Positions 1 through 46,615 of a DNA stretch of 46,615 bases are shown here, piece after piece. The notes below the pieces were generated by a model. It was not told the DNA's origin. It saw nothing but the letters and a program-made list of their open reading frames with translations, and ran no database searches. The translations under genes were made by a program, and so were the position numbers. Source of the DNA: a virus; IMG/VR virus record IMGVR_UViG_3300027573_000051, positions 1-46,615 of that record; one strand, written 5' to 3'. Numbering within the stretch: position 1 is the first letter of the stretch; the number at the start of each line of letters is the position of its first letter.

Positions 1-1
1 T

Positions 2-199
2 CAGAATGGTAGAGGGGTGTTTAAAGTGTGCTACCCGTTTGCGGCTTTTTGCTATCCAGGTTTTTCTGAAAATGCAAAAGGCGTTGTGGATTACTCCCAT
101 TTATTGAAAGGTCGGGAAGTGCATGGATTTGGGCTGATTGATTCAAAAGAAGATGCCCATAGATTCTCACTCTTGGCAAATACGATTGGGGCTACGTAG
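2..199 (+). CDS. 3' end of an unknown gene (partial)
   Basis: The reading frame is open from the second base of the window and stops at a TAG at 197-199, so this is most likely the C-terminal 65 residues of a gene that begins outside the window. A GTG at 17 could start a 60-residue product, but nothing upstream favours it over read-in from the left. The visible residues include the segment VVDYSHLLKGREVHGFGL and show no motif I recognise. Its last 8 bases overlap the end of the leftward SSB gene, so the two genes converge tail to tail. Confidence 0.55.
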   Translation, partial: QNGRGVFKVCYPFAAFCYPGFSENAKGVVDYSHLLKGREVHGFGLIDSKEDAHRFSLLANTIGAT

Positions 200-527
200 T
201 TTCTTCCTTCTTTTTCTTTGAGAGAACTTCCAATTTAGATACTCTAAGGTACTGAACAGCGATGGGGTCACCACCTTTAGGGACATGGACTTTTACCGAT
301 GGGCTACCTTTGGCGTAAACATGAGTGCCTTTCTTCAGCATTTCAAGTAACTCCTGACTATCAGAGTAATAAGCGCAATCAACCCATTGTTTCTTTTCCT
401 CTTTGTTGCCGTCACGGTTGCGCCAGCTTTCGCTGTGACAGATTGAGAAGTTTATTATTTTCCTTCCCCCCGCATCGTTCATCACCGCATCAGCACCCAA
501 GTTGCCGATCATAAAGAACTCTATCAT
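192..527 (-). CDS. ssb: Single-stranded DNA-binding protein (SSB, OB fold)
   Basis: A 111-residue protein with the typical SSB layout. It opens MIEFFMIGNLGADAV, followed by a strand with FSICHSESW, the mid-domain WVDCAYYSDSQELLEMLKKG and then YAKGSPSVKV, which fits the OB fold of bacterial and phage SSBs that coat single-stranded DNA during replication and recombination. It is shorter than host SSBs (about 150-180 residues). It ends in a Lys/Glu-rich tail instead of the acidic DDDIPF-type tip that recruits partner proteins, so partner binding may differ or be missing. It lies 17 bases downstream of the GroES-like gene on the same strand and is probably co-transcribed with it from the box at 803-810. 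Confidence 0.85.
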   Translation of the reverse strand: MIEFFMIGNLGADAVMNDAGGRKIINFSICHSESWRNRDGNKEEKKQWVDCAYYSDSQELLEMLKKGTHVYAKGSPSVKVHVPKGGDPIAVQYLRVSKLEVLSKKKKEETT

Positions 528-544
528 AGGATTTTGGATTTTGT

Positions 545-784
545 TTACAATTTACAGACTAGCAAGTCCTCTCTGCATAACCATAGCCCTTTTTCAAGTT
601 CTACACCGCCCGCATCAGCAAGGCAAGTATCACCAACAGCTAAAATTGATTGTGAATCAGGGGAGATAGCCACGACCTCTACTCTTTTGTAATGGTCTTT
701 GATTGTGTCAAGGATTAAACCGGCTACCGAAGTCTTTTCTACGTAAATGTCTTTTACAAGGATTTTGTTGCCTAAAGGTTGCAT
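545..784 (-). CDS. GroES-like small protein
   Basis: A 79-residue protein that follows the co-chaperonin pattern: PLGNKILVKD at the start, then TSVAGLIL, a strand with VEVVAIS, LAVGDTCLADAGGVEL and a final REDLLVCKL. GroES proteins are about 95 residues, so this is a short version. The mobile-loop region (about residues 14-30, containing TSVAGLIL) is short but present. In known cases such as T4 gp31, phage GroES homologues cap the host GroEL and help capsid proteins fold. Here the gene leads a leftward pair with ssb and faces a divergent gene that seems to carry two more GroES-like domains. It could also be a non-chaperone GroES-fold protein. Confidence 0.7.
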   Translation of the reverse strand: MQPLGNKILVKDIYVEKTSVAGLILDTIKDHYKRVEVVAISPDSQSILAVGDTCLADAGGVELEKGLWLCREDLLVCKL

Positions 785-802
785 GATTTTCTAGGAGTTT
801 GA

Positions 803-810
803 CAAATGTA
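803..810 (-). promoter_or_regulatory. Bacteroidetes-type -7 promoter box for the GroES-like/ssb pair
   Basis: On the minus strand these bases read TACATTTG, an exact fit to the Bacteroidetes -7 consensus TAnnTTTG. The box lies 18 bases before the ATG of the GroES-like gene. A TTG on the same strand at 828-830, about 17 bases upstream, is a possible -33 element, slightly closer than the usual 19-21 bases. Confidence 0.55.
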
Positions 811-840
811 AAAAAAATATCACAATTCAACGAAAAATAT

Positions 841-848
841 TAATTTTG
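841..848 (+). promoter_or_regulatory. Bacteroidetes-type -7 promoter box for the virion operon
   Basis: TAATTTTG matches TAnnTTTG and lies 15 bases before the ATG at 864. No clear -33 TTTG is found at the normal distance, so the promoter may depend on a phage activator or be weak. With the opposing box at 803-810, it makes a compact divergent promoter region of about 80 bases. Confidence 0.5.
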
Positions 849-863
849 ACTAACTTACAGCCC

Positions 864-1778
864 ATGTCTAGTCCAATATGCCTACAAAATAACATCTTAG
901 TGGAATTGCCAAAGGCATTTCAGGATGAGTTAGTCACTTCCAATGGGATGAAGTTCTATCAGGATACTACCTTTCGCCCCGAATGGAATGTCACACTTCA
1001 AGGCAAAGTCACATCAATCCCTCAAAAAATAACTCAAGGCGATGGTAATATCCACTCTTTCGACCCCGACCGTCCACGCATAAGGCCAATAGTAAAAGTT
1101 GGCGATGAATTATTCTTCAGCTACACCGTAGTAATGAAGCGTTCCCAAACCGATAATGCCGGTGATATTTTCACAAGAGAAGACCCTATTAATCCTTATA
1201 CTACCACATGGTTAAGTTATTCGGGATTGAGAATGATTCGGGTTTACTTGATGAATAATAAATGGGAGATTGGCTTATTGGATACCAAAACAAAAACATG
1301 GATTGATAAGCTAGTAGGTGGTGAAGGGGAAGTTGAAAGTTTCATGGGAAAGTATATGCCAACAGAAAATGTTGGCTTTAATTATAAGAACCTATTGCCG
1401 CATGATGGCAAAGACTATTGGATGGTTGATTATGCTTATGCTATAGCAATTAAAAGGGCAGAAGGCGTATTTGATATGATTGGTGATTATGTTTTAGTAG
1501 AACCAATCAGAGAGCCATTCAGAGGCACACATCAGGGCGTAATAGAAGTTTATGAAATAGAACAAGACAAAGACCACAGAGCCATCGGCAAAGTGCTATA
1601 CATAGGTGAGCCACTTGCCGGTGATACCAAACTAAGTGTAAAGCCAAACGACATTATTTGTTCAGACATACGTTATGTTCAGAAGTATGAAATTGATGGA
1701 AAAGACTATTGGGTTATCCGTCAAAAGCACATTTACGGCAAACAGTCTGTAACAAATGACAATACAAGAGATATTTGA
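864..1778 (+). CDS. Two-domain GroES-like protein at the head of the virion operon
   Basis: I start this 304-residue protein at the ATG at 864; a TTG at 846 is in frame but overlaps the promoter box. Two stretches resemble GroES folds. The first runs from NNILVELPKAF through QGKVTSIP and VKVGDELFFSY to DGKDYWMVDYAYAIAIK (Asp181). The second runs from GDYVLVEPIRE through GKVLYIGEP and VKPNDIICSD to DGKDYWVIRQKHIYG (Asp278). The repeated DGKDYW closing each copy supports an internal duplication. The first copy carries a long insertion (about residues 100-175). The stop overlaps the next gene by 23 bases, so it is co-translated with neck genes. It could be a capsid-folding co-chaperonin or a virion protein that reuses the fold. 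The fold call is by eye. Confidence 0.5.
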   Translation: MSSPICLQNNILVELPKAFQDELVTSNGMKFYQDTTFRPEWNVTLQGKVTSIPQKITQGDGNIHSFDPDRPRIRPIVKVGDELFFSYTVVMKRSQTDNAGDIFTREDPINPYTTTWLSYSGLRMIRVYLMNNKWEIGLLDTKTKTWIDKLVGGEGEVESFMGKYMPTENVGFNYKNLLPHDGKDYWMVDYAYAIAIKRAEGVFDMIGDYVLVEPIREPFRGTHQGVIEVYEIEQDKDHRAIGKVLYIGEPLAGDTKLSVKPNDIICSDIRYVQKYEIDGKDYWVIRQKHIYGKQSVTNDNTRDI

Positions 1779-2424
1779 TTTCATAGATGAAATGACGGCG
1801 CAAGAAAGAGGTGGGTTTAATACTCCCGCCGAAAAAGAGGCCGCACTTGATAGAGCAAGCATGACTATGTTTACGTTCTATCGGAAAATCTATGCTACAT
1901 CAATTCAAGCCAAAGAAGCACTTTCTCCATTCAGAGTACGGTATGACTACGTAACCGATGGTAGCGGGGAAATCACCCTTACCGCCGGTCAGGAATTTGT
2001 ATCATTGCTATCAATGGACGTAACGATTAATGACCCCGATAGCCCTTCAGGATTTGACCCCGACAGAAGATTCCCCGTATCATTCCCAAATGAAGATGAA
2101 CTTGCTGATAGGTTAAATTCCCAAACAAAGCAACCGACAAGAACAGCACCCATAGCCGACATAATAGATGTTGGCTATTATAATCTTTACCCGCAAGTAG
2201 TTCATGCTGGAACAATACGTTTCTTAAAAAGACCGGCCAAGCCCGTATATGGTTACACGCAAGCAGGTAGGGTTATAACATACGACCCGAATACATCAAC
2301 GCAACTAGAATGGACTGAACCTTATTTGAATGATGTAATATTTCTTGCATTGAGATTCTTGGGCGTTAATCTAAGTAATGAGTATTTGAATGAAGTGATG
2401 ACACAGTATCTAAATGAAAAATAA
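1756..2424 (+). CDS. Neck/connector structural protein candidate
   Basis: A 222-residue protein of unknown family. It starts with a helical segment (MTIQEIFDFIDEMTAQERGG, then TPAEKEAALDRASMTMFTFY). A strand-rich middle around GEITLTAGQEFVSLL and TIRFLKRPAKPVYGY follows, and it ends in a helical segment where each LNDVIFLALRFLGVNLS is followed by EYLNEVMTQYL. The helix-sandwich-helix layout and its place before two similar-sized genes and a giant nozzle-like gene fit a head-tail connector or ring protein. It overlaps the preceding gene by 23 bases and the next by 1 base (TAATG), so it is translationally coupled on both sides. The function rests on position only. Confidence 0.45.
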   Translation: MTIQEIFDFIDEMTAQERGGFNTPAEKEAALDRASMTMFTFYRKIYATSIQAKEALSPFRVRYDYVTDGSGEITLTAGQEFVSLLSMDVTINDPDSPSGFDPDRRFPVSFPNEDELADRLNSQTKQPTRTAPIADIIDVGYYNLYPQVVHAGTIRFLKRPAKPVYGYTQAGRVITYDPNTSTQLEWTEPYLNDVIFLALRFLGVNLSNEYLNEVMTQYLNEK

Positions 2425-3074
2425 TGGCAACACTATACTCAATATCTGAACAAGTTAGGTCAATGCTGCAAGGCGGTGATGCCCCACAAGCCCCCAAGTT
2501 TGAAATGGAGGAAGTGAAAAGATTCATCATTCAAGTTATCAATGGGATGTTGAAAACGCAACACCTAACCGATGAAATGTCAGGCGGTGAAGCAATTCCA
2601 GATGGAACTATTTTAGCGGAGTACGATAACGTAGCAGTAGAAAGCTACAAGAATAGCGCAAGAGCAGAACTACCAGCAATGCCAATTAAACTACCAAGAG
2701 GCATGGGCATATACCATGTAAGTAAAACAGATGATATATTCAAAGGCTTTATCCCATTTGGTGCAGGGGAATTACAGATGATAGGGCAAGAGCCATTAAT
2801 AGGAGATATAGATGGACAAGTAGGTTACGAACAAAGGGGCAAGTATATTTATTTCAATAGAGACATAACAGGCAATGATGAAGTGTATGCCATCAATGAA
2901 GTGTATATGCTTTTAGCCGTAAAAGATTTATCGCTATATGGGGATTTTGATCTACTACCTATCAGTGGCTCTATGGAATCCGATGTTATTATGGCTACTT
3001 ATCAAATGCTGTCTGCGCAAATGCCGTCGAACAAAAAAGTTGATGTAATTAATAAACAGGAGGTTCAGCAATGA
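2424..3074 (+). CDS. Neck/ring structural protein candidate
   Basis: A 216-residue protein with no known enzyme motif. An N-terminal helical part (about residues 1-50) is followed by a strand-rich middle containing PIKLPRGMGIYHVSK and GFIPFGAGELQMIG, then KYIYFNRDITGN, and a C-terminal helix that ends Gln-rich. It shares the helix plus beta plus helix plan of its neighbours. Position suggests a ring or adaptor between portal and tail. The ATG reuses the last base of the previous stop (TAATG). The last codons contain a perfect AGGAGGT that serves as a possible ribosome binding site for the next gene. Confidence 0.45.
   Translation: MATLYSISEQVRSMLQGGDAPQAPKFEMEEVKRFIIQVINGMLKTQHLTDEMSGGEAIPDGTILAEYDNVAVESYKNSARAELPAMPIKLPRGMGIYHVSKTDDIFKGFIPFGAGELQMIGQEPLIGDIDGQVGYEQRGKYIYFNRDITGNDEVYAINEVYMLLAVKDLSLYGDFDLLPISGSMESDVIMATYQMLSAQMPSNKKVDVINKQEVQQ
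3058..3065 (+). promoter_or_regulatory. Consensus Shine-Dalgarno sequence inside a coding region
   Basis: AGGAGGTT lies seven bases (counted from AGGAGG) before the ATG at 3071. It is the one strong Shine-Dalgarno match I see before a virion gene in this window; most others start after A-rich leaders. It may lift translation of the adaptor gene or be a by-product of the Gln-Glu-Val codons it encodes. Confidence 0.35.
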
Positions 3075-3829
3075 GAGTTATAAATTTGGATGCCGTTACC
3101 CGCAGCACTCTTAGCAGGTTACGTAAGCCCATCCACTATTACTATCAATTTTTAAAAACATCTTCGGATTGTTTGCGAGAATTAATTTTCGATACACTGC
3201 AAATACAAAATACTGTCCGATTGCCACTCAATGAATTTTATGAAGCCGAAATACCACCCGACTATGTTGACTTCATTAAAGTAGGGGTGCAAGCGGGGCA
3301 ATATTCAAGACCATTGGTAAGCAGGCATACAATAAACAACTTAGCCAACTTCAACCCAACAACGGGCGTTCAAATAAACTATCCCAATTATGACTACGGA
3401 GATGTAGATGAATTTGGTAATCTGTTTCAATGGTGGGGTATCAACATAAATTCACAAGGGGAAAATACAGGAGGCTATTACGGCATTGGCGCAGGTAGTG
3501 AACCCGATACTTTCAAGATCATTCCAGAAAGAAACGTTATCCAATGTAATAGTCAAATCGGCTGCACCAAGATTGTCTTAGAATATATCAGTGATGGCAC
3601 ATTCGCTAATTCAGCAACCAAGATTCCGGTGTATGCACAAAAGACAATCGAAGAATATAACATTTGGCAGTTCAAAGAAAACAGTAAATCATACGGGGCG
3701 CAAGATGCACAATTAGCCAAATCGCTCTTTGAAAGGCAGCATGAGATATTGAGGGCAAGGAAGAATAATCTTACCCCAGAACTTTTAAACAGAATAATCA
3801 ATAGAAATACTAAAGCATCAATCAAATGA
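3071..3829 (+). CDS. Head-to-tail adaptor candidate
   Basis: A 252-residue protein. It starts with NLDAVTRSTLSRLRKPIHYY and DCLRELIFDTL, has a central beta region beginning EAEIPPDYVDFIKVG, and continues with KIIPERNVIQCNS and KIVLEYISDG. A long C-terminal helical part (about 195-252) covers IEEYNIWQFKENSK and LFERQHEILRARKNN. The Pro-Asp-Tyr 'IPPDYVDF' step followed by helices recalls podovirus adaptor proteins of the T7 gp11/P22 gp4 kind, which bind below the portal. This is an architectural comparison, not a demonstrated homology. The start overlaps the previous stop by 4 bases and the end overlaps the HNH gene by 4 bases (ATGA). Confidence 0.5.
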   Translation: MRVINLDAVTRSTLSRLRKPIHYYYQFLKTSSDCLRELIFDTLQIQNTVRLPLNEFYEAEIPPDYVDFIKVGVQAGQYSRPLVSRHTINNLANFNPTTGVQINYPNYDYGDVDEFGNLFQWWGININSQGENTGGYYGIGAGSEPDTFKIIPERNVIQCNSQIGCTKIVLEYISDGTFANSATKIPVYAQKTIEEYNIWQFKENSKSYGAQDAQLAKSLFERQHEILRARKNNLTPELLNRIINRNTKASIK

Positions 3830-4383
3830 TTGAAAACCAAGAAATATGGAAGCCGGTTGTCGGCTTTGAGGGGATATATGAAATATCCTCTTTTGGTAAC
3901 ATTAGGAAAATATCGGCTACTAAGTTTGAGAGAAAATCTGTTGGTAATTTAGTCCCGTACCTTAATAAGTTCTATTTAAGAATTTACCTAACAGGCGGCG
4001 GGGGGAAGTTTCGTCATGCCAAAATTCACAGACTTGTTGCGGAAGCGTTTATACCCAACCCAGAAAACAAGCCGCAGGTGAACCATATTAACTGCATAAA
4101 AACAGACAACAGGGTTGAAAACTTAGAGTGGGCGACAAATTCAGACAATCAACTTCACGCATATGCGAATGGTTTACAGCCTAAGCGAAATGGCGGTTGG
4201 GTAATAAAGGATAAATCAAGAAACTTTAAAGCCAAAAGAATACTCAATATGGAGACAGGGGAGAGATTTTTAAGTATTCGTGATGCTGCCGACAGCGTTG
4301 GAATGAGTAAATATGTATTAAGTCAGAGTTTAAGAGGTACTACCAAAAAAGACTTCGGATTTGCGTATGCAACAGATATTTAA
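3826..4383 (+). CDS. Free-standing HNH homing endonuclease (NUMOD4-HNH-NUMOD1)
   Basis: A 185-residue protein with three domains. Residues 6-30 form a NUMOD4 segment (IWKPVVGFEGIYEISSFGN). Residues 67-111 form the HNH nuclease, with KIHRLVAEAF, the catalytic-type VNHIN at 86-90 and DNRVENLEWATNSDN. Residues 138-171 form a NUMOD1-type DNA-binding helix-turn-helix (MSKYVLSQSLRG). Such enzymes nick or cut intron-less or intergenic target sites and spread by copying repair. The gene is wedged between the adaptor and nozzle genes, sharing ATGA with the first and 17 bases with the second, so it adds almost no non-coding sequence to the operon. It is not needed for the particle. Confidence 0.9.
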   Translation: MIENQEIWKPVVGFEGIYEISSFGNIRKISATKFERKSVGNLVPYLNKFYLRIYLTGGGGKFRHAKIHRLVAEAFIPNPENKPQVNHINCIKTDNRVENLEWATNSDNQLHAYANGLQPKRNGGWVIKDKSRNFKAKRILNMETGERFLSIRDAADSVGMSKYVLSQSLRGTTKKDFGFAYATDI

Positions 4384-7300
4384 AAAGTTATTAAATAACG
4401 GCATTGACAGCGACAGCGCAGAGTTTCTTGTGCCGCCCAATAGCTTTATATCTGGATATAATGTTCGCATTGGTGGTACAACAGATTTAGGTGGTGTTGG
4501 GTATATCGAATCTATCCTTGAAAATGTAGAGAAGTTTCACGTACTTTCTTCCGGTGGTAATGATACAAGAATAGGCTTTGCAGCAAGTGATGAAGAAGGG
4601 TGGATTGTAAAATTTAATTATAATGATGCAGGTAATCATGGAATATTTCTTTATAGTCTCTATCTTGAAACATGGTATGACTTGCTCTTGGAAGCAGATG
4701 TTACCGGAGGATTGGGCTTCCAAAAAAATGAACTCATCCACAGCGCAAGAATTGAGAATGGGATTTTGTATTGGTGCAATAGCGAAACAAGCGAACCGAG
4801 AAAATTAAATATCCGTTCTGCCGTAAATCTCTACACCCCCGGTGTTTATCCAGAGAACTACACCTATACAAGTCCCATTTCTCAAAATGTCTTGTATTGG
4901 ATTCGCAGACAACCAGGATTACCGCCATCGCAAGAAAAACAAACGGATAGCCCCGGCCTGAATAACTTTACCAAGAATGAAGGCTTTTGGTTTTCATACA
5001 GGTATATTTATCGGGATTATGAAATTTCAACGCTATCTGGGTTATCCACACTTGCTAATTACAATACCGAAGATGAGGGTTACAACTATATCCATGTTGA
5101 AATACCAATATTAGAACAAATTGAGCAAGATGTTTTGCAAGTTGACTTAGTAGTTAAGTACGCTAATAGCGGTAAATTATTCGTCATAAAATCATGGAAC
5201 AAAAATATCCCCGCCGATGCTGCTTTAATCGTAGCGCATAATGACGGGAGCGCTAACCTATATTTTGATTACGCCAATGATTTTACCGGCATTGCATTGG
5301 ATGATGCCTATTCGGTAAAGCCTTATGATAGCGTTCCAATCTACGCTCAAACAATAGAGATAGCAAGGAACAGGTCTTTCATGATGAATTATACCATTGG
5401 GTATGATACGCCAATTACTACATCGCTGAACGCAACATTTCAAACGCAAACTGAAGGAGCAACGGCAACAGGGACGTTTTGGCAAATACAATGGAGGCCA
5501 TCGCCATTTGGAAGCCCAGATTTATACTATGTAGTGGATATACAAAATATTGGTGTTTATTCAGGGTATTATGGCGTGCTACCTTACCCCGGCCCGTATG
5601 GGCCAGCCGCCGTCCCGCCTATACTGCCTACTACTCTTGATTACCCAACCGAATTAGTTTTTATAGGGGATAGCTATAGTGCAATTTTACTGTATTTTAG
5701 TTTTAACCCAGGCGATGTAATAGGCTTCGTCCAAACGATATATACTACCGATATTACAAACCCACCTACTGTAATATCTCTTGTTGGTTCTACCGCATTT
5801 AAAAGTGATGCTTCCTATCAACCCGCTGTGGTATTCTATGACCATGCAGGAAGAAAGTGCGGAGTATTCACAAGAGATGACCTGATTATAACCACCCCTG
5901 ACCGGGATTATGATACCATTACCTATACAACGGCGATGAACTGGACGTTAGATAATACGCTTGCTGTAAATGAAATACCAGAGTGGGCGTATTATTATTC
6001 AGTTGTTGTTACGAAATGCTTGAGGACAAGATTCTTTCTTGAGGCGAAAGTTAAAAATTTAACCTACGCAACAAAGGACGAAGATGGGTTGTATATTTTT
6101 GATACAGCATCGTATTCAGCAGAACTCAATGGTATAGCTGTTGACATTACAATGCTGAATAGTTATGGCATGGGTTATACGTTTGCCGATGGTGATTTTA
6201 TTAAACTTTATATTGACGGCGCAGCAGTAGTTCATACTCTTTCAATAGTTGCCCAACAAGGGAATTTTGTTGTTTGTGAATTAAAGGATATTGGGGCTAT
6301 TGGGAATGACGCAACGCCATTCTTAACTTGTTTGTTTGAAATCTACACGCCTTACCGCCCATCAACCGATGAGCCATTCTATGAGGTTGCTCAAACATTC
6401 GCTATTAATAACCCAACAGAAAGTGGCAGAGAATACAGCACATTGGCCGGTTCAATAAGAGGGGATATAACCTTACTGAATAGAAGTGATGGTAGCGTTG
6501 ACTACCTTACAGAAAATATGTCTCCTAATGATAAGTACCCGTATAGATGGAATACTGATTCAGGGAGGCCAAACTTCATTGATGACATTGGGCAAGAAGT
6601 AAAGACAAATGAAATAGCGTATAGCGATGTATTAATTCAAGGGACAAGAACGAATGGGCTTTCCACCTTTGAAGCATTAAATACAAAAGATATTCCTATT
6701 GAATGTGGGGATGGTATAAAATTACAAGTAGCCGATAAGATAACAGAGCAAGGGAACATCATGCTTGCAATATGTGTGAATGAAACAGTATCGCTTTATT
6801 TGAGTGAAGCGCAGTTGTTGGGTTCAACCGGCAATGCCTTCCTTGCACAAGCAGCAGATGTAATTGGTACGGTTAATGTATTGCAAGGCTCTTTTGGTTC
6901 AATGAATCCAGAAAGCGTTGTGGTATTGAGAGGACAAGTATTTTTCTATTGCTTGATTAAAGGGTGTTTTGTAAGATATTCAAATGCTGGATTATTCCCG
7001 ATTAGCGATTATGGCATGAAGCGGGTGTCACATTTATTCTCCCAAGCCTATGCTGAAATGACGGAAGAAGAAATTGAGGAATTGGGCAGTAGGCCGTTTG
7101 TATTTGGTGGAGTTGACCCTTACCATTTAGAAGTTTATTGGTCAATCCCAAGCACAACAGAAGTGCCGCCCAAAGGCTATCTCCCAAGCTATGAATCTCC
7201 CGAACCACAAATAATTTATCCATTCGATATTTACGATGGGGTGGGTAAGGTATTGGTGTTTAAAACAGCCCAAAACCGTTGGGCAACCCCTCACAGATAC

Positions 7301-7780
7301 GAAACAGAAGGCTTTGTTGACATAAGAGATTACCTGTTCAGCGCAAAGAACGGGGCTATGTACCAACACAATTACGACAATGGTACAGACGACACTTATA
7401 GCAAGTGGTATGGCGAAGAAGTAAAGCCAGAAATCGGCTTTATTGTAAATGATGAGCCAAATATTGTAAAACAATTTCTAACTTTGAGTGTTGAGGGGAA
7501 TATTCAGCCTACCTTTTGTATAGCCCTAGTGGAGTACCCCAACGAACAAATTACAGACATTACAGATGAATGGGTAACCCGTGAAGGCGTTTTCTACGCA
7601 AAATTATTAAGAGATAAATTGTCGCCGAATGTTTCAGGAACATACGACGAAAAGTTATATACGGGTGATAGATTGAGAAGTAATTGGATGAAAGTGTATG
7701 TGGAATTTGACACAAGAGAGTTATTGCAAGTAAGATTTTTTAACGCCGGTGCGTTTCCAGATGCCGGTCATAAAACATAA
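4367..7780 (+). CDS. Large tail nozzle/tube-like structural protein
   Basis: A 1137-residue, beta-rich protein. I choose the ATG at 4367; the earlier TTG at 4361 lies deeper inside the endonuclease gene. The N-terminus reads LLNNGIDSDSAEFLVPPNSF, then GYNVRIGGTTDLGG. Many Tyr/Asp/Thr-rich strand segments follow, and around residues 855-885 GQVFFYCLIKGCFVRYS runs into SDYGMKRVSHLF. The size, the beta content and the position between adaptor and ejection genes fit the nozzle (T7 gp12-like) or muzzle component of a short tail, through which DNA and cargo proteins leave. No catalytic motif is apparent. I infer function from context and composition. Confidence 0.55.
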   Translation: MQQIFKKLLNNGIDSDSAEFLVPPNSFISGYNVRIGGTTDLGGVGYIESILENVEKFHVLSSGGNDTRIGFAASDEEGWIVKFNYNDAGNHGIFLYSLYLETWYDLLLEADVTGGLGFQKNELIHSARIENGILYWCNSETSEPRKLNIRSAVNLYTPGVYPENYTYTSPISQNVLYWIRRQPGLPPSQEKQTDSPGLNNFTKNEGFWFSYRYIYRDYEISTLSGLSTLANYNTEDEGYNYIHVEIPILEQIEQDVLQVDLVVKYANSGKLFVIKSWNKNIPADAALIVAHNDGSANLYFDYANDFTGIALDDAYSVKPYDSVPIYAQTIEIARNRSFMMNYTIGYDTPITTSLNATFQTQTEGATATGTFWQIQWRPSPFGSPDLYYVVDIQNIGVYSGYYGVLPYPGPYGPAAVPPILPTTLDYPTELVFIGDSYSAILLYFSFNPGDVIGFVQTIYTTDITNPPTVISLVGSTAFKSDASYQPAVVFYDHAGRKCGVFTRDDLIITTPDRDYDTITYTTAMNWTLDNTLAVNEIPEWAYYYSVVVTKCLRTRFFLEAKVKNLTYATKDEDGLYIFDTASYSAELNGIAVDITMLNSYGMGYTFADGDFIKLYIDGAAVVHTLSIVAQQGNFVVCELKDIGAIGNDATPFLTCLFEIYTPYRPSTDEPFYEVAQTFAINNPTESGREYSTLAGSIRGDITLLNRSDGSVDYLTENMSPNDKYPYRWNTDSGRPNFIDDIGQEVKTNEIAYSDVLIQGTRTNGLSTFEALNTKDIPIECGDGIKLQVADKITEQGNIMLAICVNETVSLYLSEAQLLGSTGNAFLAQAADVIGTVNVLQGSFGSMNPESVVVLRGQVFFYCLIKGCFVRYSNAGLFPISDYGMKRVSHLFSQAYAEMTEEEIEELGSRPFVFGGVDPYHLEVYWSIPSTTEVPPKGYLPSYESPEPQIIYPFDIYDGVGKVLVFKTAQNRWATPHRYETEGFVDIRDYLFSAKNGAMYQHNYDNGTDDTYSKWYGEEVKPEIGFIVNDEPNIVKQFLTLSVEGNIQPTFCIALVEYPNEQITDITDEWVTREGVFYAKLLRDKLSPNVSGTYDEKLYTGDRLRSNWMKVYVEFDTRELLQVRFFNAGAFPDAGHKT

Positions 7781-7783
7781 ATT

Positions 7784-8440
7784 ATGGGACTATTTTCAAT
7801 GATTGGTAATTTCATTACCGCAGGGAAGCAGAATAAAATGGCTAAAAAGATTAACCCCGTAAACACAAATTACGAGACAAGTCAGCCAATACAAGACCTC
7901 TATGCCGAAGGTAATAACCTTTATCAAGGCAGAATGGAAGGAGCGAATGTTGCTCAACAAAACCTACTCAATGCCGGTGCAAATTTCAATGCAGGTGTTG
8001 ATAGGAGTGCAACAAGCGGTTCACAAGCGATAGCAGCAAAGGCAGCAGGTCTTGGTTCAACCAATCAAGGGTTCGCTGATTTGGCACAACAAGAGGCACA
8101 AAATAAATTACAAAGGTTCGGCATCAAATCTCAAGTATCTCAACTAATGGCAAGAGAAGGGGATAAAGTTTATGAAGATAAATTGAGAAACTATTACGAC
8201 GATCTTAATTACAAAAGAGCATTAGAAGGTTCAGCAATGCAGAATAAAGCAAATGCGTGGGGTGGCATTGACGACCTTGTAAATACAGGCGTTTCTTTAC
8301 TTTCCCCCGGTGGTGCATTTAGTGGTGTATTTGGTGGTAAGAGTGGTCAAGCCGGTGGCCCACCAATGCCCGACTTAGGCGGTGGAGGGCCGGGACGAAA
8401 TTGGCAAACAAATGCGGCAAGAAATTATAGACCCGGTTAA
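7784..8440 (+). CDS. Small internal virion/ejection protein candidate (gp14-like position)
   Basis: A 218-residue protein. It has a short hydrophobic start (MGLFSMIGNFITAGKQNK), a long Ala/Gln/Asn-rich helical middle (for example ANVAQQNLLNAGANFNAG and QEAQNKLQRFGIKSQV) and a Gly/Pro-rich tail (GGPPMPDLGGGGPGRN). In T7-like phages a protein of about 200 residues, rich in Ala and Gln, precedes the two larger ejection proteins and forms the outer-membrane part of the ejection channel. The order here (218, 491, 2150 residues) matches. It begins three bases after the nozzle stop. No direct sequence homology to T7 gp14 can be claimed by eye. Confidence 0.5.
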   Translation: MGLFSMIGNFITAGKQNKMAKKINPVNTNYETSQPIQDLYAEGNNLYQGRMEGANVAQQNLLNAGANFNAGVDRSATSGSQAIAAKAAGLGSTNQGFADLAQQEAQNKLQRFGIKSQVSQLMAREGDKVYEDKLRNYYDDLNYKRALEGSAMQNKANAWGGIDDLVNTGVSLLSPGGAFSGVFGGKSGQAGGPPMPDLGGGGPGRNWQTNAARNYRPG

Positions 8441-8452
8441 TAATTAAATAAA

Positions 8453-9928
8453 ATGGCAGGAGTACAAAATCAAATCGGCATAGGTTCAGCACAGGTATTA
8501 CCTGAAGGGCCATCCCATATGCCACTTGCTCAACAGTTATTTCGCCAAAAGGCATACCAAGATGAGCAAGACAGGTATAACCAACGCTTGAAAGAGCAAA
8601 ACAATAAAGACCTATATGGTTTAATTGGTGATGCCCTTAACCTAAAAGATTTCAACCCTGTTATCCATGATAGAGTAAAACAAGCACAAATTAAATTAGC
8701 TGAAAAGATAAAATTAGAAAATCCATCCTATGCAGATACTTACTTAGCAGCACAAAACGAAGCGGCAACTTTAGGTCAAGTAAGTCAAGGGCTAAATCAA
8801 GCCGATCAAATCATTGCAGCTACCAAGAAAGAGTACGAGCCGGATAAGAGAATCAATGCCGCCAATGTAGAGGGGATAGCTAGGAAAATGATTTTGGATG
8901 ATTTAAAAGCCAACGGTAAAATTGACCCGTCAAGAAATTATTTCGATGAAGCATTAAATAAGCATCCAGAATTTGCACTAACCGATAAATCCGATTACAC
9001 CGTAACTAAATTTATACCAGAAGAAAAACAATCTCTTTCCGGCAAGTATAGCGAAACGAATAGGCAAGGCGCAATGGATAAGTTCGATTGGAAGGCTGAA
9101 ACCTATCCAGTCTATTATGATTTCAAAGACAATGGAGAGCAAGCAGCACCAACCATAACAACAAGGTCGGAGGGTTCTGGATTAAAAGATAAAGATGGTA
9201 AGGAAGTCCCAATGCTTTCAGAAGATGCCTACGGTAGGTTTAAGGCAACGGCATCAAATGTTGCAGCACTAAATTTAAGGTTGAAAAAACAATACGGCGA
9301 TACGCTTGATTTACAAAGTGAGCAAGCCGACAAGTTAAGAAGAATCGAAGCCTATAAAGATGTTGAAAGGCAGAAGCCAAGAGTTAATACATCAAGGGTT
9401 GAAAGGGAAGCCCCGCAAAGATCACACAGTTTCTATTTCGGGAGTGGCTACGGGCAAACCCCACAAGGGCAAACACAAGGTAATGCCTTTGATGATATAC
9501 CGGATGGCGATTACGGGACTACGGTAGTGAAAGATGGGGCTATTTATGACAAAGAAGGGAACCCCAAAAATGGCGTTGTATTTATTAAAGGAGATAGAGT
9601 ACCAGCGTCAGTAAAAGCTGCTCTTAAGGCAGGCGGGATAAATCCAGATATGTTGATTGGTGGTGTTAATGCAGAAGTGAAAGACGGGAAGATAGTAGCC
9701 ATGAGCAATAAAAATATTGGTACAGTATCAAGGCAATCAATGGAGGGGGTGTTCCAACCAAAAGCGGATACAGAGCCACTAAAAGGGCAAAAGCTACAAT
9801 TTGCAGAGGGGAGTACGCCAAAAGGTGGGAGCGCAACGTATAACATCAAAGGAAAGAAATATTCAGAGCAAGACTTATTAGACATGGGGTACACAGTTGA
9901 CCAAATAAAGAAATATAAAACTAAGTGA
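8453..9928 (+). CDS. Mid-size internal virion/ejection protein candidate (gp15-like position)
   Basis: A 491-residue protein. The first 300 residues are mostly helical and charged (for example QQLFRQKAYQDEQDRYNQRL and DRVKQAQIKLAEKIKLEN). They are followed by a Gln/Gly-rich linker near residue 335 (YGQTPQGQTQGN) and a C-terminal domain that ends with YNIKGKKYSEQDLLDMGY, a small domain often seen at the end of such proteins. It sits between the small and giant ejection candidates. The stop overlaps the GTG of the next gene (GTGA). It has no signal peptide or enzyme motif. The role is inferred from order and composition. Confidence 0.5.
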   Translation: MAGVQNQIGIGSAQVLPEGPSHMPLAQQLFRQKAYQDEQDRYNQRLKEQNNKDLYGLIGDALNLKDFNPVIHDRVKQAQIKLAEKIKLENPSYADTYLAAQNEAATLGQVSQGLNQADQIIAATKKEYEPDKRINAANVEGIARKMILDDLKANGKIDPSRNYFDEALNKHPEFALTDKSDYTVTKFIPEEKQSLSGKYSETNRQGAMDKFDWKAETYPVYYDFKDNGEQAAPTITTRSEGSGLKDKDGKEVPMLSEDAYGRFKATASNVAALNLRLKKQYGDTLDLQSEQADKLRRIEAYKDVERQKPRVNTSRVEREAPQRSHSFYFGSGYGQTPQGQTQGNAFDDIPDGDYGTTVVKDGAIYDKEGNPKNGVVFIKGDRVPASVKAALKAGGINPDMLIGGVNAEVKDGKIVAMSNKNIGTVSRQSMEGVFQPKADTEPLKGQKLQFAEGSTPKGGSATYNIKGKKYSEQDLLDMGYTVDQIKKYKTK

Positions 9929-12900
9929 CCACTAAAACATACGATAAAGACCCGTTAGGAATTTTAGGTGATGAGCCAACGAATGACCCGTTGGGAATAC
10001 TTGAGCCAACCGTAAAAAAAAAAGATGGTGGCATCGTATCTTCCCCTACATCATCAGAATCACCATCACAAGAAGATAAGAGGCTTTTTGGGTATAGGAC
10101 ATTATTTAAAGACACTAATGAAGAAAAGGGTAAATTCATTAAGCCATTACCTGTTCCCAAAACAATAGAAAGCGGGGTTAAGCAAGACAAGAAGAAAGAT
10201 ACAGGTGTAGCCGGACGCTTATTTAATGGGTTGGTTGAACTCGTTTCAAAAACAGCCGGAGGGATTGCGGACGCATCAAATACAATTACAGACATAGGGG
10301 GTGAGTTGTTGGATAAGGCGCAAGGGACTGAAGGGTTTTCAAAATACAGAAAAGAAGCCCAACCGCTAAGACTGCCGGAAGGTAAAGACGTTAGGGCTGA
10401 TATAGAAGGTAAGTTAAAGGTAAACACCGAATACGAAGCTCCAACATTTGATGTTACCGATGGCGTTCAAGCATCCGACATTGAATCATTGGCTGTGCAA
10501 GCCCCAGAACAATTAGCGGGGATGCTCATGGGATTAGTAACTGGCGGTCAGTCATATTTCTATCAGTCAGTAAGTGATAACTCAAAGGAATTAGATAAGA
10601 TACCTGAAGCTGCAAAACTTTCAGCAGGGGAAAAATTTGGATATTTATATATTCAAGGGGCAGTTCAAGCGGCGCTTGAAAAATTTTCTATTGATAAGAT
10701 GTTCAAATCAACGGGGCTTTCTAAAAAAGCAGCCGACAAAATAACTAATGAAATCATAGATGAATTTGCAAAAAAAGGAAAGAAAGCAACAGCAAAAGAG
10801 ATTGAAGATTTGGCCTTTAAAAAAGCGTCGTCATTTGCTACCAAAGCCAAGAATGTAGGCATTAAGGGTGGAGTTTCAGGCGTAGTTGAAGGGGTGACAG
10901 AAGGCGCACAAACCGGAGCATCTGAAGGTAATAAAATTGCTTTAAACAAAATAACTGGGAAGAAAATATTTGATGAAAAGGATATTGTTACTAACCTAGC
11001 TAAGAATGTAATTAATTCTGCCGTTCAAGGTAAAGTAATTGGCGGTGTTGTTGGGGGCGGTGTCGGGGCGTTGCAAAACACAAACAAAGCCATCCGTAGT
11101 AAAATTGCACAAGCCCAATCGCCCGAAGATTTCCAAAAGCTACAAGGTGAAATTGCGCAGCAAGTGGAGTTGGGTAATATCACTCAAGAGGAAGCGGAAG
11201 CCGCCAATATCACAGCACAACAGTATGCAGAAATAGCGGCAAAGATTCCAGAAACAGTAGATGCGGAAAGGAAGTATGCACTCATGGGGGGCATTGAACA
11301 AAGAGAAGGGCTTAAAAATGAGATAGCAGAAGTTAATTCTGAATTAGGCTATCTTGATGAAGCCTTTCATGAAGAACCGTTAGCAAGAATTGATTTACTG
11401 AAAGCCAAACTTGAGCAAACAAATGACTATATAGATGGTATTGTTAGCGGCAAGAAAACTACGTATAAGAAAGAAGGCGACCAATATTTCAAAACAGATG
11501 GCAAAGGGGAAGTAAGCCAAATATCAAAAGAGCATTACGATGCCGGTGTTGCAGTGAGGGAAGAAGAAGCAGCCAAAAATAAGAAGCCAGAAATAAACCC
11601 ACAAGACCAAAAGACATTTACATTTACTCATGATGAAGATGTTCCGGCAGAATTAGAAAATGTTAAGCCAATTCATGTTCAAGAAATAAGTACACCCGAA
11701 GGCAATAAGGTTGAGGTAACATATTCAGGGGAACAATTAATTAAGGCGGGGTTGGCGAAAGTGGTTGAAGTGCAGGAAGAACCTATAACGTTTACAGAAC
11801 AAGAGCAAGATGCACTTAAAGGGATACAAGAAGGCGATTTTAAGGGGACTGGCGTTTCTACATGGACTAATATCATACAAGACCCCAACGCATCGAATAA
11901 AGATAAAAAGCAAGCATTAAAGGAGCTATACGAGCAATTAACAGCCAAAGGAACGGAGGCGGTAGTTGGCGAAGCATTAGGCAAAAAGGCTGACTTAATC
12001 TATGATTTAAACTACGAAGCCCCAACCGAAAGTGCAGAATTGCAGAAAGCTCTTTCTCCTATGGAAACCCAAGCAGTCGAACAATCAGAAGGTGCGGCTG
12101 AAAATGTCGTGCCTTCTACTTTTGAAAATGTGGAAAGTACATCGAAAGCCCTTCATGAGAATAATCTAGTAAAAGAATTGATAAATTCCCATGATCTTGG
12201 TAAGGAAATGTATGACAGACTACCATCATCTGACGATTACAGTAAAAAAAACAAGGAGCTTTATAAGTCAATGTGGGATGGGGAGATAACAAGGGAGGAG
12301 TACAAAAGAATTATTGATGAAGAATACTCTAAGCTACAAAAGAAAAAAGCAGATTTCATTTCAGAAGAATATCATAAAGCTAAAAAAGATGGCAGCAATC
12401 CAGCATTAGTACAATCTGTTGAAAAACTTCTTACACCACAACAACAAACATCCAAAGGGGGTAATGTCGTGCCTTCTACTTTAAAAGATGAGCCAAAGAA
12501 ACTGACTTTAAAACTTTCTGGCAAATTCGCAAATACGGAAGCTGCCGATAATGCCATAAAAGAAGTGTATGAATTGGGGGAAATAAATCAATTTAATGAA
12601 AAGCAAGTAGTAATAGATGGGGTTAAAATAAATGCAGAAAGAGATGGCGGTAAGATTTGGCTTAAAGAAATATCGGCAATAGAGCAAGGTAAGGGTAATG
12701 GGACAAAAGTGTTGAATAAGATAAAGGATGTAGCGGATAAAAACAATGTAGATATTGTACTGCACCCAACCGCTATTAAAAATACTTCCGAAGCCGACTT
12801 GATTAAATGGTATAAGAAGAATGGGTTTGAAGATTACACACAAGGTAGATTAATTTATAAATCAAAGGTAGCTCAAACTGAAAACACTACCGGCTTAGTA

Positions 12901-15900
12901 CCGACGACTGAATCTAATTCGTCGCTTGAAGAAATCGGAGATGCCGGAGCTTCCAAACAACAAACATCCAATGAAACAAAACAACCAGAAGGGGGAACAC
13001 CAACTCAACCCCCCCCAACAGATCAAGGAAAAGGAGTAGAACCGCCGCCAGCAGGAACGCCACCCGTAGAAGAAGGTAAAGGCGACAAGGATAAAGGGAA
13101 TAAGGCTTTAGCTAATAGATTAGTGGATGCTGAAAAAGTACCGGAAGCGGCCAAGCAAGGCATACGTGAAAAAGGATTATCCTATGAGCCGCAGAGCCAA
13201 GAAGAAGCCCAGAAGTTAGCCAATGCCATAATAGATGAAGTAGGTATTGACGAAGCCGTATTGAGAGCAAGAGCGCAAGAATTTGGTGGGGATGTAAATA
13301 CATTAGTGCAAACACAAGCATTGAATAGGTTGGCTGAAATGTCAGAGAAGGAAACTGAACCCGATAAGAAATTAGAGCATGACTTGAAGTTTGCAGAAAT
13401 AGGTATTCAGTTGGATGAATGGCTACGCAAGCAAGGTCGTGGTATATCAGCCTTAAACTATTTCTATAAAAAATCTCCATTAGGTATGCAGATAGTGGAG
13501 AATACAAGGCGCAAGCAAGATTTTGAAGAATGGTCAAAGCCAAAAGATAAGTCATGGAAAGAGTTCTTTGATGAAATGATGAAAGAGCCGGAGTTTGAAA
13601 GTTTGGTGAAAGAGGAAGTAAAAAAAGAACGTGCTGAAGAAAGGAAAGCCAAGAAAGATAAAGTACATAAGTCTATTGATGATTTGGCAAAGAAGTGGGC
13701 GGATAAGTTAAAGCCTAAAGGCGGTAATGAAGATATACAAAAGCAAGGTATAGGTATTGATGAAATAATGAAGGCCGCAACAACAGCCATCAAAGCAGCC
13801 TATGATGCCGGTGAAGCCGTTGCCAAAATCGTACAAGATGCCATTAATTATATATCAGAACAAATCGGCCATGACCAATGGGGTACAGAAGATTTTAGAG
13901 CAGAGTGGGAGCAGAAGTTAAGAGATAAGGCCGCTAAGAAAGCACTAACCGATGAAGAAGTAAAGGCAAGAGTTCTTGATAGGTTTAAGAATAAATTAAA
14001 AGGGCTATCTGATTCACAAAAAGAGGAAGTGGTAAGAAAGTCCTTTAAGAAGATAGTAGAGAGCGGTGGATTGGATTATCAAGAGTTCAAAGATATTATT
14101 TCAGATATTACCGGCAGAGGCCCAATGTCAGAAGAGGAAGCCACCAAACTGAAAGACCTTGTTACGGCAATCAATTCAGTTGAAGATGCAGCCGTAGAAG
14201 CAAGGAAAACAAGAACAGCCGGTGCGTTAAAGAAATTTAAAGAGCAGCAGCTAAAGGCGGGTAAGGCATCAAAGGATTTGAACAAACTTCTCTACAATAA
14301 GCCAAACGTAATAAAGAGGCTAACATCCATCATGCAGTTAAATACATTAGGTATTCCTGCATTGGTGAACAACCCTATTTATAATATATGGAATCAGACA
14401 ACATTGAGATTCCCAATAGGCGTAGTGAATACTTTGGTGGATGGTACTATTTCAGCCATTTCAAAAGTAATGGGCAGAGAATATACTTCTGAAACAAGCC
14501 TTATATCATTAGATAAGTATTGGCTAAGAACGCAGAAGGAATTTTTCAGCAAGTTAGGGTTAGGATTGAAGGAAGGTGGCTTGCAATTTGTAACCGGACT
14601 TGACCGCCAGGATTATACTCAAAAAGAATTATACGGCCAACAGATAAGGCCACTTAGTTCAGCCAAAGATTTATTCCTTTGGGCAACGGGTAAAAAGCCA
14701 TTATCGGGAGCGCAAATAGTTGATAAAGGTTTGCAAGCATCCCCTATTGGATGGATAGCTGAAGGGATTGCACGTGTGTTGAACTTAGGTGATAAGCCGC
14801 AACGTTTCGCAGCAGAGGGGGCGCAAGCAGCAGCATTTTCAAAAGCATTAGGCATAAGTGATGTTGACTATAAATTATTCATTGAATTCCCAAGAGAAGA
14901 AGCGTATCGTCAGTTTATAGCGAAAGGATTAAGCGAAGCAGAGGCGGGTAAGAAAGCCGACTATATAAGAGATACCATTGTAAAGGAAGGCCAACGTTCA
15001 ACATTTCAGCAAGATAATGTACTGAATGATATTTTAAACAAGATATTCGGCGGTGAGCAAAGCGGGGCGGGTAGTTTAGCTAAAGCAGTTGCGGTATCCC
15101 CGTATGTCAAAATACCTTCCAATGCTTTTTGGTCTTATTTTAATTTAGTAAATCCAGAGGTAGCATTACTGCAAGCGGCATACTATGGTACAAAAGCAGC
15201 AGCAAGAGCCAAGAACCCTAACGCTAGATTTCCGTATGATAAGTCAGGGGCATCAGCAGCGAAAGATTTACATGAAGCTAAGTATTGGTTCGCCCATGCA
15301 GCCGTAGGTATAGCAATGAGGTCGGTAGTAACATCAATGGTGTTGGCGGGAATATTCCGTTCATCTAATGATGATGACGATACTAAGAAAGAAAGACAAG
15401 GTGAGCAGAATTTTGAAGCGCAAGGTACAATCAATGTTACAAAACTTAACGCATGGCTAAGAGGCGATGACCCAAGTAAAATAAAGGGCGGTCTATTGGT
15501 GAGCAATCGTTGGGGTGGTCATTGGGGAACAGTCGGTAATACTGTTGCTAAGAGGTATGAAAACATGACACCCGAACAAAAAGAGAATGGTGATTCCTAT
15601 TTCAATATGTTAATGGGTAATCTTGAATTATCATCATTGAAAGAAATGGAGCAAGGCGTATTTGGCAATACATCAGCATTGTTATCAGCAGCACAAAACC
15701 CCGATTATTTTTTAAGAGGTTGGGGGGTGAATACATTGAATATGTTTACCAACATCGTTCATCCAGCCGCCTTTGCTCAAATATCAAGAGCGCAAATACC
15801 ATACGTATCACAAACCAAAGCAGATACATTTGGTGAGCAGATAAAGAATAGTATGCTCCAACGTTCAAGTTGGTTAAGAGCAGCAACGGGGGCTAATCCT

Positions 15901-16377
15901 ACTGCAAAGATTGGTATTTGGGGAGATAAGATAGACAGACCTGATAACGTAGCTATGAGGTTATTCGGGTTCAGTAATGTAAACAAGGATGCCTTTGCAA
16001 GACCAATATACGATGATGTAGTAAGGACGGGAGATATTGGTTACTTCCCACCAGCAGTACCACCAAGATTAAACAACCAAAAACTAAATACAGAGCAAAC
16101 ATTAAAGTTAGAAGAATATGTAGGGCAAGCAAGAAAAGGATATATAGCCCCGTATGTTAATGACCAAGCAATAATTGAAGGGTTTGATGTTAAGTACAGC
16201 CAATTATCCGACGACGATAAAAAGTATATGCTCCAATATTTGTATGGTAAAGGCAAAGATGATGGTGAAGAAAGATTTTATAACGACTACCCACAATTCA
16301 GGCCAGCAGAAGTAGAGAAAGATTATGAAGCGGAACAACAGAAAAGCATTTTTAAATTATTACAAAAATACAAATGA
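9925..16377 (+). CDS. Giant ejection/polyvalent-type virion protein with a GNAT domain
   Basis: A 2150-residue protein, start GTG at 9925 inside GTGA. N-terminal third: low-complexity and helical, with a Gly-rich hydrophobic patch near residue 372 (VIGGVVGGGVGAL). Residues 727-1016 hold two repeat-flanked cassettes; the second (about 860-982) looks like a GNAT acetyltransferase, with Gln921-x-x-Gly924-x-Gly926 for acetyl-CoA and IKWYKKNGFE at 960-969. Pro-rich linkers (PPPTDQGKGVEPPPAG) follow, then a long Lys/Glu-rich helical region and a C-terminal third with NNPIYNIWNQTTLRFP near 1482 and a hydrophobic segment near 1792-1811. The multidomain design fits the polyvalent proteins that phages inject with DNA, and the position matches T7 gp16. 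The muralytic function seems to sit in the next gene. Substrate of the GNAT is unknown. Confidence 0.65.
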   Translation: MTTKTYDKDPLGILGDEPTNDPLGILEPTVKKKDGGIVSSPTSSESPSQEDKRLFGYRTLFKDTNEEKGKFIKPLPVPKTIESGVKQDKKKDTGVAGRLFNGLVELVSKTAGGIADASNTITDIGGELLDKAQGTEGFSKYRKEAQPLRLPEGKDVRADIEGKLKVNTEYEAPTFDVTDGVQASDIESLAVQAPEQLAGMLMGLVTGGQSYFYQSVSDNSKELDKIPEAAKLSAGEKFGYLYIQGAVQAALEKFSIDKMFKSTGLSKKAADKITNEIIDEFAKKGKKATAKEIEDLAFKKASSFATKAKNVGIKGGVSGVVEGVTEGAQTGASEGNKIALNKITGKKIFDEKDIVTNLAKNVINSAVQGKVIGGVVGGGVGALQNTNKAIRSKIAQAQSPEDFQKLQGEIAQQVELGNITQEEAEAANITAQQYAEIAAKIPETVDAERKYALMGGIEQREGLKNEIAEVNSELGYLDEAFHEEPLARIDLLKAKLEQTNDYIDGIVSGKKTTYKKEGDQYFKTDGKGEVSQISKEHYDAGVAVREEEAAKNKKPEINPQDQKTFTFTHDEDVPAELENVKPIHVQEISTPEGNKVEVTYSGEQLIKAGLAKVVEVQEEPITFTEQEQDALKGIQEGDFKGTGVSTWTNIIQDPNASNKDKKQALKELYEQLTAKGTEAVVGEALGKKADLIYDLNYEAPTESAELQKALSPMETQAVEQSEGAAENVVPSTFENVESTSKALHENNLVKELINSHDLGKEMYDRLPSSDDYSKKNKELYKSMWDGEITREEYKRIIDEEYSKLQKKKADFISEEYHKAKKDGSNPALVQSVEKLLTPQQQTSKGGNVVPSTLKDEPKKLTLKLSGKFANTEAADNAIKEVYELGEINQFNEKQVVIDGVKINAERDGGKIWLKEISAIEQGKGNGTKVLNKIKDVADKNNVDIVLHPTAIKNTSEADLIKWYKKNGFEDYTQGRLIYKSKVAQTENTTGLVPTTESNSSLEEIGDAGASKQQTSNETKQPEGGTPTQPPPTDQGKGVEPPPAGTPPVEEGKGDKDKGNKALANRLVDAEKVPEAAKQGIREKGLSYEPQSQEEAQKLANAIIDEVGIDEAVLRARAQEFGGDVNTLVQTQALNRLAEMSEKETEPDKKLEHDLKFAEIGIQLDEWLRKQGRGISALNYFYKKSPLGMQIVENTRRKQDFEEWSKPKDKSWKEFFDEMMKEPEFESLVKEEVKKERAEERKAKKDKVHKSIDDLAKKWADKLKPKGGNEDIQKQGIGIDEIMKAATTAIKAAYDAGEAVAKIVQDAINYISEQIGHDQWGTEDFRAEWEQKLRDKAAKKALTDEEVKARVLDRFKNKLKGLSDSQKEEVVRKSFKKIVESGGLDYQEFKDIISDITGRGPMSEEEATKLKDLVTAINSVEDAAVEARKTRTAGALKKFKEQQLKAGKASKDLNKLLYNKPNVIKRLTSIMQLNTLGIPALVNNPIYNIWNQTTLRFPIGVVNTLVDGTISAISKVMGREYTSETSLISLDKYWLRTQKEFFSKLGLGLKEGGLQFVTGLDRQDYTQKELYGQQIRPLSSAKDLFLWATGKKPLSGAQIVDKGLQASPIGWIAEGIARVLNLGDKPQRFAAEGAQAAAFSKALGISDVDYKLFIEFPREEAYRQFIAKGLSEAEAGKKADYIRDTIVKEGQRSTFQQDNVLNDILNKIFGGEQSGAGSLAKAVAVSPYVKIPSNAFWSYFNLVNPEVALLQAAYYGTKAAARAKNPNARFPYDKSGASAAKDLHEAKYWFAHAAVGIAMRSVVTSMVLAGIFRSSNDDDDTKKERQGEQNFEAQGTINVTKLNAWLRGDDPSKIKGGLLVSNRWGGHWGTVGNTVAKRYENMTPEQKENGDSYFNMLMGNLELSSLKEMEQGVFGNTSALLSAAQNPDYFLRGWGVNTLNMFTNIVHPAAFAQISRAQIPYVSQTKADTFGEQIKNSMLQRSSWLRAATGANPTAKIGIWGDKIDRPDNVAMRLFGFSNVNKDAFARPIYDDVVRTGDIGYFPPAVPPRLNNQKLNTEQTLKLEEYVGQARKGYIAPYVNDQAIIEGFDVKYSQLSDDDKKYMLQYLYGKGKDDGEERFYNDYPQFRPAEVEKDYEAEQQKSIFKLLQKYK
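12103..12122 (+). repeat. Left cassette repeat A, copy 1
   Basis: A 20-base sequence beginning aatgtcgtgcc, identical to 12463-12482, in the same frame and 360 bases apart. It encodes Asn-Val-Val-Pro-Ser-Thr at residue 727 and marks the left edge of the first cassette in the giant virion gene. Confidence 0.85.
12440..12455 (+). repeat. Right cassette repeat B, copy 1
   Basis: The 16 bases aacaacaaacatccaa recur at 12956-12971, 516 bases away and in the same frame. They encode the Gln-Gln-Thr-Ser core and close the first cassette, seven bases before repeat A copy 2. Confidence 0.8.
12463..12482 (+). repeat. Left cassette repeat A, copy 2
   Basis: The second copy of the 20-base A repeat (residue 847) opens the cassette that carries the GNAT domain. 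Confidence 0.85.
12956..12971 (+). repeat. Right cassette repeat B, copy 2
   Basis: The second copy of the 16-base B repeat (near residue 1011) closes the GNAT cassette, just before a Pro-rich linker. Confidence 0.8.
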
Positions 16378-17294
16378 ACTTCGGAGAATTACTAATGGCA
16401 AACAGTTCCTTTGGTGATGAAATAGACCCAAAGGGTAAAAAGAAGCCGCCTACTATTGGGGATGAAATGAAAGTACTTGCCAGGAGAAATTTAAAGTATG
16501 ATAATAAAAATTCTTTGGATTTAGCCAGGTCTGCAAGTAAATATTCAGGAGTCAACCCTGCACTACTTTTATCATCTGCTTACCAAGAGGGGATGAATCA
16601 AGCCGTTTCAAAGCAGGGTGTGTCAGAAGCGTATGCTGCCGCTAAAGTCCCATCGGATTATCCGGTTGACGCTTTCTTCCATTACGGCATTGATAGTTTT
16701 TCAGATTACCTACCAAGTATAAAGCAGTATCTACCAAAAGATTTTACAGAAGATAGGTATAAGGTATTCCCTGCTTCAAATGAAGTTGATGAAAAGACAT
16801 GGGCTAAACAAAACATACCACTACTACAACAACAAGGGTTACTTCCAAAAAACTTTGAATTTGACTTCTATAAAAACATGGAAGATGTTTACAATGCTTC
16901 TGATAAATATAAAGGCAAAGTGCCATTATCTAAAATGGCACAATCAGCGCATCCGGCAGCATTTAAAACCAACGAAGATGCACTAATAGTAAAGGCCGCT
17001 ATACTAAAGAGTACTATGAATGAAATAGATCAGTATGCAAAGAAAAAAGGGTTAGTGTTAGATGACGAATCAAGAAACTACTTTACATTGGCGAGGTACA
17101 ATGCAAGCCCTAAAACATCTTACGCAATGATTGATGAGTTTGCGGCAGCAAAAGATAAAAAGGCTTTCTTAAAGCAAGGTGTTTATAAAAACAAGTATGC
17201 AGGTGGTGTTCATAAAAATATTTCCCCAAGAATTGAAAGCATGGGGGTAGCCCAATCATTATTAGACGAACCACAAATACCAATTACACAATGA
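16374..17294 (+). CDS. Lytic-transglycosylase-like virion protein
   Basis: A 306-residue protein whose start overlaps the previous stop (ATGA). After a charged N-terminus, residues 50-75 read ARSASKYSGVNPALLLSSAY followed by QEG. This is the pattern that places the catalytic Glu (here Glu72) in lysozyme-fold lytic transglycosylases, which cleave the glycan strands of peptidoglycan. A later segment, NYFTLARYNASPKTSY (about 239-254), resembles the conserved AYN motif near the end of these domains. Its place directly after the giant ejection protein suggests a virion enzyme that opens the wall during DNA entry, corresponding to the N-terminal domain of T7 gp16 made as a separate gene. It has no signal peptide, as expected for a packaged enzyme. 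Confidence 0.6.
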   Translation: MNFGELLMANSSFGDEIDPKGKKKPPTIGDEMKVLARRNLKYDNKNSLDLARSASKYSGVNPALLLSSAYQEGMNQAVSKQGVSEAYAAAKVPSDYPVDAFFHYGIDSFSDYLPSIKQYLPKDFTEDRYKVFPASNEVDEKTWAKQNIPLLQQQGLLPKNFEFDFYKNMEDVYNASDKYKGKVPLSKMAQSAHPAAFKTNEDALIVKAAILKSTMNEIDQYAKKKGLVLDDESRNYFTLARYNASPKTSYAMIDEFAAAKDKKAFLKQGVYKNKYAGGVHKNISPRIESMGVAQSLLDEPQIPITQ

Positions 17295-17416
17295 CACAAT
17301 CTGAAAAAGAACGGCTTGAAGCCTTATTAAAGAAACTAAAAGAAAAGCAACGTCCTGACTTATCAGTTAAGACACAAATACATTCTATTGAAGAACTTTT
17401 AAAAAGAAAAGCATGA
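17291..17416 (+). CDS. Small 41-residue helical protein
   Basis: A short frame from the ATG at 17291 to the TGA at 17414-17416. It overlaps both neighbours by ATGA, which strongly suggests it is translated. The product is highly charged and helical (EKERLEALLKKLKEKQRPDL, then IHSIEELLKRKA), with a heptad-like Leu pattern. I do not recognise it. Its position just before the gene preceding TerL would allow a role in packaging or assembly, but nothing in the sequence proves that. Confidence 0.6.
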   Translation: MTQSEKERLEALLKKLKEKQRPDLSVKTQIHSIEELLKRKA

Positions 17417-17736
17417 CCGAATTAGAACAGTTAAAACAAAAGGTTGCCGACTATGAATCAGTATTAGGGATAGCCGACAATGACATTGCAAAGAAAGCGT
17501 TTTTCTCACTATGTAGAATTGCAGATCAGCAAACTGCTAGGCTAAATGTATTTGATTTAAAACATGAGATAGGGCAAAACCCAAAAGACGACAAGGTTTA
17601 TGACAGGGTAATGGAAATAGTAGTAAAGATGCCAAAGATGATTTCTGACATTCATTCATTGAGAAAGGAATTAGGAATTACAAATAAGCAGATTGAAGAA
17701 GCATTTGTTGAAGGGATAGCTGAAAAAAGAAATTAA
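17413..17736 (+). CDS. Small protein before TerL (possible small terminase)
   Basis: A 107-residue, mostly helical protein. It begins MTELEQLKQKVADYESVLGI and ends with a possible helix-turn-helix-like stretch, LRKELGITNKQIEEAFVEGI. Small terminase subunits are DNA-binding, often helical, and usually lie directly upstream of TerL, as here. The family is too variable to assign by eye, so this is a positional guess. The gene overlaps the 41-residue gene by ATGA and the TerL gene by one base (TAATG). Confidence 0.4.
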   Translation: MTELEQLKQKVADYESVLGIADNDIAKKAFFSLCRIADQQTARLNVFDLKHEIGQNPKDDKVYDRVMEIVVKMPKMISDIHSLRKELGITNKQIEEAFVEGIAEKRN

Positions 17737-19835
17737 TGCCGCAACTATTAAACATATACGGGACTAATATAACGCTGCCTGAATTAAAGCAAGGGGAGTT
17801 TGTTGAGAATTGGGGTACTAACGACCCGAAGGAACAGTATTGGCGTAGAAAAGAATTGCCCGAAATGTTTGATGATGTTAAGTTCGATACAGACGGGGCT
17901 GCTATACTTAACCCAGAACAGAAAGCGTATGCGGCAGAGGAAGTTCGCAGATGTAAGAGAGGGTTTTGGTTTTACATCAAAGGAGTGCCAACGTATATAA
18001 CCGGTAAAAATTATTTCTACCTACAATGGTGGAAACTGGAAGATGATATTTACCCCGATTACAGAAGTGCAGATAGAAGATACTTTTTGTTTTTAAATTA
18101 TTGGCATAGCGTATTATGGTGTTTAGGTGTTGGTCGTGGTAAGAAAAGGCGTGAAGGCGCATCATCTCAATCATGCTCCAACTTAATCCATGAGTGTATA
18201 TTTTATACCAATTCTAATTGCGGCCTTGTAAGTAAAACATTACAGGATAGTAGGGATACATTCACAGACATGGTTGCATTTGGTTATAACCAGTTGCCAG
18301 TATTCTTAAAGCCAAAGCAATTAAACAAGCCGGATAGTGTAAGTGAATTAGTCTTTGATGTTAAGCCGGAGAAAGGCGTAGTAAAGAATACAAAAGGCCA
18401 TCGTTCTAAAGTAAACTTTCGTGCGCCTGTTGAAAATGCCTATGATAGAGGTCGTATGAGTTGGGTATTAGGGGATGAAGGCGGTAAGTGGCCTAATGAA
18501 GTGAAGTTCTCAAAGTTCATATCGAAGGTGTCAAAAACAATGGTGAAAGGTGCGAAGCGTGTAGGCTTTGCCGAATGTCCATCTACGGTAAATGAATTAA
18601 CAAAAGGCGGTGGTATAGAGTACAAAAAGTTCTGGGAAGGTTCAGACCAATTCATCCATAACGGTAAGAAAACACCACTAAGGTTTGTTACCTACTTTAC
18701 AGCAGCCTATGACAACTACGAAGGCTTCATTGATAAGTATGGTGAAAGTGTTATTGAAGCCCCCGACAAAGAAACATACGATTGGCTTGTAGCAAATTGG
18801 GTAGTTAAAGACCCAACCACAGGAGATACAGTAAGTGAAATAGATGAAGAAGATATTCGGTTAGGGGCAAGAGCGTATATATTCAAAAGAAGGGAAGGAC
18901 TTGATGGTGATTTGTTGGAGGAAGAAATAAGACAGAATCCAACGACAGTAAAAGAAATGTTTGAAGCTGCCAATACGGGTTGCTTATTCAATTCTTACAA
19001 ACTTAACCAACGAAAAGATTTATTAAAAATTCACCAAAAAGATTTGATTGAAAGAGGGAACTTTATTTGGAAAGACGGGACAAGGGATACTAAAGTAGAG
19101 TGGTTTGCAGACCCCAATGGGAAGTGGGAAGTAGTGAAAGAGTTCATGTATGATTTCATGAAAGAGAAGCAAAGGTTCAAAGAAGGCCAAGTAATAAAGT
19201 ATAACGATTCAAACGCTACATTTAAAAGAGGTGGATTATTCATACCCGTTAATGACCATAGATTCGGCGGCGCTACTGACCCCTATGACCATGACACCGT
19301 AGATGATAACAGAAGGTCACAAGCAGGTAGTCTTATCAAGCAGAAAACAAATTTGGATAACTTTGATGATAAATTCGCATGGTGTGATGTATGCAGATAC
19401 ATAGCAAGACCGGCAACGGCAGAGTTAATGTATGAGGATATTTTGATGCAGCACTTCTTTTTTAGTTGCCGTATGCTCCCTGAAACACAAAAGCCGGGAA
19501 TCATGAGGTACTTTAGAAACAGGGGCTATGCTGCATTTTTGATGATACTGCCCGGTTACACAGAACCAGGGATTCCATCAACGCCGGAGAATAAGCAAAC
19601 GGGGTGTGAGTTTACAGAGTATGATGTAGAAATGAGAATTGACAAATACTATTTTATAGACGTAATAGATGACTTGCTAAACCTTGATATAAAGAAAACA
19701 CAAAAGTACGACTTAGGAATGGCTAAACTTTGGACAGAAGTAGCTTGCTTAAATAAGATGTATGAAAAACCTGCCAATAGTAATGTAGTTGACGTATCCA
19801 ATTTATTTAAACAATACAAAGTAAAATCAGCATGA
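17736..19835 (+). CDS. terL: Terminase large subunit (TerL)
   Basis: A 699-residue packaging motor protein that pumps DNA into the prohead and cuts it. The ATPase half has a deviant P-loop, GVGRGKKRREGASS (131-144), without the usual GK[S/T] but with the Arg/Lys-rich lead seen in several phage terminases. Walker B is MSWVLGDEGG with Asp247-Glu248, and VGFAECPST (277-284) is a likely coupling motif. The nuclease half has the first acidic metal ligand in FGGATDPYDHD (Asp515) and further acidic stretches near 578 and 655-665. The length is on the long side. It starts at TAATG with the previous gene and overlaps the portal gene by ATGA. Confidence 0.85.
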   Translation: MPQLLNIYGTNITLPELKQGEFVENWGTNDPKEQYWRRKELPEMFDDVKFDTDGAAILNPEQKAYAAEEVRRCKRGFWFYIKGVPTYITGKNYFYLQWWKLEDDIYPDYRSADRRYFLFLNYWHSVLWCLGVGRGKKRREGASSQSCSNLIHECIFYTNSNCGLVSKTLQDSRDTFTDMVAFGYNQLPVFLKPKQLNKPDSVSELVFDVKPEKGVVKNTKGHRSKVNFRAPVENAYDRGRMSWVLGDEGGKWPNEVKFSKFISKVSKTMVKGAKRVGFAECPSTVNELTKGGGIEYKKFWEGSDQFIHNGKKTPLRFVTYFTAAYDNYEGFIDKYGESVIEAPDKETYDWLVANWVVKDPTTGDTVSEIDEEDIRLGARAYIFKRREGLDGDLLEEEIRQNPTTVKEMFEAANTGCLFNSYKLNQRKDLLKIHQKDLIERGNFIWKDGTRDTKVEWFADPNGKWEVVKEFMYDFMKEKQRFKEGQVIKYNDSNATFKRGGLFIPVNDHRFGGATDPYDHDTVDDNRRSQAGSLIKQKTNLDNFDDKFAWCDVCRYIARPATAELMYEDILMQHFFFSCRMLPETQKPGIMRYFRNRGYAAFLMILPGYTEPGIPSTPENKQTGCEFTEYDVEMRIDKYYFIDVIDDLLNLDIKKTQKYDLGMAKLWTEVACLNKMYEKPANSNVVDVSNLFKQYKVKSA

Positions 19836-22213
19836 TAAGTAGTAACCAATACACCAACGTCCCTTTCCCGAAAGGAAATATTAACCCTGAATTAAAAGAC
19901 GGGAAGTGGCTTTTGCAATATACAAAAGCAGCATGGGGGGAATGTGCAGGGTATAACATCTTTTATCATGCTAGGGAAACCTACGCAGAGTATAGAAGCT
20001 ATGCTTACGGAAGGCAAACCATTGACAGGTACAAGCCAGCATTAGGGATAGACAAAGCCGCCGATGCAAGCCCTCTTAATATTACATGGGGTGTGCGTCC
20101 TGTACTAAGTAAGTACATGGATATTATCACTTCCATTATGATGAATGTTGGTAGGAAGGCGATAGCTACACCTATTGATGCTCTTGCAAAAGATAAAGCC
20201 GACCAATACTTTGCAGATGTACGTGCGAAGATATTAATGAGAGATGCTTTAATGCAAACGAATCCTGAATTAGCCGAAAGCCCTTATCTGAAACCAGAGC
20301 CAGGTGAACCCGAAAACATGGAAGAGCTTGAGATGCAGATGAACTACGGCTTCAAGTTTAACATGGCAATGGAGGCAGAGCAAGGGATTGAATTAGTGCA
20401 GTATCAAAATAACCTGCCACAAAAAAGAAATCAGGTTGTAAAAGACTTGGTACACTTAGGAGTTGGTGGTTATAAGGATTGGTTGGATGAAAACGGGAAG
20501 GCTTGCTTTAGAGATTGCGACCCATCCAATGTTATCATGAGCTATTGTAAGAAAGCAGATTTCAGCGATAGGCTGTATAACGGGGAAGTGATTGAAGTTT
20601 CTTTGGACGAATTATCTCAATACTTCGATGAAGAACAATTAGAGCAAATCAAATCCAATGCAGCCAACCAAGTAGTATTTGATGACAGGAACATAAGTTC
20701 AAAGAATCAGAAACTAAAGACAGCCGTATTAGACATTGAAATATTAACATGGAATGACCTTGTATATAGCAGGGAGATAAATGGTGCAGGGAATCAGGTA
20801 TATAAAAAGAGGCCATACGAAAACCTTACCAACAAGGAAAGGATGGCTGAAGAATCCAATATATATGATGTATCAACTCATTCATTCAAGAAAAAGTATT
20901 TCTCTAAAAAAGTAGAGTGCTGGTATAAAATCAAATGGGTAATCGGTACTGACTTCTACTATGAAGATGGTAAGGTTGAAAACCAAAAGCGTCCAAAGGG
21001 GGCATTGCAGAAATCGGAATCAAGCTATCACTTCCAAGCTGTAAACTTCCAAGATATGACAGCGCAAGGAATGGTAGAGAGATTAAAGGATATTGTAGAT
21101 GAGTACCAACTTACCGTTTATAAGATACAAGACTTTAAAAACAAGTGGCTACCATATTTGATTGAAATAGATTTGGATGCTTTGGAATCAACGGCATTGG
21201 GTAAAGGTGGTGTAACATGGACACCGGAAAAGATACTTGACTTAGCCTTCCAAACAAGAGCATTGGTAGTTCGTAAGAAAGATATAAGCGGCATCAATGT
21301 AAATTATAAGGCAGTAGATATTCACCAAACCGGCATGGCGGCAGAATTAGGCCCACTCATGGCTGACTTGGGGAGGCTATTGCAAGAGATGAATGATGTA
21401 ACTGGGCTTAACCCCGTAACCGATAGCACAGGTTCAGGCGAAAGGAAGTTGAAGTCAACAGCATTGCTTGACCAACAAGCCACCAACAATGCCTTATCAC
21501 CACTCATGTTTGCAGAGAAGATGCTATTTGAATCTTTGAGCAAGGGTTGTATCATGAGGCTTATTCAGGCGGTGAAGATGGGTAAGATTGAAGGGGTAAT
21601 GACAGCATTGGGGGGCAATACGGTTAAATTTATACAGGTAAGCCCCGATATTGGTCTGTACGCATGGGGTATCAAAATCCAAGATGTTCCAACAAACGAC
21701 GATATAGAACTTATCATGCAGCAAATGGGATTGGGGCAAGCTAAAGACTTGTTCCGTCCACAGGATATATTCATCATCAAGAGCCTTGACAATTTAAAGC
21801 AGATGGAGCAGATGATAGGCTACCTCTATGAAAAAAGAGTTAAGGAGCAGAGGGAATATGAGATGCAGAAAATAACGATGGCAAATGAGGGCAACCAACA
21901 AACCGCCGTTGTATCGGAGCAATCCAAGCAACAAACATTGCAGTTGGAGTACCAATTAAAGATGCAGTTGGAGCAGATGATTTGGCAGAAGGAAAAGGAA
22001 TTGCTGCAAATGAAGTTACAAGTGGATGCCCGCAATGCCGATGTAAATGCCATGTCTAAAATACAGACCGGCCAAGACCAAGCTAATGCGAAGGTGATGG
22101 CGCAGTCCATTTCACAGGAAACAGACCTGACAAAAGCCCATATTGCAGGGGAAAAAGCTAAGGAAAAGCAAGAAATTGCGAATCAGAAGCCTAAAGCCCC
22201 AACAAAAGCATAA
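19832..22213 (+). CDS. Portal protein
   Basis: A 793-residue protein translated from ATGA at the end of TerL. A helical and strand-mixed body includes ITWGVRPVLSKYMDIITSIM (about 85-104), a conserved-looking SNVIMSYCKKADFSDRLY, and GLNPVTDSTGSGERKLKSTA near residue 525-545. The end is a long Gln/Glu/Lys-rich coiled coil (about 665-790; for example KEKELLQMKLQVDARNADVN). The TerL-portal-scaffold-capsid order and the size fit the large portals of Bacteroidetes podoviruses. Portals form a dodecameric ring at one vertex for DNA entry and exit. There is no enzymatic motif, so context is the main support. Confidence 0.7.
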   Translation: MISSNQYTNVPFPKGNINPELKDGKWLLQYTKAAWGECAGYNIFYHARETYAEYRSYAYGRQTIDRYKPALGIDKAADASPLNITWGVRPVLSKYMDIITSIMMNVGRKAIATPIDALAKDKADQYFADVRAKILMRDALMQTNPELAESPYLKPEPGEPENMEELEMQMNYGFKFNMAMEAEQGIELVQYQNNLPQKRNQVVKDLVHLGVGGYKDWLDENGKACFRDCDPSNVIMSYCKKADFSDRLYNGEVIEVSLDELSQYFDEEQLEQIKSNAANQVVFDDRNISSKNQKLKTAVLDIEILTWNDLVYSREINGAGNQVYKKRPYENLTNKERMAEESNIYDVSTHSFKKKYFSKKVECWYKIKWVIGTDFYYEDGKVENQKRPKGALQKSESSYHFQAVNFQDMTAQGMVERLKDIVDEYQLTVYKIQDFKNKWLPYLIEIDLDALESTALGKGGVTWTPEKILDLAFQTRALVVRKKDISGINVNYKAVDIHQTGMAAELGPLMADLGRLLQEMNDVTGLNPVTDSTGSGERKLKSTALLDQQATNNALSPLMFAEKMLFESLSKGCIMRLIQAVKMGKIEGVMTALGGNTVKFIQVSPDIGLYAWGIKIQDVPTNDDIELIMQQMGLGQAKDLFRPQDIFIIKSLDNLKQMEQMIGYLYEKRVKEQREYEMQKITMANEGNQQTAVVSEQSKQQTLQLEYQLKMQLEQMIWQKEKELLQMKLQVDARNADVNAMSKIQTGQDQANAKVMAQSISQETDLTKAHIAGEKAKEKQEIANQKPKAPTKA

Positions 22214-22242
22214 AATATTTTTTAGAATGACTAAAATATAAG

Positions 22243-22250
22243 TAATTTTG
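22243..22250 (+). promoter_or_regulatory. Bacteroidetes-type -7 promoter box before scaffold and capsid genes
   Basis: TAATTTTG fits TAnnTTTG in the 150-base gap after the portal gene, giving a leader of about 105 bases before the scaffold ATG. The box is identical to the one at 841-848. A good -33 element is again not visible. Confidence 0.5.
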
Positions 22251-22334
22251 AATACCACGCCTTCGGGTACGTAAATTTATATAGCCTAACTTCTTACATA
22301 GCCTCCCACCCACTACTTATTAAGCCCCCCTTTT

Positions 22335-22360
22335 GGTGTGATTTAACCGAATAAATCACC
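22335..22360 (+). promoter_or_regulatory. Leader hairpin just before the scaffold start codon
   Basis: GGTG-(TG)-ATTT pairs with AAATCACC across an 8-base loop, ending three bases before the ATG at 22364. A stem this close to a start codon can affect ribosome access. The stem is short and A+U-rich on one side, so a control role is only possible. Confidence 0.3.
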
Positions 22361-22363
22361 AAT

Positions 22364-23533
22364 ATGTTAAGAAAGTTTTTTGACCCTCAAGAGGGGGAAG
22401 CTAAAGCAGAATCACGTGTTCAGTTTGGGGAAGAAATATCATTAACCGATGTATTTGAATCCCAATCACAGCAGTTTTTAGACAAAAAAGAAGAAGAAGT
22501 TGCAGAAGAAAAAGTTGAAGAAAAAAAGCCGGAAGTTATAGCGGAGGAAAAGAAAGAGGTAGTTGAGGAAAAGAAGGAAGCCCCTATTGTAGAAGAAACG
22601 AAAGCCCCCGTTATCCCCGATTGGAAAGAGTTCGTTAAGAACCCGCAGTATCGCAAAGAAGTCCACGACTTATTAGAAATAGACGAAGCATCTCTGAACT
22701 TATCGAAAGAAATAGCGCAGGATGAATTTGTCAAAAAACTTGTCACATACCGAAAGGAGCATGGCAACGTAACCCCGTTTATTGAGGCAGCTACACGGGA
22801 TTGGGATAAAGTTTCGCCCGAACATTTGATTTTAGACGACCTGAAAAAACAGTACTCGCACCTATCATCAGAGAAAGCGGAGAAACTTGCCAAATCAGAT
22901 TTCAACCAAAGGTTTATCTATCGTGATGACCCCAACTTGACTGAAGAAGAAAACCGTGAAATGGCTGAACTCACCGGCCTCAAACTTGAATCAGAGAGTG
23001 CCAAAATTCTCAACACCCGCAAGGCAGAGCAAAAAAACTTTCTTGATAGCGTAACACCTATTGATAAGTCTATTGCTCAATCTAAAGAGGCCAAAGAGAA
23101 GATGGATGCTGATTTAAAAGAGTTTGAGGAATTTAAGCAGGGCATCGAAGTCAGCCCCGTTACCTCCAAATTATTTGCCGAAAAGAAAATCGTATTTGGC
23201 GAAAAGGAAAACTCATTTAACTACACGGTAGACCCCGCAATCATTAAAGAGCAGACCTTAGACACCAACAAATTCTATGGCAATTTTTGGGAGAATGGTG
23301 TATTCAATCAAGCAAAATGGAACAAGGTAGTTGCTTATACCAACTACATGACCGCCGTAGAAGAAGGACTTGTTAATCAAGGCCGGTCACTAGGGACTAA
23401 GAACGTTGTGGAAGAATTGGAAAACACAAAGGAACAAACCGACAAATCAACGAAAGTGGTTAAGAAATCATTGGCAAAATCCTTCAAAGAAGAAGGCCAG
23501 GAAATTACCCTTGAGCAGTTGTACGGAGGTTAA
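22364..23533 (+). CDS. Capsid scaffolding protein candidate
   Basis: A 389-residue, very charged protein. An N-terminal Glu/Lys-rich low-complexity section (about 48-90, with EEVAEEKVEEKKPEV and repeated VVEEKKE) is followed by helical segments such as LEIDEASLNLSKEIAQDE and TRKAEQKNFLDSVTPIDKS. It ends in EEGQEITLEQLYGG. It lies between portal and major capsid genes, where scaffolds are usually found, and composition fits a transient internal core that is removed or degraded during maturation. No protease triad is visible. It has its own upstream promoter-like box and hairpin and is followed 29 bases later by the capsid gene. Confidence 0.6.
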   Translation: MLRKFFDPQEGEAKAESRVQFGEEISLTDVFESQSQQFLDKKEEEVAEEKVEEKKPEVIAEEKKEVVEEKKEAPIVEETKAPVIPDWKEFVKNPQYRKEVHDLLEIDEASLNLSKEIAQDEFVKKLVTYRKEHGNVTPFIEAATRDWDKVSPEHLILDDLKKQYSHLSSEKAEKLAKSDFNQRFIYRDDPNLTEEENREMAELTGLKLESESAKILNTRKAEQKNFLDSVTPIDKSIAQSKEAKEKMDADLKEFEEFKQGIEVSPVTSKLFAEKKIVFGEKENSFNYTVDPAIIKEQTLDTNKFYGNFWENGVFNQAKWNKVVAYTNYMTAVEEGLVNQGRSLGTKNVVEELENTKEQTDKSTKVVKKSLAKSFKEEGQEITLEQLYGG

Positions 23534-23562
23534 TTTTTTAAAATCTTTAATATCTTTTTAAA

Positions 23563-24903
23563 ATGGCATATTCAAATTATAATTATATATCGCTCATCTC
23601 CTTACTACTGGATGACGATATTAACCCTAAAGTAGTAGATATTTATAACTGGGAAGGCTTTACCGATGTAATGGGTCTTATGGGACGTTACAAAGAAAGC
23701 AAGCAGCCGGTTTTCAATGATTATGTAAACGCTGACATTGGAGTTCAGGTTATCGCAGAATCAGTAGCAGACAGTGGAACAACAACCGTAGTAGTTACCG
23801 CAACCGCCCTTACAAGTGGCATCACCGCAGAGAACGTGTTATTCATGTTCCCTAATGGTAAAGTAGGTCACGTACAGGATGTAACCACCGCTTCTGACAA
23901 AGATGCAATCACAATCGAAAGCGTAGATGGCACAAACCTTACTCTCGTTGCCGGTCAGAAATTGGATGCCTTCTCTCAAGCAGTTGGTGAGGCTTCTATC
24001 GCTCCAACCAATATGCGCCGGTCATTGACCAAATACATCAACAACATTCAAATCATCCGTGGTGTGAATGAGGAAACAGATGTAGCCAAAGTATCATTGC
24101 TCCGTGTAAACTTCAATGGTGAATCATATTTCTATGCAAAGAACTTGATAGAAAAACTATTGGAGCATAAAGGCCGTGTAAATGGTATGTGCATCGGAGG
24201 TCGGGTATCTTCTACCTTGTTCTCTGACACAACTCCTACACTTACTGACCCTCAAGGCGGTGGTGCAGTTCAAACCTCTCGTGGGCTTGACCAATACGCT
24301 ACAACTTACGGAGTAACAGATACCGTAACAACTCCCGGCACATGGACACTTGCTGACCACAGTGATGTTATTGATGCTCTCGTAGCAGTACGGGCATTGA
24401 TTTCAAACTACAAACTGTTTATGTCAACAAGCGTTAAGGGGAAAGTTGATGATGCACTGAAAAACTTGGGTTCATCTGGTGTTACTTCAGTAAGGCTTAA
24501 TGCCGAAGCTGGCGCAACCACTAAGTTGAATTTCTGGGTAGATCAGCTTAACTATAAAGGCATGAAGGCTGACATTGCAGTGATGCCAATCCTGAACAAC
24601 AACAAAATGTTCTCTCAAACTGATATAGTAAAATCAATTTACTATATGCCTGAAGATAGCGTTAAAACGCTTGATAATGGCACACAGCCAAGGGTTCAAA
24701 TGCGCTATCAGTCTCATGGTCTTGGCCCTGTTAATAAGGGTGACAAGATTTGGGGTGAGTGGCATAGTGGCCCTCTATCTCCTGTTGCTCCTGCAATGGG
24801 CATCGAAAATGATAGGGCGATTTGGAGAACAAACTGGAAAACTCATCAGGGTGTTCAGGTTCTTGGAGCGCAGCATTTAGCAAAACAAATAGTATTAGCA
24901 TAA
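23563..24903 (+). CDS. Major capsid protein
   Basis: A 446-residue protein with an HK97-fold-like layout. A helical N-arm (ISLISLLLDDDINPKVVDIY) is followed by mixed beta and helix with the long-helix segment YFYAKNLIEKLLEHKGRVNG near 190, and a Thr-rich insertion (about 215-260). The C-terminal part has PRVQMRYQSHGLG, KGDKIWGEWHSGPLSP and IWRTNWKTHQG. Unlike the neighbouring genes it uses many codons ending in C and reads as a strongly expressed gene. An intrinsic terminator follows 13 bases after the stop. The call rests on position after portal and scaffold, on length and on composition; fold prediction would confirm it. Confidence 0.75.
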   Translation: MAYSNYNYISLISLLLDDDINPKVVDIYNWEGFTDVMGLMGRYKESKQPVFNDYVNADIGVQVIAESVADSGTTTVVVTATALTSGITAENVLFMFPNGKVGHVQDVTTASDKDAITIESVDGTNLTLVAGQKLDAFSQAVGEASIAPTNMRRSLTKYINNIQIIRGVNEETDVAKVSLLRVNFNGESYFYAKNLIEKLLEHKGRVNGMCIGGRVSSTLFSDTTPTLTDPQGGGAVQTSRGLDQYATTYGVTDTVTTPGTWTLADHSDVIDALVAVRALISNYKLFMSTSVKGKVDDALKNLGSSGVTSVRLNAEAGATTKLNFWVDQLNYKGMKADIAVMPILNNNKMFSQTDIVKSIYYMPEDSVKTLDNGTQPRVQMRYQSHGLGPVNKGDKIWGEWHSGPLSPVAPAMGIENDRAIWRTNWKTHQGVQVLGAQHLAKQIVLA

Positions 24904-24916
24904 GCAGTCGTTTAAC

Positions 24917-24943
24917 GGGAGGGTGTAAAAAGCCCTCCCTTTT
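24917..24943 (+). terminator. Intrinsic terminator after the capsid gene
   Basis: A perfect 7-bp stem, GGGAGGG at 24917-24923 with CCCTCCC at 24933-24939 and a 9-base loop, is followed by four T residues. It would stop part of the scaffold-capsid transcription before the fibre genes. Confidence 0.8.
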
Positions 24944-24968
24944 GTAAAGTCATCAACAAAACAATTAT

Positions 24969-25556
24969 ATGAAAGTCGTAGGTAGCTTCAACAAAGTTTC
25001 TGAAAAATTAAAGAAAGAACTTATCCCATCGGTAAGACCAAATGAGATTGTAAGATTCCAGTTACTCAATGGGCAGTATGAGCCAGCATTAGGCCGTGAA
25101 GGTTTTGGTGCTAGTAAATCAATTCGTTTAAATGACCGTATTTATGACCCGTACCAAACCGACAGCGAAGGAAACGAAGTTGGTGGTTATGTAGATATAG
25201 GCGTACCTGATTTAATAAAAGAAGGCAGAGTTGAAAAGTGTAAAAAGTTTTGGGTAAATAGTATCGCTAATGGTATTCCTGGGAATGGTCAGTTTGAATT
25301 GGTTTCCGGCAACGTGGATGATATGGAAGTAAGGGAGTTCTTATTCTTATCAAATGGTAATAAAAATAATCCACATAGGGATACATCTTCAGAAGCTATG
25401 TACGAAGTAGTTGATGCGAAGGCTATTCTTGCTAAAGAGAAAGCGTCAGAGAAAAAAGAGTTGGAAAACAAATTAAAGAGGTTTGCAAAGAATAACCCCG
25501 AAGAAGCAGCAGAGATGATGAGCAAAATACAGGGGAAGGCAGCCACAACAACATAA
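24969..25556 (+). CDS. Virion-region protein of unknown function
   Basis: A 195-residue protein. The first 140 residues look like a compact mixed fold with FQLLNGQYEPALGREGFGA, NDRIYDPYQTDSEGNEVGGY and GNGQFELVSGNVDDMEVREF. The last 45 are helical and charged (KEKASEKKELENKLKRFAKN). I do not recognise the family. It is the first gene after the capsid terminator, within a co-directional run of structural genes, so a capsid accessory or completion role is possible but unproven. Confidence 0.45.
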   Translation: MKVVGSFNKVSEKLKKELIPSVRPNEIVRFQLLNGQYEPALGREGFGASKSIRLNDRIYDPYQTDSEGNEVGGYVDIGVPDLIKEGRVEKCKKFWVNSIANGIPGNGQFELVSGNVDDMEVREFLFLSNGNKNNPHRDTSSEAMYEVVDAKAILAKEKASEKKELENKLKRFAKNNPEEAAEMMSKIQGKAATTT

Positions 25557-25571
25557 AATAAATAGCATATC

Positions 25572-26090
25572 ATGGCGATAGTTGAGAATTTCACAGCTAC
25601 ACAGGCGTTGGGATTCCCAAGCCAAATAGCATTTACGGATACATCAACAGGTAGCGATGGTGCTATTGCATCCAGAAGAATTTACTTAGTAGATTATTCA
25701 GGGAATTATATTGTAGAAGATGGCACGTCCACAGACTATGAAGTTTGGGCGTATGCCGATGCAACAATAACGCTTGATCTTTTAGAGATTGACATGGCGT
25801 TATACATCACCGTTCAATGGTTAAATTCAGGGGGTGGCGTTCTGTATGAAAAGACAGAGCTAACCCTTTTTCGTTTGTATAGCATCACTTACTACATATA
25901 CTTAATAAAAACCCAATCCTCCAATATAAAGTTGAGAGAGAACGCCAATTTCTATTTGAATGAAATAAGGCTTTTATGTTCTATGCAAGAAGCGTATGAT
26001 GCAGTTTATTATGCAGGGGATATTGCCTCTGCCCAAGCTGCATTAACAAGAGCGAAACAATTAGTAGATAACCCTTCATACTTCTTCTAA
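25572..26090 (+). CDS. Virion-region protein with a beta domain and helical end
   Basis: A 172-residue protein. Residues 1-105 are strand-rich and resemble an Ig/PKD-like sandwich (FTATQALGFPSQIAFTDTST, RRIYLVDYSGNYIV, TLDLLEIDMALYITVQWL). Residues 106-172 are helical (SSNIKLRENANFYLNEIRLL, then AQAALTRAKQLVDNPSYFF). It could be a small head-decoration or tail-attached protein; there is no catalytic motif. It follows the previous gene after 15 bases, and the next gene begins one base after its stop. Confidence 0.45.
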   Translation: MAIVENFTATQALGFPSQIAFTDTSTGSDGAIASRRIYLVDYSGNYIVEDGTSTDYEVWAYADATITLDLLEIDMALYITVQWLNSGGGVLYEKTELTLFRLYSITYYIYLIKTQSSNIKLRENANFYLNEIRLLCSMQEAYDAVYYAGDIASAQAALTRAKQLVDNPSYFF

Positions 26091-26091
26091 G

Positions 26092-26910
26092 ATGCCGCTA
26101 ACAGTACCACAACAGATAAGCATCGGCGCATTGTGCGCCTTATATACGTCTAATGAGTTAGAATCAGGGACGAGACACGGAGGGGTGATTGACCCCAAGC
26201 TACCTCATTTAATATACGCCGTAAATCAAGGGCTAAAATGGCTATACGAACTTGATACCACCGATTCAGATTTAGTTCCCATTGGGAACTATCTTATTTC
26301 TATATGTAGGCAGCAGTTCAGAGCGCAAGGAGTTTTGGCATTGAATAACGGGGGGACAGTCGCACCAATTACGCCAAACAATCCTCCGCCAAATGATATT
26401 GACTTCATAGTAAGTTCAACTTCATTAATCCCAACCGGAGATACAGAAATCTATTTGGATGGTACGGGTGGCCCAGATTTAAGAGGCTATGACATTGACT
26501 TTTTCAGAGGCAGCCAAGTTCAATACACCACACCACAACAAGGAGGTGCAGCATACTATTCATGGAATAATGTTACAGGCTTATTGAGATTACTCCCAAC
26601 AGTAGGTGGGCAAGCATTGGTAGATGAGCCAATGAGAATTAGTCCTAAGACCGGCGGTGGAGCAACAGTAGTACCAACACAAGAGTACCCAATAGTTATT
26701 ACAAGCGCCGACTTTGAAGCAGATGGTGTAACATACTTGAACTCACTGATTGTTGGCGACCAATTATTCTTGTTGGCTAATAACGTTCCTAATCCAGCTT
26801 TGTTTGCGCCAACGGATTTTGTGTATGTGTCTGGGGGTATTGAAATTATATTAAGTGCGTTCAATGCAAACGTTTTTGACTATACCATAGTAATAAATAA
26901 AATAAATTAA
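26092..26910 (+). CDS. Virion-region protein with helical N-part and beta C-part
   Basis: A 272-residue protein. The first 90 residues are helical (SIGALCALYTSNELESGTRH, YAVNQGLKWLYELD, YLISICRQQFRAQGVL). A Pro/Asn-rich linker (VAPITPNNPPPNDIDF) joins them to a beta-rich C-terminal part (GDTEIYLDGTGGPDLRGYDI to the end). This reads like a small anchor domain plus an exposed decoration or fibre domain. The gene opposite in reading direction is absent and spacing to both neighbours is under 5 bases, so it belongs to the structural run. The function is unknown. Confidence 0.45.
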   Translation: MPLTVPQQISIGALCALYTSNELESGTRHGGVIDPKLPHLIYAVNQGLKWLYELDTTDSDLVPIGNYLISICRQQFRAQGVLALNNGGTVAPITPNNPPPNDIDFIVSSTSLIPTGDTEIYLDGTGGPDLRGYDIDFFRGSQVQYTTPQQGGAAYYSWNNVTGLLRLLPTVGGQALVDEPMRISPKTGGGATVVPTQEYPIVITSADFEADGVTYLNSLIVGDQLFLLANNVPNPALFAPTDFVYVSGGIEIILSAFNANVFDYTIVINKIN

Positions 26911-26913
26911 AAT

Positions 26914-27138
26914 ATGTGTTGTGTATCAGAAGATGTTTGGTTGAGGTTTCAGGATTTTGATAGCCCTACTAGCTTTAGTAGCCCTTTTCTAAAGGGTAGA
27001 AGGTTTAAGATATTATTAGATGGGCATCTTCTTTTAGAGAAGGGAGTTCAATGGTCTGAAAAGACATTAGGGGGGTTTGATTTCATAGGGGGGTTATTTA
27101 TTAATGAAACATCAGTAGTTACAGTTCAATTCTTTTAA
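26914..27138 (+). CDS. Small 74-residue protein, unknown
   Basis: A short product opening MCCVSEDVWLRFQDF and continuing with KILLDGHLLLEKGVQW and TLGGFDFIGGLFINETSVVT. The pattern is of short strands, like a small beta domain. It starts three bases after one gene and ends one base before the signal-peptide fibre gene, so it is probably translated within the same message. I recognise no family. Confidence 0.45.
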   Translation: MCCVSEDVWLRFQDFDSPTSFSSPFLKGRRFKILLDGHLLLEKGVQWSEKTLGGFDFIGGLFINETSVVTVQFF

Positions 27139-27139
27139 T

Positions 27140-29908
27140 ATGAAGAAAATATTTTCGATACTTTGTTTTTTAATTGCAACAATAACCTGCTTTGGACAAC
27201 CAATAGTACCAAGAACAAATAGTTCTTACACGGTACAGGATAGTAGATTTTCAGCAGCGTTGAACTTGTTTGTCCCACGTTACGCCGATACCACAGCAGC
27301 CAACGCCGGAACAGCAGAAGGTATTGATTCTCTTGGAGCAGTTATTTTTACCTATAGCACAATGACGCTCTGGGTACGCTCTGGTTCGCCTAAGACTTGG
27401 GTGGAAGTAGGGAGCGGTAGTTCTGGTAGTGGAACGGTAACAAGTGTATCATTTACAGGAGGGTTGATTTCAGTTGCTAACCCAACAACTACTCCTGCAT
27501 TTACCGTTGCTGGTACAAGTGGTGGTATCCCTTATTTTAATTCATCTTCAACTTGGCTTTCAAGCGGGGCTTTAACGGCTAATGCTTTGGTAATTGGTGG
27601 TGGTGCTGGTGCTGCCCCTTCAACAACAACTACTGGTACGGGCGTATTAACTGCATTAGGTGTGAATGTTGGTACAGCAGGAAGTTTTGTAGTGAATGGT
27701 GGGACATTAGGAACTCCATCAAGCGGTACGGCAACCAATATAACGGGGCTTCCAATAGTAGCAGGTACAACGGGTACTTTAACCATTGCAAGAGGCGGTA
27801 CTAATCTAACAGCACTTGGTACAGATGGTCAGTTATTGAGAGTAAATGTAGGAGCGACGGCACTTGAATATTTTACTCCAACGTATGTAGCAACTAATAT
27901 ATATACATCTGACGGGACGATAGCGGGTAATAGGCTTATTGATTTAGATGGAAATAATCTACAATTCGTAAGCGGGTCTAATGTGGATATATTGGTTTCT
28001 CCATCTACAGCGCAAGTTGACGTTACGGCTGACACAATAAGCCTTCATGGGGCAGTTACTATTGAGGGAACGATAGCGTCTAATCCTATATTATCCTTTC
28101 ACGGGGCTTCATCCGGTGTAGTAACTATCCAACCTGCCGCAGATGCCGGAACATACACCCTAACCCTCCCAACAACAGATGGAGATGCAGACCAATTCCT
28201 ACAAACCAATGGTAGTGGCGTTTTAACATGGGCAACAGCAAGCGGTGGTTCTTCCTTATTCCCAACAACAGGTACAGGGACAGCTACGGGGGATGTGACA
28301 GGTGAATTGGCGGGCAATTCACTACTTATAGAACAGGGGGATTTAGCCTTCTTGAGTATTTTACCAACAGTCGGAGCCGAGGAAGCTAGGTTAGCAGCTT
28401 GGAGCGCAGATGAAACTTTTTATTCAAGATTTCACGCTTTTTTATCGGGGGGAACAGATGCGACTTTTAATATAAGAGCAAATCTTGACGGGGGATATAG
28501 GTCAATTATTGAAGGTACTGCAAATGTTTCAACTAGCTCCATAACCCATACATCAGGGTCTCATATATTTAATATATATAACGGTGATGGCGACGATGCA
28601 ATCGGGTTGTTATCATTAGCCGAATCATACATAAGGGCGTTTAACCCAACCGATGATGATAATATTTCTTTTTTAAAAAGTACCGCAGATGCAACATCGT
28701 CTGGATTTGAATTAGAAGCAGATTTTAATGATGGGGTAACTGCTTCTAGCATAGTAGCGCTTGCCAATACTTCAACAGCAACCATAACCTATACAGCAGA
28801 CCAACATACTATTACAGGAGCAGTAAGAATAAGTGCATTAGGTGGTAGTGGTAGTGGATTTGTAGCAGTGGATAATGATGGTGATTTGAGTTTCAGTTCA
28901 GGTAGTGGGGCTAATACAGCATTATCAAACCTAGCCGCAGTAGCTATCAATACAAGTTTAATTTCAGATGCAGATAATACAGATGATTTAGGAAGTACAG
29001 CTAATGGATGGAAAGATGTTTATTCAAGGACAGTAAAGTTAGATGGTTCTACTTCGGGTACAGCAACGTTACAAGCTACTGCAACAGCAGGAACACCTAC
29101 AATAACATTTGGTACTGTAACGGGGACGGTAGCTATAACAGGTGATAAACTTTCAGCTTTTGCAGCCACTACTTCAGCAGAATTAGCGGGAGTGATAAGC
29201 AATGAGACAGGAAGCGGGTTATTGGTATTTGGGACTGCCCCCGCAATGTCATCAATTACTTTGGCTGCGGGTACTGCAACGGCGGGTACTGCACCATTGT
29301 ATCTTACATCAGGAACTAATTTAACTGTACCTGTAAGTGGTGCGGTAGAATTTGATGGGATAACAGCCTACACGACAACAACAAGCGGTAGAGGGGTTGC
29401 CCCATCCACCATGATAGCAAGGATAATATCTGGGGCTGAATTTACCATGCAGAACATTGCTACAGTTCAACCCGTATTCCCAACAACAGCAGATGTATGG
29501 ACGTTGCAAGGTTCAACTACGTATTACTTTGAAGGATTTTACTATTTCACTCACGGTACTACTTCTCACAACGTAGGAATGAGTTTTGAATTAGCGGGTG
29601 GCGCATCTGTTACTTCAATAATTTACAGCACTCTTTGTTGGACAACCGCACCACCAACACAAACTTCTGCTCAAGCCACTACAACTTTTGTAGGTGTTGC
29701 AAACTCTCCTGTTGTTGCAGCAGCAGCAGTAGCACAAGAATCAATAAGGTTTAGCGGGTACATTTCAATGAACGCTGGCGGTACTGTTACACCATCAATT
29801 ACGTTCAGCGCAGACCCAACAGGAACGATATTAGCAAAGGCTGGAACTTATATAACATTTACTCCGGTAGGCAGTTCAACTTTCACCACCGTAGGAAACG
29901 TAAACTAA
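27140..29908 (+). CDS. Fibre/adhesin-like repeat protein with signal peptide
   Basis: A 922-residue protein, rich in Gly, Thr, Ala and Ser, built like a phage tail fibre. It opens with a type I signal peptide (MKKIFSILCFLIATITCFG) followed by Gln, as in the Bacteroidetes Q-rule. An N-terminal segment contains MTLWVRSGSPKTWVEVGSGS. Module B (about 96-174: SVSFTGGLISVANPTTTPAF and [16 protein letters not shown]) and module A (about 324-366: [20 protein letters not shown]) recur in the 1333-residue protein. A C-terminal globular beta domain (about 770-922) could bind a ligand. It has no T9SS sorting domain or membrane anchor that I can see. The export signal is unexpected for a protein assembled in the cytoplasm. 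Confidence 0.6.
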   Translation: MKKIFSILCFLIATITCFGQPIVPRTNSSYTVQDSRFSAALNLFVPRYADTTAANAGTAEGIDSLGAVIFTYSTMTLWVRSGSPKTWVEVGSGSSGSGTVTSVSFTGGLISVANPTTTPAFTVAGTSGGIPYFNSSSTWLSSGALTANALVIGGGAGAAPSTTTTGTGVLTALGVNVGTAGSFVVNGGTLGTPSSGTATNITGLPIVAGTTGTLTIARGGTNLTALGTDGQLLRVNVGATALEYFTPTYVATNIYTSDGTIAGNRLIDLDGNNLQFVSGSNVDILVSPSTAQVDVTADTISLHGAVTIEGTIASNPILSFHGASSGVVTIQPAADAGTYTLTLPTTDGDADQFLQTNGSGVLTWATASGGSSLFPTTGTGTATGDVTGELAGNSLLIEQGDLAFLSILPTVGAEEARLAAWSADETFYSRFHAFLSGGTDATFNIRANLDGGYRSIIEGTANVSTSSITHTSGSHIFNIYNGDGDDAIGLLSLAESYIRAFNPTDDDNISFLKSTADATSSGFELEADFNDGVTASSIVALANTSTATITYTADQHTITGAVRISALGGSGSGFVAVDNDGDLSFSSGSGANTALSNLAAVAINTSLISDADNTDDLGSTANGWKDVYSRTVKLDGSTSGTATLQATATAGTPTITFGTVTGTVAITGDKLSAFAATTSAELAGVISNETGSGLLVFGTAPAMSSITLAAGTATAGTAPLYLTSGTNLTVPVSGAVEFDGITAYTTTTSGRGVAPSTMIARIISGAEFTMQNIATVQPVFPTTADVWTLQGSTTYYFEGFYYFTHGTTSHNVGMSFELAGGASVTSIIYSTLCWTTAPPTQTSAQATTTFVGVANSPVVAAAAVAQESIRFSGYISMNAGGTVTPSITFSADPTGTILAKAGTYITFTPVGSSTFTTVGNVN

Positions 29909-29913
29909 TAAAC

Positions 29914-30822
29914 ATGGATGCACTAGAAAAAATAAGAGCAGTAACGGGGAATGATTTAGATGCTATTGCTGAAACAACTATGGATATTTTGGTCGTGGTT
30001 GATAGGGATACACCTGTTGTAAGCGGTGAGTGTCCTATGCCGGTAAACCCATACCCGAAGCAATTTTTTATAATAACTACCAGAGTAGATATTACTGCAT
30101 TAACAATGAACGCCAACTCTGTTGGTAGAACTATACGTGGCAATGTAACATCATTGCCTGCTAACACTTCTGTTGGTTGGGTGTATGATGACGTTAGTAA
30201 TGCGTGGTTCCCATTATTTAATTCAGCACCAGTTTGGGGTGGTATATCAGGTTTATTAAGCAATCAATCTGATTTAGAGGATGCCTTAACCTCAAGGCAA
30301 GCCACTCTAGTTTCAGGGGCGAATATCAAAACAATAAACGGGGCATCAATATTGGGGGCGGGTGATTTAGTAGTATCTGCCGTAGGTACGCCTGTTTGGT
30401 CAAGAGTTAGCGGGAGTAACGTAACCACAACGGGGCAAGTATTGGTTGATATAACTGGGCTTTCTAATTCTTTAGAGGCAAACGCATTTTATGAATTTGA
30501 AGCTCACCTTTTAGTATCAACTTCAGCAGTTACAACCGGAACGGCCTATGGTATTAATTTTTCTTCTGCGGGGGCGACAGTGACCGCTAGTATTGTAGGT
30601 TCATCTACAAATACAGCTACAAAGACACTTCGGATTAATGCCTTTAATTCACAAACGGCAATATATTTAGCAACATCAGGTCAAGTTGGGGCAATCTTAA
30701 TTAAGGGGATTATTGAAACAGGCGGTAACCCCGGTAATTTAACAATTATGCACTTGAAATTGACTTCAGGAACTTCAACCGTGTTTATTAATAGTTATTT
30801 GAAAACAATAAGAATAGCGTAA
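29914..30822 (+). CDS. Fibre-like protein without signal peptide
   Basis: A 302-residue protein. Residues 1-125 form an unknown N-terminal domain (for example TTMDILVVVDRDTP and PKQFFIITTRVDITALTMNA). Residues 132-155 carry the common tail-fibre spacer TLVSGANIKTINGASILGAG, and 158-302 are a beta-rich C-terminal domain (YEFEAHLLVSTSAVTTG, TATKTLRINAFNSQTAIYL) that could be a receptor-binding or trimer-forming head. It lacks the export signal of its large neighbours, so it is the better candidate for an ordinary virion fibre. It starts five bases after the previous stop. Confidence 0.55.
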   Translation: MDALEKIRAVTGNDLDAIAETTMDILVVVDRDTPVVSGECPMPVNPYPKQFFIITTRVDITALTMNANSVGRTIRGNVTSLPANTSVGWVYDDVSNAWFPLFNSAPVWGGISGLLSNQSDLEDALTSRQATLVSGANIKTINGASILGAGDLVVSAVGTPVWSRVSGSNVTTTGQVLVDITGLSNSLEANAFYEFEAHLLVSTSAVTTGTAYGINFSSAGATVTASIVGSSTNTATKTLRINAFNSQTAIYLATSGQVGAILIKGIIETGGNPGNLTIMHLKLTSGTSTVFINSYLKTIRIA

Positions 30823-30823
30823 A

Positions 30824-30997
30824 ATGACTAAGAGACTATACATACTATTGATTGTTTTACTTAGTGCAGTTATTACTATTGGGCAAAAGGCCAATGACAT
30901 GAAAGTAACAGCTAAAACAACATTGATAAAAACCAAAATAGGTAATTGTGAGAATACTGTTAAGCCTACTGTTACTGATAGCGGTATCATGCAGTAA
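30824..30997 (+). CDS. Small protein with signal peptide (57 residues)
   Basis: A short gene from the ATG one base after the fibre stop to a TAA at 30995-30997. Its first 20 residues, MTKRLYILLIVLLSAVITIG, form a type I signal peptide followed by Gln. This stretch closely resembles the start of the 1333-residue gene ([19 protein letters not shown]), so one was probably copied from the other. The remaining 37 residues (KANDMKVTAKTTLIKTKIGN and a short end) match nothing I know. Its last 50 bases overlap the lipoprotein gene in another frame. It may be a truncated remnant or a real secreted peptide. Confidence 0.45.
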   Translation: MTKRLYILLIVLLSAVITIGQKANDMKVTAKTTLIKTKIGNCENTVKPTVTDSGIMQ

Positions 30998-31289
30998 GAC
31001 AAGGAGGTTTTGCAAGAGTGAGTATTGGTTAGACATATCAATATCGGTAGAGAATCAAAAGTATATTAGTCACATTGAATTGCAAATTGAGAAAAACGAT
31101 CAACCATTTAGTTCTTATTACATTTTTACGAAAGAGAAAGGAGATAATCATATTTACAAATTGAAACACGACATAACCAATATGATAAAGGACGTTAAAA
31201 TAGGAGATGAATTTAAAATACGCTATGAGGTGTTTGATTGGCGGGATGGGTCATCAATTTTTACACAACCTGAAGCATTTATAAAATGA
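30948..31289 (+). CDS. Small lipoprotein (113 residues)
   Basis: A GTG start gives [17 protein letters not shown], a convincing lipoprotein signal with Cys15 as the acyl-modified residue, which is why I choose GTG despite its overlap with the preceding small gene. The mature part (about 99 residues) looks like a beta sandwich ([56 protein letters not shown]). It would sit in the inner or outer membrane facing the periplasm. The stop overlaps the next gene by ATGA. With the short signal-peptide gene it recalls overlapping spanin pairs, but neither has the usual long coiled coil, so this is only a possibility. Confidence 0.55.
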
Positions 31290-34200
31290 AAAGATTATAT
31301 ATAATATTACTTGTTTTACTCTCTTGCTTTGGTGCTATTGCCCAAACGCCGCCTATTCAAAATTTAGGTGCGCCGGGTAACATGGTTTTAGCAAGAGGTC
31401 TTTTCGGTATTGATACTGGATTGGTTATTCGTACAAACTATGCAGATACGGGAAGCCTAAACACAAACGCCTTCCTTAAATACCAAGCAGGAGCAATAGC
31501 AAGAGTAGGTGATGATCTTTGGGTTAGAAATGCAGCAGCGACACAATGGCTGCCTATTGGTGGTAGTGGCGATGTAAATGTTGAAAATAGTAATTCAATT
31601 AATTGGGAAGGTGATGGTTCTTTTGAAAATCCATTGATTGCCCAAGTAACTACATCTGGACAATCAGGGAATAGTATATCGTTATTGCCCGATGGTATTT
31701 TCTCTCCAATAACGGTTCAGAATGGATTGATTAGTGGTGGTAATATTACATGGGTTAGTGGTTATACTTACGATGTTACCGAAACAAATTATGCAATTCA
31801 AGGGGTGGTATATCTTGCCCCAGAAGATCAAATAACACTAGCCAACTCTGACCCAACATTTGATAGGATAGATAGAGTAGTAGTTGATACGGCCAATAAT
31901 GTCGTTATAATTGAAGGAACGCCAGCCGATGATCCACAAGAGCCATCCTACGACCCTGAAACACAATTACCACTAGCATTAATTTTAGTAACGGCAAATT
32001 CAACAGAACCAACAGTTGACCAAGAATATATTTATCTTAACAATGCAGAGTGGACAACATTTGCCAACCACGTTTCAATTAACCCCGCATCAACTACCAA
32101 CCCATTCTCACCAACATTGGACGTAGAAGGTACATTAACTCCTAATGCAGCCGCAATAACTTTTACCGACCCAACTCCACCTACAACGATGAGTACTTAT
32201 AAGGTGCTTACGTTTAAGATATTTTCCAAAGGGGCCTATGCGGCTACATCAAGATTAACATTAAGATTCTTTAGTGGATTAACAGCCGTTGGTAATTTAG
32301 TGACGGTTAGCGATGGTACGTTTGGTTTCAGTTCAGCAAATACAAGTGGTTATCAAACTATAACTATACCGCTATACGTATTTGGTGCAATGTCAACTGT
32401 TACTTCATTTACAATAACTACAAGTACATTAACGGGAAGTGGGAATACAGTAGGATATTACATTGATAACATTCAATTACAAGGTGGTGAGGGAACAATA
32501 ATACCAGAGGGAAGCGGTAATGCTCACTTGCAAAACGGTAATTTCTATGGTACATTAGGAGTATTAGGTTCTCTTGATAACAACGCATTGGCATTTATTA
32601 CCAATGCAACACAAAGAATGAGATTGCTAACAAATGGTAAGCTATTAATAGGTACGGCTACTGATAATGGCGTTGGTGGTGTATTGCAAGTATCGGGTAC
32701 AGTTTCCGGCACAGCCGACAATGCCGTTCCATTGGGTACATCAACAAGAAGATTCTTAGAACTTTGGTCAGACATTCATCAAGGAACTTCATACATGAGG
32801 TTCAATATTGGTGGAGTTACAGCCGGACAAATACAGCCAACCACAAGGAACTTAGTATATGGCTCTAATCCAACAGTAGATATACCATCAGCATTAGCAG
32901 CTTTCAATAGCACTACCAAAGGTATATTGATACCAAAGATGACCACTACCGATAAGAACGCTATCAGTTCTCCCGCAACGGGATTACTTGTATTTGATAG
33001 TACCCTTAATGCTTTCTATGTTTATCATACAGGGGCATGGAATCCAATAGGGGCAACAATAACCGCAAGTAATGGGCTTACTATGAGTACTGCTACTAAT
33101 GCAATATGGGGTGGTACTTTATCGCAAAATACTTCCATTAGTAATGCTAATCTTTACAATATAACAATAACAGGTCAATTAACAAGTGCTACAATATTCA
33201 GTGTAACTAATAGTGCTGGGTCAGGATTTCTTAGTACAGCAGTAGCTGGCATATCAACAAATGGGAGGGCTATATCTGGAACTTCTACAAACAGTACTGG
33301 CGTTTATGGTACAAGTACTGGCGGTGTTGGGGTACAGGGAAATTCAGCAAGCAGCGTAGGCGTACAGGGAACTTCTTCAACTAATACCGCACTTTATGGT
33401 ACAAACTCTACGGCATCATTCCCCGTATTATGGACAATACAAACCACGTCAGGCACGAATGATATAGTGCCTAGTTATTGGGTGCAGAGGGCTTCAAGCG
33501 GAACTGCGGCAAATGGCATAGGGCTATCTGTTGACCTTTATATTGAAACGACAAATGGGAATGTTTTTTCAGCAAACTCCTTAGTCTCAAAATGGACTGA
33601 TGTTACCCATGCAACAAGAACATCTCAATTCATACTACGGGGAACTAATAGCGCAGCATCAAATGACATACTAACGCTAAATGGTAATGGGAGCGTACAG
33701 TTAAATGACTACGGTATAAACACATTCGCCGGTACTCCCGTATATGCTTTAGGAGTAGAAGCAGATGGGGATATTGTTGAGTTTGCTGTTGGTGCTGGAA
33801 CGGGTGATGTTATAAAAGTAGGCACTCCCGTAAATAATCAATTAGGCGTTTGGACAGGTAATGGTACAATAGAAGGAGATGCTAACTTAACTTTTGCTTC
33901 ATCAACTTTGAACATTGGTGTTGCAGGTGCATCAACAGGTATATTAACTGTAAGTGGTGTTACTTCTGGAACGGTTACTATTCAGCCAGCAAGTGCCGCA
34001 GGTACATATACATTGACACTTCCAACAACAGATGGTAATGCAGGTGAGGTATTAAGTACAGATGGTGCAGGTGTATTATCATGGATAGCGGCAGGTGCAG
34101 TAGGTACGGTTACTAATACAACATGGACAGGTGGAATAGTGTCAATAGCTAATCCAACAACAGTCCCAGCGTTTACCGTTGCGGGTACAAGTGGTGGCGG

Positions 34201-35287
34201 TGTTTATTTTTCAGGTGCAGCTACATGGGCTTCAACAGGGGTATTAGCCGCAAACGCATTAATGATTGGTGGCGGTGCAGGTGCAGCATATTCAACAACT
34301 ACAACAGGTACCGGAATATTAACTTGGTTAGGAACTCCATCAAGTGCTAATCTTATAACAGCAGTAACGGATGAAACAGGTAGCGGATTGTTAGTGTTTG
34401 CCACTTCTCCCGTTCTTACTACTCCCAATTTGGGGACTCCGTCAGCAGTAACATTAACTAATGCAACAGGGCTTCCATTAACGACAGGTGTTACAGGTAA
34501 TCTTCCAGTAACTAATCTTAATTCAGGAACGCTTGCAAGTGCAACTACTTATTGGCGTGGTGATGGTACATGGGCAACTCCCGCAGGTAGTGGTACAGTA
34601 ACGAGCATAACATTAACTCAACCAGCAGCCGGTATAACAATTACAAATAGCGGTGTTGCAATTACAGGTTCAGGTACAAGAACATTTGCTCTTGCCAATG
34701 ATTTACTAGCATTGGAGAATTTAGCCACAACAGGGATAGCACGTAGAACAGGTACTTCAACTTGGACAGCGGGTGGGTTGGTTTCATTGACTACTGAAGT
34801 TACTGGAACATTGCCGGTTTTAAATGGGGGTACAGGTCAAACAACTTATACCAATGGGCAATTATTAATAGGTAATACTACAGGTAATACATTAACTAAA
34901 ACTACATTAACAGCAGGGACAGGTATAAGCATCACCAATGGGGCAGGTAGTATAACCATTGCAACCGTATTTAACCCAACCGTTCAAACATTAACAGATG
35001 GAGCAACAGTAACGTGGAACGTAAGTAATGGCGGTAATGCAGTTCTTACATTGATTGGAACAGGAAGAACGCTATCAATTACAAATCCGGTTGCAGGATA
35101 CACATATACTATTAGGGTGGTGCAGGGAGGTGGAGGGTCAAGGACGATAACAACATACCCTACCGGTACTGTTTGGTCAGGCGGTACTGCTCCAACGCTT
35201 TCAACAACGGCAGGGCAGTATGATTTAATTGTGTTATACTACGATGGAGTTAGATTTATAGGAACTTATAGCTTAAACTATGTGTAA
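31286..35287 (+). CDS. Giant fibre/adhesin-like protein with signal peptide
   Basis: A 1333-residue fibre-type protein. The start [19 protein letters not shown] followed by Gln fits a type I signal; Cys14 in LLSC also makes a lipoprotein reading possible. Order: N-terminal segment with [17 protein letters not shown] (about 75-91); a domain near 120-250; a jelly-roll-like beta domain (about 263-402, ending [11 protein letters not shown]); a segment near 545 with [20 protein letters not shown], common in phage fibres; modules A (893-930) and B (940-1015) shared with the 922-residue protein; [17 protein letters not shown] near 1180; and a C-terminal knob (about 1235-1333, with [19 protein letters not shown] and [20 protein letters not shown]). 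Role: cell-surface binding by inference. The HNH gene starts 8 bases before its end. Confidence 0.6.
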
Positions 35288-36029
35288 GAAGATAGATTTA
35301 ATATGCTCTAATTGTGGCGATGTTAAAACCATGTATAAGTCAGAAAAACTTAGGAAAAGTTCTTTGTGTAAAAAGTGCCATATAGATAAAGAGAAGAAAA
35401 TGGGGGTTGATAGGCGTGAATCATTGAGATTATCCACTCATTTAATTTGCCCTAGTTGTAAGAAGGAAAAGAGTACTAGCGAATTTTACTTAAACGGGCA
35501 GAATAGGAAGTGTAAGGACTGTATGCCATATAATAAAAAAGTAGAGCAAACTTGTGTCAAGTGCGGATTGACGAGGGTGGTTTCACTAGCAGCTTCAGTA
35601 AAAGGTAGCGGTCTTTGTAAGTGGTGCGCTCAAAAAATAGCCGCTAATAAGCCTGAAACTAAACAAAGAAAATCATTGCAAGCCAGAGAGCAGGTATTGA
35701 GACAAGGAGGTGTGCCTAACGCAAAGAAGTTCACCAAAGACCAAGCAAAAGAAAACCACTACAATTGGAAAGGCGGCATTACGCCAGAGGTAATGCGGAT
35801 TAGAAATTCAGAAGAAACGGCAATATGGAGAAAGGCAGTATTTGAAAGAGATGACTATACTTGTCAGGGTTGCGGCCAAAGAGGCGGCAGGTTGCATTGC
35901 CATCATGTAAAAGAATTTTCAAAATACCCCGAACTAAGGTTTGAGGTAAGTAATGGACAAACTCTTTGTGTTTCGTGTCATACAAAAACACATAATTACG
36001 GCAGAAAGAAACAACTATCGGTAGCATGA
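35280..36029 (+). CDS. HNH homing endonuclease with three zinc ribbons
   Basis: A 249-residue protein. Three CxxC...CxxC ribbons lie in a row: Cys9/12/30/33, Cys57/60/78/81 and Cys92/95/113/116. They are followed by a linker with [10 protein letters not shown] (157-166) and an HNH nuclease domain (about 183-240) with [36 protein letters not shown]. The ribbons probably read the DNA target and the HNH part cuts one or both strands. It overlaps the end of the 1333-residue fibre gene by 8 bases and the next gene by ATGA, so it sits inside the operon without leaving a gap. It differs in domain plan from the HNH protein at 3826-4383 and is a separate insertion. Confidence 0.9.
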
Positions 36030-37606
36030 AGTTAGTTATAGCGATATTATTTTTACTTGTTAGTTTAAGCGCAAATTCCCAATTCGGGAACAAGAACTTT
36101 TTTTTCAAGCCAGCATCGGTTACGCCTCCTGCTCCTGGAAACCAACCATTTTCATTTACAGCCATACCATTTAGTGAGCAAGATAGTATTAATGTAGGCA
36201 GAGGCGCAGAGCAATGGCATAACGGTAGCGAAGGCATCCCAAATCCAACGGAGACAGATAACAGGCCACCGCTAGATTTTTATTATAGGTTTATGTGGCA
36301 TCAAGTTGAAGGTGCAACACAAGGGGATTATACGTTTGCATATTTCGATAGTTTAGCAATGGGGGCTATAAATGCAAATCAGCAATTTTCATTTGGCATA
36401 ATGACTGTCTTTACGGGTGGTGGTACTACTTATGATGGTGGGCGTAGTGCGTACCCTGAATATCTTCATGATCTCATGCAAGCCGAAACAGCTAACAGTA
36501 GAGATTGGTTGACAGGTGATGGTGATTGGATACCAAACTTTAATTCGCCAAACTATCTTTCAAGATTAAGGGCATTGCACGTAGCGTTAAACGCACATAT
36601 ACTTACAACTTCACTTACTGCATGGCAAGGGCCAAAGATCGGGCAAAGCATACCACTAAGTAGTATTATTTATTGTATTGATGTACGTGGTTATGGGAAC
36701 TACGGTGAGTGGCATAGTGGTGGCATTTGCGATTGGTCAACATGGCCAACAGGCAGGCAACCAACAGCCGCTTCATTGATGGAAATAATAGATACGCATA
36801 CCGAAGTATTTACAAGTTGGCCTCTTAGCATGATGGTGGCGGCTTATGATGGCGGTGCAACATTCATCCCTTTATTCGTACCACTTCCACAAGTTGCCTA
36901 TTACGCATTAACAGCTACCAATACATACGATACAATAGGGTTTCGCAGAGATCAATGGGGGGCAACAGATTCTTACCTCAATACATTAATGGCGGGCAAT
37001 ACAGGAACGTATAATGGTTCTCAACAATTCAGATATTATATTTTAAATAGGTGGAAGAATGCGCCCGTAACAGGTGAACCGCCAAGTTGGGATGCAGATG
37101 GATGGGTGGATTTATTAAATCAAATAAATACTTACCACGCCACTTCATTTGGTAATGGAAACTATGGGCCATACCCAAGTCCAGCAGGCAGGGACAGAAT
37201 AAGAACAGCATTTAAAACGGCAGGGTACAGATTAATAATTACCAATGGTACAGCACCACAAGTTATCACAAGAGGGGTTTCATTTAATATTGAAGCAAAT
37301 TGGCAAAATACAGGCATAGCACCATCCTACAATAACTGGACAGTTACCTATGAATTACAAGATGGCGGTGGTACGCCTGTATGGGTTGGTACAAGTAGTA
37401 AGGTTTTGAGGAAATTTTTACCCGCAGGGTCGGCAACAAATACCACAGATTTACTTACTGTTCCTATTGATGTGATTGCAGGTACATATAGGTTAGTGGT
37501 AAGAGTGAAAGACCCGTTAGATTACAGGCCAAATTTGAAATTAATGGTTAGCGGTAGAAATTCAGACGGGACATATACAATATTTCCAAGCGTTACGGTC
37601 AATTAA
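36026..37606 (+). CDS. Secreted TIM-barrel glycoside-hydrolase-like protein, copy 1
   Basis: A 526-residue protein. Residues 1-19 are a signal peptide ([18 protein letters not shown], then Gln). A TIM-barrel-like domain (about 45-400) starts NVGRGAEQWHNGSEGIPNP. It includes FSFGIMTVFTGG, DVRGYGNYGEWHSGG with Glu228, and PVTGEPPSWD with Glu351; these two Glu are candidates for acid/base and nucleophile. A C-terminal beta sandwich (about 415-526) contains NIEANWQNTGIAPSYNNW, GTYRLVVRVKDPLDYRPN. The plan resembles DUF4832-type proteins with a GH-like barrel. It probably acts on a polysaccharide, perhaps as a capsule depolymerase; the substrate is unknown. A paralogue follows directly. Confidence 0.65.
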   Translation: MKLVIAILFLLVSLSANSQFGNKNFFFKPASVTPPAPGNQPFSFTAIPFSEQDSINVGRGAEQWHNGSEGIPNPTETDNRPPLDFYYRFMWHQVEGATQGDYTFAYFDSLAMGAINANQQFSFGIMTVFTGGGTTYDGGRSAYPEYLHDLMQAETANSRDWLTGDGDWIPNFNSPNYLSRLRALHVALNAHILTTSLTAWQGPKIGQSIPLSSIIYCIDVRGYGNYGEWHSGGICDWSTWPTGRQPTAASLMEIIDTHTEVFTSWPLSMMVAAYDGGATFIPLFVPLPQVAYYALTATNTYDTIGFRRDQWGATDSYLNTLMAGNTGTYNGSQQFRYYILNRWKNAPVTGEPPSWDADGWVDLLNQINTYHATSFGNGNYGPYPSPAGRDRIRTAFKTAGYRLIITNGTAPQVITRGVSFNIEANWQNTGIAPSYNNWTVTYELQDGGGTPVWVGTSSKVLRKFLPAGSATNTTDLLTVPIDVIAGTYRLVVRVKDPLDYRPNLKLMVSGRNSDGTYTIFPSVTVN

Positions 37607-37611
37607 TATCT

Positions 37612-39300
37612 ATGAAAAATCTTTTAATATCCATATTATTCTTAATAAGCTACACAGTTTCGGCACAAGTTATCTCTGTCACCATCACAAAGGAATTAGA
37701 CACGCTTACTTTAACAAAAGTTCCAAAAAATAAAGTAATTAAAGTTGGGAAAATATCGTATGTAGATTCTACAATCAAGTATGATACCACAATCTCTACT
37801 GTTAAGAAGTATGTCCCAACAACTACTCCACCAACAACAGGAACAACGGTAAATTTTACATTTACTCAAATCCCAATAACTGACCCCGATATAATTTCAC
37901 CAGGAAGGGGCGCAGAACAATGGCATAACAGCACAGAGAGAATACCCAACCCAACAGAAGCGCAGCCTATTGGTATAGAAAATTCTTTAGATGTGTATTA
38001 CAGGATTCAATGGTCAGAAATGGAATCAGGGTTAACGGCAGGGAATTACACATGGGGAAGGTTGGATAATATATTCATAGATGCTATTAATAAAGGTCAA
38101 AGAGTTTCCTTTGGTATTATGACTGTTCATGCGGGGAATGGCACAGTAACTTATGATGGCGCACCAAGTTCATACCCTCAATATCTGCATAACTTAATGA
38201 AGTTGGAAGCTACCAATAGTAGAGATTGGGTTGGCGGTGGCGGGTGGATACCAAACTATAATTCTCCAAATTATATTTCAAGATTAAGAGCATTGCACCA
38301 AGCTACCGAAGATCATTTATTAGCTACCACATATACTCCAACAACCGGCCCAAATGCAGGTAAGACAGTAAGATTCTCCGATGTAGTTTATGTTATTGAT
38401 ATAAGAGGTTATGGTAATTACGGCGAATGGCATAGCGGTGGGTATTGTGATTGGAATACATATCCAGCAGGCAGGCAACCAACAGTAGCATCTTTAAAAG
38501 CAATTATTGACGCACACACACAAATATTTGATAAGTGGCCTCTTGCTATAATGATAGCTGCATTTGATGGTGGTGGTACATACATTCCATTATTTGTTCC
38601 TTATCCAGAAGTAGCTCACTATGCAGCAACAGCACGTAACGCATGGGGGCAAGTTGGATGGCGCAAAGATCAATACGGAGCAACAGATGGCTACCTTGCC
38701 ACACTACTTGAAAATAATAATGTAACATGGAATGGTTCACCACAGTTGAAAACCATTTTAATGAACACATGGAAAACTGCACCAATAACCGGAGAGCCGC
38801 CTTCGTGGACTGTCAATGGCCCAGACTTAATGCGCCAAGTTACTACCTACCATACCACATCATTTGGTAATGGTAATTACGGCCCTTACCCAGATGCAAC
38901 ATTAAGAAATCAAATAAGGGATGCTTTCAAAAAAGCAGGGTATAGATTAGTATTAACAAGTGGTAAAGCTGTAACAAGTACAGGTAATCTATCCATCAAT
39001 TTAGCATGGCAGAATATAGGAATTGCCCCAACTTATGAGAATTGGAATGTCGTATATGAATTAGTGAATAGCTCAAATGTAGTTGCATGGTCAGGAACGA
39101 GTACGTTTAAGCCTAAGTTTTTTCAACCAGGAACTACGCCAACAACAGTAGTAGAGAATTTCCCTGTTAGTGTACCAACAGGAACATATACATTGAGAGT
39201 AGCCATTAAAGACCCGACTAATTATAGGGCTAATGGTGTATTGGCAATAACAGGGAGAACAACTAACGGGTATTATAATTTAGGAACAATAACGTATTAA
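37612..39300 (+). CDS. Secreted TIM-barrel glycoside-hydrolase-like protein, copy 2
   Basis: A 562-residue paralogue of the preceding protein. Signal peptide MKNLLISILFLISYTVSA plus Gln. An extra N-terminal segment (about 20-85, with LDTLTLTKVPKNKVIKVGKI and a Thr/Pro stretch) is absent from copy 1. The barrel repeats the same marks: GRGAEQWHNSTERIPNP, SFGIMTVHAGNG, DIRGYGNYGEWHSGG (Glu272) and PITGEPPSW (Glu395). The beta sandwich has NLAWQNIGIAPTYENW and GTYTLRVAIKDPTNYRAN. Most of the barrel is clearly conserved between copies, but the two differ enough that the duplication is not recent. It may attack a related but different glycan. It is the last of the large exported proteins, before the lysis cluster. 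Confidence 0.65.
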   Translation: MKNLLISILFLISYTVSAQVISVTITKELDTLTLTKVPKNKVIKVGKISYVDSTIKYDTTISTVKKYVPTTTPPTTGTTVNFTFTQIPITDPDIISPGRGAEQWHNSTERIPNPTEAQPIGIENSLDVYYRIQWSEMESGLTAGNYTWGRLDNIFIDAINKGQRVSFGIMTVHAGNGTVTYDGAPSSYPQYLHNLMKLEATNSRDWVGGGGWIPNYNSPNYISRLRALHQATEDHLLATTYTPTTGPNAGKTVRFSDVVYVIDIRGYGNYGEWHSGGYCDWNTYPAGRQPTVASLKAIIDAHTQIFDKWPLAIMIAAFDGGGTYIPLFVPYPEVAHYAATARNAWGQVGWRKDQYGATDGYLATLLENNNVTWNGSPQLKTILMNTWKTAPITGEPPSWTVNGPDLMRQVTTYHTTSFGNGNYGPYPDATLRNQIRDAFKKAGYRLVLTSGKAVTSTGNLSINLAWQNIGIAPTYENWNVVYELVNSSNVVAWSGTSTFKPKFFQPGTTPTTVVENFPVSVPTGTYTLRVAIKDPTNYRANGVLAITGRTTNGYYNLGTITY

Positions 39301-39327
39301 TAATAAAAAGCAAAAAATGTGAGAACA

Positions 39328-39513
39328 ATGGACAATCATAATGCGGATCAAGGCAATATATCGTTGTTAATTTCTATCATAACAGGTATGCTTGCATGGA
39401 TAGGATCATATAGTTTGGGGGAAGTTTTTAAAGGGGTGTCAATGGCAGTCTCTATTATAGCCGGTATAATGGCTATTCGGTATTATTATTATGCAACCAA
39501 AAAACAGAAATAA
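39328..39513 (+). CDS. Two-helix membrane protein, holin candidate
   Basis: A 61-residue product from the ATG at 39328; an in-frame GTG at 39319 would add three residues. After a short polar start come two hydrophobic segments, about 11-30 (SLLISIITGMLAWIGSYSL) and 35-52 (KGVSMAVSIIAGIMAIRYY), then a basic tail (YATKKQK). Small size, two transmembrane helices, charged C-terminus and a place a few hundred bases before an endolysin fit a class II holin that lets the endolysin cross the inner membrane. The next small gene has the same layout, so either could be the holin. Confidence 0.55.
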   Translation: MDNHNADQGNISLLISIITGMLAWIGSYSLGEVFKGVSMAVSIIAGIMAIRYYYYATKKQK

Positions 39514-39515
39514 AT

Positions 39516-39797
39516 ATGGCTGACGTAAAATTCGGGCGCAAGCAATTAGCAAATCCAACACCTAAAGGGATAGCTTTTAAAATCAATATCGTAATGGCAA
39601 TAGCTACGGCAATAGCAGGTTGGATTAATACCGTTGATTTTATTCCAGCAAGACCATCAAGTATCACAGCAGCTATATTAAGTTTGGTTGTATTGATCTG
39701 CATGGCGGTTAAACCGTTCTATGGTGTTGAAACAACAGAAACAGAAGTACCTATTGATGAAGTAGGTGAAATGGAAGAAACGGAAACAAAAAAGTAA
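39516..39797 (+). CDS. Two-helix membrane protein, second holin or antiholin candidate
   Basis: A 93-residue protein. Hydrophobic segments lie at about 20-37 (AFKINIVMAIATAIAGWI) and 49-66 (SITAAILSLVVLICMAVK), and the tail is strongly acidic (VPIDEVGEMEETETKK). It begins three bases after the preceding two-helix gene. A pair of small membrane proteins in front of an endolysin often means holin and antiholin, but the sequence cannot say which is which. The acidic tail contrasts with the basic tail of its neighbour, which could allow the two to interact. Confidence 0.5.
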   Translation: MADVKFGRKQLANPTPKGIAFKINIVMAIATAIAGWINTVDFIPARPSSITAAILSLVVLICMAVKPFYGVETTETEVPIDEVGEMEETETKK

Positions 39798-39822
39798 CTA
39801 CTAACAATTAAATATCTGAACA

Positions 39823-40137
39823 ATGGCAAAAGGAAAATTTCTCTCAGGTTTACAAGAATTTCTAATTGGATTCGTCGCCCCTAATTGGTTTGACAATTTA
39901 GCGGCACAAGGTACAGGACTTTTAGAAGAAGCCTATACTGAAAATCCAGAGTTAATCACGAACCTATTAAAATCATTGTACCCACTAATTGATGTGTACG
40001 CTGAAAGAGCAGTGGCGAAAACTAAAACGAAATTAGATGACAAAGCAGTTCAATCAATTAAAACAGCATTGGAAGGGTTTGCTTCGAGTAAAGGCATTGA
40101 ATTGCCAAATCTCGATGAGGGCCAAGCCGACGACTAA
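39823..40137 (+). CDS. Small soluble protein between membrane proteins and terminator
   Basis: A 104-residue protein, mainly helical: LSGLQEFLIGFVAPNWFDNL, ELITNLLKSLYPLIDVYAER, AVQSIKTALEGFASSKGIEL, ending in acidic LDEGQADD. It has no clear transmembrane segment or catalytic motif. It follows the second two-helix gene by 25 bases and is followed by a strong terminator, so it closes the transcription unit that begins with the fibre genes. I do not recognise the family. Confidence 0.45.
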   Translation: MAKGKFLSGLQEFLIGFVAPNWFDNLAAQGTGLLEEAYTENPELITNLLKSLYPLIDVYAERAVAKTKTKLDDKAVQSIKTALEGFASSKGIELPNLDEGQADD

Positions 40138-40165
40138 GATTAGTTCTTTATTGGTTCGCAAAATT

Positions 40166-40193
40166 AGCCGCTTCAAGTGGGAGGCGGCTTTTT
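40166..40193 (+). terminator. Intrinsic terminator after the fibre/holin unit
   Basis: A 9-bp stem with one G-T wobble (AGCCGCTTC at 40166-40174 with GAGGCGGCT at 40181-40189), a six-base loop and five T residues. It separates the upstream unit from the endolysin gene. Confidence 0.8.
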
Positions 40194-40200
40194 CTTTGGT

Positions 40201-40272
40201 ATGAAGTGGGTGAATAGAATAGCTTTTATGCTGTTTACAATTTATCTATTTCACGGTTGCCTCACTTGTTAA
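40201..40272 (+). CDS. Possible 23-residue membrane peptide
   Basis: A very short frame, ATG at 40201 to TAA at 40270-40272. The product begins MKWVNRIAFMLFTIYLFHGC, one hydrophobic stretch followed by two Cys. It could be a tiny lipopeptide or membrane peptide of a lysis cassette, or chance. It starts eight bases after the terminator T-run, which speaks against strong expression. Confidence 0.2.
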   Translation: MKWVNRIAFMLFTIYLFHGCLTC

Positions 40273-40284
40273 AATTCAATAGCT

Positions 40285-40839
40285 ATGACACAAACAAGGA
40301 TATTATATTGGATAAAAGAGAACCTTGCGCCGGTAATAAATAAAGCATTAAAAGAGAATGAAGGTGTCATATACACAGAGGATTGGTTGGCAGCAATGGC
40401 ATATAGAGAAACAGGGTTTTTAATAGCTAGGTATGCAGATAAAAAAATGTCTCCCGATTCTATCCACTCAATTATTAAAGGCGATTATGGCCGGAGAGAT
40501 GGAGAATTAGAAAAGCAGTATCATGGCTTTGGTTATTGGCAAATAGATATTGGGAGCTATCCAGAGTTTGTTAAATCAGGGCAATGGAAAGACCCGTATT
40601 TAACCTGCATGAAAGCTATTCATGTATTGGAAGAAAAAAGAAAGTATTTAGCTAAGAGAGTTGACATTGATAAGATAGGATTAGACACCTACCACAGAGC
40701 AATAACAGCAGCGTATAATTGTGGGCAAGGTAATGTTATGAGAGCAATAGAGAAAGGAGTTGATGTTGACAGATATACTCATCAAGGGGATTACTCAAAA
40801 GTTGTTTGGTCATTAAGAGATGCGTATAAATTACTATGA
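40285..40839 (+). CDS. Endolysin, lysozyme-fold glycan hydrolase
   Basis: A 184-residue protein. The lysozyme/lytic-transglycosylase signature is clear: DWLAAMAYRETGF with the catalytic-type Glu42, then YHGFGYWQIDIGSYPEF (about 80-96), and AITAAYNCGQGNVMRAI (about 138-155), the AYN motif that shapes the active cleft. It would cut the glycan strands of peptidoglycan at the end of infection. It has no signal peptide, so it needs a holin; two candidates lie just upstream. It overlaps the next small gene at the stop codon (ATGATG). The fold is shared with the virion protein at 16374-17294, but the two are not close relatives. Confidence 0.8.
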   Translation: MTQTRILYWIKENLAPVINKALKENEGVIYTEDWLAAMAYRETGFLIARYADKKMSPDSIHSIIKGDYGRRDGELEKQYHGFGYWQIDIGSYPEFVKSGQWKDPYLTCMKAIHVLEEKRKYLAKRVDIDKIGLDTYHRAITAAYNCGQGNVMRAIEKGVDVDRYTHQGDYSKVVWSLRDAYKLL

Positions 40840-41009
40840 TGCTAACCTATTATAAAGGGTATGCCATTCAGGAAATAAATGGCTTGTGGAGATTGGTATT
40901 ATCACCTTATGAGTTTTATTCCTCACTTGAGGCAATTAGAAAACAAATAGATATACTATATGACAAAAGCAGACTTGGCAAGGAAGTACAGAAAAGAAGC
41001 GGGGAGTAA
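40836..41009 (+). CDS. Small 57-residue phage protein
   Basis: ATG at 40836, overlapping the endolysin stop, to TAA at 41007-41009. The product opens MMLTYYKGYAIQEINGLWRL and continues with PYEFYSSLEAIRKQIDILYD. This looks like a compact strand-strand-helix mini-domain in which a 'YKGY.I...NG.W' hairpin is followed by a helix. Its last 50 bases overlap the metallophosphoesterase gene in another frame. The gap would otherwise be empty, and the start overlap suggests real translation. I cannot name the family. Confidence 0.5.
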   Translation: MMLTYYKGYAIQEINGLWRLVLSPYEFYSSLEAIRKQIDILYDKSRLGKEVQKRSGE

Positions 41010-41955
41010 GACCCCACATGCTGAATTAGCCAGAAAAATGCACAAAGAACAGCCTATAATGTTCCCTACTATTGAGACGGCAAGAGATTCTCTTAGGTAC
41101 ATTGAAGGTAAGTCAGGCGGTCGAAAAGCAAAATTCGTTAAAGAAACAGAGTTTTTTATGGAAGAAAAAAGAAGTACAAACCCGTATGCTTTGCCTGAAC
41201 CAGATAGTGACGATTTAGAGCCTTACAGATTGCCAAAATCGTTTAATGATTTCATTTTAGCTGGTGATTTCCACATACCAAACCACAGGATGCCACCAAT
41301 AAATGCAATGATTAACTACGCTAAAGAAAACAAAATAACAAAGCTATTCATAAATGGGGATTTACTAGACAATACGCCATTTTCTAAGTGGGTAAATGAA
41401 CCAGTTCGGCCATCCGATGTTCCACGTTGGTTTGACATGGCAAAAGATTTCCTTAAAACATTAAAGCAAACCTTTACTGAAATATATTGGTTAGAGGGGA
41501 ATCACGACTTTTGGTTCAAAAGATTTTTAATGACTAAGGCAGAACTTCTTTTTGGCGATAAATACTTCCATTTAGAGCAAAGGTTAGCCTTAAATGAATT
41601 AGGGGTTAAATACATTGACCAAAAATATCTTGTCAAGGCGGGGCATTTAAACATCGTACACGGGCATATATTATTCAGGGGTGGCGGCAGCTATGCAAAT
41701 GCAGCTAGGATGCTTTACCAAAAGACAAAGGCCAATACAATAGCATCCCATGTCCATGTTGAGAGTTCGCATAGTGAACCAGATTTAAATGATAAGCTGA
41801 TCACCACTTTTACAACCGGCTGCATGTGTTCCCTTAGACCAGATTACCAACCATACGGCGGGAAGGCTTGTCATGGCTTTGCCCACATTCAAATAAAGAA
41901 TAACGGTGATTTTAATTTAAAGAACTTCCGTATTTACAAAGGCGAAATTATGTAG
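40960..41955 (+). CDS. Calcineurin-like metallophosphoesterase with N-terminal helical domain
   Basis: A 331-residue protein. The metal ligands of the family are all there: GDFHIP (Asp103, His105), NGDLLDN (Asp134), GNHD (Asn181, His182), VHGH (His234, His236) and ASHVH (His264, His266). The enzyme should hydrolyse phosphoester bonds; the target could be nucleic acid ends, nucleotides or phosphoproteins. The first 65 residues form a separate helical unit (LARKYRKEAGSKTPHAELAR and PTIETARDSLRYIEGKSGG) that might bind nucleic acid in helix-turn-helix fashion. It lies after the endolysin in a run of short overlapping genes. Compared with host homologues the extra N-terminal domain is the notable part. 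Confidence 0.85.
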   Translation: MTKADLARKYRKEAGSKTPHAELARKMHKEQPIMFPTIETARDSLRYIEGKSGGRKAKFVKETEFFMEEKRSTNPYALPEPDSDDLEPYRLPKSFNDFILAGDFHIPNHRMPPINAMINYAKENKITKLFINGDLLDNTPFSKWVNEPVRPSDVPRWFDMAKDFLKTLKQTFTEIYWLEGNHDFWFKRFLMTKAELLFGDKYFHLEQRLALNELGVKYIDQKYLVKAGHLNIVHGHILFRGGGSYANAARMLYQKTKANTIASHVHVESSHSEPDLNDKLITTFTTGCMCSLRPDYQPYGGKACHGFAHIQIKNNGDFNLKNFRIYKGEIM

Positions 41956-41956
41956 T

Positions 41957-42175
41957 ATGAGTGAAAAGATAATAATGTGCAGCGATAGTAAATGCCCACT
42001 AAGAAAGCAATGCCATAGGTTTTCAATAAGGCCACAAAAAGGGCAGAGCTTTTTTTTATTCAGCCCAAGAGAAGTGGATAATAAGCTATTTGTTTGTGAT
42101 ATGTTTTGGGGTGATAGTTCACAGTTATTATTTGAACAACTTAAAGAAATAGTAAAGAGTGAAAATAAAGACTGA
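41957..42175 (+). CDS. Cys-rich mini-protein, likely metal-binding
   Basis: A 72-residue protein with a cluster of four Cys and a His: MCSDSKCPLRKQCHRFSI near the start, then a fourth Cys in LFVCDMFWG (about 47). The spacing would suit one zinc or iron site. The end is helical (QLLFEQLKEIVKSE). It starts one base after the phosphoesterase stop and overlaps the next gene by 17 bases. The function is unknown; a small adaptor or inhibitor is possible. Confidence 0.55.
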   Translation: MSEKIIMCSDSKCPLRKQCHRFSIRPQKGQSFFLFSPREVDNKLFVCDMFWGDSSQLLFEQLKEIVKSENKD

Positions 42176-42380
42176 ATACGATATTGAGGATGTTTTGTAT
42201 ATCAAAATAGACCCCGAACAATTACCTCATAGAGTGGTGGGAATTGTGATCTTGCCAGGAGCCATTAAATACCGGCTAAGTTATTTAGGGGAAGAATATG
42301 AACTATACAACTTTGAACTATCAAAGGATATTAATCTAATTTCTGACGATGTAAACCCGCCGAATGAAAGTGAAGAATGA
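42159..42380 (+). CDS. Small beta-rich protein, unknown
   Basis: A 73-residue product from a GTG start inside the end of the preceding gene. The sequence runs KIKTEYDIEDVLYIKID, HRVVGIVILPGAIKYRLSYL and EEYELYNFELSK, four or five strands as in a small SH3-like or KOW-like barrel, with an acidic tail. Such barrels are common in tiny phage proteins, but the family is not certain. Start choice rests on the fit of the strand pattern and the overlap; no ATG lies near it. Confidence 0.5.
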   Translation: MKIKTEYDIEDVLYIKIDPEQLPHRVVGIVILPGAIKYRLSYLGEEYELYNFELSKDINLISDDVNPPNESEE

Positions 42381-42616
42381 GAAAACTAATAATTATTTTA
42401 TGCCTGTATTTATTATCCTGTTCTCCTGAAAAGGCTTTGCAAGTTCATGGTGAATATTGGGTATTGGTAGAAAAAAAAGAAGCTACCAGATATATAGATA
42501 GCTTCACTTGGTTAATATGGGAAAATCAAAACGGGATACGGTATTGGGAAGGTGTTTCAGATATTAGAGCTTCGGCTTATCCAATAGGAACAATGATATA
42601 TAATAGAACTAAATAA
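42377..42616 (+). CDS. Small lipoprotein (79 residues)
   Basis: Starts MRKLIIILCLYLLSCSPEK, with a lipobox LLSC and Cys15 as the lipid-modified residue. The mature part is Trp/Tyr-rich and probably beta (GEYWVLVEKKEATRYIDSF, NGIRYWEGVSDIRASAYPIG). It overlaps the previous gene by ATGA and is the last rightward gene; a leftward gene ends ten bases further on. A role in lysis or in blocking superinfection at the envelope would fit such a protein, but is inference. Confidence 0.6.
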   Translation: MRKLIIILCLYLLSCSPEKALQVHGEYWVLVEKKEATRYIDSFTWLIWENQNGIRYWEGVSDIRASAYPIGTMIYNRTK

Positions 42617-42626
42617 CCGTTCATTT

Positions 42627-42842
42627 TTATCTTATATAAGTTCCATCGGGGTTTCGCCCCTTATTTTGGTAATTCCAAAGAGTTACCGTTTCAGCTAATG
42701 GGTATTTATTTTTACATTCTTCATCTGATAATACATTGTCTTTATCAGAATAAAATCCAGTTCCTAACCATCCTAAATAGGTGTATGGCATTTGCTCTCT
42801 TGCTTCTTTGTTTTTAAGATACTCTCTTAGTGGCTGATTCAT
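42627..42842 (-). CDS. Small 71-residue protein, unknown
   Basis: Sequence marks: MNQPLREYLKNKEAREQMPY, LGWLGTGFYSDKDNVLSDEE and WNYQNKGRNPDGTYIR. It is soluble, with a likely N-terminal helix and a Trp/Tyr/Gly-rich remainder. It is the last gene of the leftward block, four bases after the 88-residue gene, and converges on the lipoprotein gene. No family recognised. Confidence 0.5.
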   Translation of the reverse strand: MNQPLREYLKNKEAREQMPYTYLGWLGTGFYSDKDNVLSDEECKNKYPLAETVTLWNYQNKGRNPDGTYIR

Positions 42843-42846
42843 GCTT

Positions 42847-43113
42847 TTACATTTTTGCGTGTCCGTACAATTTTTTTCTGTTATTGTTTGGTAAAGAATA
42901 TACTTCTTTTTGAGCAGCTACTAACCATTTCTTTTCCTCAATAGCGTCGAATATCTCCTTTGCCACTAATAAAACTTCTTTTTCAGTATCATTAGGGAAT
43001 CTTTCAAAGGATATGTAATTTACCGTTACGCTTAACAATAGCTGTAATTGTTCATGAGTTTGACAGGAGGCCACCCATCTTAGAATGGCCTCTTTGTGCT
43101 GATCTAAATTCAT
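42847..43113 (-). CDS. Small helical protein (88 residues), unknown
   Basis: A helical protein: HKEAILRWVASCQTHEQLQL, VLLVAKEIFDAIEEKKWLVA, and a basic end (NNRKKLYGHAKM). It has no membrane segment. It lies three bases downstream of the 56-residue membrane gene and four bases upstream of the 71-residue gene on the same strand, so all three are probably on one message. The function is unknown. Confidence 0.5.
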   Translation of the reverse strand: MNLDQHKEAILRWVASCQTHEQLQLLLSVTVNYISFERFPNDTEKEVLLVAKEIFDAIEEKKWLVAAQKEVYSLPNNNRKKLYGHAKM

Positions 43114-43116
43114 ATT

Positions 43117-43287
43117 TTAGTTTTGGTTAAGAAATATATCTTCGTGAAGGGATTTTCTATCCCAGAATTTCACGGCTTGTTCTTCCAAGTTATCTTCGGT
43201 AGAACCGGAGCTAATTACTTTTACAAATAGATACACTACTAAGGAGTAGGCAATAAGGATAAGTGAAGCGGTTAATAGTGGGTGCAT
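43117..43287 (-). CDS. Small single-helix membrane protein (56 residues)
   Basis: From the ATG at 43287 to the TAA at 43117-43119. It opens MHPLLTASLILIAYSLVVYL and continues FVKVISSG, one transmembrane helix of about 20 residues. A charged part follows with STEDNLEEQAVKFWDRKSLH. The layout suggests N-out or N-in single-pass insertion with a cytoplasmic acidic tail. It is too short for many gene finders. The close spacing to its neighbour supports translation. Confidence 0.5.
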   Translation of the reverse strand: MHPLLTASLILIAYSLVVYLFVKVISSGSTEDNLEEQAVKFWDRKSLHEDIFLNQN

Positions 43288-43373
43288 AACGTTAGATTTA
43301 CAGATTTAAAAGGAGTTTTGTTTGCTAGTTCTAATATACAAAAGAAATTTAATATTTTGGTATCGTAAATCTA

Positions 43374-43667
43374 CTATTTGTCGGTTTTAGTTTTCCATAC
43401 ATAGTAGCAAGCATTCTTTTTTAATTGCACATTGTAATACCGGAGCAGCGTATCGCTGTTATTAGATACGAATATGTGCTTGTAGCCTCTTGGCGTTACT
43501 CTAATATCAGCTAAAGTACATTGAGTATAGTATTTAGCTAGGGTGCTTGGCTTCATATTTACGGCCTCCTGGTTATACCGATTAACGGAACAAGAGGAAA
43601 GGAAGGCAAGTAGAATTACTATTCCAACGGCCAATACTGTGTAGTTAGTGTTTTGTTTCTGTTTCAT
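43374..43667 (-). CDS. Small lipoprotein (97 residues)
   Basis: A charged start (MKQKQNTNYT) is followed by VLAVGIVILLAFLSSCSVN; the lipobox LSSC places the modified Cys at 26. The mature part includes AVNMKPSTLAKYYTQCTLAD, YKHIFVSNNSDTLLRYYNV and ends NACYYVWKTKTDK, with two more Cys that could form a disulfide in the periplasm. It is probably an envelope protein; the family is unknown. An 86-base AT-rich gap separates it from the next gene downstream. Confidence 0.55.
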   Translation of the reverse strand: MKQKQNTNYTVLAVGIVILLAFLSSCSVNRYNQEAVNMKPSTLAKYYTQCTLADIRVTPRGYKHIFVSNNSDTLLRYYNVQLKKNACYYVWKTKTDK

Positions 43668-43683
43668 GGTTTAATTTTAATCC

Positions 43684-43697
43684 CCCCGATTTCGGGG
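43684..43697 (-). terminator. Possible weak hairpin between leftward genes
   Basis: CCCCG pairs with CGGGG across ATTT. On the minus strand it follows the 61-residue gene and is followed by an A+T-rich run rather than a clean T tract, so termination, if any, would be partial. Confidence 0.3.
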
Positions 43698-43714
43698 TAA
43701 TTGATAATTATGGT

Positions 43715-43900
43715 TTATTTTCTTTTATAGTATGCCGCCCTTTTAATTTCGGTTATGACCCCATTTGTTGGGAATAATGAATGTTTAACGACTGATCTAG
43801 CGGCCCATTTTTCATCCATAGCGTTTACCCTTATTTTCATCTTCCCTTTGTCGAAGGTTGACACGGGAGGGTATTTTATTGTTACAATATACTGCTCCAT
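43715..43900 (-). CDS. Small 61-residue basic protein, unknown
   Basis: A short basic protein with strands and one helix: MEQYIVTIKYPPVSTFDKGK, MKIRVNAMDEKWAARSVVKH and GVITEIKRAAYYKRK. No signal or membrane segment. It starts two bases after the end of a small lipoprotein gene. The pattern of two strands, a helix with Trp, and a basic strand would suit a small ribosome- or nucleic-acid-binding protein, but that is a guess. Confidence 0.5.
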   Translation of the reverse strand: MEQYIVTIKYPPVSTFDKGKMKIRVNAMDEKWAARSVVKHSLFPTNGVITEIKRAAYYKRK

Positions 43901-43902
43901 AA

Positions 43903-44052
43903 CTAAGCCCTCATTTTACTTGTCCTATGTCTTGGTTCTTGCCCCTTCCAGCACGGGGATGATTGATAGTTTTTAGAACTGGCACAGCTTATGATCATTG
44001 AGGCCAGTAATGACCATGCAATGATGAATAGAATTAATCGTGTTGTTTTCAT
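43903..44052 (-). CDS. Small lipoprotein (49 residues)
   Basis: From the ATG at 44052 to the TAG at 43903-43905. Starts MKTTRLILFIIAWSLLASMI and then ISCASSKN; the lipobox IISC puts the modified Cys at 23. Only about 27 mature residues remain, with one more Cys (SSPCWKGQEPRHRTSK). Such tiny lipoproteins with a basic tail are known in Bacteroidetes genomes but their function is not. It is preceded by an A-rich leader and lies two bases from both neighbours. Confidence 0.5.
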   Translation of the reverse strand: MKTTRLILFIIAWSLLASMIISCASSKNYQSSPCWKGQEPRHRTSKMRA

Positions 44053-44054
44053 TT

Positions 44055-44168
44055 TTAATTTAATTTATAGTTGAAAGATTTGATACTAAGATGAAAATAC
44101 TCATATCGTAATATGTATGCCTCTACCATTGGGTGGGCCTGAGTTGTTATTTTCTGCATATTGATCAT
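44055..44168 (-). CDS. Possible 37-residue peptide
   Basis: From the ATG at 44168, overlapping the stop of the preceding lipoprotein gene (ATGA), to a TAA at 44055-44057, two bases before the next start. The product is MINMQKITTQAHPMVEAYIL plus RYEYFHLSIKSFNYKLN. It has no known motif. Spacing to both neighbours is what supports it; it could also be the decayed end of the upstream gene. Confidence 0.3.
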   Translation of the reverse strand: MINMQKITTQAHPMVEAYILRYEYFHLSIKSFNYKLN

Positions 44169-44317
44169 AGGTAAAAGCCCCCCGCTTGCTTTGTGTGTCT
44201 CACCCCTCTGCAATCTTTTTTCGTCACTGAGCAAGAACTAAAGGATATTACTAAGGCAATAAGCACAGCCAATAAAAAGTAATTTGATAGCTTGTTGTTA
44301 TACGGTTGTTTTTTCAT
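44165..44317 (-). CDS. Small lipoprotein (50 residues)
   Basis: From the ATG at 44317 to the TGA at 44165-44167. Starts MKKQPYNNKLSNYFLLAVLI and continues ALVISFSSCSVTKKD; the lipobox FSSC places the modified Cys at 29. The mature part is only about 22 residues, basic, with a second Cys (DCRGVRHTKQAGGFYL). It resembles the 49-residue lipoprotein downstream in plan (Cys, Lys-rich, Cys, basic end), so the two may be diverged copies. The upstream hairpin at 44349-44372 separates it from the next gene. Confidence 0.5.
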   Translation of the reverse strand: MKKQPYNNKLSNYFLLAVLIALVISFSSCSVTKKDCRGVRHTKQAGGFYL

Positions 44318-44348
44318 TTTATTATAGTTTTAAAGTGTTTTAAAGAGA

Positions 44349-44372
44349 GGGGGCGATAAGAATAAAGCCCCC
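44349..44372 (-). terminator. Hairpin terminator of a leftward unit
   Basis: GGGGGC and GCCCCC form a perfect 6-bp G+C stem around a 12-base loop. On the minus strand it is followed by TCTCTTT, a modest T tract, 24 bases past the end of the 81-residue gene. Confidence 0.55.
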
Positions 44373-44396
44373 GAATTACCATCCTAATGAGTATTT

Positions 44397-44642
44397 TTAA
44401 ATGTCCAGTTCTTTAAGGTCGTCTTTATCTTCAATTACTTGATCTTTGAGAAAACTATCAACTTTGCCTCCCGATAAATTAGCTTTCATTTTAAGGGTAT
44501 ATTCATTTATTAACTTTTCCAGGAATTCCACCCTTTCCCTTAATCGGTTGTTTTCTTCCTGCAATTCGGCGTATTTTGGAGCCAGAGCATCATAGGCCCC
44601 TGCTTTTGTAATGTTGACTATTTGTCCAAATATATCTTCCAT
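44397..44642 (-). CDS. Coiled-coil protein (81 residues)
   Basis: I use the ATG at 44642 rather than an in-frame TTG at 44651. After MEDIFGQIVNITKAGAYDAL comes a clear coiled coil, KYAELQEENNRLRERVEFLE (about 23-42) and KLINEYTLKMKAN, then an acidic end (EDKDDLKELDI). It is likely an oligomer in the cytoplasm. The start is one base after the end of the secreted 86-residue gene. No function can be assigned. Confidence 0.55.
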   Translation of the reverse strand: MEDIFGQIVNITKAGAYDALAPKYAELQEENNRLRERVEFLEKLINEYTLKMKANLSGGKVDSFLKDQVIEDKDDLKELDI

Positions 44643-44643
44643 G

Positions 44644-44904
44644 TTAATCAATTTTAATATAGTTTTTATAAATGTTCCCGCTTTTGCTGGTTCTCATATA
44701 GTACAGTTTACCATTTTTAGATATATAGACAGGATAGGTTTTACCGTTTTGGTCAGTGAATGTCTTGCCCGTGTCTTTGCCTTTGTCGTCCATTTTAATG
44801 GCTTTTACTGCTATATAATTACCCTGGCTGTCCTTTGTTATTGTTTGAGCATGGAGGCCAAAGGATAAGCCTAAAATAGCTGCTAAAATGATTATTCGTT
44901 TCAT
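44644..44904 (-). CDS. Small secreted protein (86 residues)
   Basis: A type I signal peptide MKRIIILAAILGLSFGLHA is followed by Gln, as in the Q-rule. The mature part is beta-rich and shows a repeated pattern, TITKDSQGNYIAVKAI, TFTDQNGKTYPVYI, SKNGKLYYMRTSKSGNIY, each with an Asn-Gly or Gly-Asn turn, so three or four hairpins. It would be periplasmic or surface exposed. It overlaps the 75-residue gene at its start (ATGA). The role is unknown; it is one of several exported small proteins in this leftward block. Confidence 0.6.
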   Translation of the reverse strand: MKRIIILAAILGLSFGLHAQTITKDSQGNYIAVKAIKMDDKGKDTGKTFTDQNGKTYPVYISKNGKLYYMRTSKSGNIYKNYIKID

Positions 44905-45128
44905 GGTTGTACGGTTTTGTGTTTTGTATTTATTAACGTGGACTGGATAGCTTTTTTTACCTTCATTAGCCTCGCCTCCATTATTTCGTCGTAGTATGCA
45001 GGGTTATTTACTTCATCGCTATTATACAGGCTTTTGCTCATTAATTGCCCTATTTCAATAGCATATGATTCGCTCAATCCAGTTGCCTTTAAATCAGTAA
45101 CAAATTGATTATATACTTTCGTTATCAT
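44901..45128 (-). CDS. Small helical protein (75 residues), unknown
   Basis: A helical soluble protein: YNQFVTDLKATGLSESYAIE, GQLMSKSLYNSDEVNNPAYY and EIMEARLMKVKKAIQSTL. No motif recognised. The stop overlaps the secreted protein's start, and an upstream gap of 74 bases separates it from the 147-residue gene. That gap has no hairpin that I can see. Confidence 0.5.
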   Translation of the reverse strand: MITKVYNQFVTDLKATGLSESYAIEIGQLMSKSLYNSDEVNNPAYYDEIMEARLMKVKKAIQSTLINTKHKTVQP

Positions 45129-45202
45129 TATTCTTGTTTTTAGATGGTTTAAACGAGTGCAGTTTTTAATTAGCTACTGCCAAACTATAACACACAACTA
45201 TA

Positions 45203-45646
45203 TTAAGAGAAGTAGTTTTTAGATACTCTGCGGGAAAGATTGCGTTTAATTGCCTTCCTTATTTGGTGGCCGTCTGTATATACATCATTCCCTTGACTGT
45301 CTTTTTCGTCTCTGTATGAGTTCCAAATGATAGACCTTAGCACTTGATTAGCTGCGGGTCTGTATTCAGTTGGGAAGTATTGGCCTGTGCAATATTCAAG
45401 TCTGCCCTCTTTATTCAGTAATAAACGGCCGGAAGTAGTTGTAAGGTAATCAGTAAGTTGTTGCTCTAAATTGTCAACCCTACGGGCAGCAAGCGCAAAT
45501 AATTCAAAAAAATCTTGCCTGTCCTTTGTTATCTCCCTGCTTTCTGAACGATAGGCTGAAACATCGCCATAATTAGAGAAGTCAAGACCGGGACGTTGAT
45601 TGACAAACGTCACTAATTTTTCGGTTGTTGATTTAGTAGTTGTCAT
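45203..45646 (-). CDS. 147-residue protein, unknown, conserved-looking
   Basis: A soluble protein: NQRPGLDFSNYGDVSAYRSE, DRQDFFELFALAARRVDNLE, TGQYFPTEYRPAANQVLRSI and IRKAIKRNLSRRVSKNYFS. The dense Tyr/Arg/Asp content and few low-complexity stretches suggest a genuinely conserved fold. It is the largest gene of the leftward block. It starts after a leader reading aaaacacacaacac, shared in part with the next upstream gene. No function can be given; an early host-interaction protein is possible from its location. Confidence 0.55.
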   Translation of the reverse strand: MTTTKSTTEKLVTFVNQRPGLDFSNYGDVSAYRSESREITKDRQDFFELFALAARRVDNLEQQLTDYLTTTSGRLLLNKEGRLEYCTGQYFPTEYRPAANQVLRSIIWNSYRDEKDSQGNDVYTDGHQIRKAIKRNLSRRVSKNYFS

Positions 45647-45669
45647 TGTGTTGTGTGTTTTATGGTTGA

Positions 45670-45897
45670 TTAAAGGTTATTTATCTTGTTGTAAACTCTT
45701 GTACATATTTCAGATTTGATTGCGTCAGATATATCCTTTCTCATTCTCCCTGTTTTCATATCTACACCATGAGCAGCCAGCCAAATAGTATTATTTTCAT
45801 CCTCAATAGCTTTTTTAACCGCTTCTATTGCACCCATGCCATTTGCCATGTTATCTAAAGCCCTCATTTCTATTGATTTTGGTAGTAAGTTTTGCAT
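45670..45897 (-). CDS. Small helical protein (75 residues), unknown
   Basis: Segments: LLPKSIEMRALDNMANGMGA, IEAVKKAIEDENNTIWLAAH and DISDAIKSEICTRVYNKINN. The protein is helical and soluble, with a basic GVDMKTGRMRKD loop. It precedes the 147-residue gene by 23 bases on the same strand. The leader is A/C-rich (aaacacacaaca before ATG). No family recognised. The 134-base gap upstream holds only AT-rich sequence and no exact TAnnTTTG box on the minus strand. Confidence 0.5.
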   Translation of the reverse strand: MQNLLPKSIEMRALDNMANGMGAIEAVKKAIEDENNTIWLAAHGVDMKTGRMRKDISDAIKSEICTRVYNKINNL

Positions 45898-46031
45898 TGT
45901 TGTGTGTTTTTAATAATTAGTTAATATATAAAATGGTGTAAATAAGAGTTAAGCGTTGTGCTATTTCGTAATGACAATGTAAATATAGGGTGAAAAATAA
46001 ACGTAACCAAATAAATAGTGTTAAAAGTTTG

Positions 46032-46250
46032 TTAACACACTCTTGTAACTCTTAACACATTATCTTCCATCTTTTTAGTACTAAATTCCCGTCTTGGGTT
46101 CATCTTTAGCCCTATTTCATACAAATACTTTTGCACTCTTTTGTAGTTGTCAATTTCAATTGTGACCGTTTCACCTGGCTGCATGGTGTTAACTGTATCC
46201 TTACTTAAAGAATAGTCATTACTTGCAATATCTCCTGTTTTTACTGGCAT
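46032..46250 (-). CDS. Small 72-residue protein, unknown
   Basis: Sequence marks: DYSLSKDTVNTMQPGETVTI, IDNYKRVQKYLYEIGLKMNP and REFSTKKMEDNVLRVTRVC. A strand, a helix and a basic strand would suit a small nucleic-acid-binding domain (the 'GETVTIEI...YL..IG' part looks like a compact fold around one helix). The start follows a TAnnTTTG box after five bases, so its message may have almost no leader. Confidence 0.5.
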   Translation of the reverse strand: MPVKTGDIASNDYSLSKDTVNTMQPGETVTIEIDNYKRVQKYLYEIGLKMNPRREFSTKKMEDNVLRVTRVC

Positions 46251-46255
46251 AGATG

Positions 46256-46263
46256 CAAAGATA
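46256..46263 (-). promoter_or_regulatory. Bacteroidetes-type -7 promoter box of the 72-residue gene
   Basis: On the minus strand the bases read TATCTTTG, an exact TAnnTTTG match, ending five bases before the ATG at 46250. The -33 region has no clear TTTG at 19-21 bases upstream. Confidence 0.5.
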
Positions 46264-46287
46264 GGATAATTTAAACGTAACTAAAGC

Positions 46288-46615
46288 CTAAACTGCTTTA
46301 ATTGTTACCAGTGATATAGTTTTGGTTGCAATCACATTGCTATTTTTGCCCGACCTTATTCGTAGATCACCAATGTTATCAATAAAGAACAAAGGTTTGC
46401 CTACCTTATCCCAACTGGCAACAGTCTTTTTGGTTATCTTAATTGCTCTGCCATAAGTACAGATATAGACATCCTTACCCAGCCCTATTTGAGCAATTAT
46501 AAAGAGTTCCTTCTAAAACAGTAATCTTTATATCTACATGATGTGGGTGAATTGCCACCTCCAATGGATTTTCTTTCCAAAGCCTATGGTTGGTATCGGC
46601 ATAAAAAATACGCTC
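46288..46615 (-). pseudogene. Frameshifted gene running off the right edge
   Basis: On the minus strand an open frame enters from the right edge (ERIFYADTNHRLWKENPLEV, then IHPHHVDIKITVLEG) and runs out at a TAA after LYNCSNRAG. From about 46512 a second frame continues as ELFIIAQIGLGKDVYICTYG, then KITKKTVASWDKVGKPLFFI, to a TAG at 46288-46290. That second frame has a stop immediately upstream and no start codon of its own, so the two pieces most likely belong to one protein split by a one- or two-base shift near 46505-46515. It may be a true mutation, a sequencing error or a programmed frameshift. The family is not recognised. Confidence 0.5.

Follow-up and report, generated by a model that had tools for sequence, protein, structure and literature searches.

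Predicted Sec-dependent export of tail fibres in a podovirus of a Bacteroidetes-type host

We propose, with a probability of about 0.57, that two large fibre proteins encoded directly after the tail genes of a podovirus (fibres 1 and 2) are virion tail fibres that would be routed through Sec, stay in the periplasm for a time and attach to the tail once the holin has opened the inner membrane, and that a neighbouring pair of DUF4832 proteins would be exported hydrolase-like enzymes. The genes lie in the window, by which we mean the whole stretch of 46,615 bases that was analysed (IMG/VR virus record IMGVR_UViG_3300027573_000051); its features are collected in Table 1. The initial annotation of this DNA had taken the signalled proteins for exported adhesins instead of tail fibres, and our analysis, which strengthens the underlying observation, supports that interpretation in part and shifts it to one of exported tail fibres.

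Table 1. Coordinates of the window features discussed in the text.
Feature	Coordinates	Strand	Remarks
Endonuclease-like gene	3826-4383		inside structural block; seen by eye only
Conserved neighbour, 172 aa	25572..26090	+	precedes the signalled fibre in every related contig
272-aa protein	26092..26910	+	between neighbour and fibre; relatives about 173-205 aa, same position
Fibre 1, 922 aa	27140..29908	+	signal codons 1-19 (27140-27196), Gln codon 20
Fibre-like protein, 302 aa, no signal	29914..30822	+	between two signalled fibres; weak PHROG 16348
SPI-Q protein, 57 aa	30824..30997	+	rule-based predictor
Predicted lipoprotein, 113 aa, GTG start	30948..31289	+	overlaps preceding 57-aa ORF
Fibre 2, 1333 aa	31286..35287	+	signal codons 1-19 (31286-31342), Gln 20
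HNH endonuclease gene, signal-less	35280..36029	+	inserted in fibre block; Pfam/PHROG
DUF4832 protein, 526 aa	36026..37606	+	signal codons 1-18 (36026-36079), Gln 19
DUF4832 paralogue, 562 aa	37612..39300	+	signal codons 1-18 (37612-37665), Gln 19
Two small membrane proteins, holin candidates	39319..39797	+	sequence inspection only
Lytic-transglycosylase-like lysozyme, signal-less	40285..40839	+	similar protein, by eye, in L058
Metallophosphoesterase-like protein	40960-41955		near lysis genes; NCBIfam matches weak
Small predicted lipoprotein	42377-42616	+	
Small predicted lipoprotein	43374-43667	-	
Small predicted lipoprotein	43903-44052	-	
Small predicted lipoprotein	44165-44317	-	
SPI-Q protein, 86 aa	44644..44904	-	by eye like a small SPI-Q protein of phi38:1

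The four large ORFs (fibres 1 and 2 and the DUF4832 pair) have the coordinates and starts given in the initial annotation, and its central claim, that each begins with a Sec signal of the Bacteroidetes Q-rule type, holds: a basic n-region, a hydrophobic core and small residues precede a Gln. Fibre 1 starts with MKKIFSILCFLIATITCFG and the DUF4832 paralogue with MKNLLISILFLISYTVSA, each followed by Gln at +1; so do the 57-aa protein (MTKRLYILLIVLLSAVITIG) and the minus-strand protein that starts at 44904 (MKRIIILAAILGLSFGLHA), the two small proteins to which the same type of signal had been ascribed and which our home-made, rule-based predictor, the source of all signal calls, also classes as SPI-Q. 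Gln occupies +1 in 6/6 SPI-Q proteins of the window (four large, two small), all with the positive n-region, hydrophobic core and small residues at -3 and -1 that characterise Q-rule substrates of signal peptidase I (SPI). With the same predictor we found lipoprotein-type signals, which the initial annotation did not list, in five ORFs (30948, 42377, 43374c, 43903c and 44165c).

None of the 19 head, tail and packaging genes that precede the fibre block (846 to 27138) was assigned a signal by the rule-based predictor, as against four of the six large fibre-block genes (Fisher p = 0.0012). The predictor makes false SPI-Q calls at a rate of 0.46% on shuffled N-termini and 0.17% on random sequence of the phage's composition. 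Among 108 structural ORFs on the upstream side in other phages, it made no SPI-Q call and found a single signal of any kind. The start codons of fibre 2 and the first DUF4832 gene overlap the preceding stop codon (ATGA), while those of fibre 1 and the DUF4832 paralogue lie 1 base and 5 bases, respectively, after it. There is no ATG, GTG or TTG between the signal of fibre 1 and codon 41, so a start that just skips this signal is unlikely.

Behind its signal, fibre 1 consists of an N-terminal module (YADTTAAN...LWVR...W, to about codon 92), a repetitive fibre and a distal tip; Pfam and PHROG searches with the protein returned no family match, and its C-terminus matched no phage. Fibre 2 has an equivalent module followed by fibre repeats, matches a tail fiber family (PHROG 31660, E 2.6e-17) and has a C-terminus similar to tail fibre or minor tail proteins of other phages. 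A Foldseek search with the modelled module placed collagen XV/XVIII trimerisation domains at the top, without significance (E 1.2), a hint at a role in trimerisation. Such a general role fits better than that of a podovirus-specific docking domain, since the module also occurs in L003, a phage with a tape-measure gene. The signal-coding DNA of the 57-aa ORF resembles positions 31286-31350 (alignment score 23; shuffle maximum 16), and on this resemblance the ORF is probably a duplicated fibre 5' end. An endonuclease-like gene was also seen by eye beside the fibre of a related contig (L047:11083-11838).

The terminase and portal of the window match packaging families in PHROG. Because the terminase shares 29% identity with its counterpart in the elemo Flavobacterium phages and 43-48% with those of eight related uncultured records, we assign the window, on sequence grounds, to a podovirus lineage for which we found no close member among cultured phages. 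The virus is a podovirus of a Bacteroidetes-type host, with the elemo and phi38:1 phages as distant relatives. Neither the N-terminal module nor the 172-aa neighbour nor DUF4832 has a match in 50,697 phage records, which rules out direct homologues in the closest cultured phages.

Scans with the fibre N-termini identified four more viral contigs (L003, L030, L041 and L042), and these matches begin no more than 3 residues from the N-terminus and include the signal. To avoid selecting contigs on the signal, we also scanned with the 172-aa neighbour alone, which added seven podoviral contigs (L046, L047, L048, L051, L052, L053 and L055, of which L046 and L047 are close relatives of each other); in 7/7, a fibre whose signal ends in a small residue followed by Gln lies downstream of the neighbour. 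For L048, L053, L055, L041 and L042 we placed the cleavage site by eye: a Lys within the hydrophobic stretch or behind it led the predictor to another class or to none. The fibre position directly after the tail genes has the same order in 10 related contigs, and fibres of the relatives match tail-fiber families (PHROG 18345 and 9942). Scans of viral contigs with a single DUF4832 protein and with the capsid-position protein at 23563 found nothing, and a six-sequence module alignment was too diverged for scanning.

When 13 fibre N-termini were aligned, the only invariant columns, four in number, were the +1 Gln and the D-T..N motif of the module; the small residues at -1 and -3 are conserved along with the Gln, and the helix sequence varies. 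The signal codons of L041 and L053 differ with dN 0.07 and dS 0.95, a ratio that points to purifying selection on the signal region. L046 and L047 are 100% identical in neighbour and signal, 97% in the module and 65% over the next 450 residues, which corresponds to the conserved N-terminus and variable distal part of receptor-binding fibres. In L053, a 52.9-kb record, the fibre position holds a single fibre-like gene, whose product is a signalled protein of 2324 aa; a second ORF that stood out by composition (1351 aa) is located within the tail genes, in the position of the window's structural protein 4361-7780. Judged by these comparisons, the signals are not a one-off capture of a host gene. 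The argument of the initial annotation that signals on neighbouring large genes speak against chance is strengthened by the nulls, the coupled starts, dN/dS and conservation, and the same four observations rule out wrongly chosen start codons. Together, the sequences support genuine Sec/signal-peptidase-I Q-rule signals with predicted cleavage in vivo.

The two DUF4832 proteins are 53-55% identical to each other, and score 49.6 and 46.4 bits against PF16116, above the Pfam gathering score of 29.2. The YGNYGEWH motif is invariant in four DUF4832 sequences, and the protein has no sequence match in the PDB. Foldseek hits to a DUF4832 model of low confidence (pLDDT 53, TM about 0.3) were GH35 beta-galactosidases, beta-amylase and PslG (E 7e-6), and we tentatively predict that the pair are exported glycoside-hydrolase-like enzymes. 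Bacterial relatives in Capsulimonadaceae and Spirochaetes genomes (L038 and L039) also have hydrophobic, signal-like N-termini, so the signal may have been inherited together with the gene; both diverged copies in the window have kept it. A search with the DUF4832 alignment found L058, a phage record whose terminase does not match the window. There, an 891-aa gene with a signal, an 89-aa SPI-Q gene and a DUF4832 gene, also signalled and with a GTG start, stand in a row (L058:6981-11509). The DUF4832 gene is followed, a few genes further on, by a lysozyme gene that is similar in L058 and in the window, and the L058 set of 891-aa, SPI-Q, DUF4832 and lysozyme genes is probably an exchanged cassette.

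The small proteins near the right end of the window form a group of their own. Four small predicted lipoproteins plus the secreted protein at 44904c form, for a phage of 46 kb, a set strongly directed towards the envelope, and one of the four lipoproteins may be an outer spanin. The counterpart of the secreted protein in Cellulophaga phage phi38:1 (L056:7091-7384, minus strand) may possibly define with it a conserved family of secreted phage proteins. The small membrane proteins listed as holin candidates have no match in Pfam. A metallophosphoesterase-like gene also lies near the structural genes of phi14:2.

Cultured Cellulophaga phages, which belong to families other than that of the window (siphoviruses phi10:1 and phi19:1, podovirus phi18:3), connect signals of this kind with virions. 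The record of phi10:1 marks gp91, gp92, gp93 (pectate lyase) and gp94 (tail fiber) with "annotation based on experimental MS/MS proteomics analysis"; each of these has an SPI-Q signal, as does gp95. In phi19:1, gp101-103 have SPI-Q signals and gp104 a signal with a non-Gln site, and all are annotated as MS/MS-detected structural proteins, as are gp85-87 of phi18:3, again with SPI-Q signals. By these annotation statements in the phage records, 11 signalled products, whose genes are placed comparably to the signalled fibres of the window, were detected by MS/MS, 10 of them with Gln at +1; comparable operons with signals occur in phi19:3, phi46:3 and Ingeline. Given these structural proteins and L053, the premise of the initial annotation that tail fibres lack export signals is not general. 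Export is not needed in general either, since fibres of cultured phages from other lineages (phi38:1, elemo, Panino, B124-14, 11b and RAP44) are signal-less. The pectate-lyase domain of phi10:1 gp93 recurs at 49% identity in phi17:2 and 44% in the crassvirus phi14:2, in proteins with signal-less N-termini that are annotated as structural or tail proteins (from direct MS/MS for phi14:2). It would thus seem that one enzyme can get into particles whether or not it is made with an export signal.

Runs of signalled genes are also found in an unrelated lineage of soil type (L004, L005 and L016, 53-57% GC), with a match to major capsid proteins in L004. Scanning with a protein from the structural block of L005 identified 22 contigs, and in ORFs of at least 200 aa, signals are present in 38/79 downstream of the structural gene (25 with Gln at +1) versus 1/108 upstream, or 30/68 versus 1/99 when the seed records L059 and L060 are left out. 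In viral contigs L059-L080 (53-58% GC), the structural block is followed by as many as five or six signalled genes in succession. By sequence, then, the export-signal pattern recurs beyond the lineage of the window.

The single-fibre argument from L053 cannot be transferred directly to the window, which has an unsignalled fibre-like protein at 29914. If that protein were the virion fibre, the signalled fibres and enzymes could be exported effectors outside the virion, acting on the host surface or on debris while another virion protein adsorbs, and serving to block superinfection, keep progeny off debris or digest capsule for release. This would agree with genuine Q-rule signals, with the signal-like N-termini of bacterial DUF4832 relatives and with a barrel that, in a weak model, resembles glycan hydrolases; moreover, as far as the available part of the report goes, phages of Porphyromonas gingivalis (Nixviridae) have five functionally uncharacterised Q-rule genes, for which a capacity to alter the outer membrane was proposed (PMC10367356). 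Exported proteins could also co-purify with particles, via vesicles or by sticking. Nonetheless, we consider such effectors less likely for the fibres, since the records of three cultured phages list signalled proteins among the structural proteins detected by MS/MS, L053 has no other fibre in the fibre position, and arrival at the outer surface before lysis would be unexplained: type-IX sorting domains are absent from the Pfam matches of the four large proteins (DUF4832 only) and of the relatives. The proposal of the initial annotation that exported adhesins and hydrolases act on the envelope may hold for the DUF4832 pair, whose bacterial relatives are signal-like, while fibres 1 and 2 are better read as virion fibres.

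Presence in virions would also be compatible with an uncleaved hydrophobic N-terminus that only resembles a signal and serves the particle as a membrane-active or docking peptide, and in the model of the N-terminal region it is the N-terminal helix that is predicted best. We regard this as improbable, because what is conserved are the features of Bacteroidetes SPI substrates (small residues at -1 and -3, Gln at +1) and not the helix sequence, and a host would not be expected to ignore such a signal. Even less probable, to the point of being hardly tenable, is that the signals no longer have a function and were left over when surface proteins of host origin came to act in the cytoplasm: DUF4832 relatives are bacterial and Bacteroidetes chromosomes do encode secreted proteins with phage-fibre-like repeats, but the signal is under purifying selection, its +1 Gln is invariant across widely diverged phages, both diverged DUF4832 copies retain it and it recurs in unrelated lineages. 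The suggestion of the initial annotation that host genes brought the signals is, for the fibres, less well supported than a virion role, for which the MS/MS annotation in phi10:1, phi19:1 and phi18:3 and the gene content of L053 speak.

Export of virion fibres could proceed as follows. Translation from the ATG yields a chain that begins with the signal and its +1 Gln, features seen in the sequence, with cleavage predicted from them. Sec would export the unfolded chain, signal peptidase I would cleave it, and host glutaminyl cyclase would cap the Gln as pyroglutamate. The fibre would then fold and trimerise in the periplasm, perhaps via the small module right after the signal, and would be retained there, as no type-IX secretion domain was recognised with Pfam. 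When the holin opens the inner membrane, virions would meet the fibres inside a still-closed envelope, and fibres would dock on the tail, possibly via the conserved pair of 172-aa and 272-aa proteins, the former of which is a possible tail-side docking protein. The lysozyme has no signal, so a holin should be needed; this fits lysis of the holin-dependent type, where the contents of cytoplasm and periplasm would mix before the envelope opens, and dilution therefore need not prevent docking. The DUF4832 enzymes might attack surface glycans during lysis or ahead of it, or might also join the particle. We know of no such late assembly step, with fibres docking after the inner membrane has opened, in tailed phages. 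More broadly, we suggest tentatively, at somewhat less than even odds, that tailed phages of at least two unrelated lineages have receptor-binding fibres that are exported by Sec, undergo processing and folding in the periplasm, and join the virion only once the inner membrane has opened.

Assembly of tailed phages is taught as wholly cytoplasmic. If our proposal is correct, it would include a step that crosses compartments, receptor-binding proteins could acquire periplasmic modifications, and a pool of free fibres would exist in the envelope before lysis. In practice, a heterologous host that expresses such fibres together with their signal would export them, and annotation would overlook them if it counted a signal peptide against a structural role. 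In the open-access literature searched, we found no paper that describes virion tail fibres with signal peptides or links Q-rule signals to virions, and the paper on North Sea flavobacterial phages does not mention signal peptides. The cultured Cellulophaga phages make the export of fibres directly testable.

Cleavage by signal peptidase I and pyroglutamate capping under the Q-rule are established for Bacteroidetes host proteins (PMC5837995), and capping raises the stability of extracytoplasmic proteins according to the accessible part of a second report (PMC10653852). The window shares with this pathway, to the extent covered by those sources, a signal followed by Gln at the SPI site; the pathway was described on envelope and secreted proteins of the host, whereas the signals of the window are on phage fibres in a structural block. 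The P. gingivalis phages likewise have predicted Q-rule genes, for which the available part of their report makes no link to tail fibres or virions (PMC10367356). Closest in arrangement are Cellulophaga phages phi10:1, phi19:1, phi18:3, phi19:3, phi46:3 and Ingeline, with 3-5 neighbouring large SPI-Q genes, although they differ from the window in phage family and in catalytic domain (pectate lyase rather than DUF4832). The fibres of phi38:1, elemo, Flavobacterium 11b and Bacteroides B124-14 are also from Bacteroidetes phages but have N-termini without signals. Lastly, filamentous phages make their virion proteins pIII and pVIII with Sec signals; these phages assemble in the membrane and tailed phages in the cytoplasm, such that the step at which exported proteins meet the particle must differ between the two.
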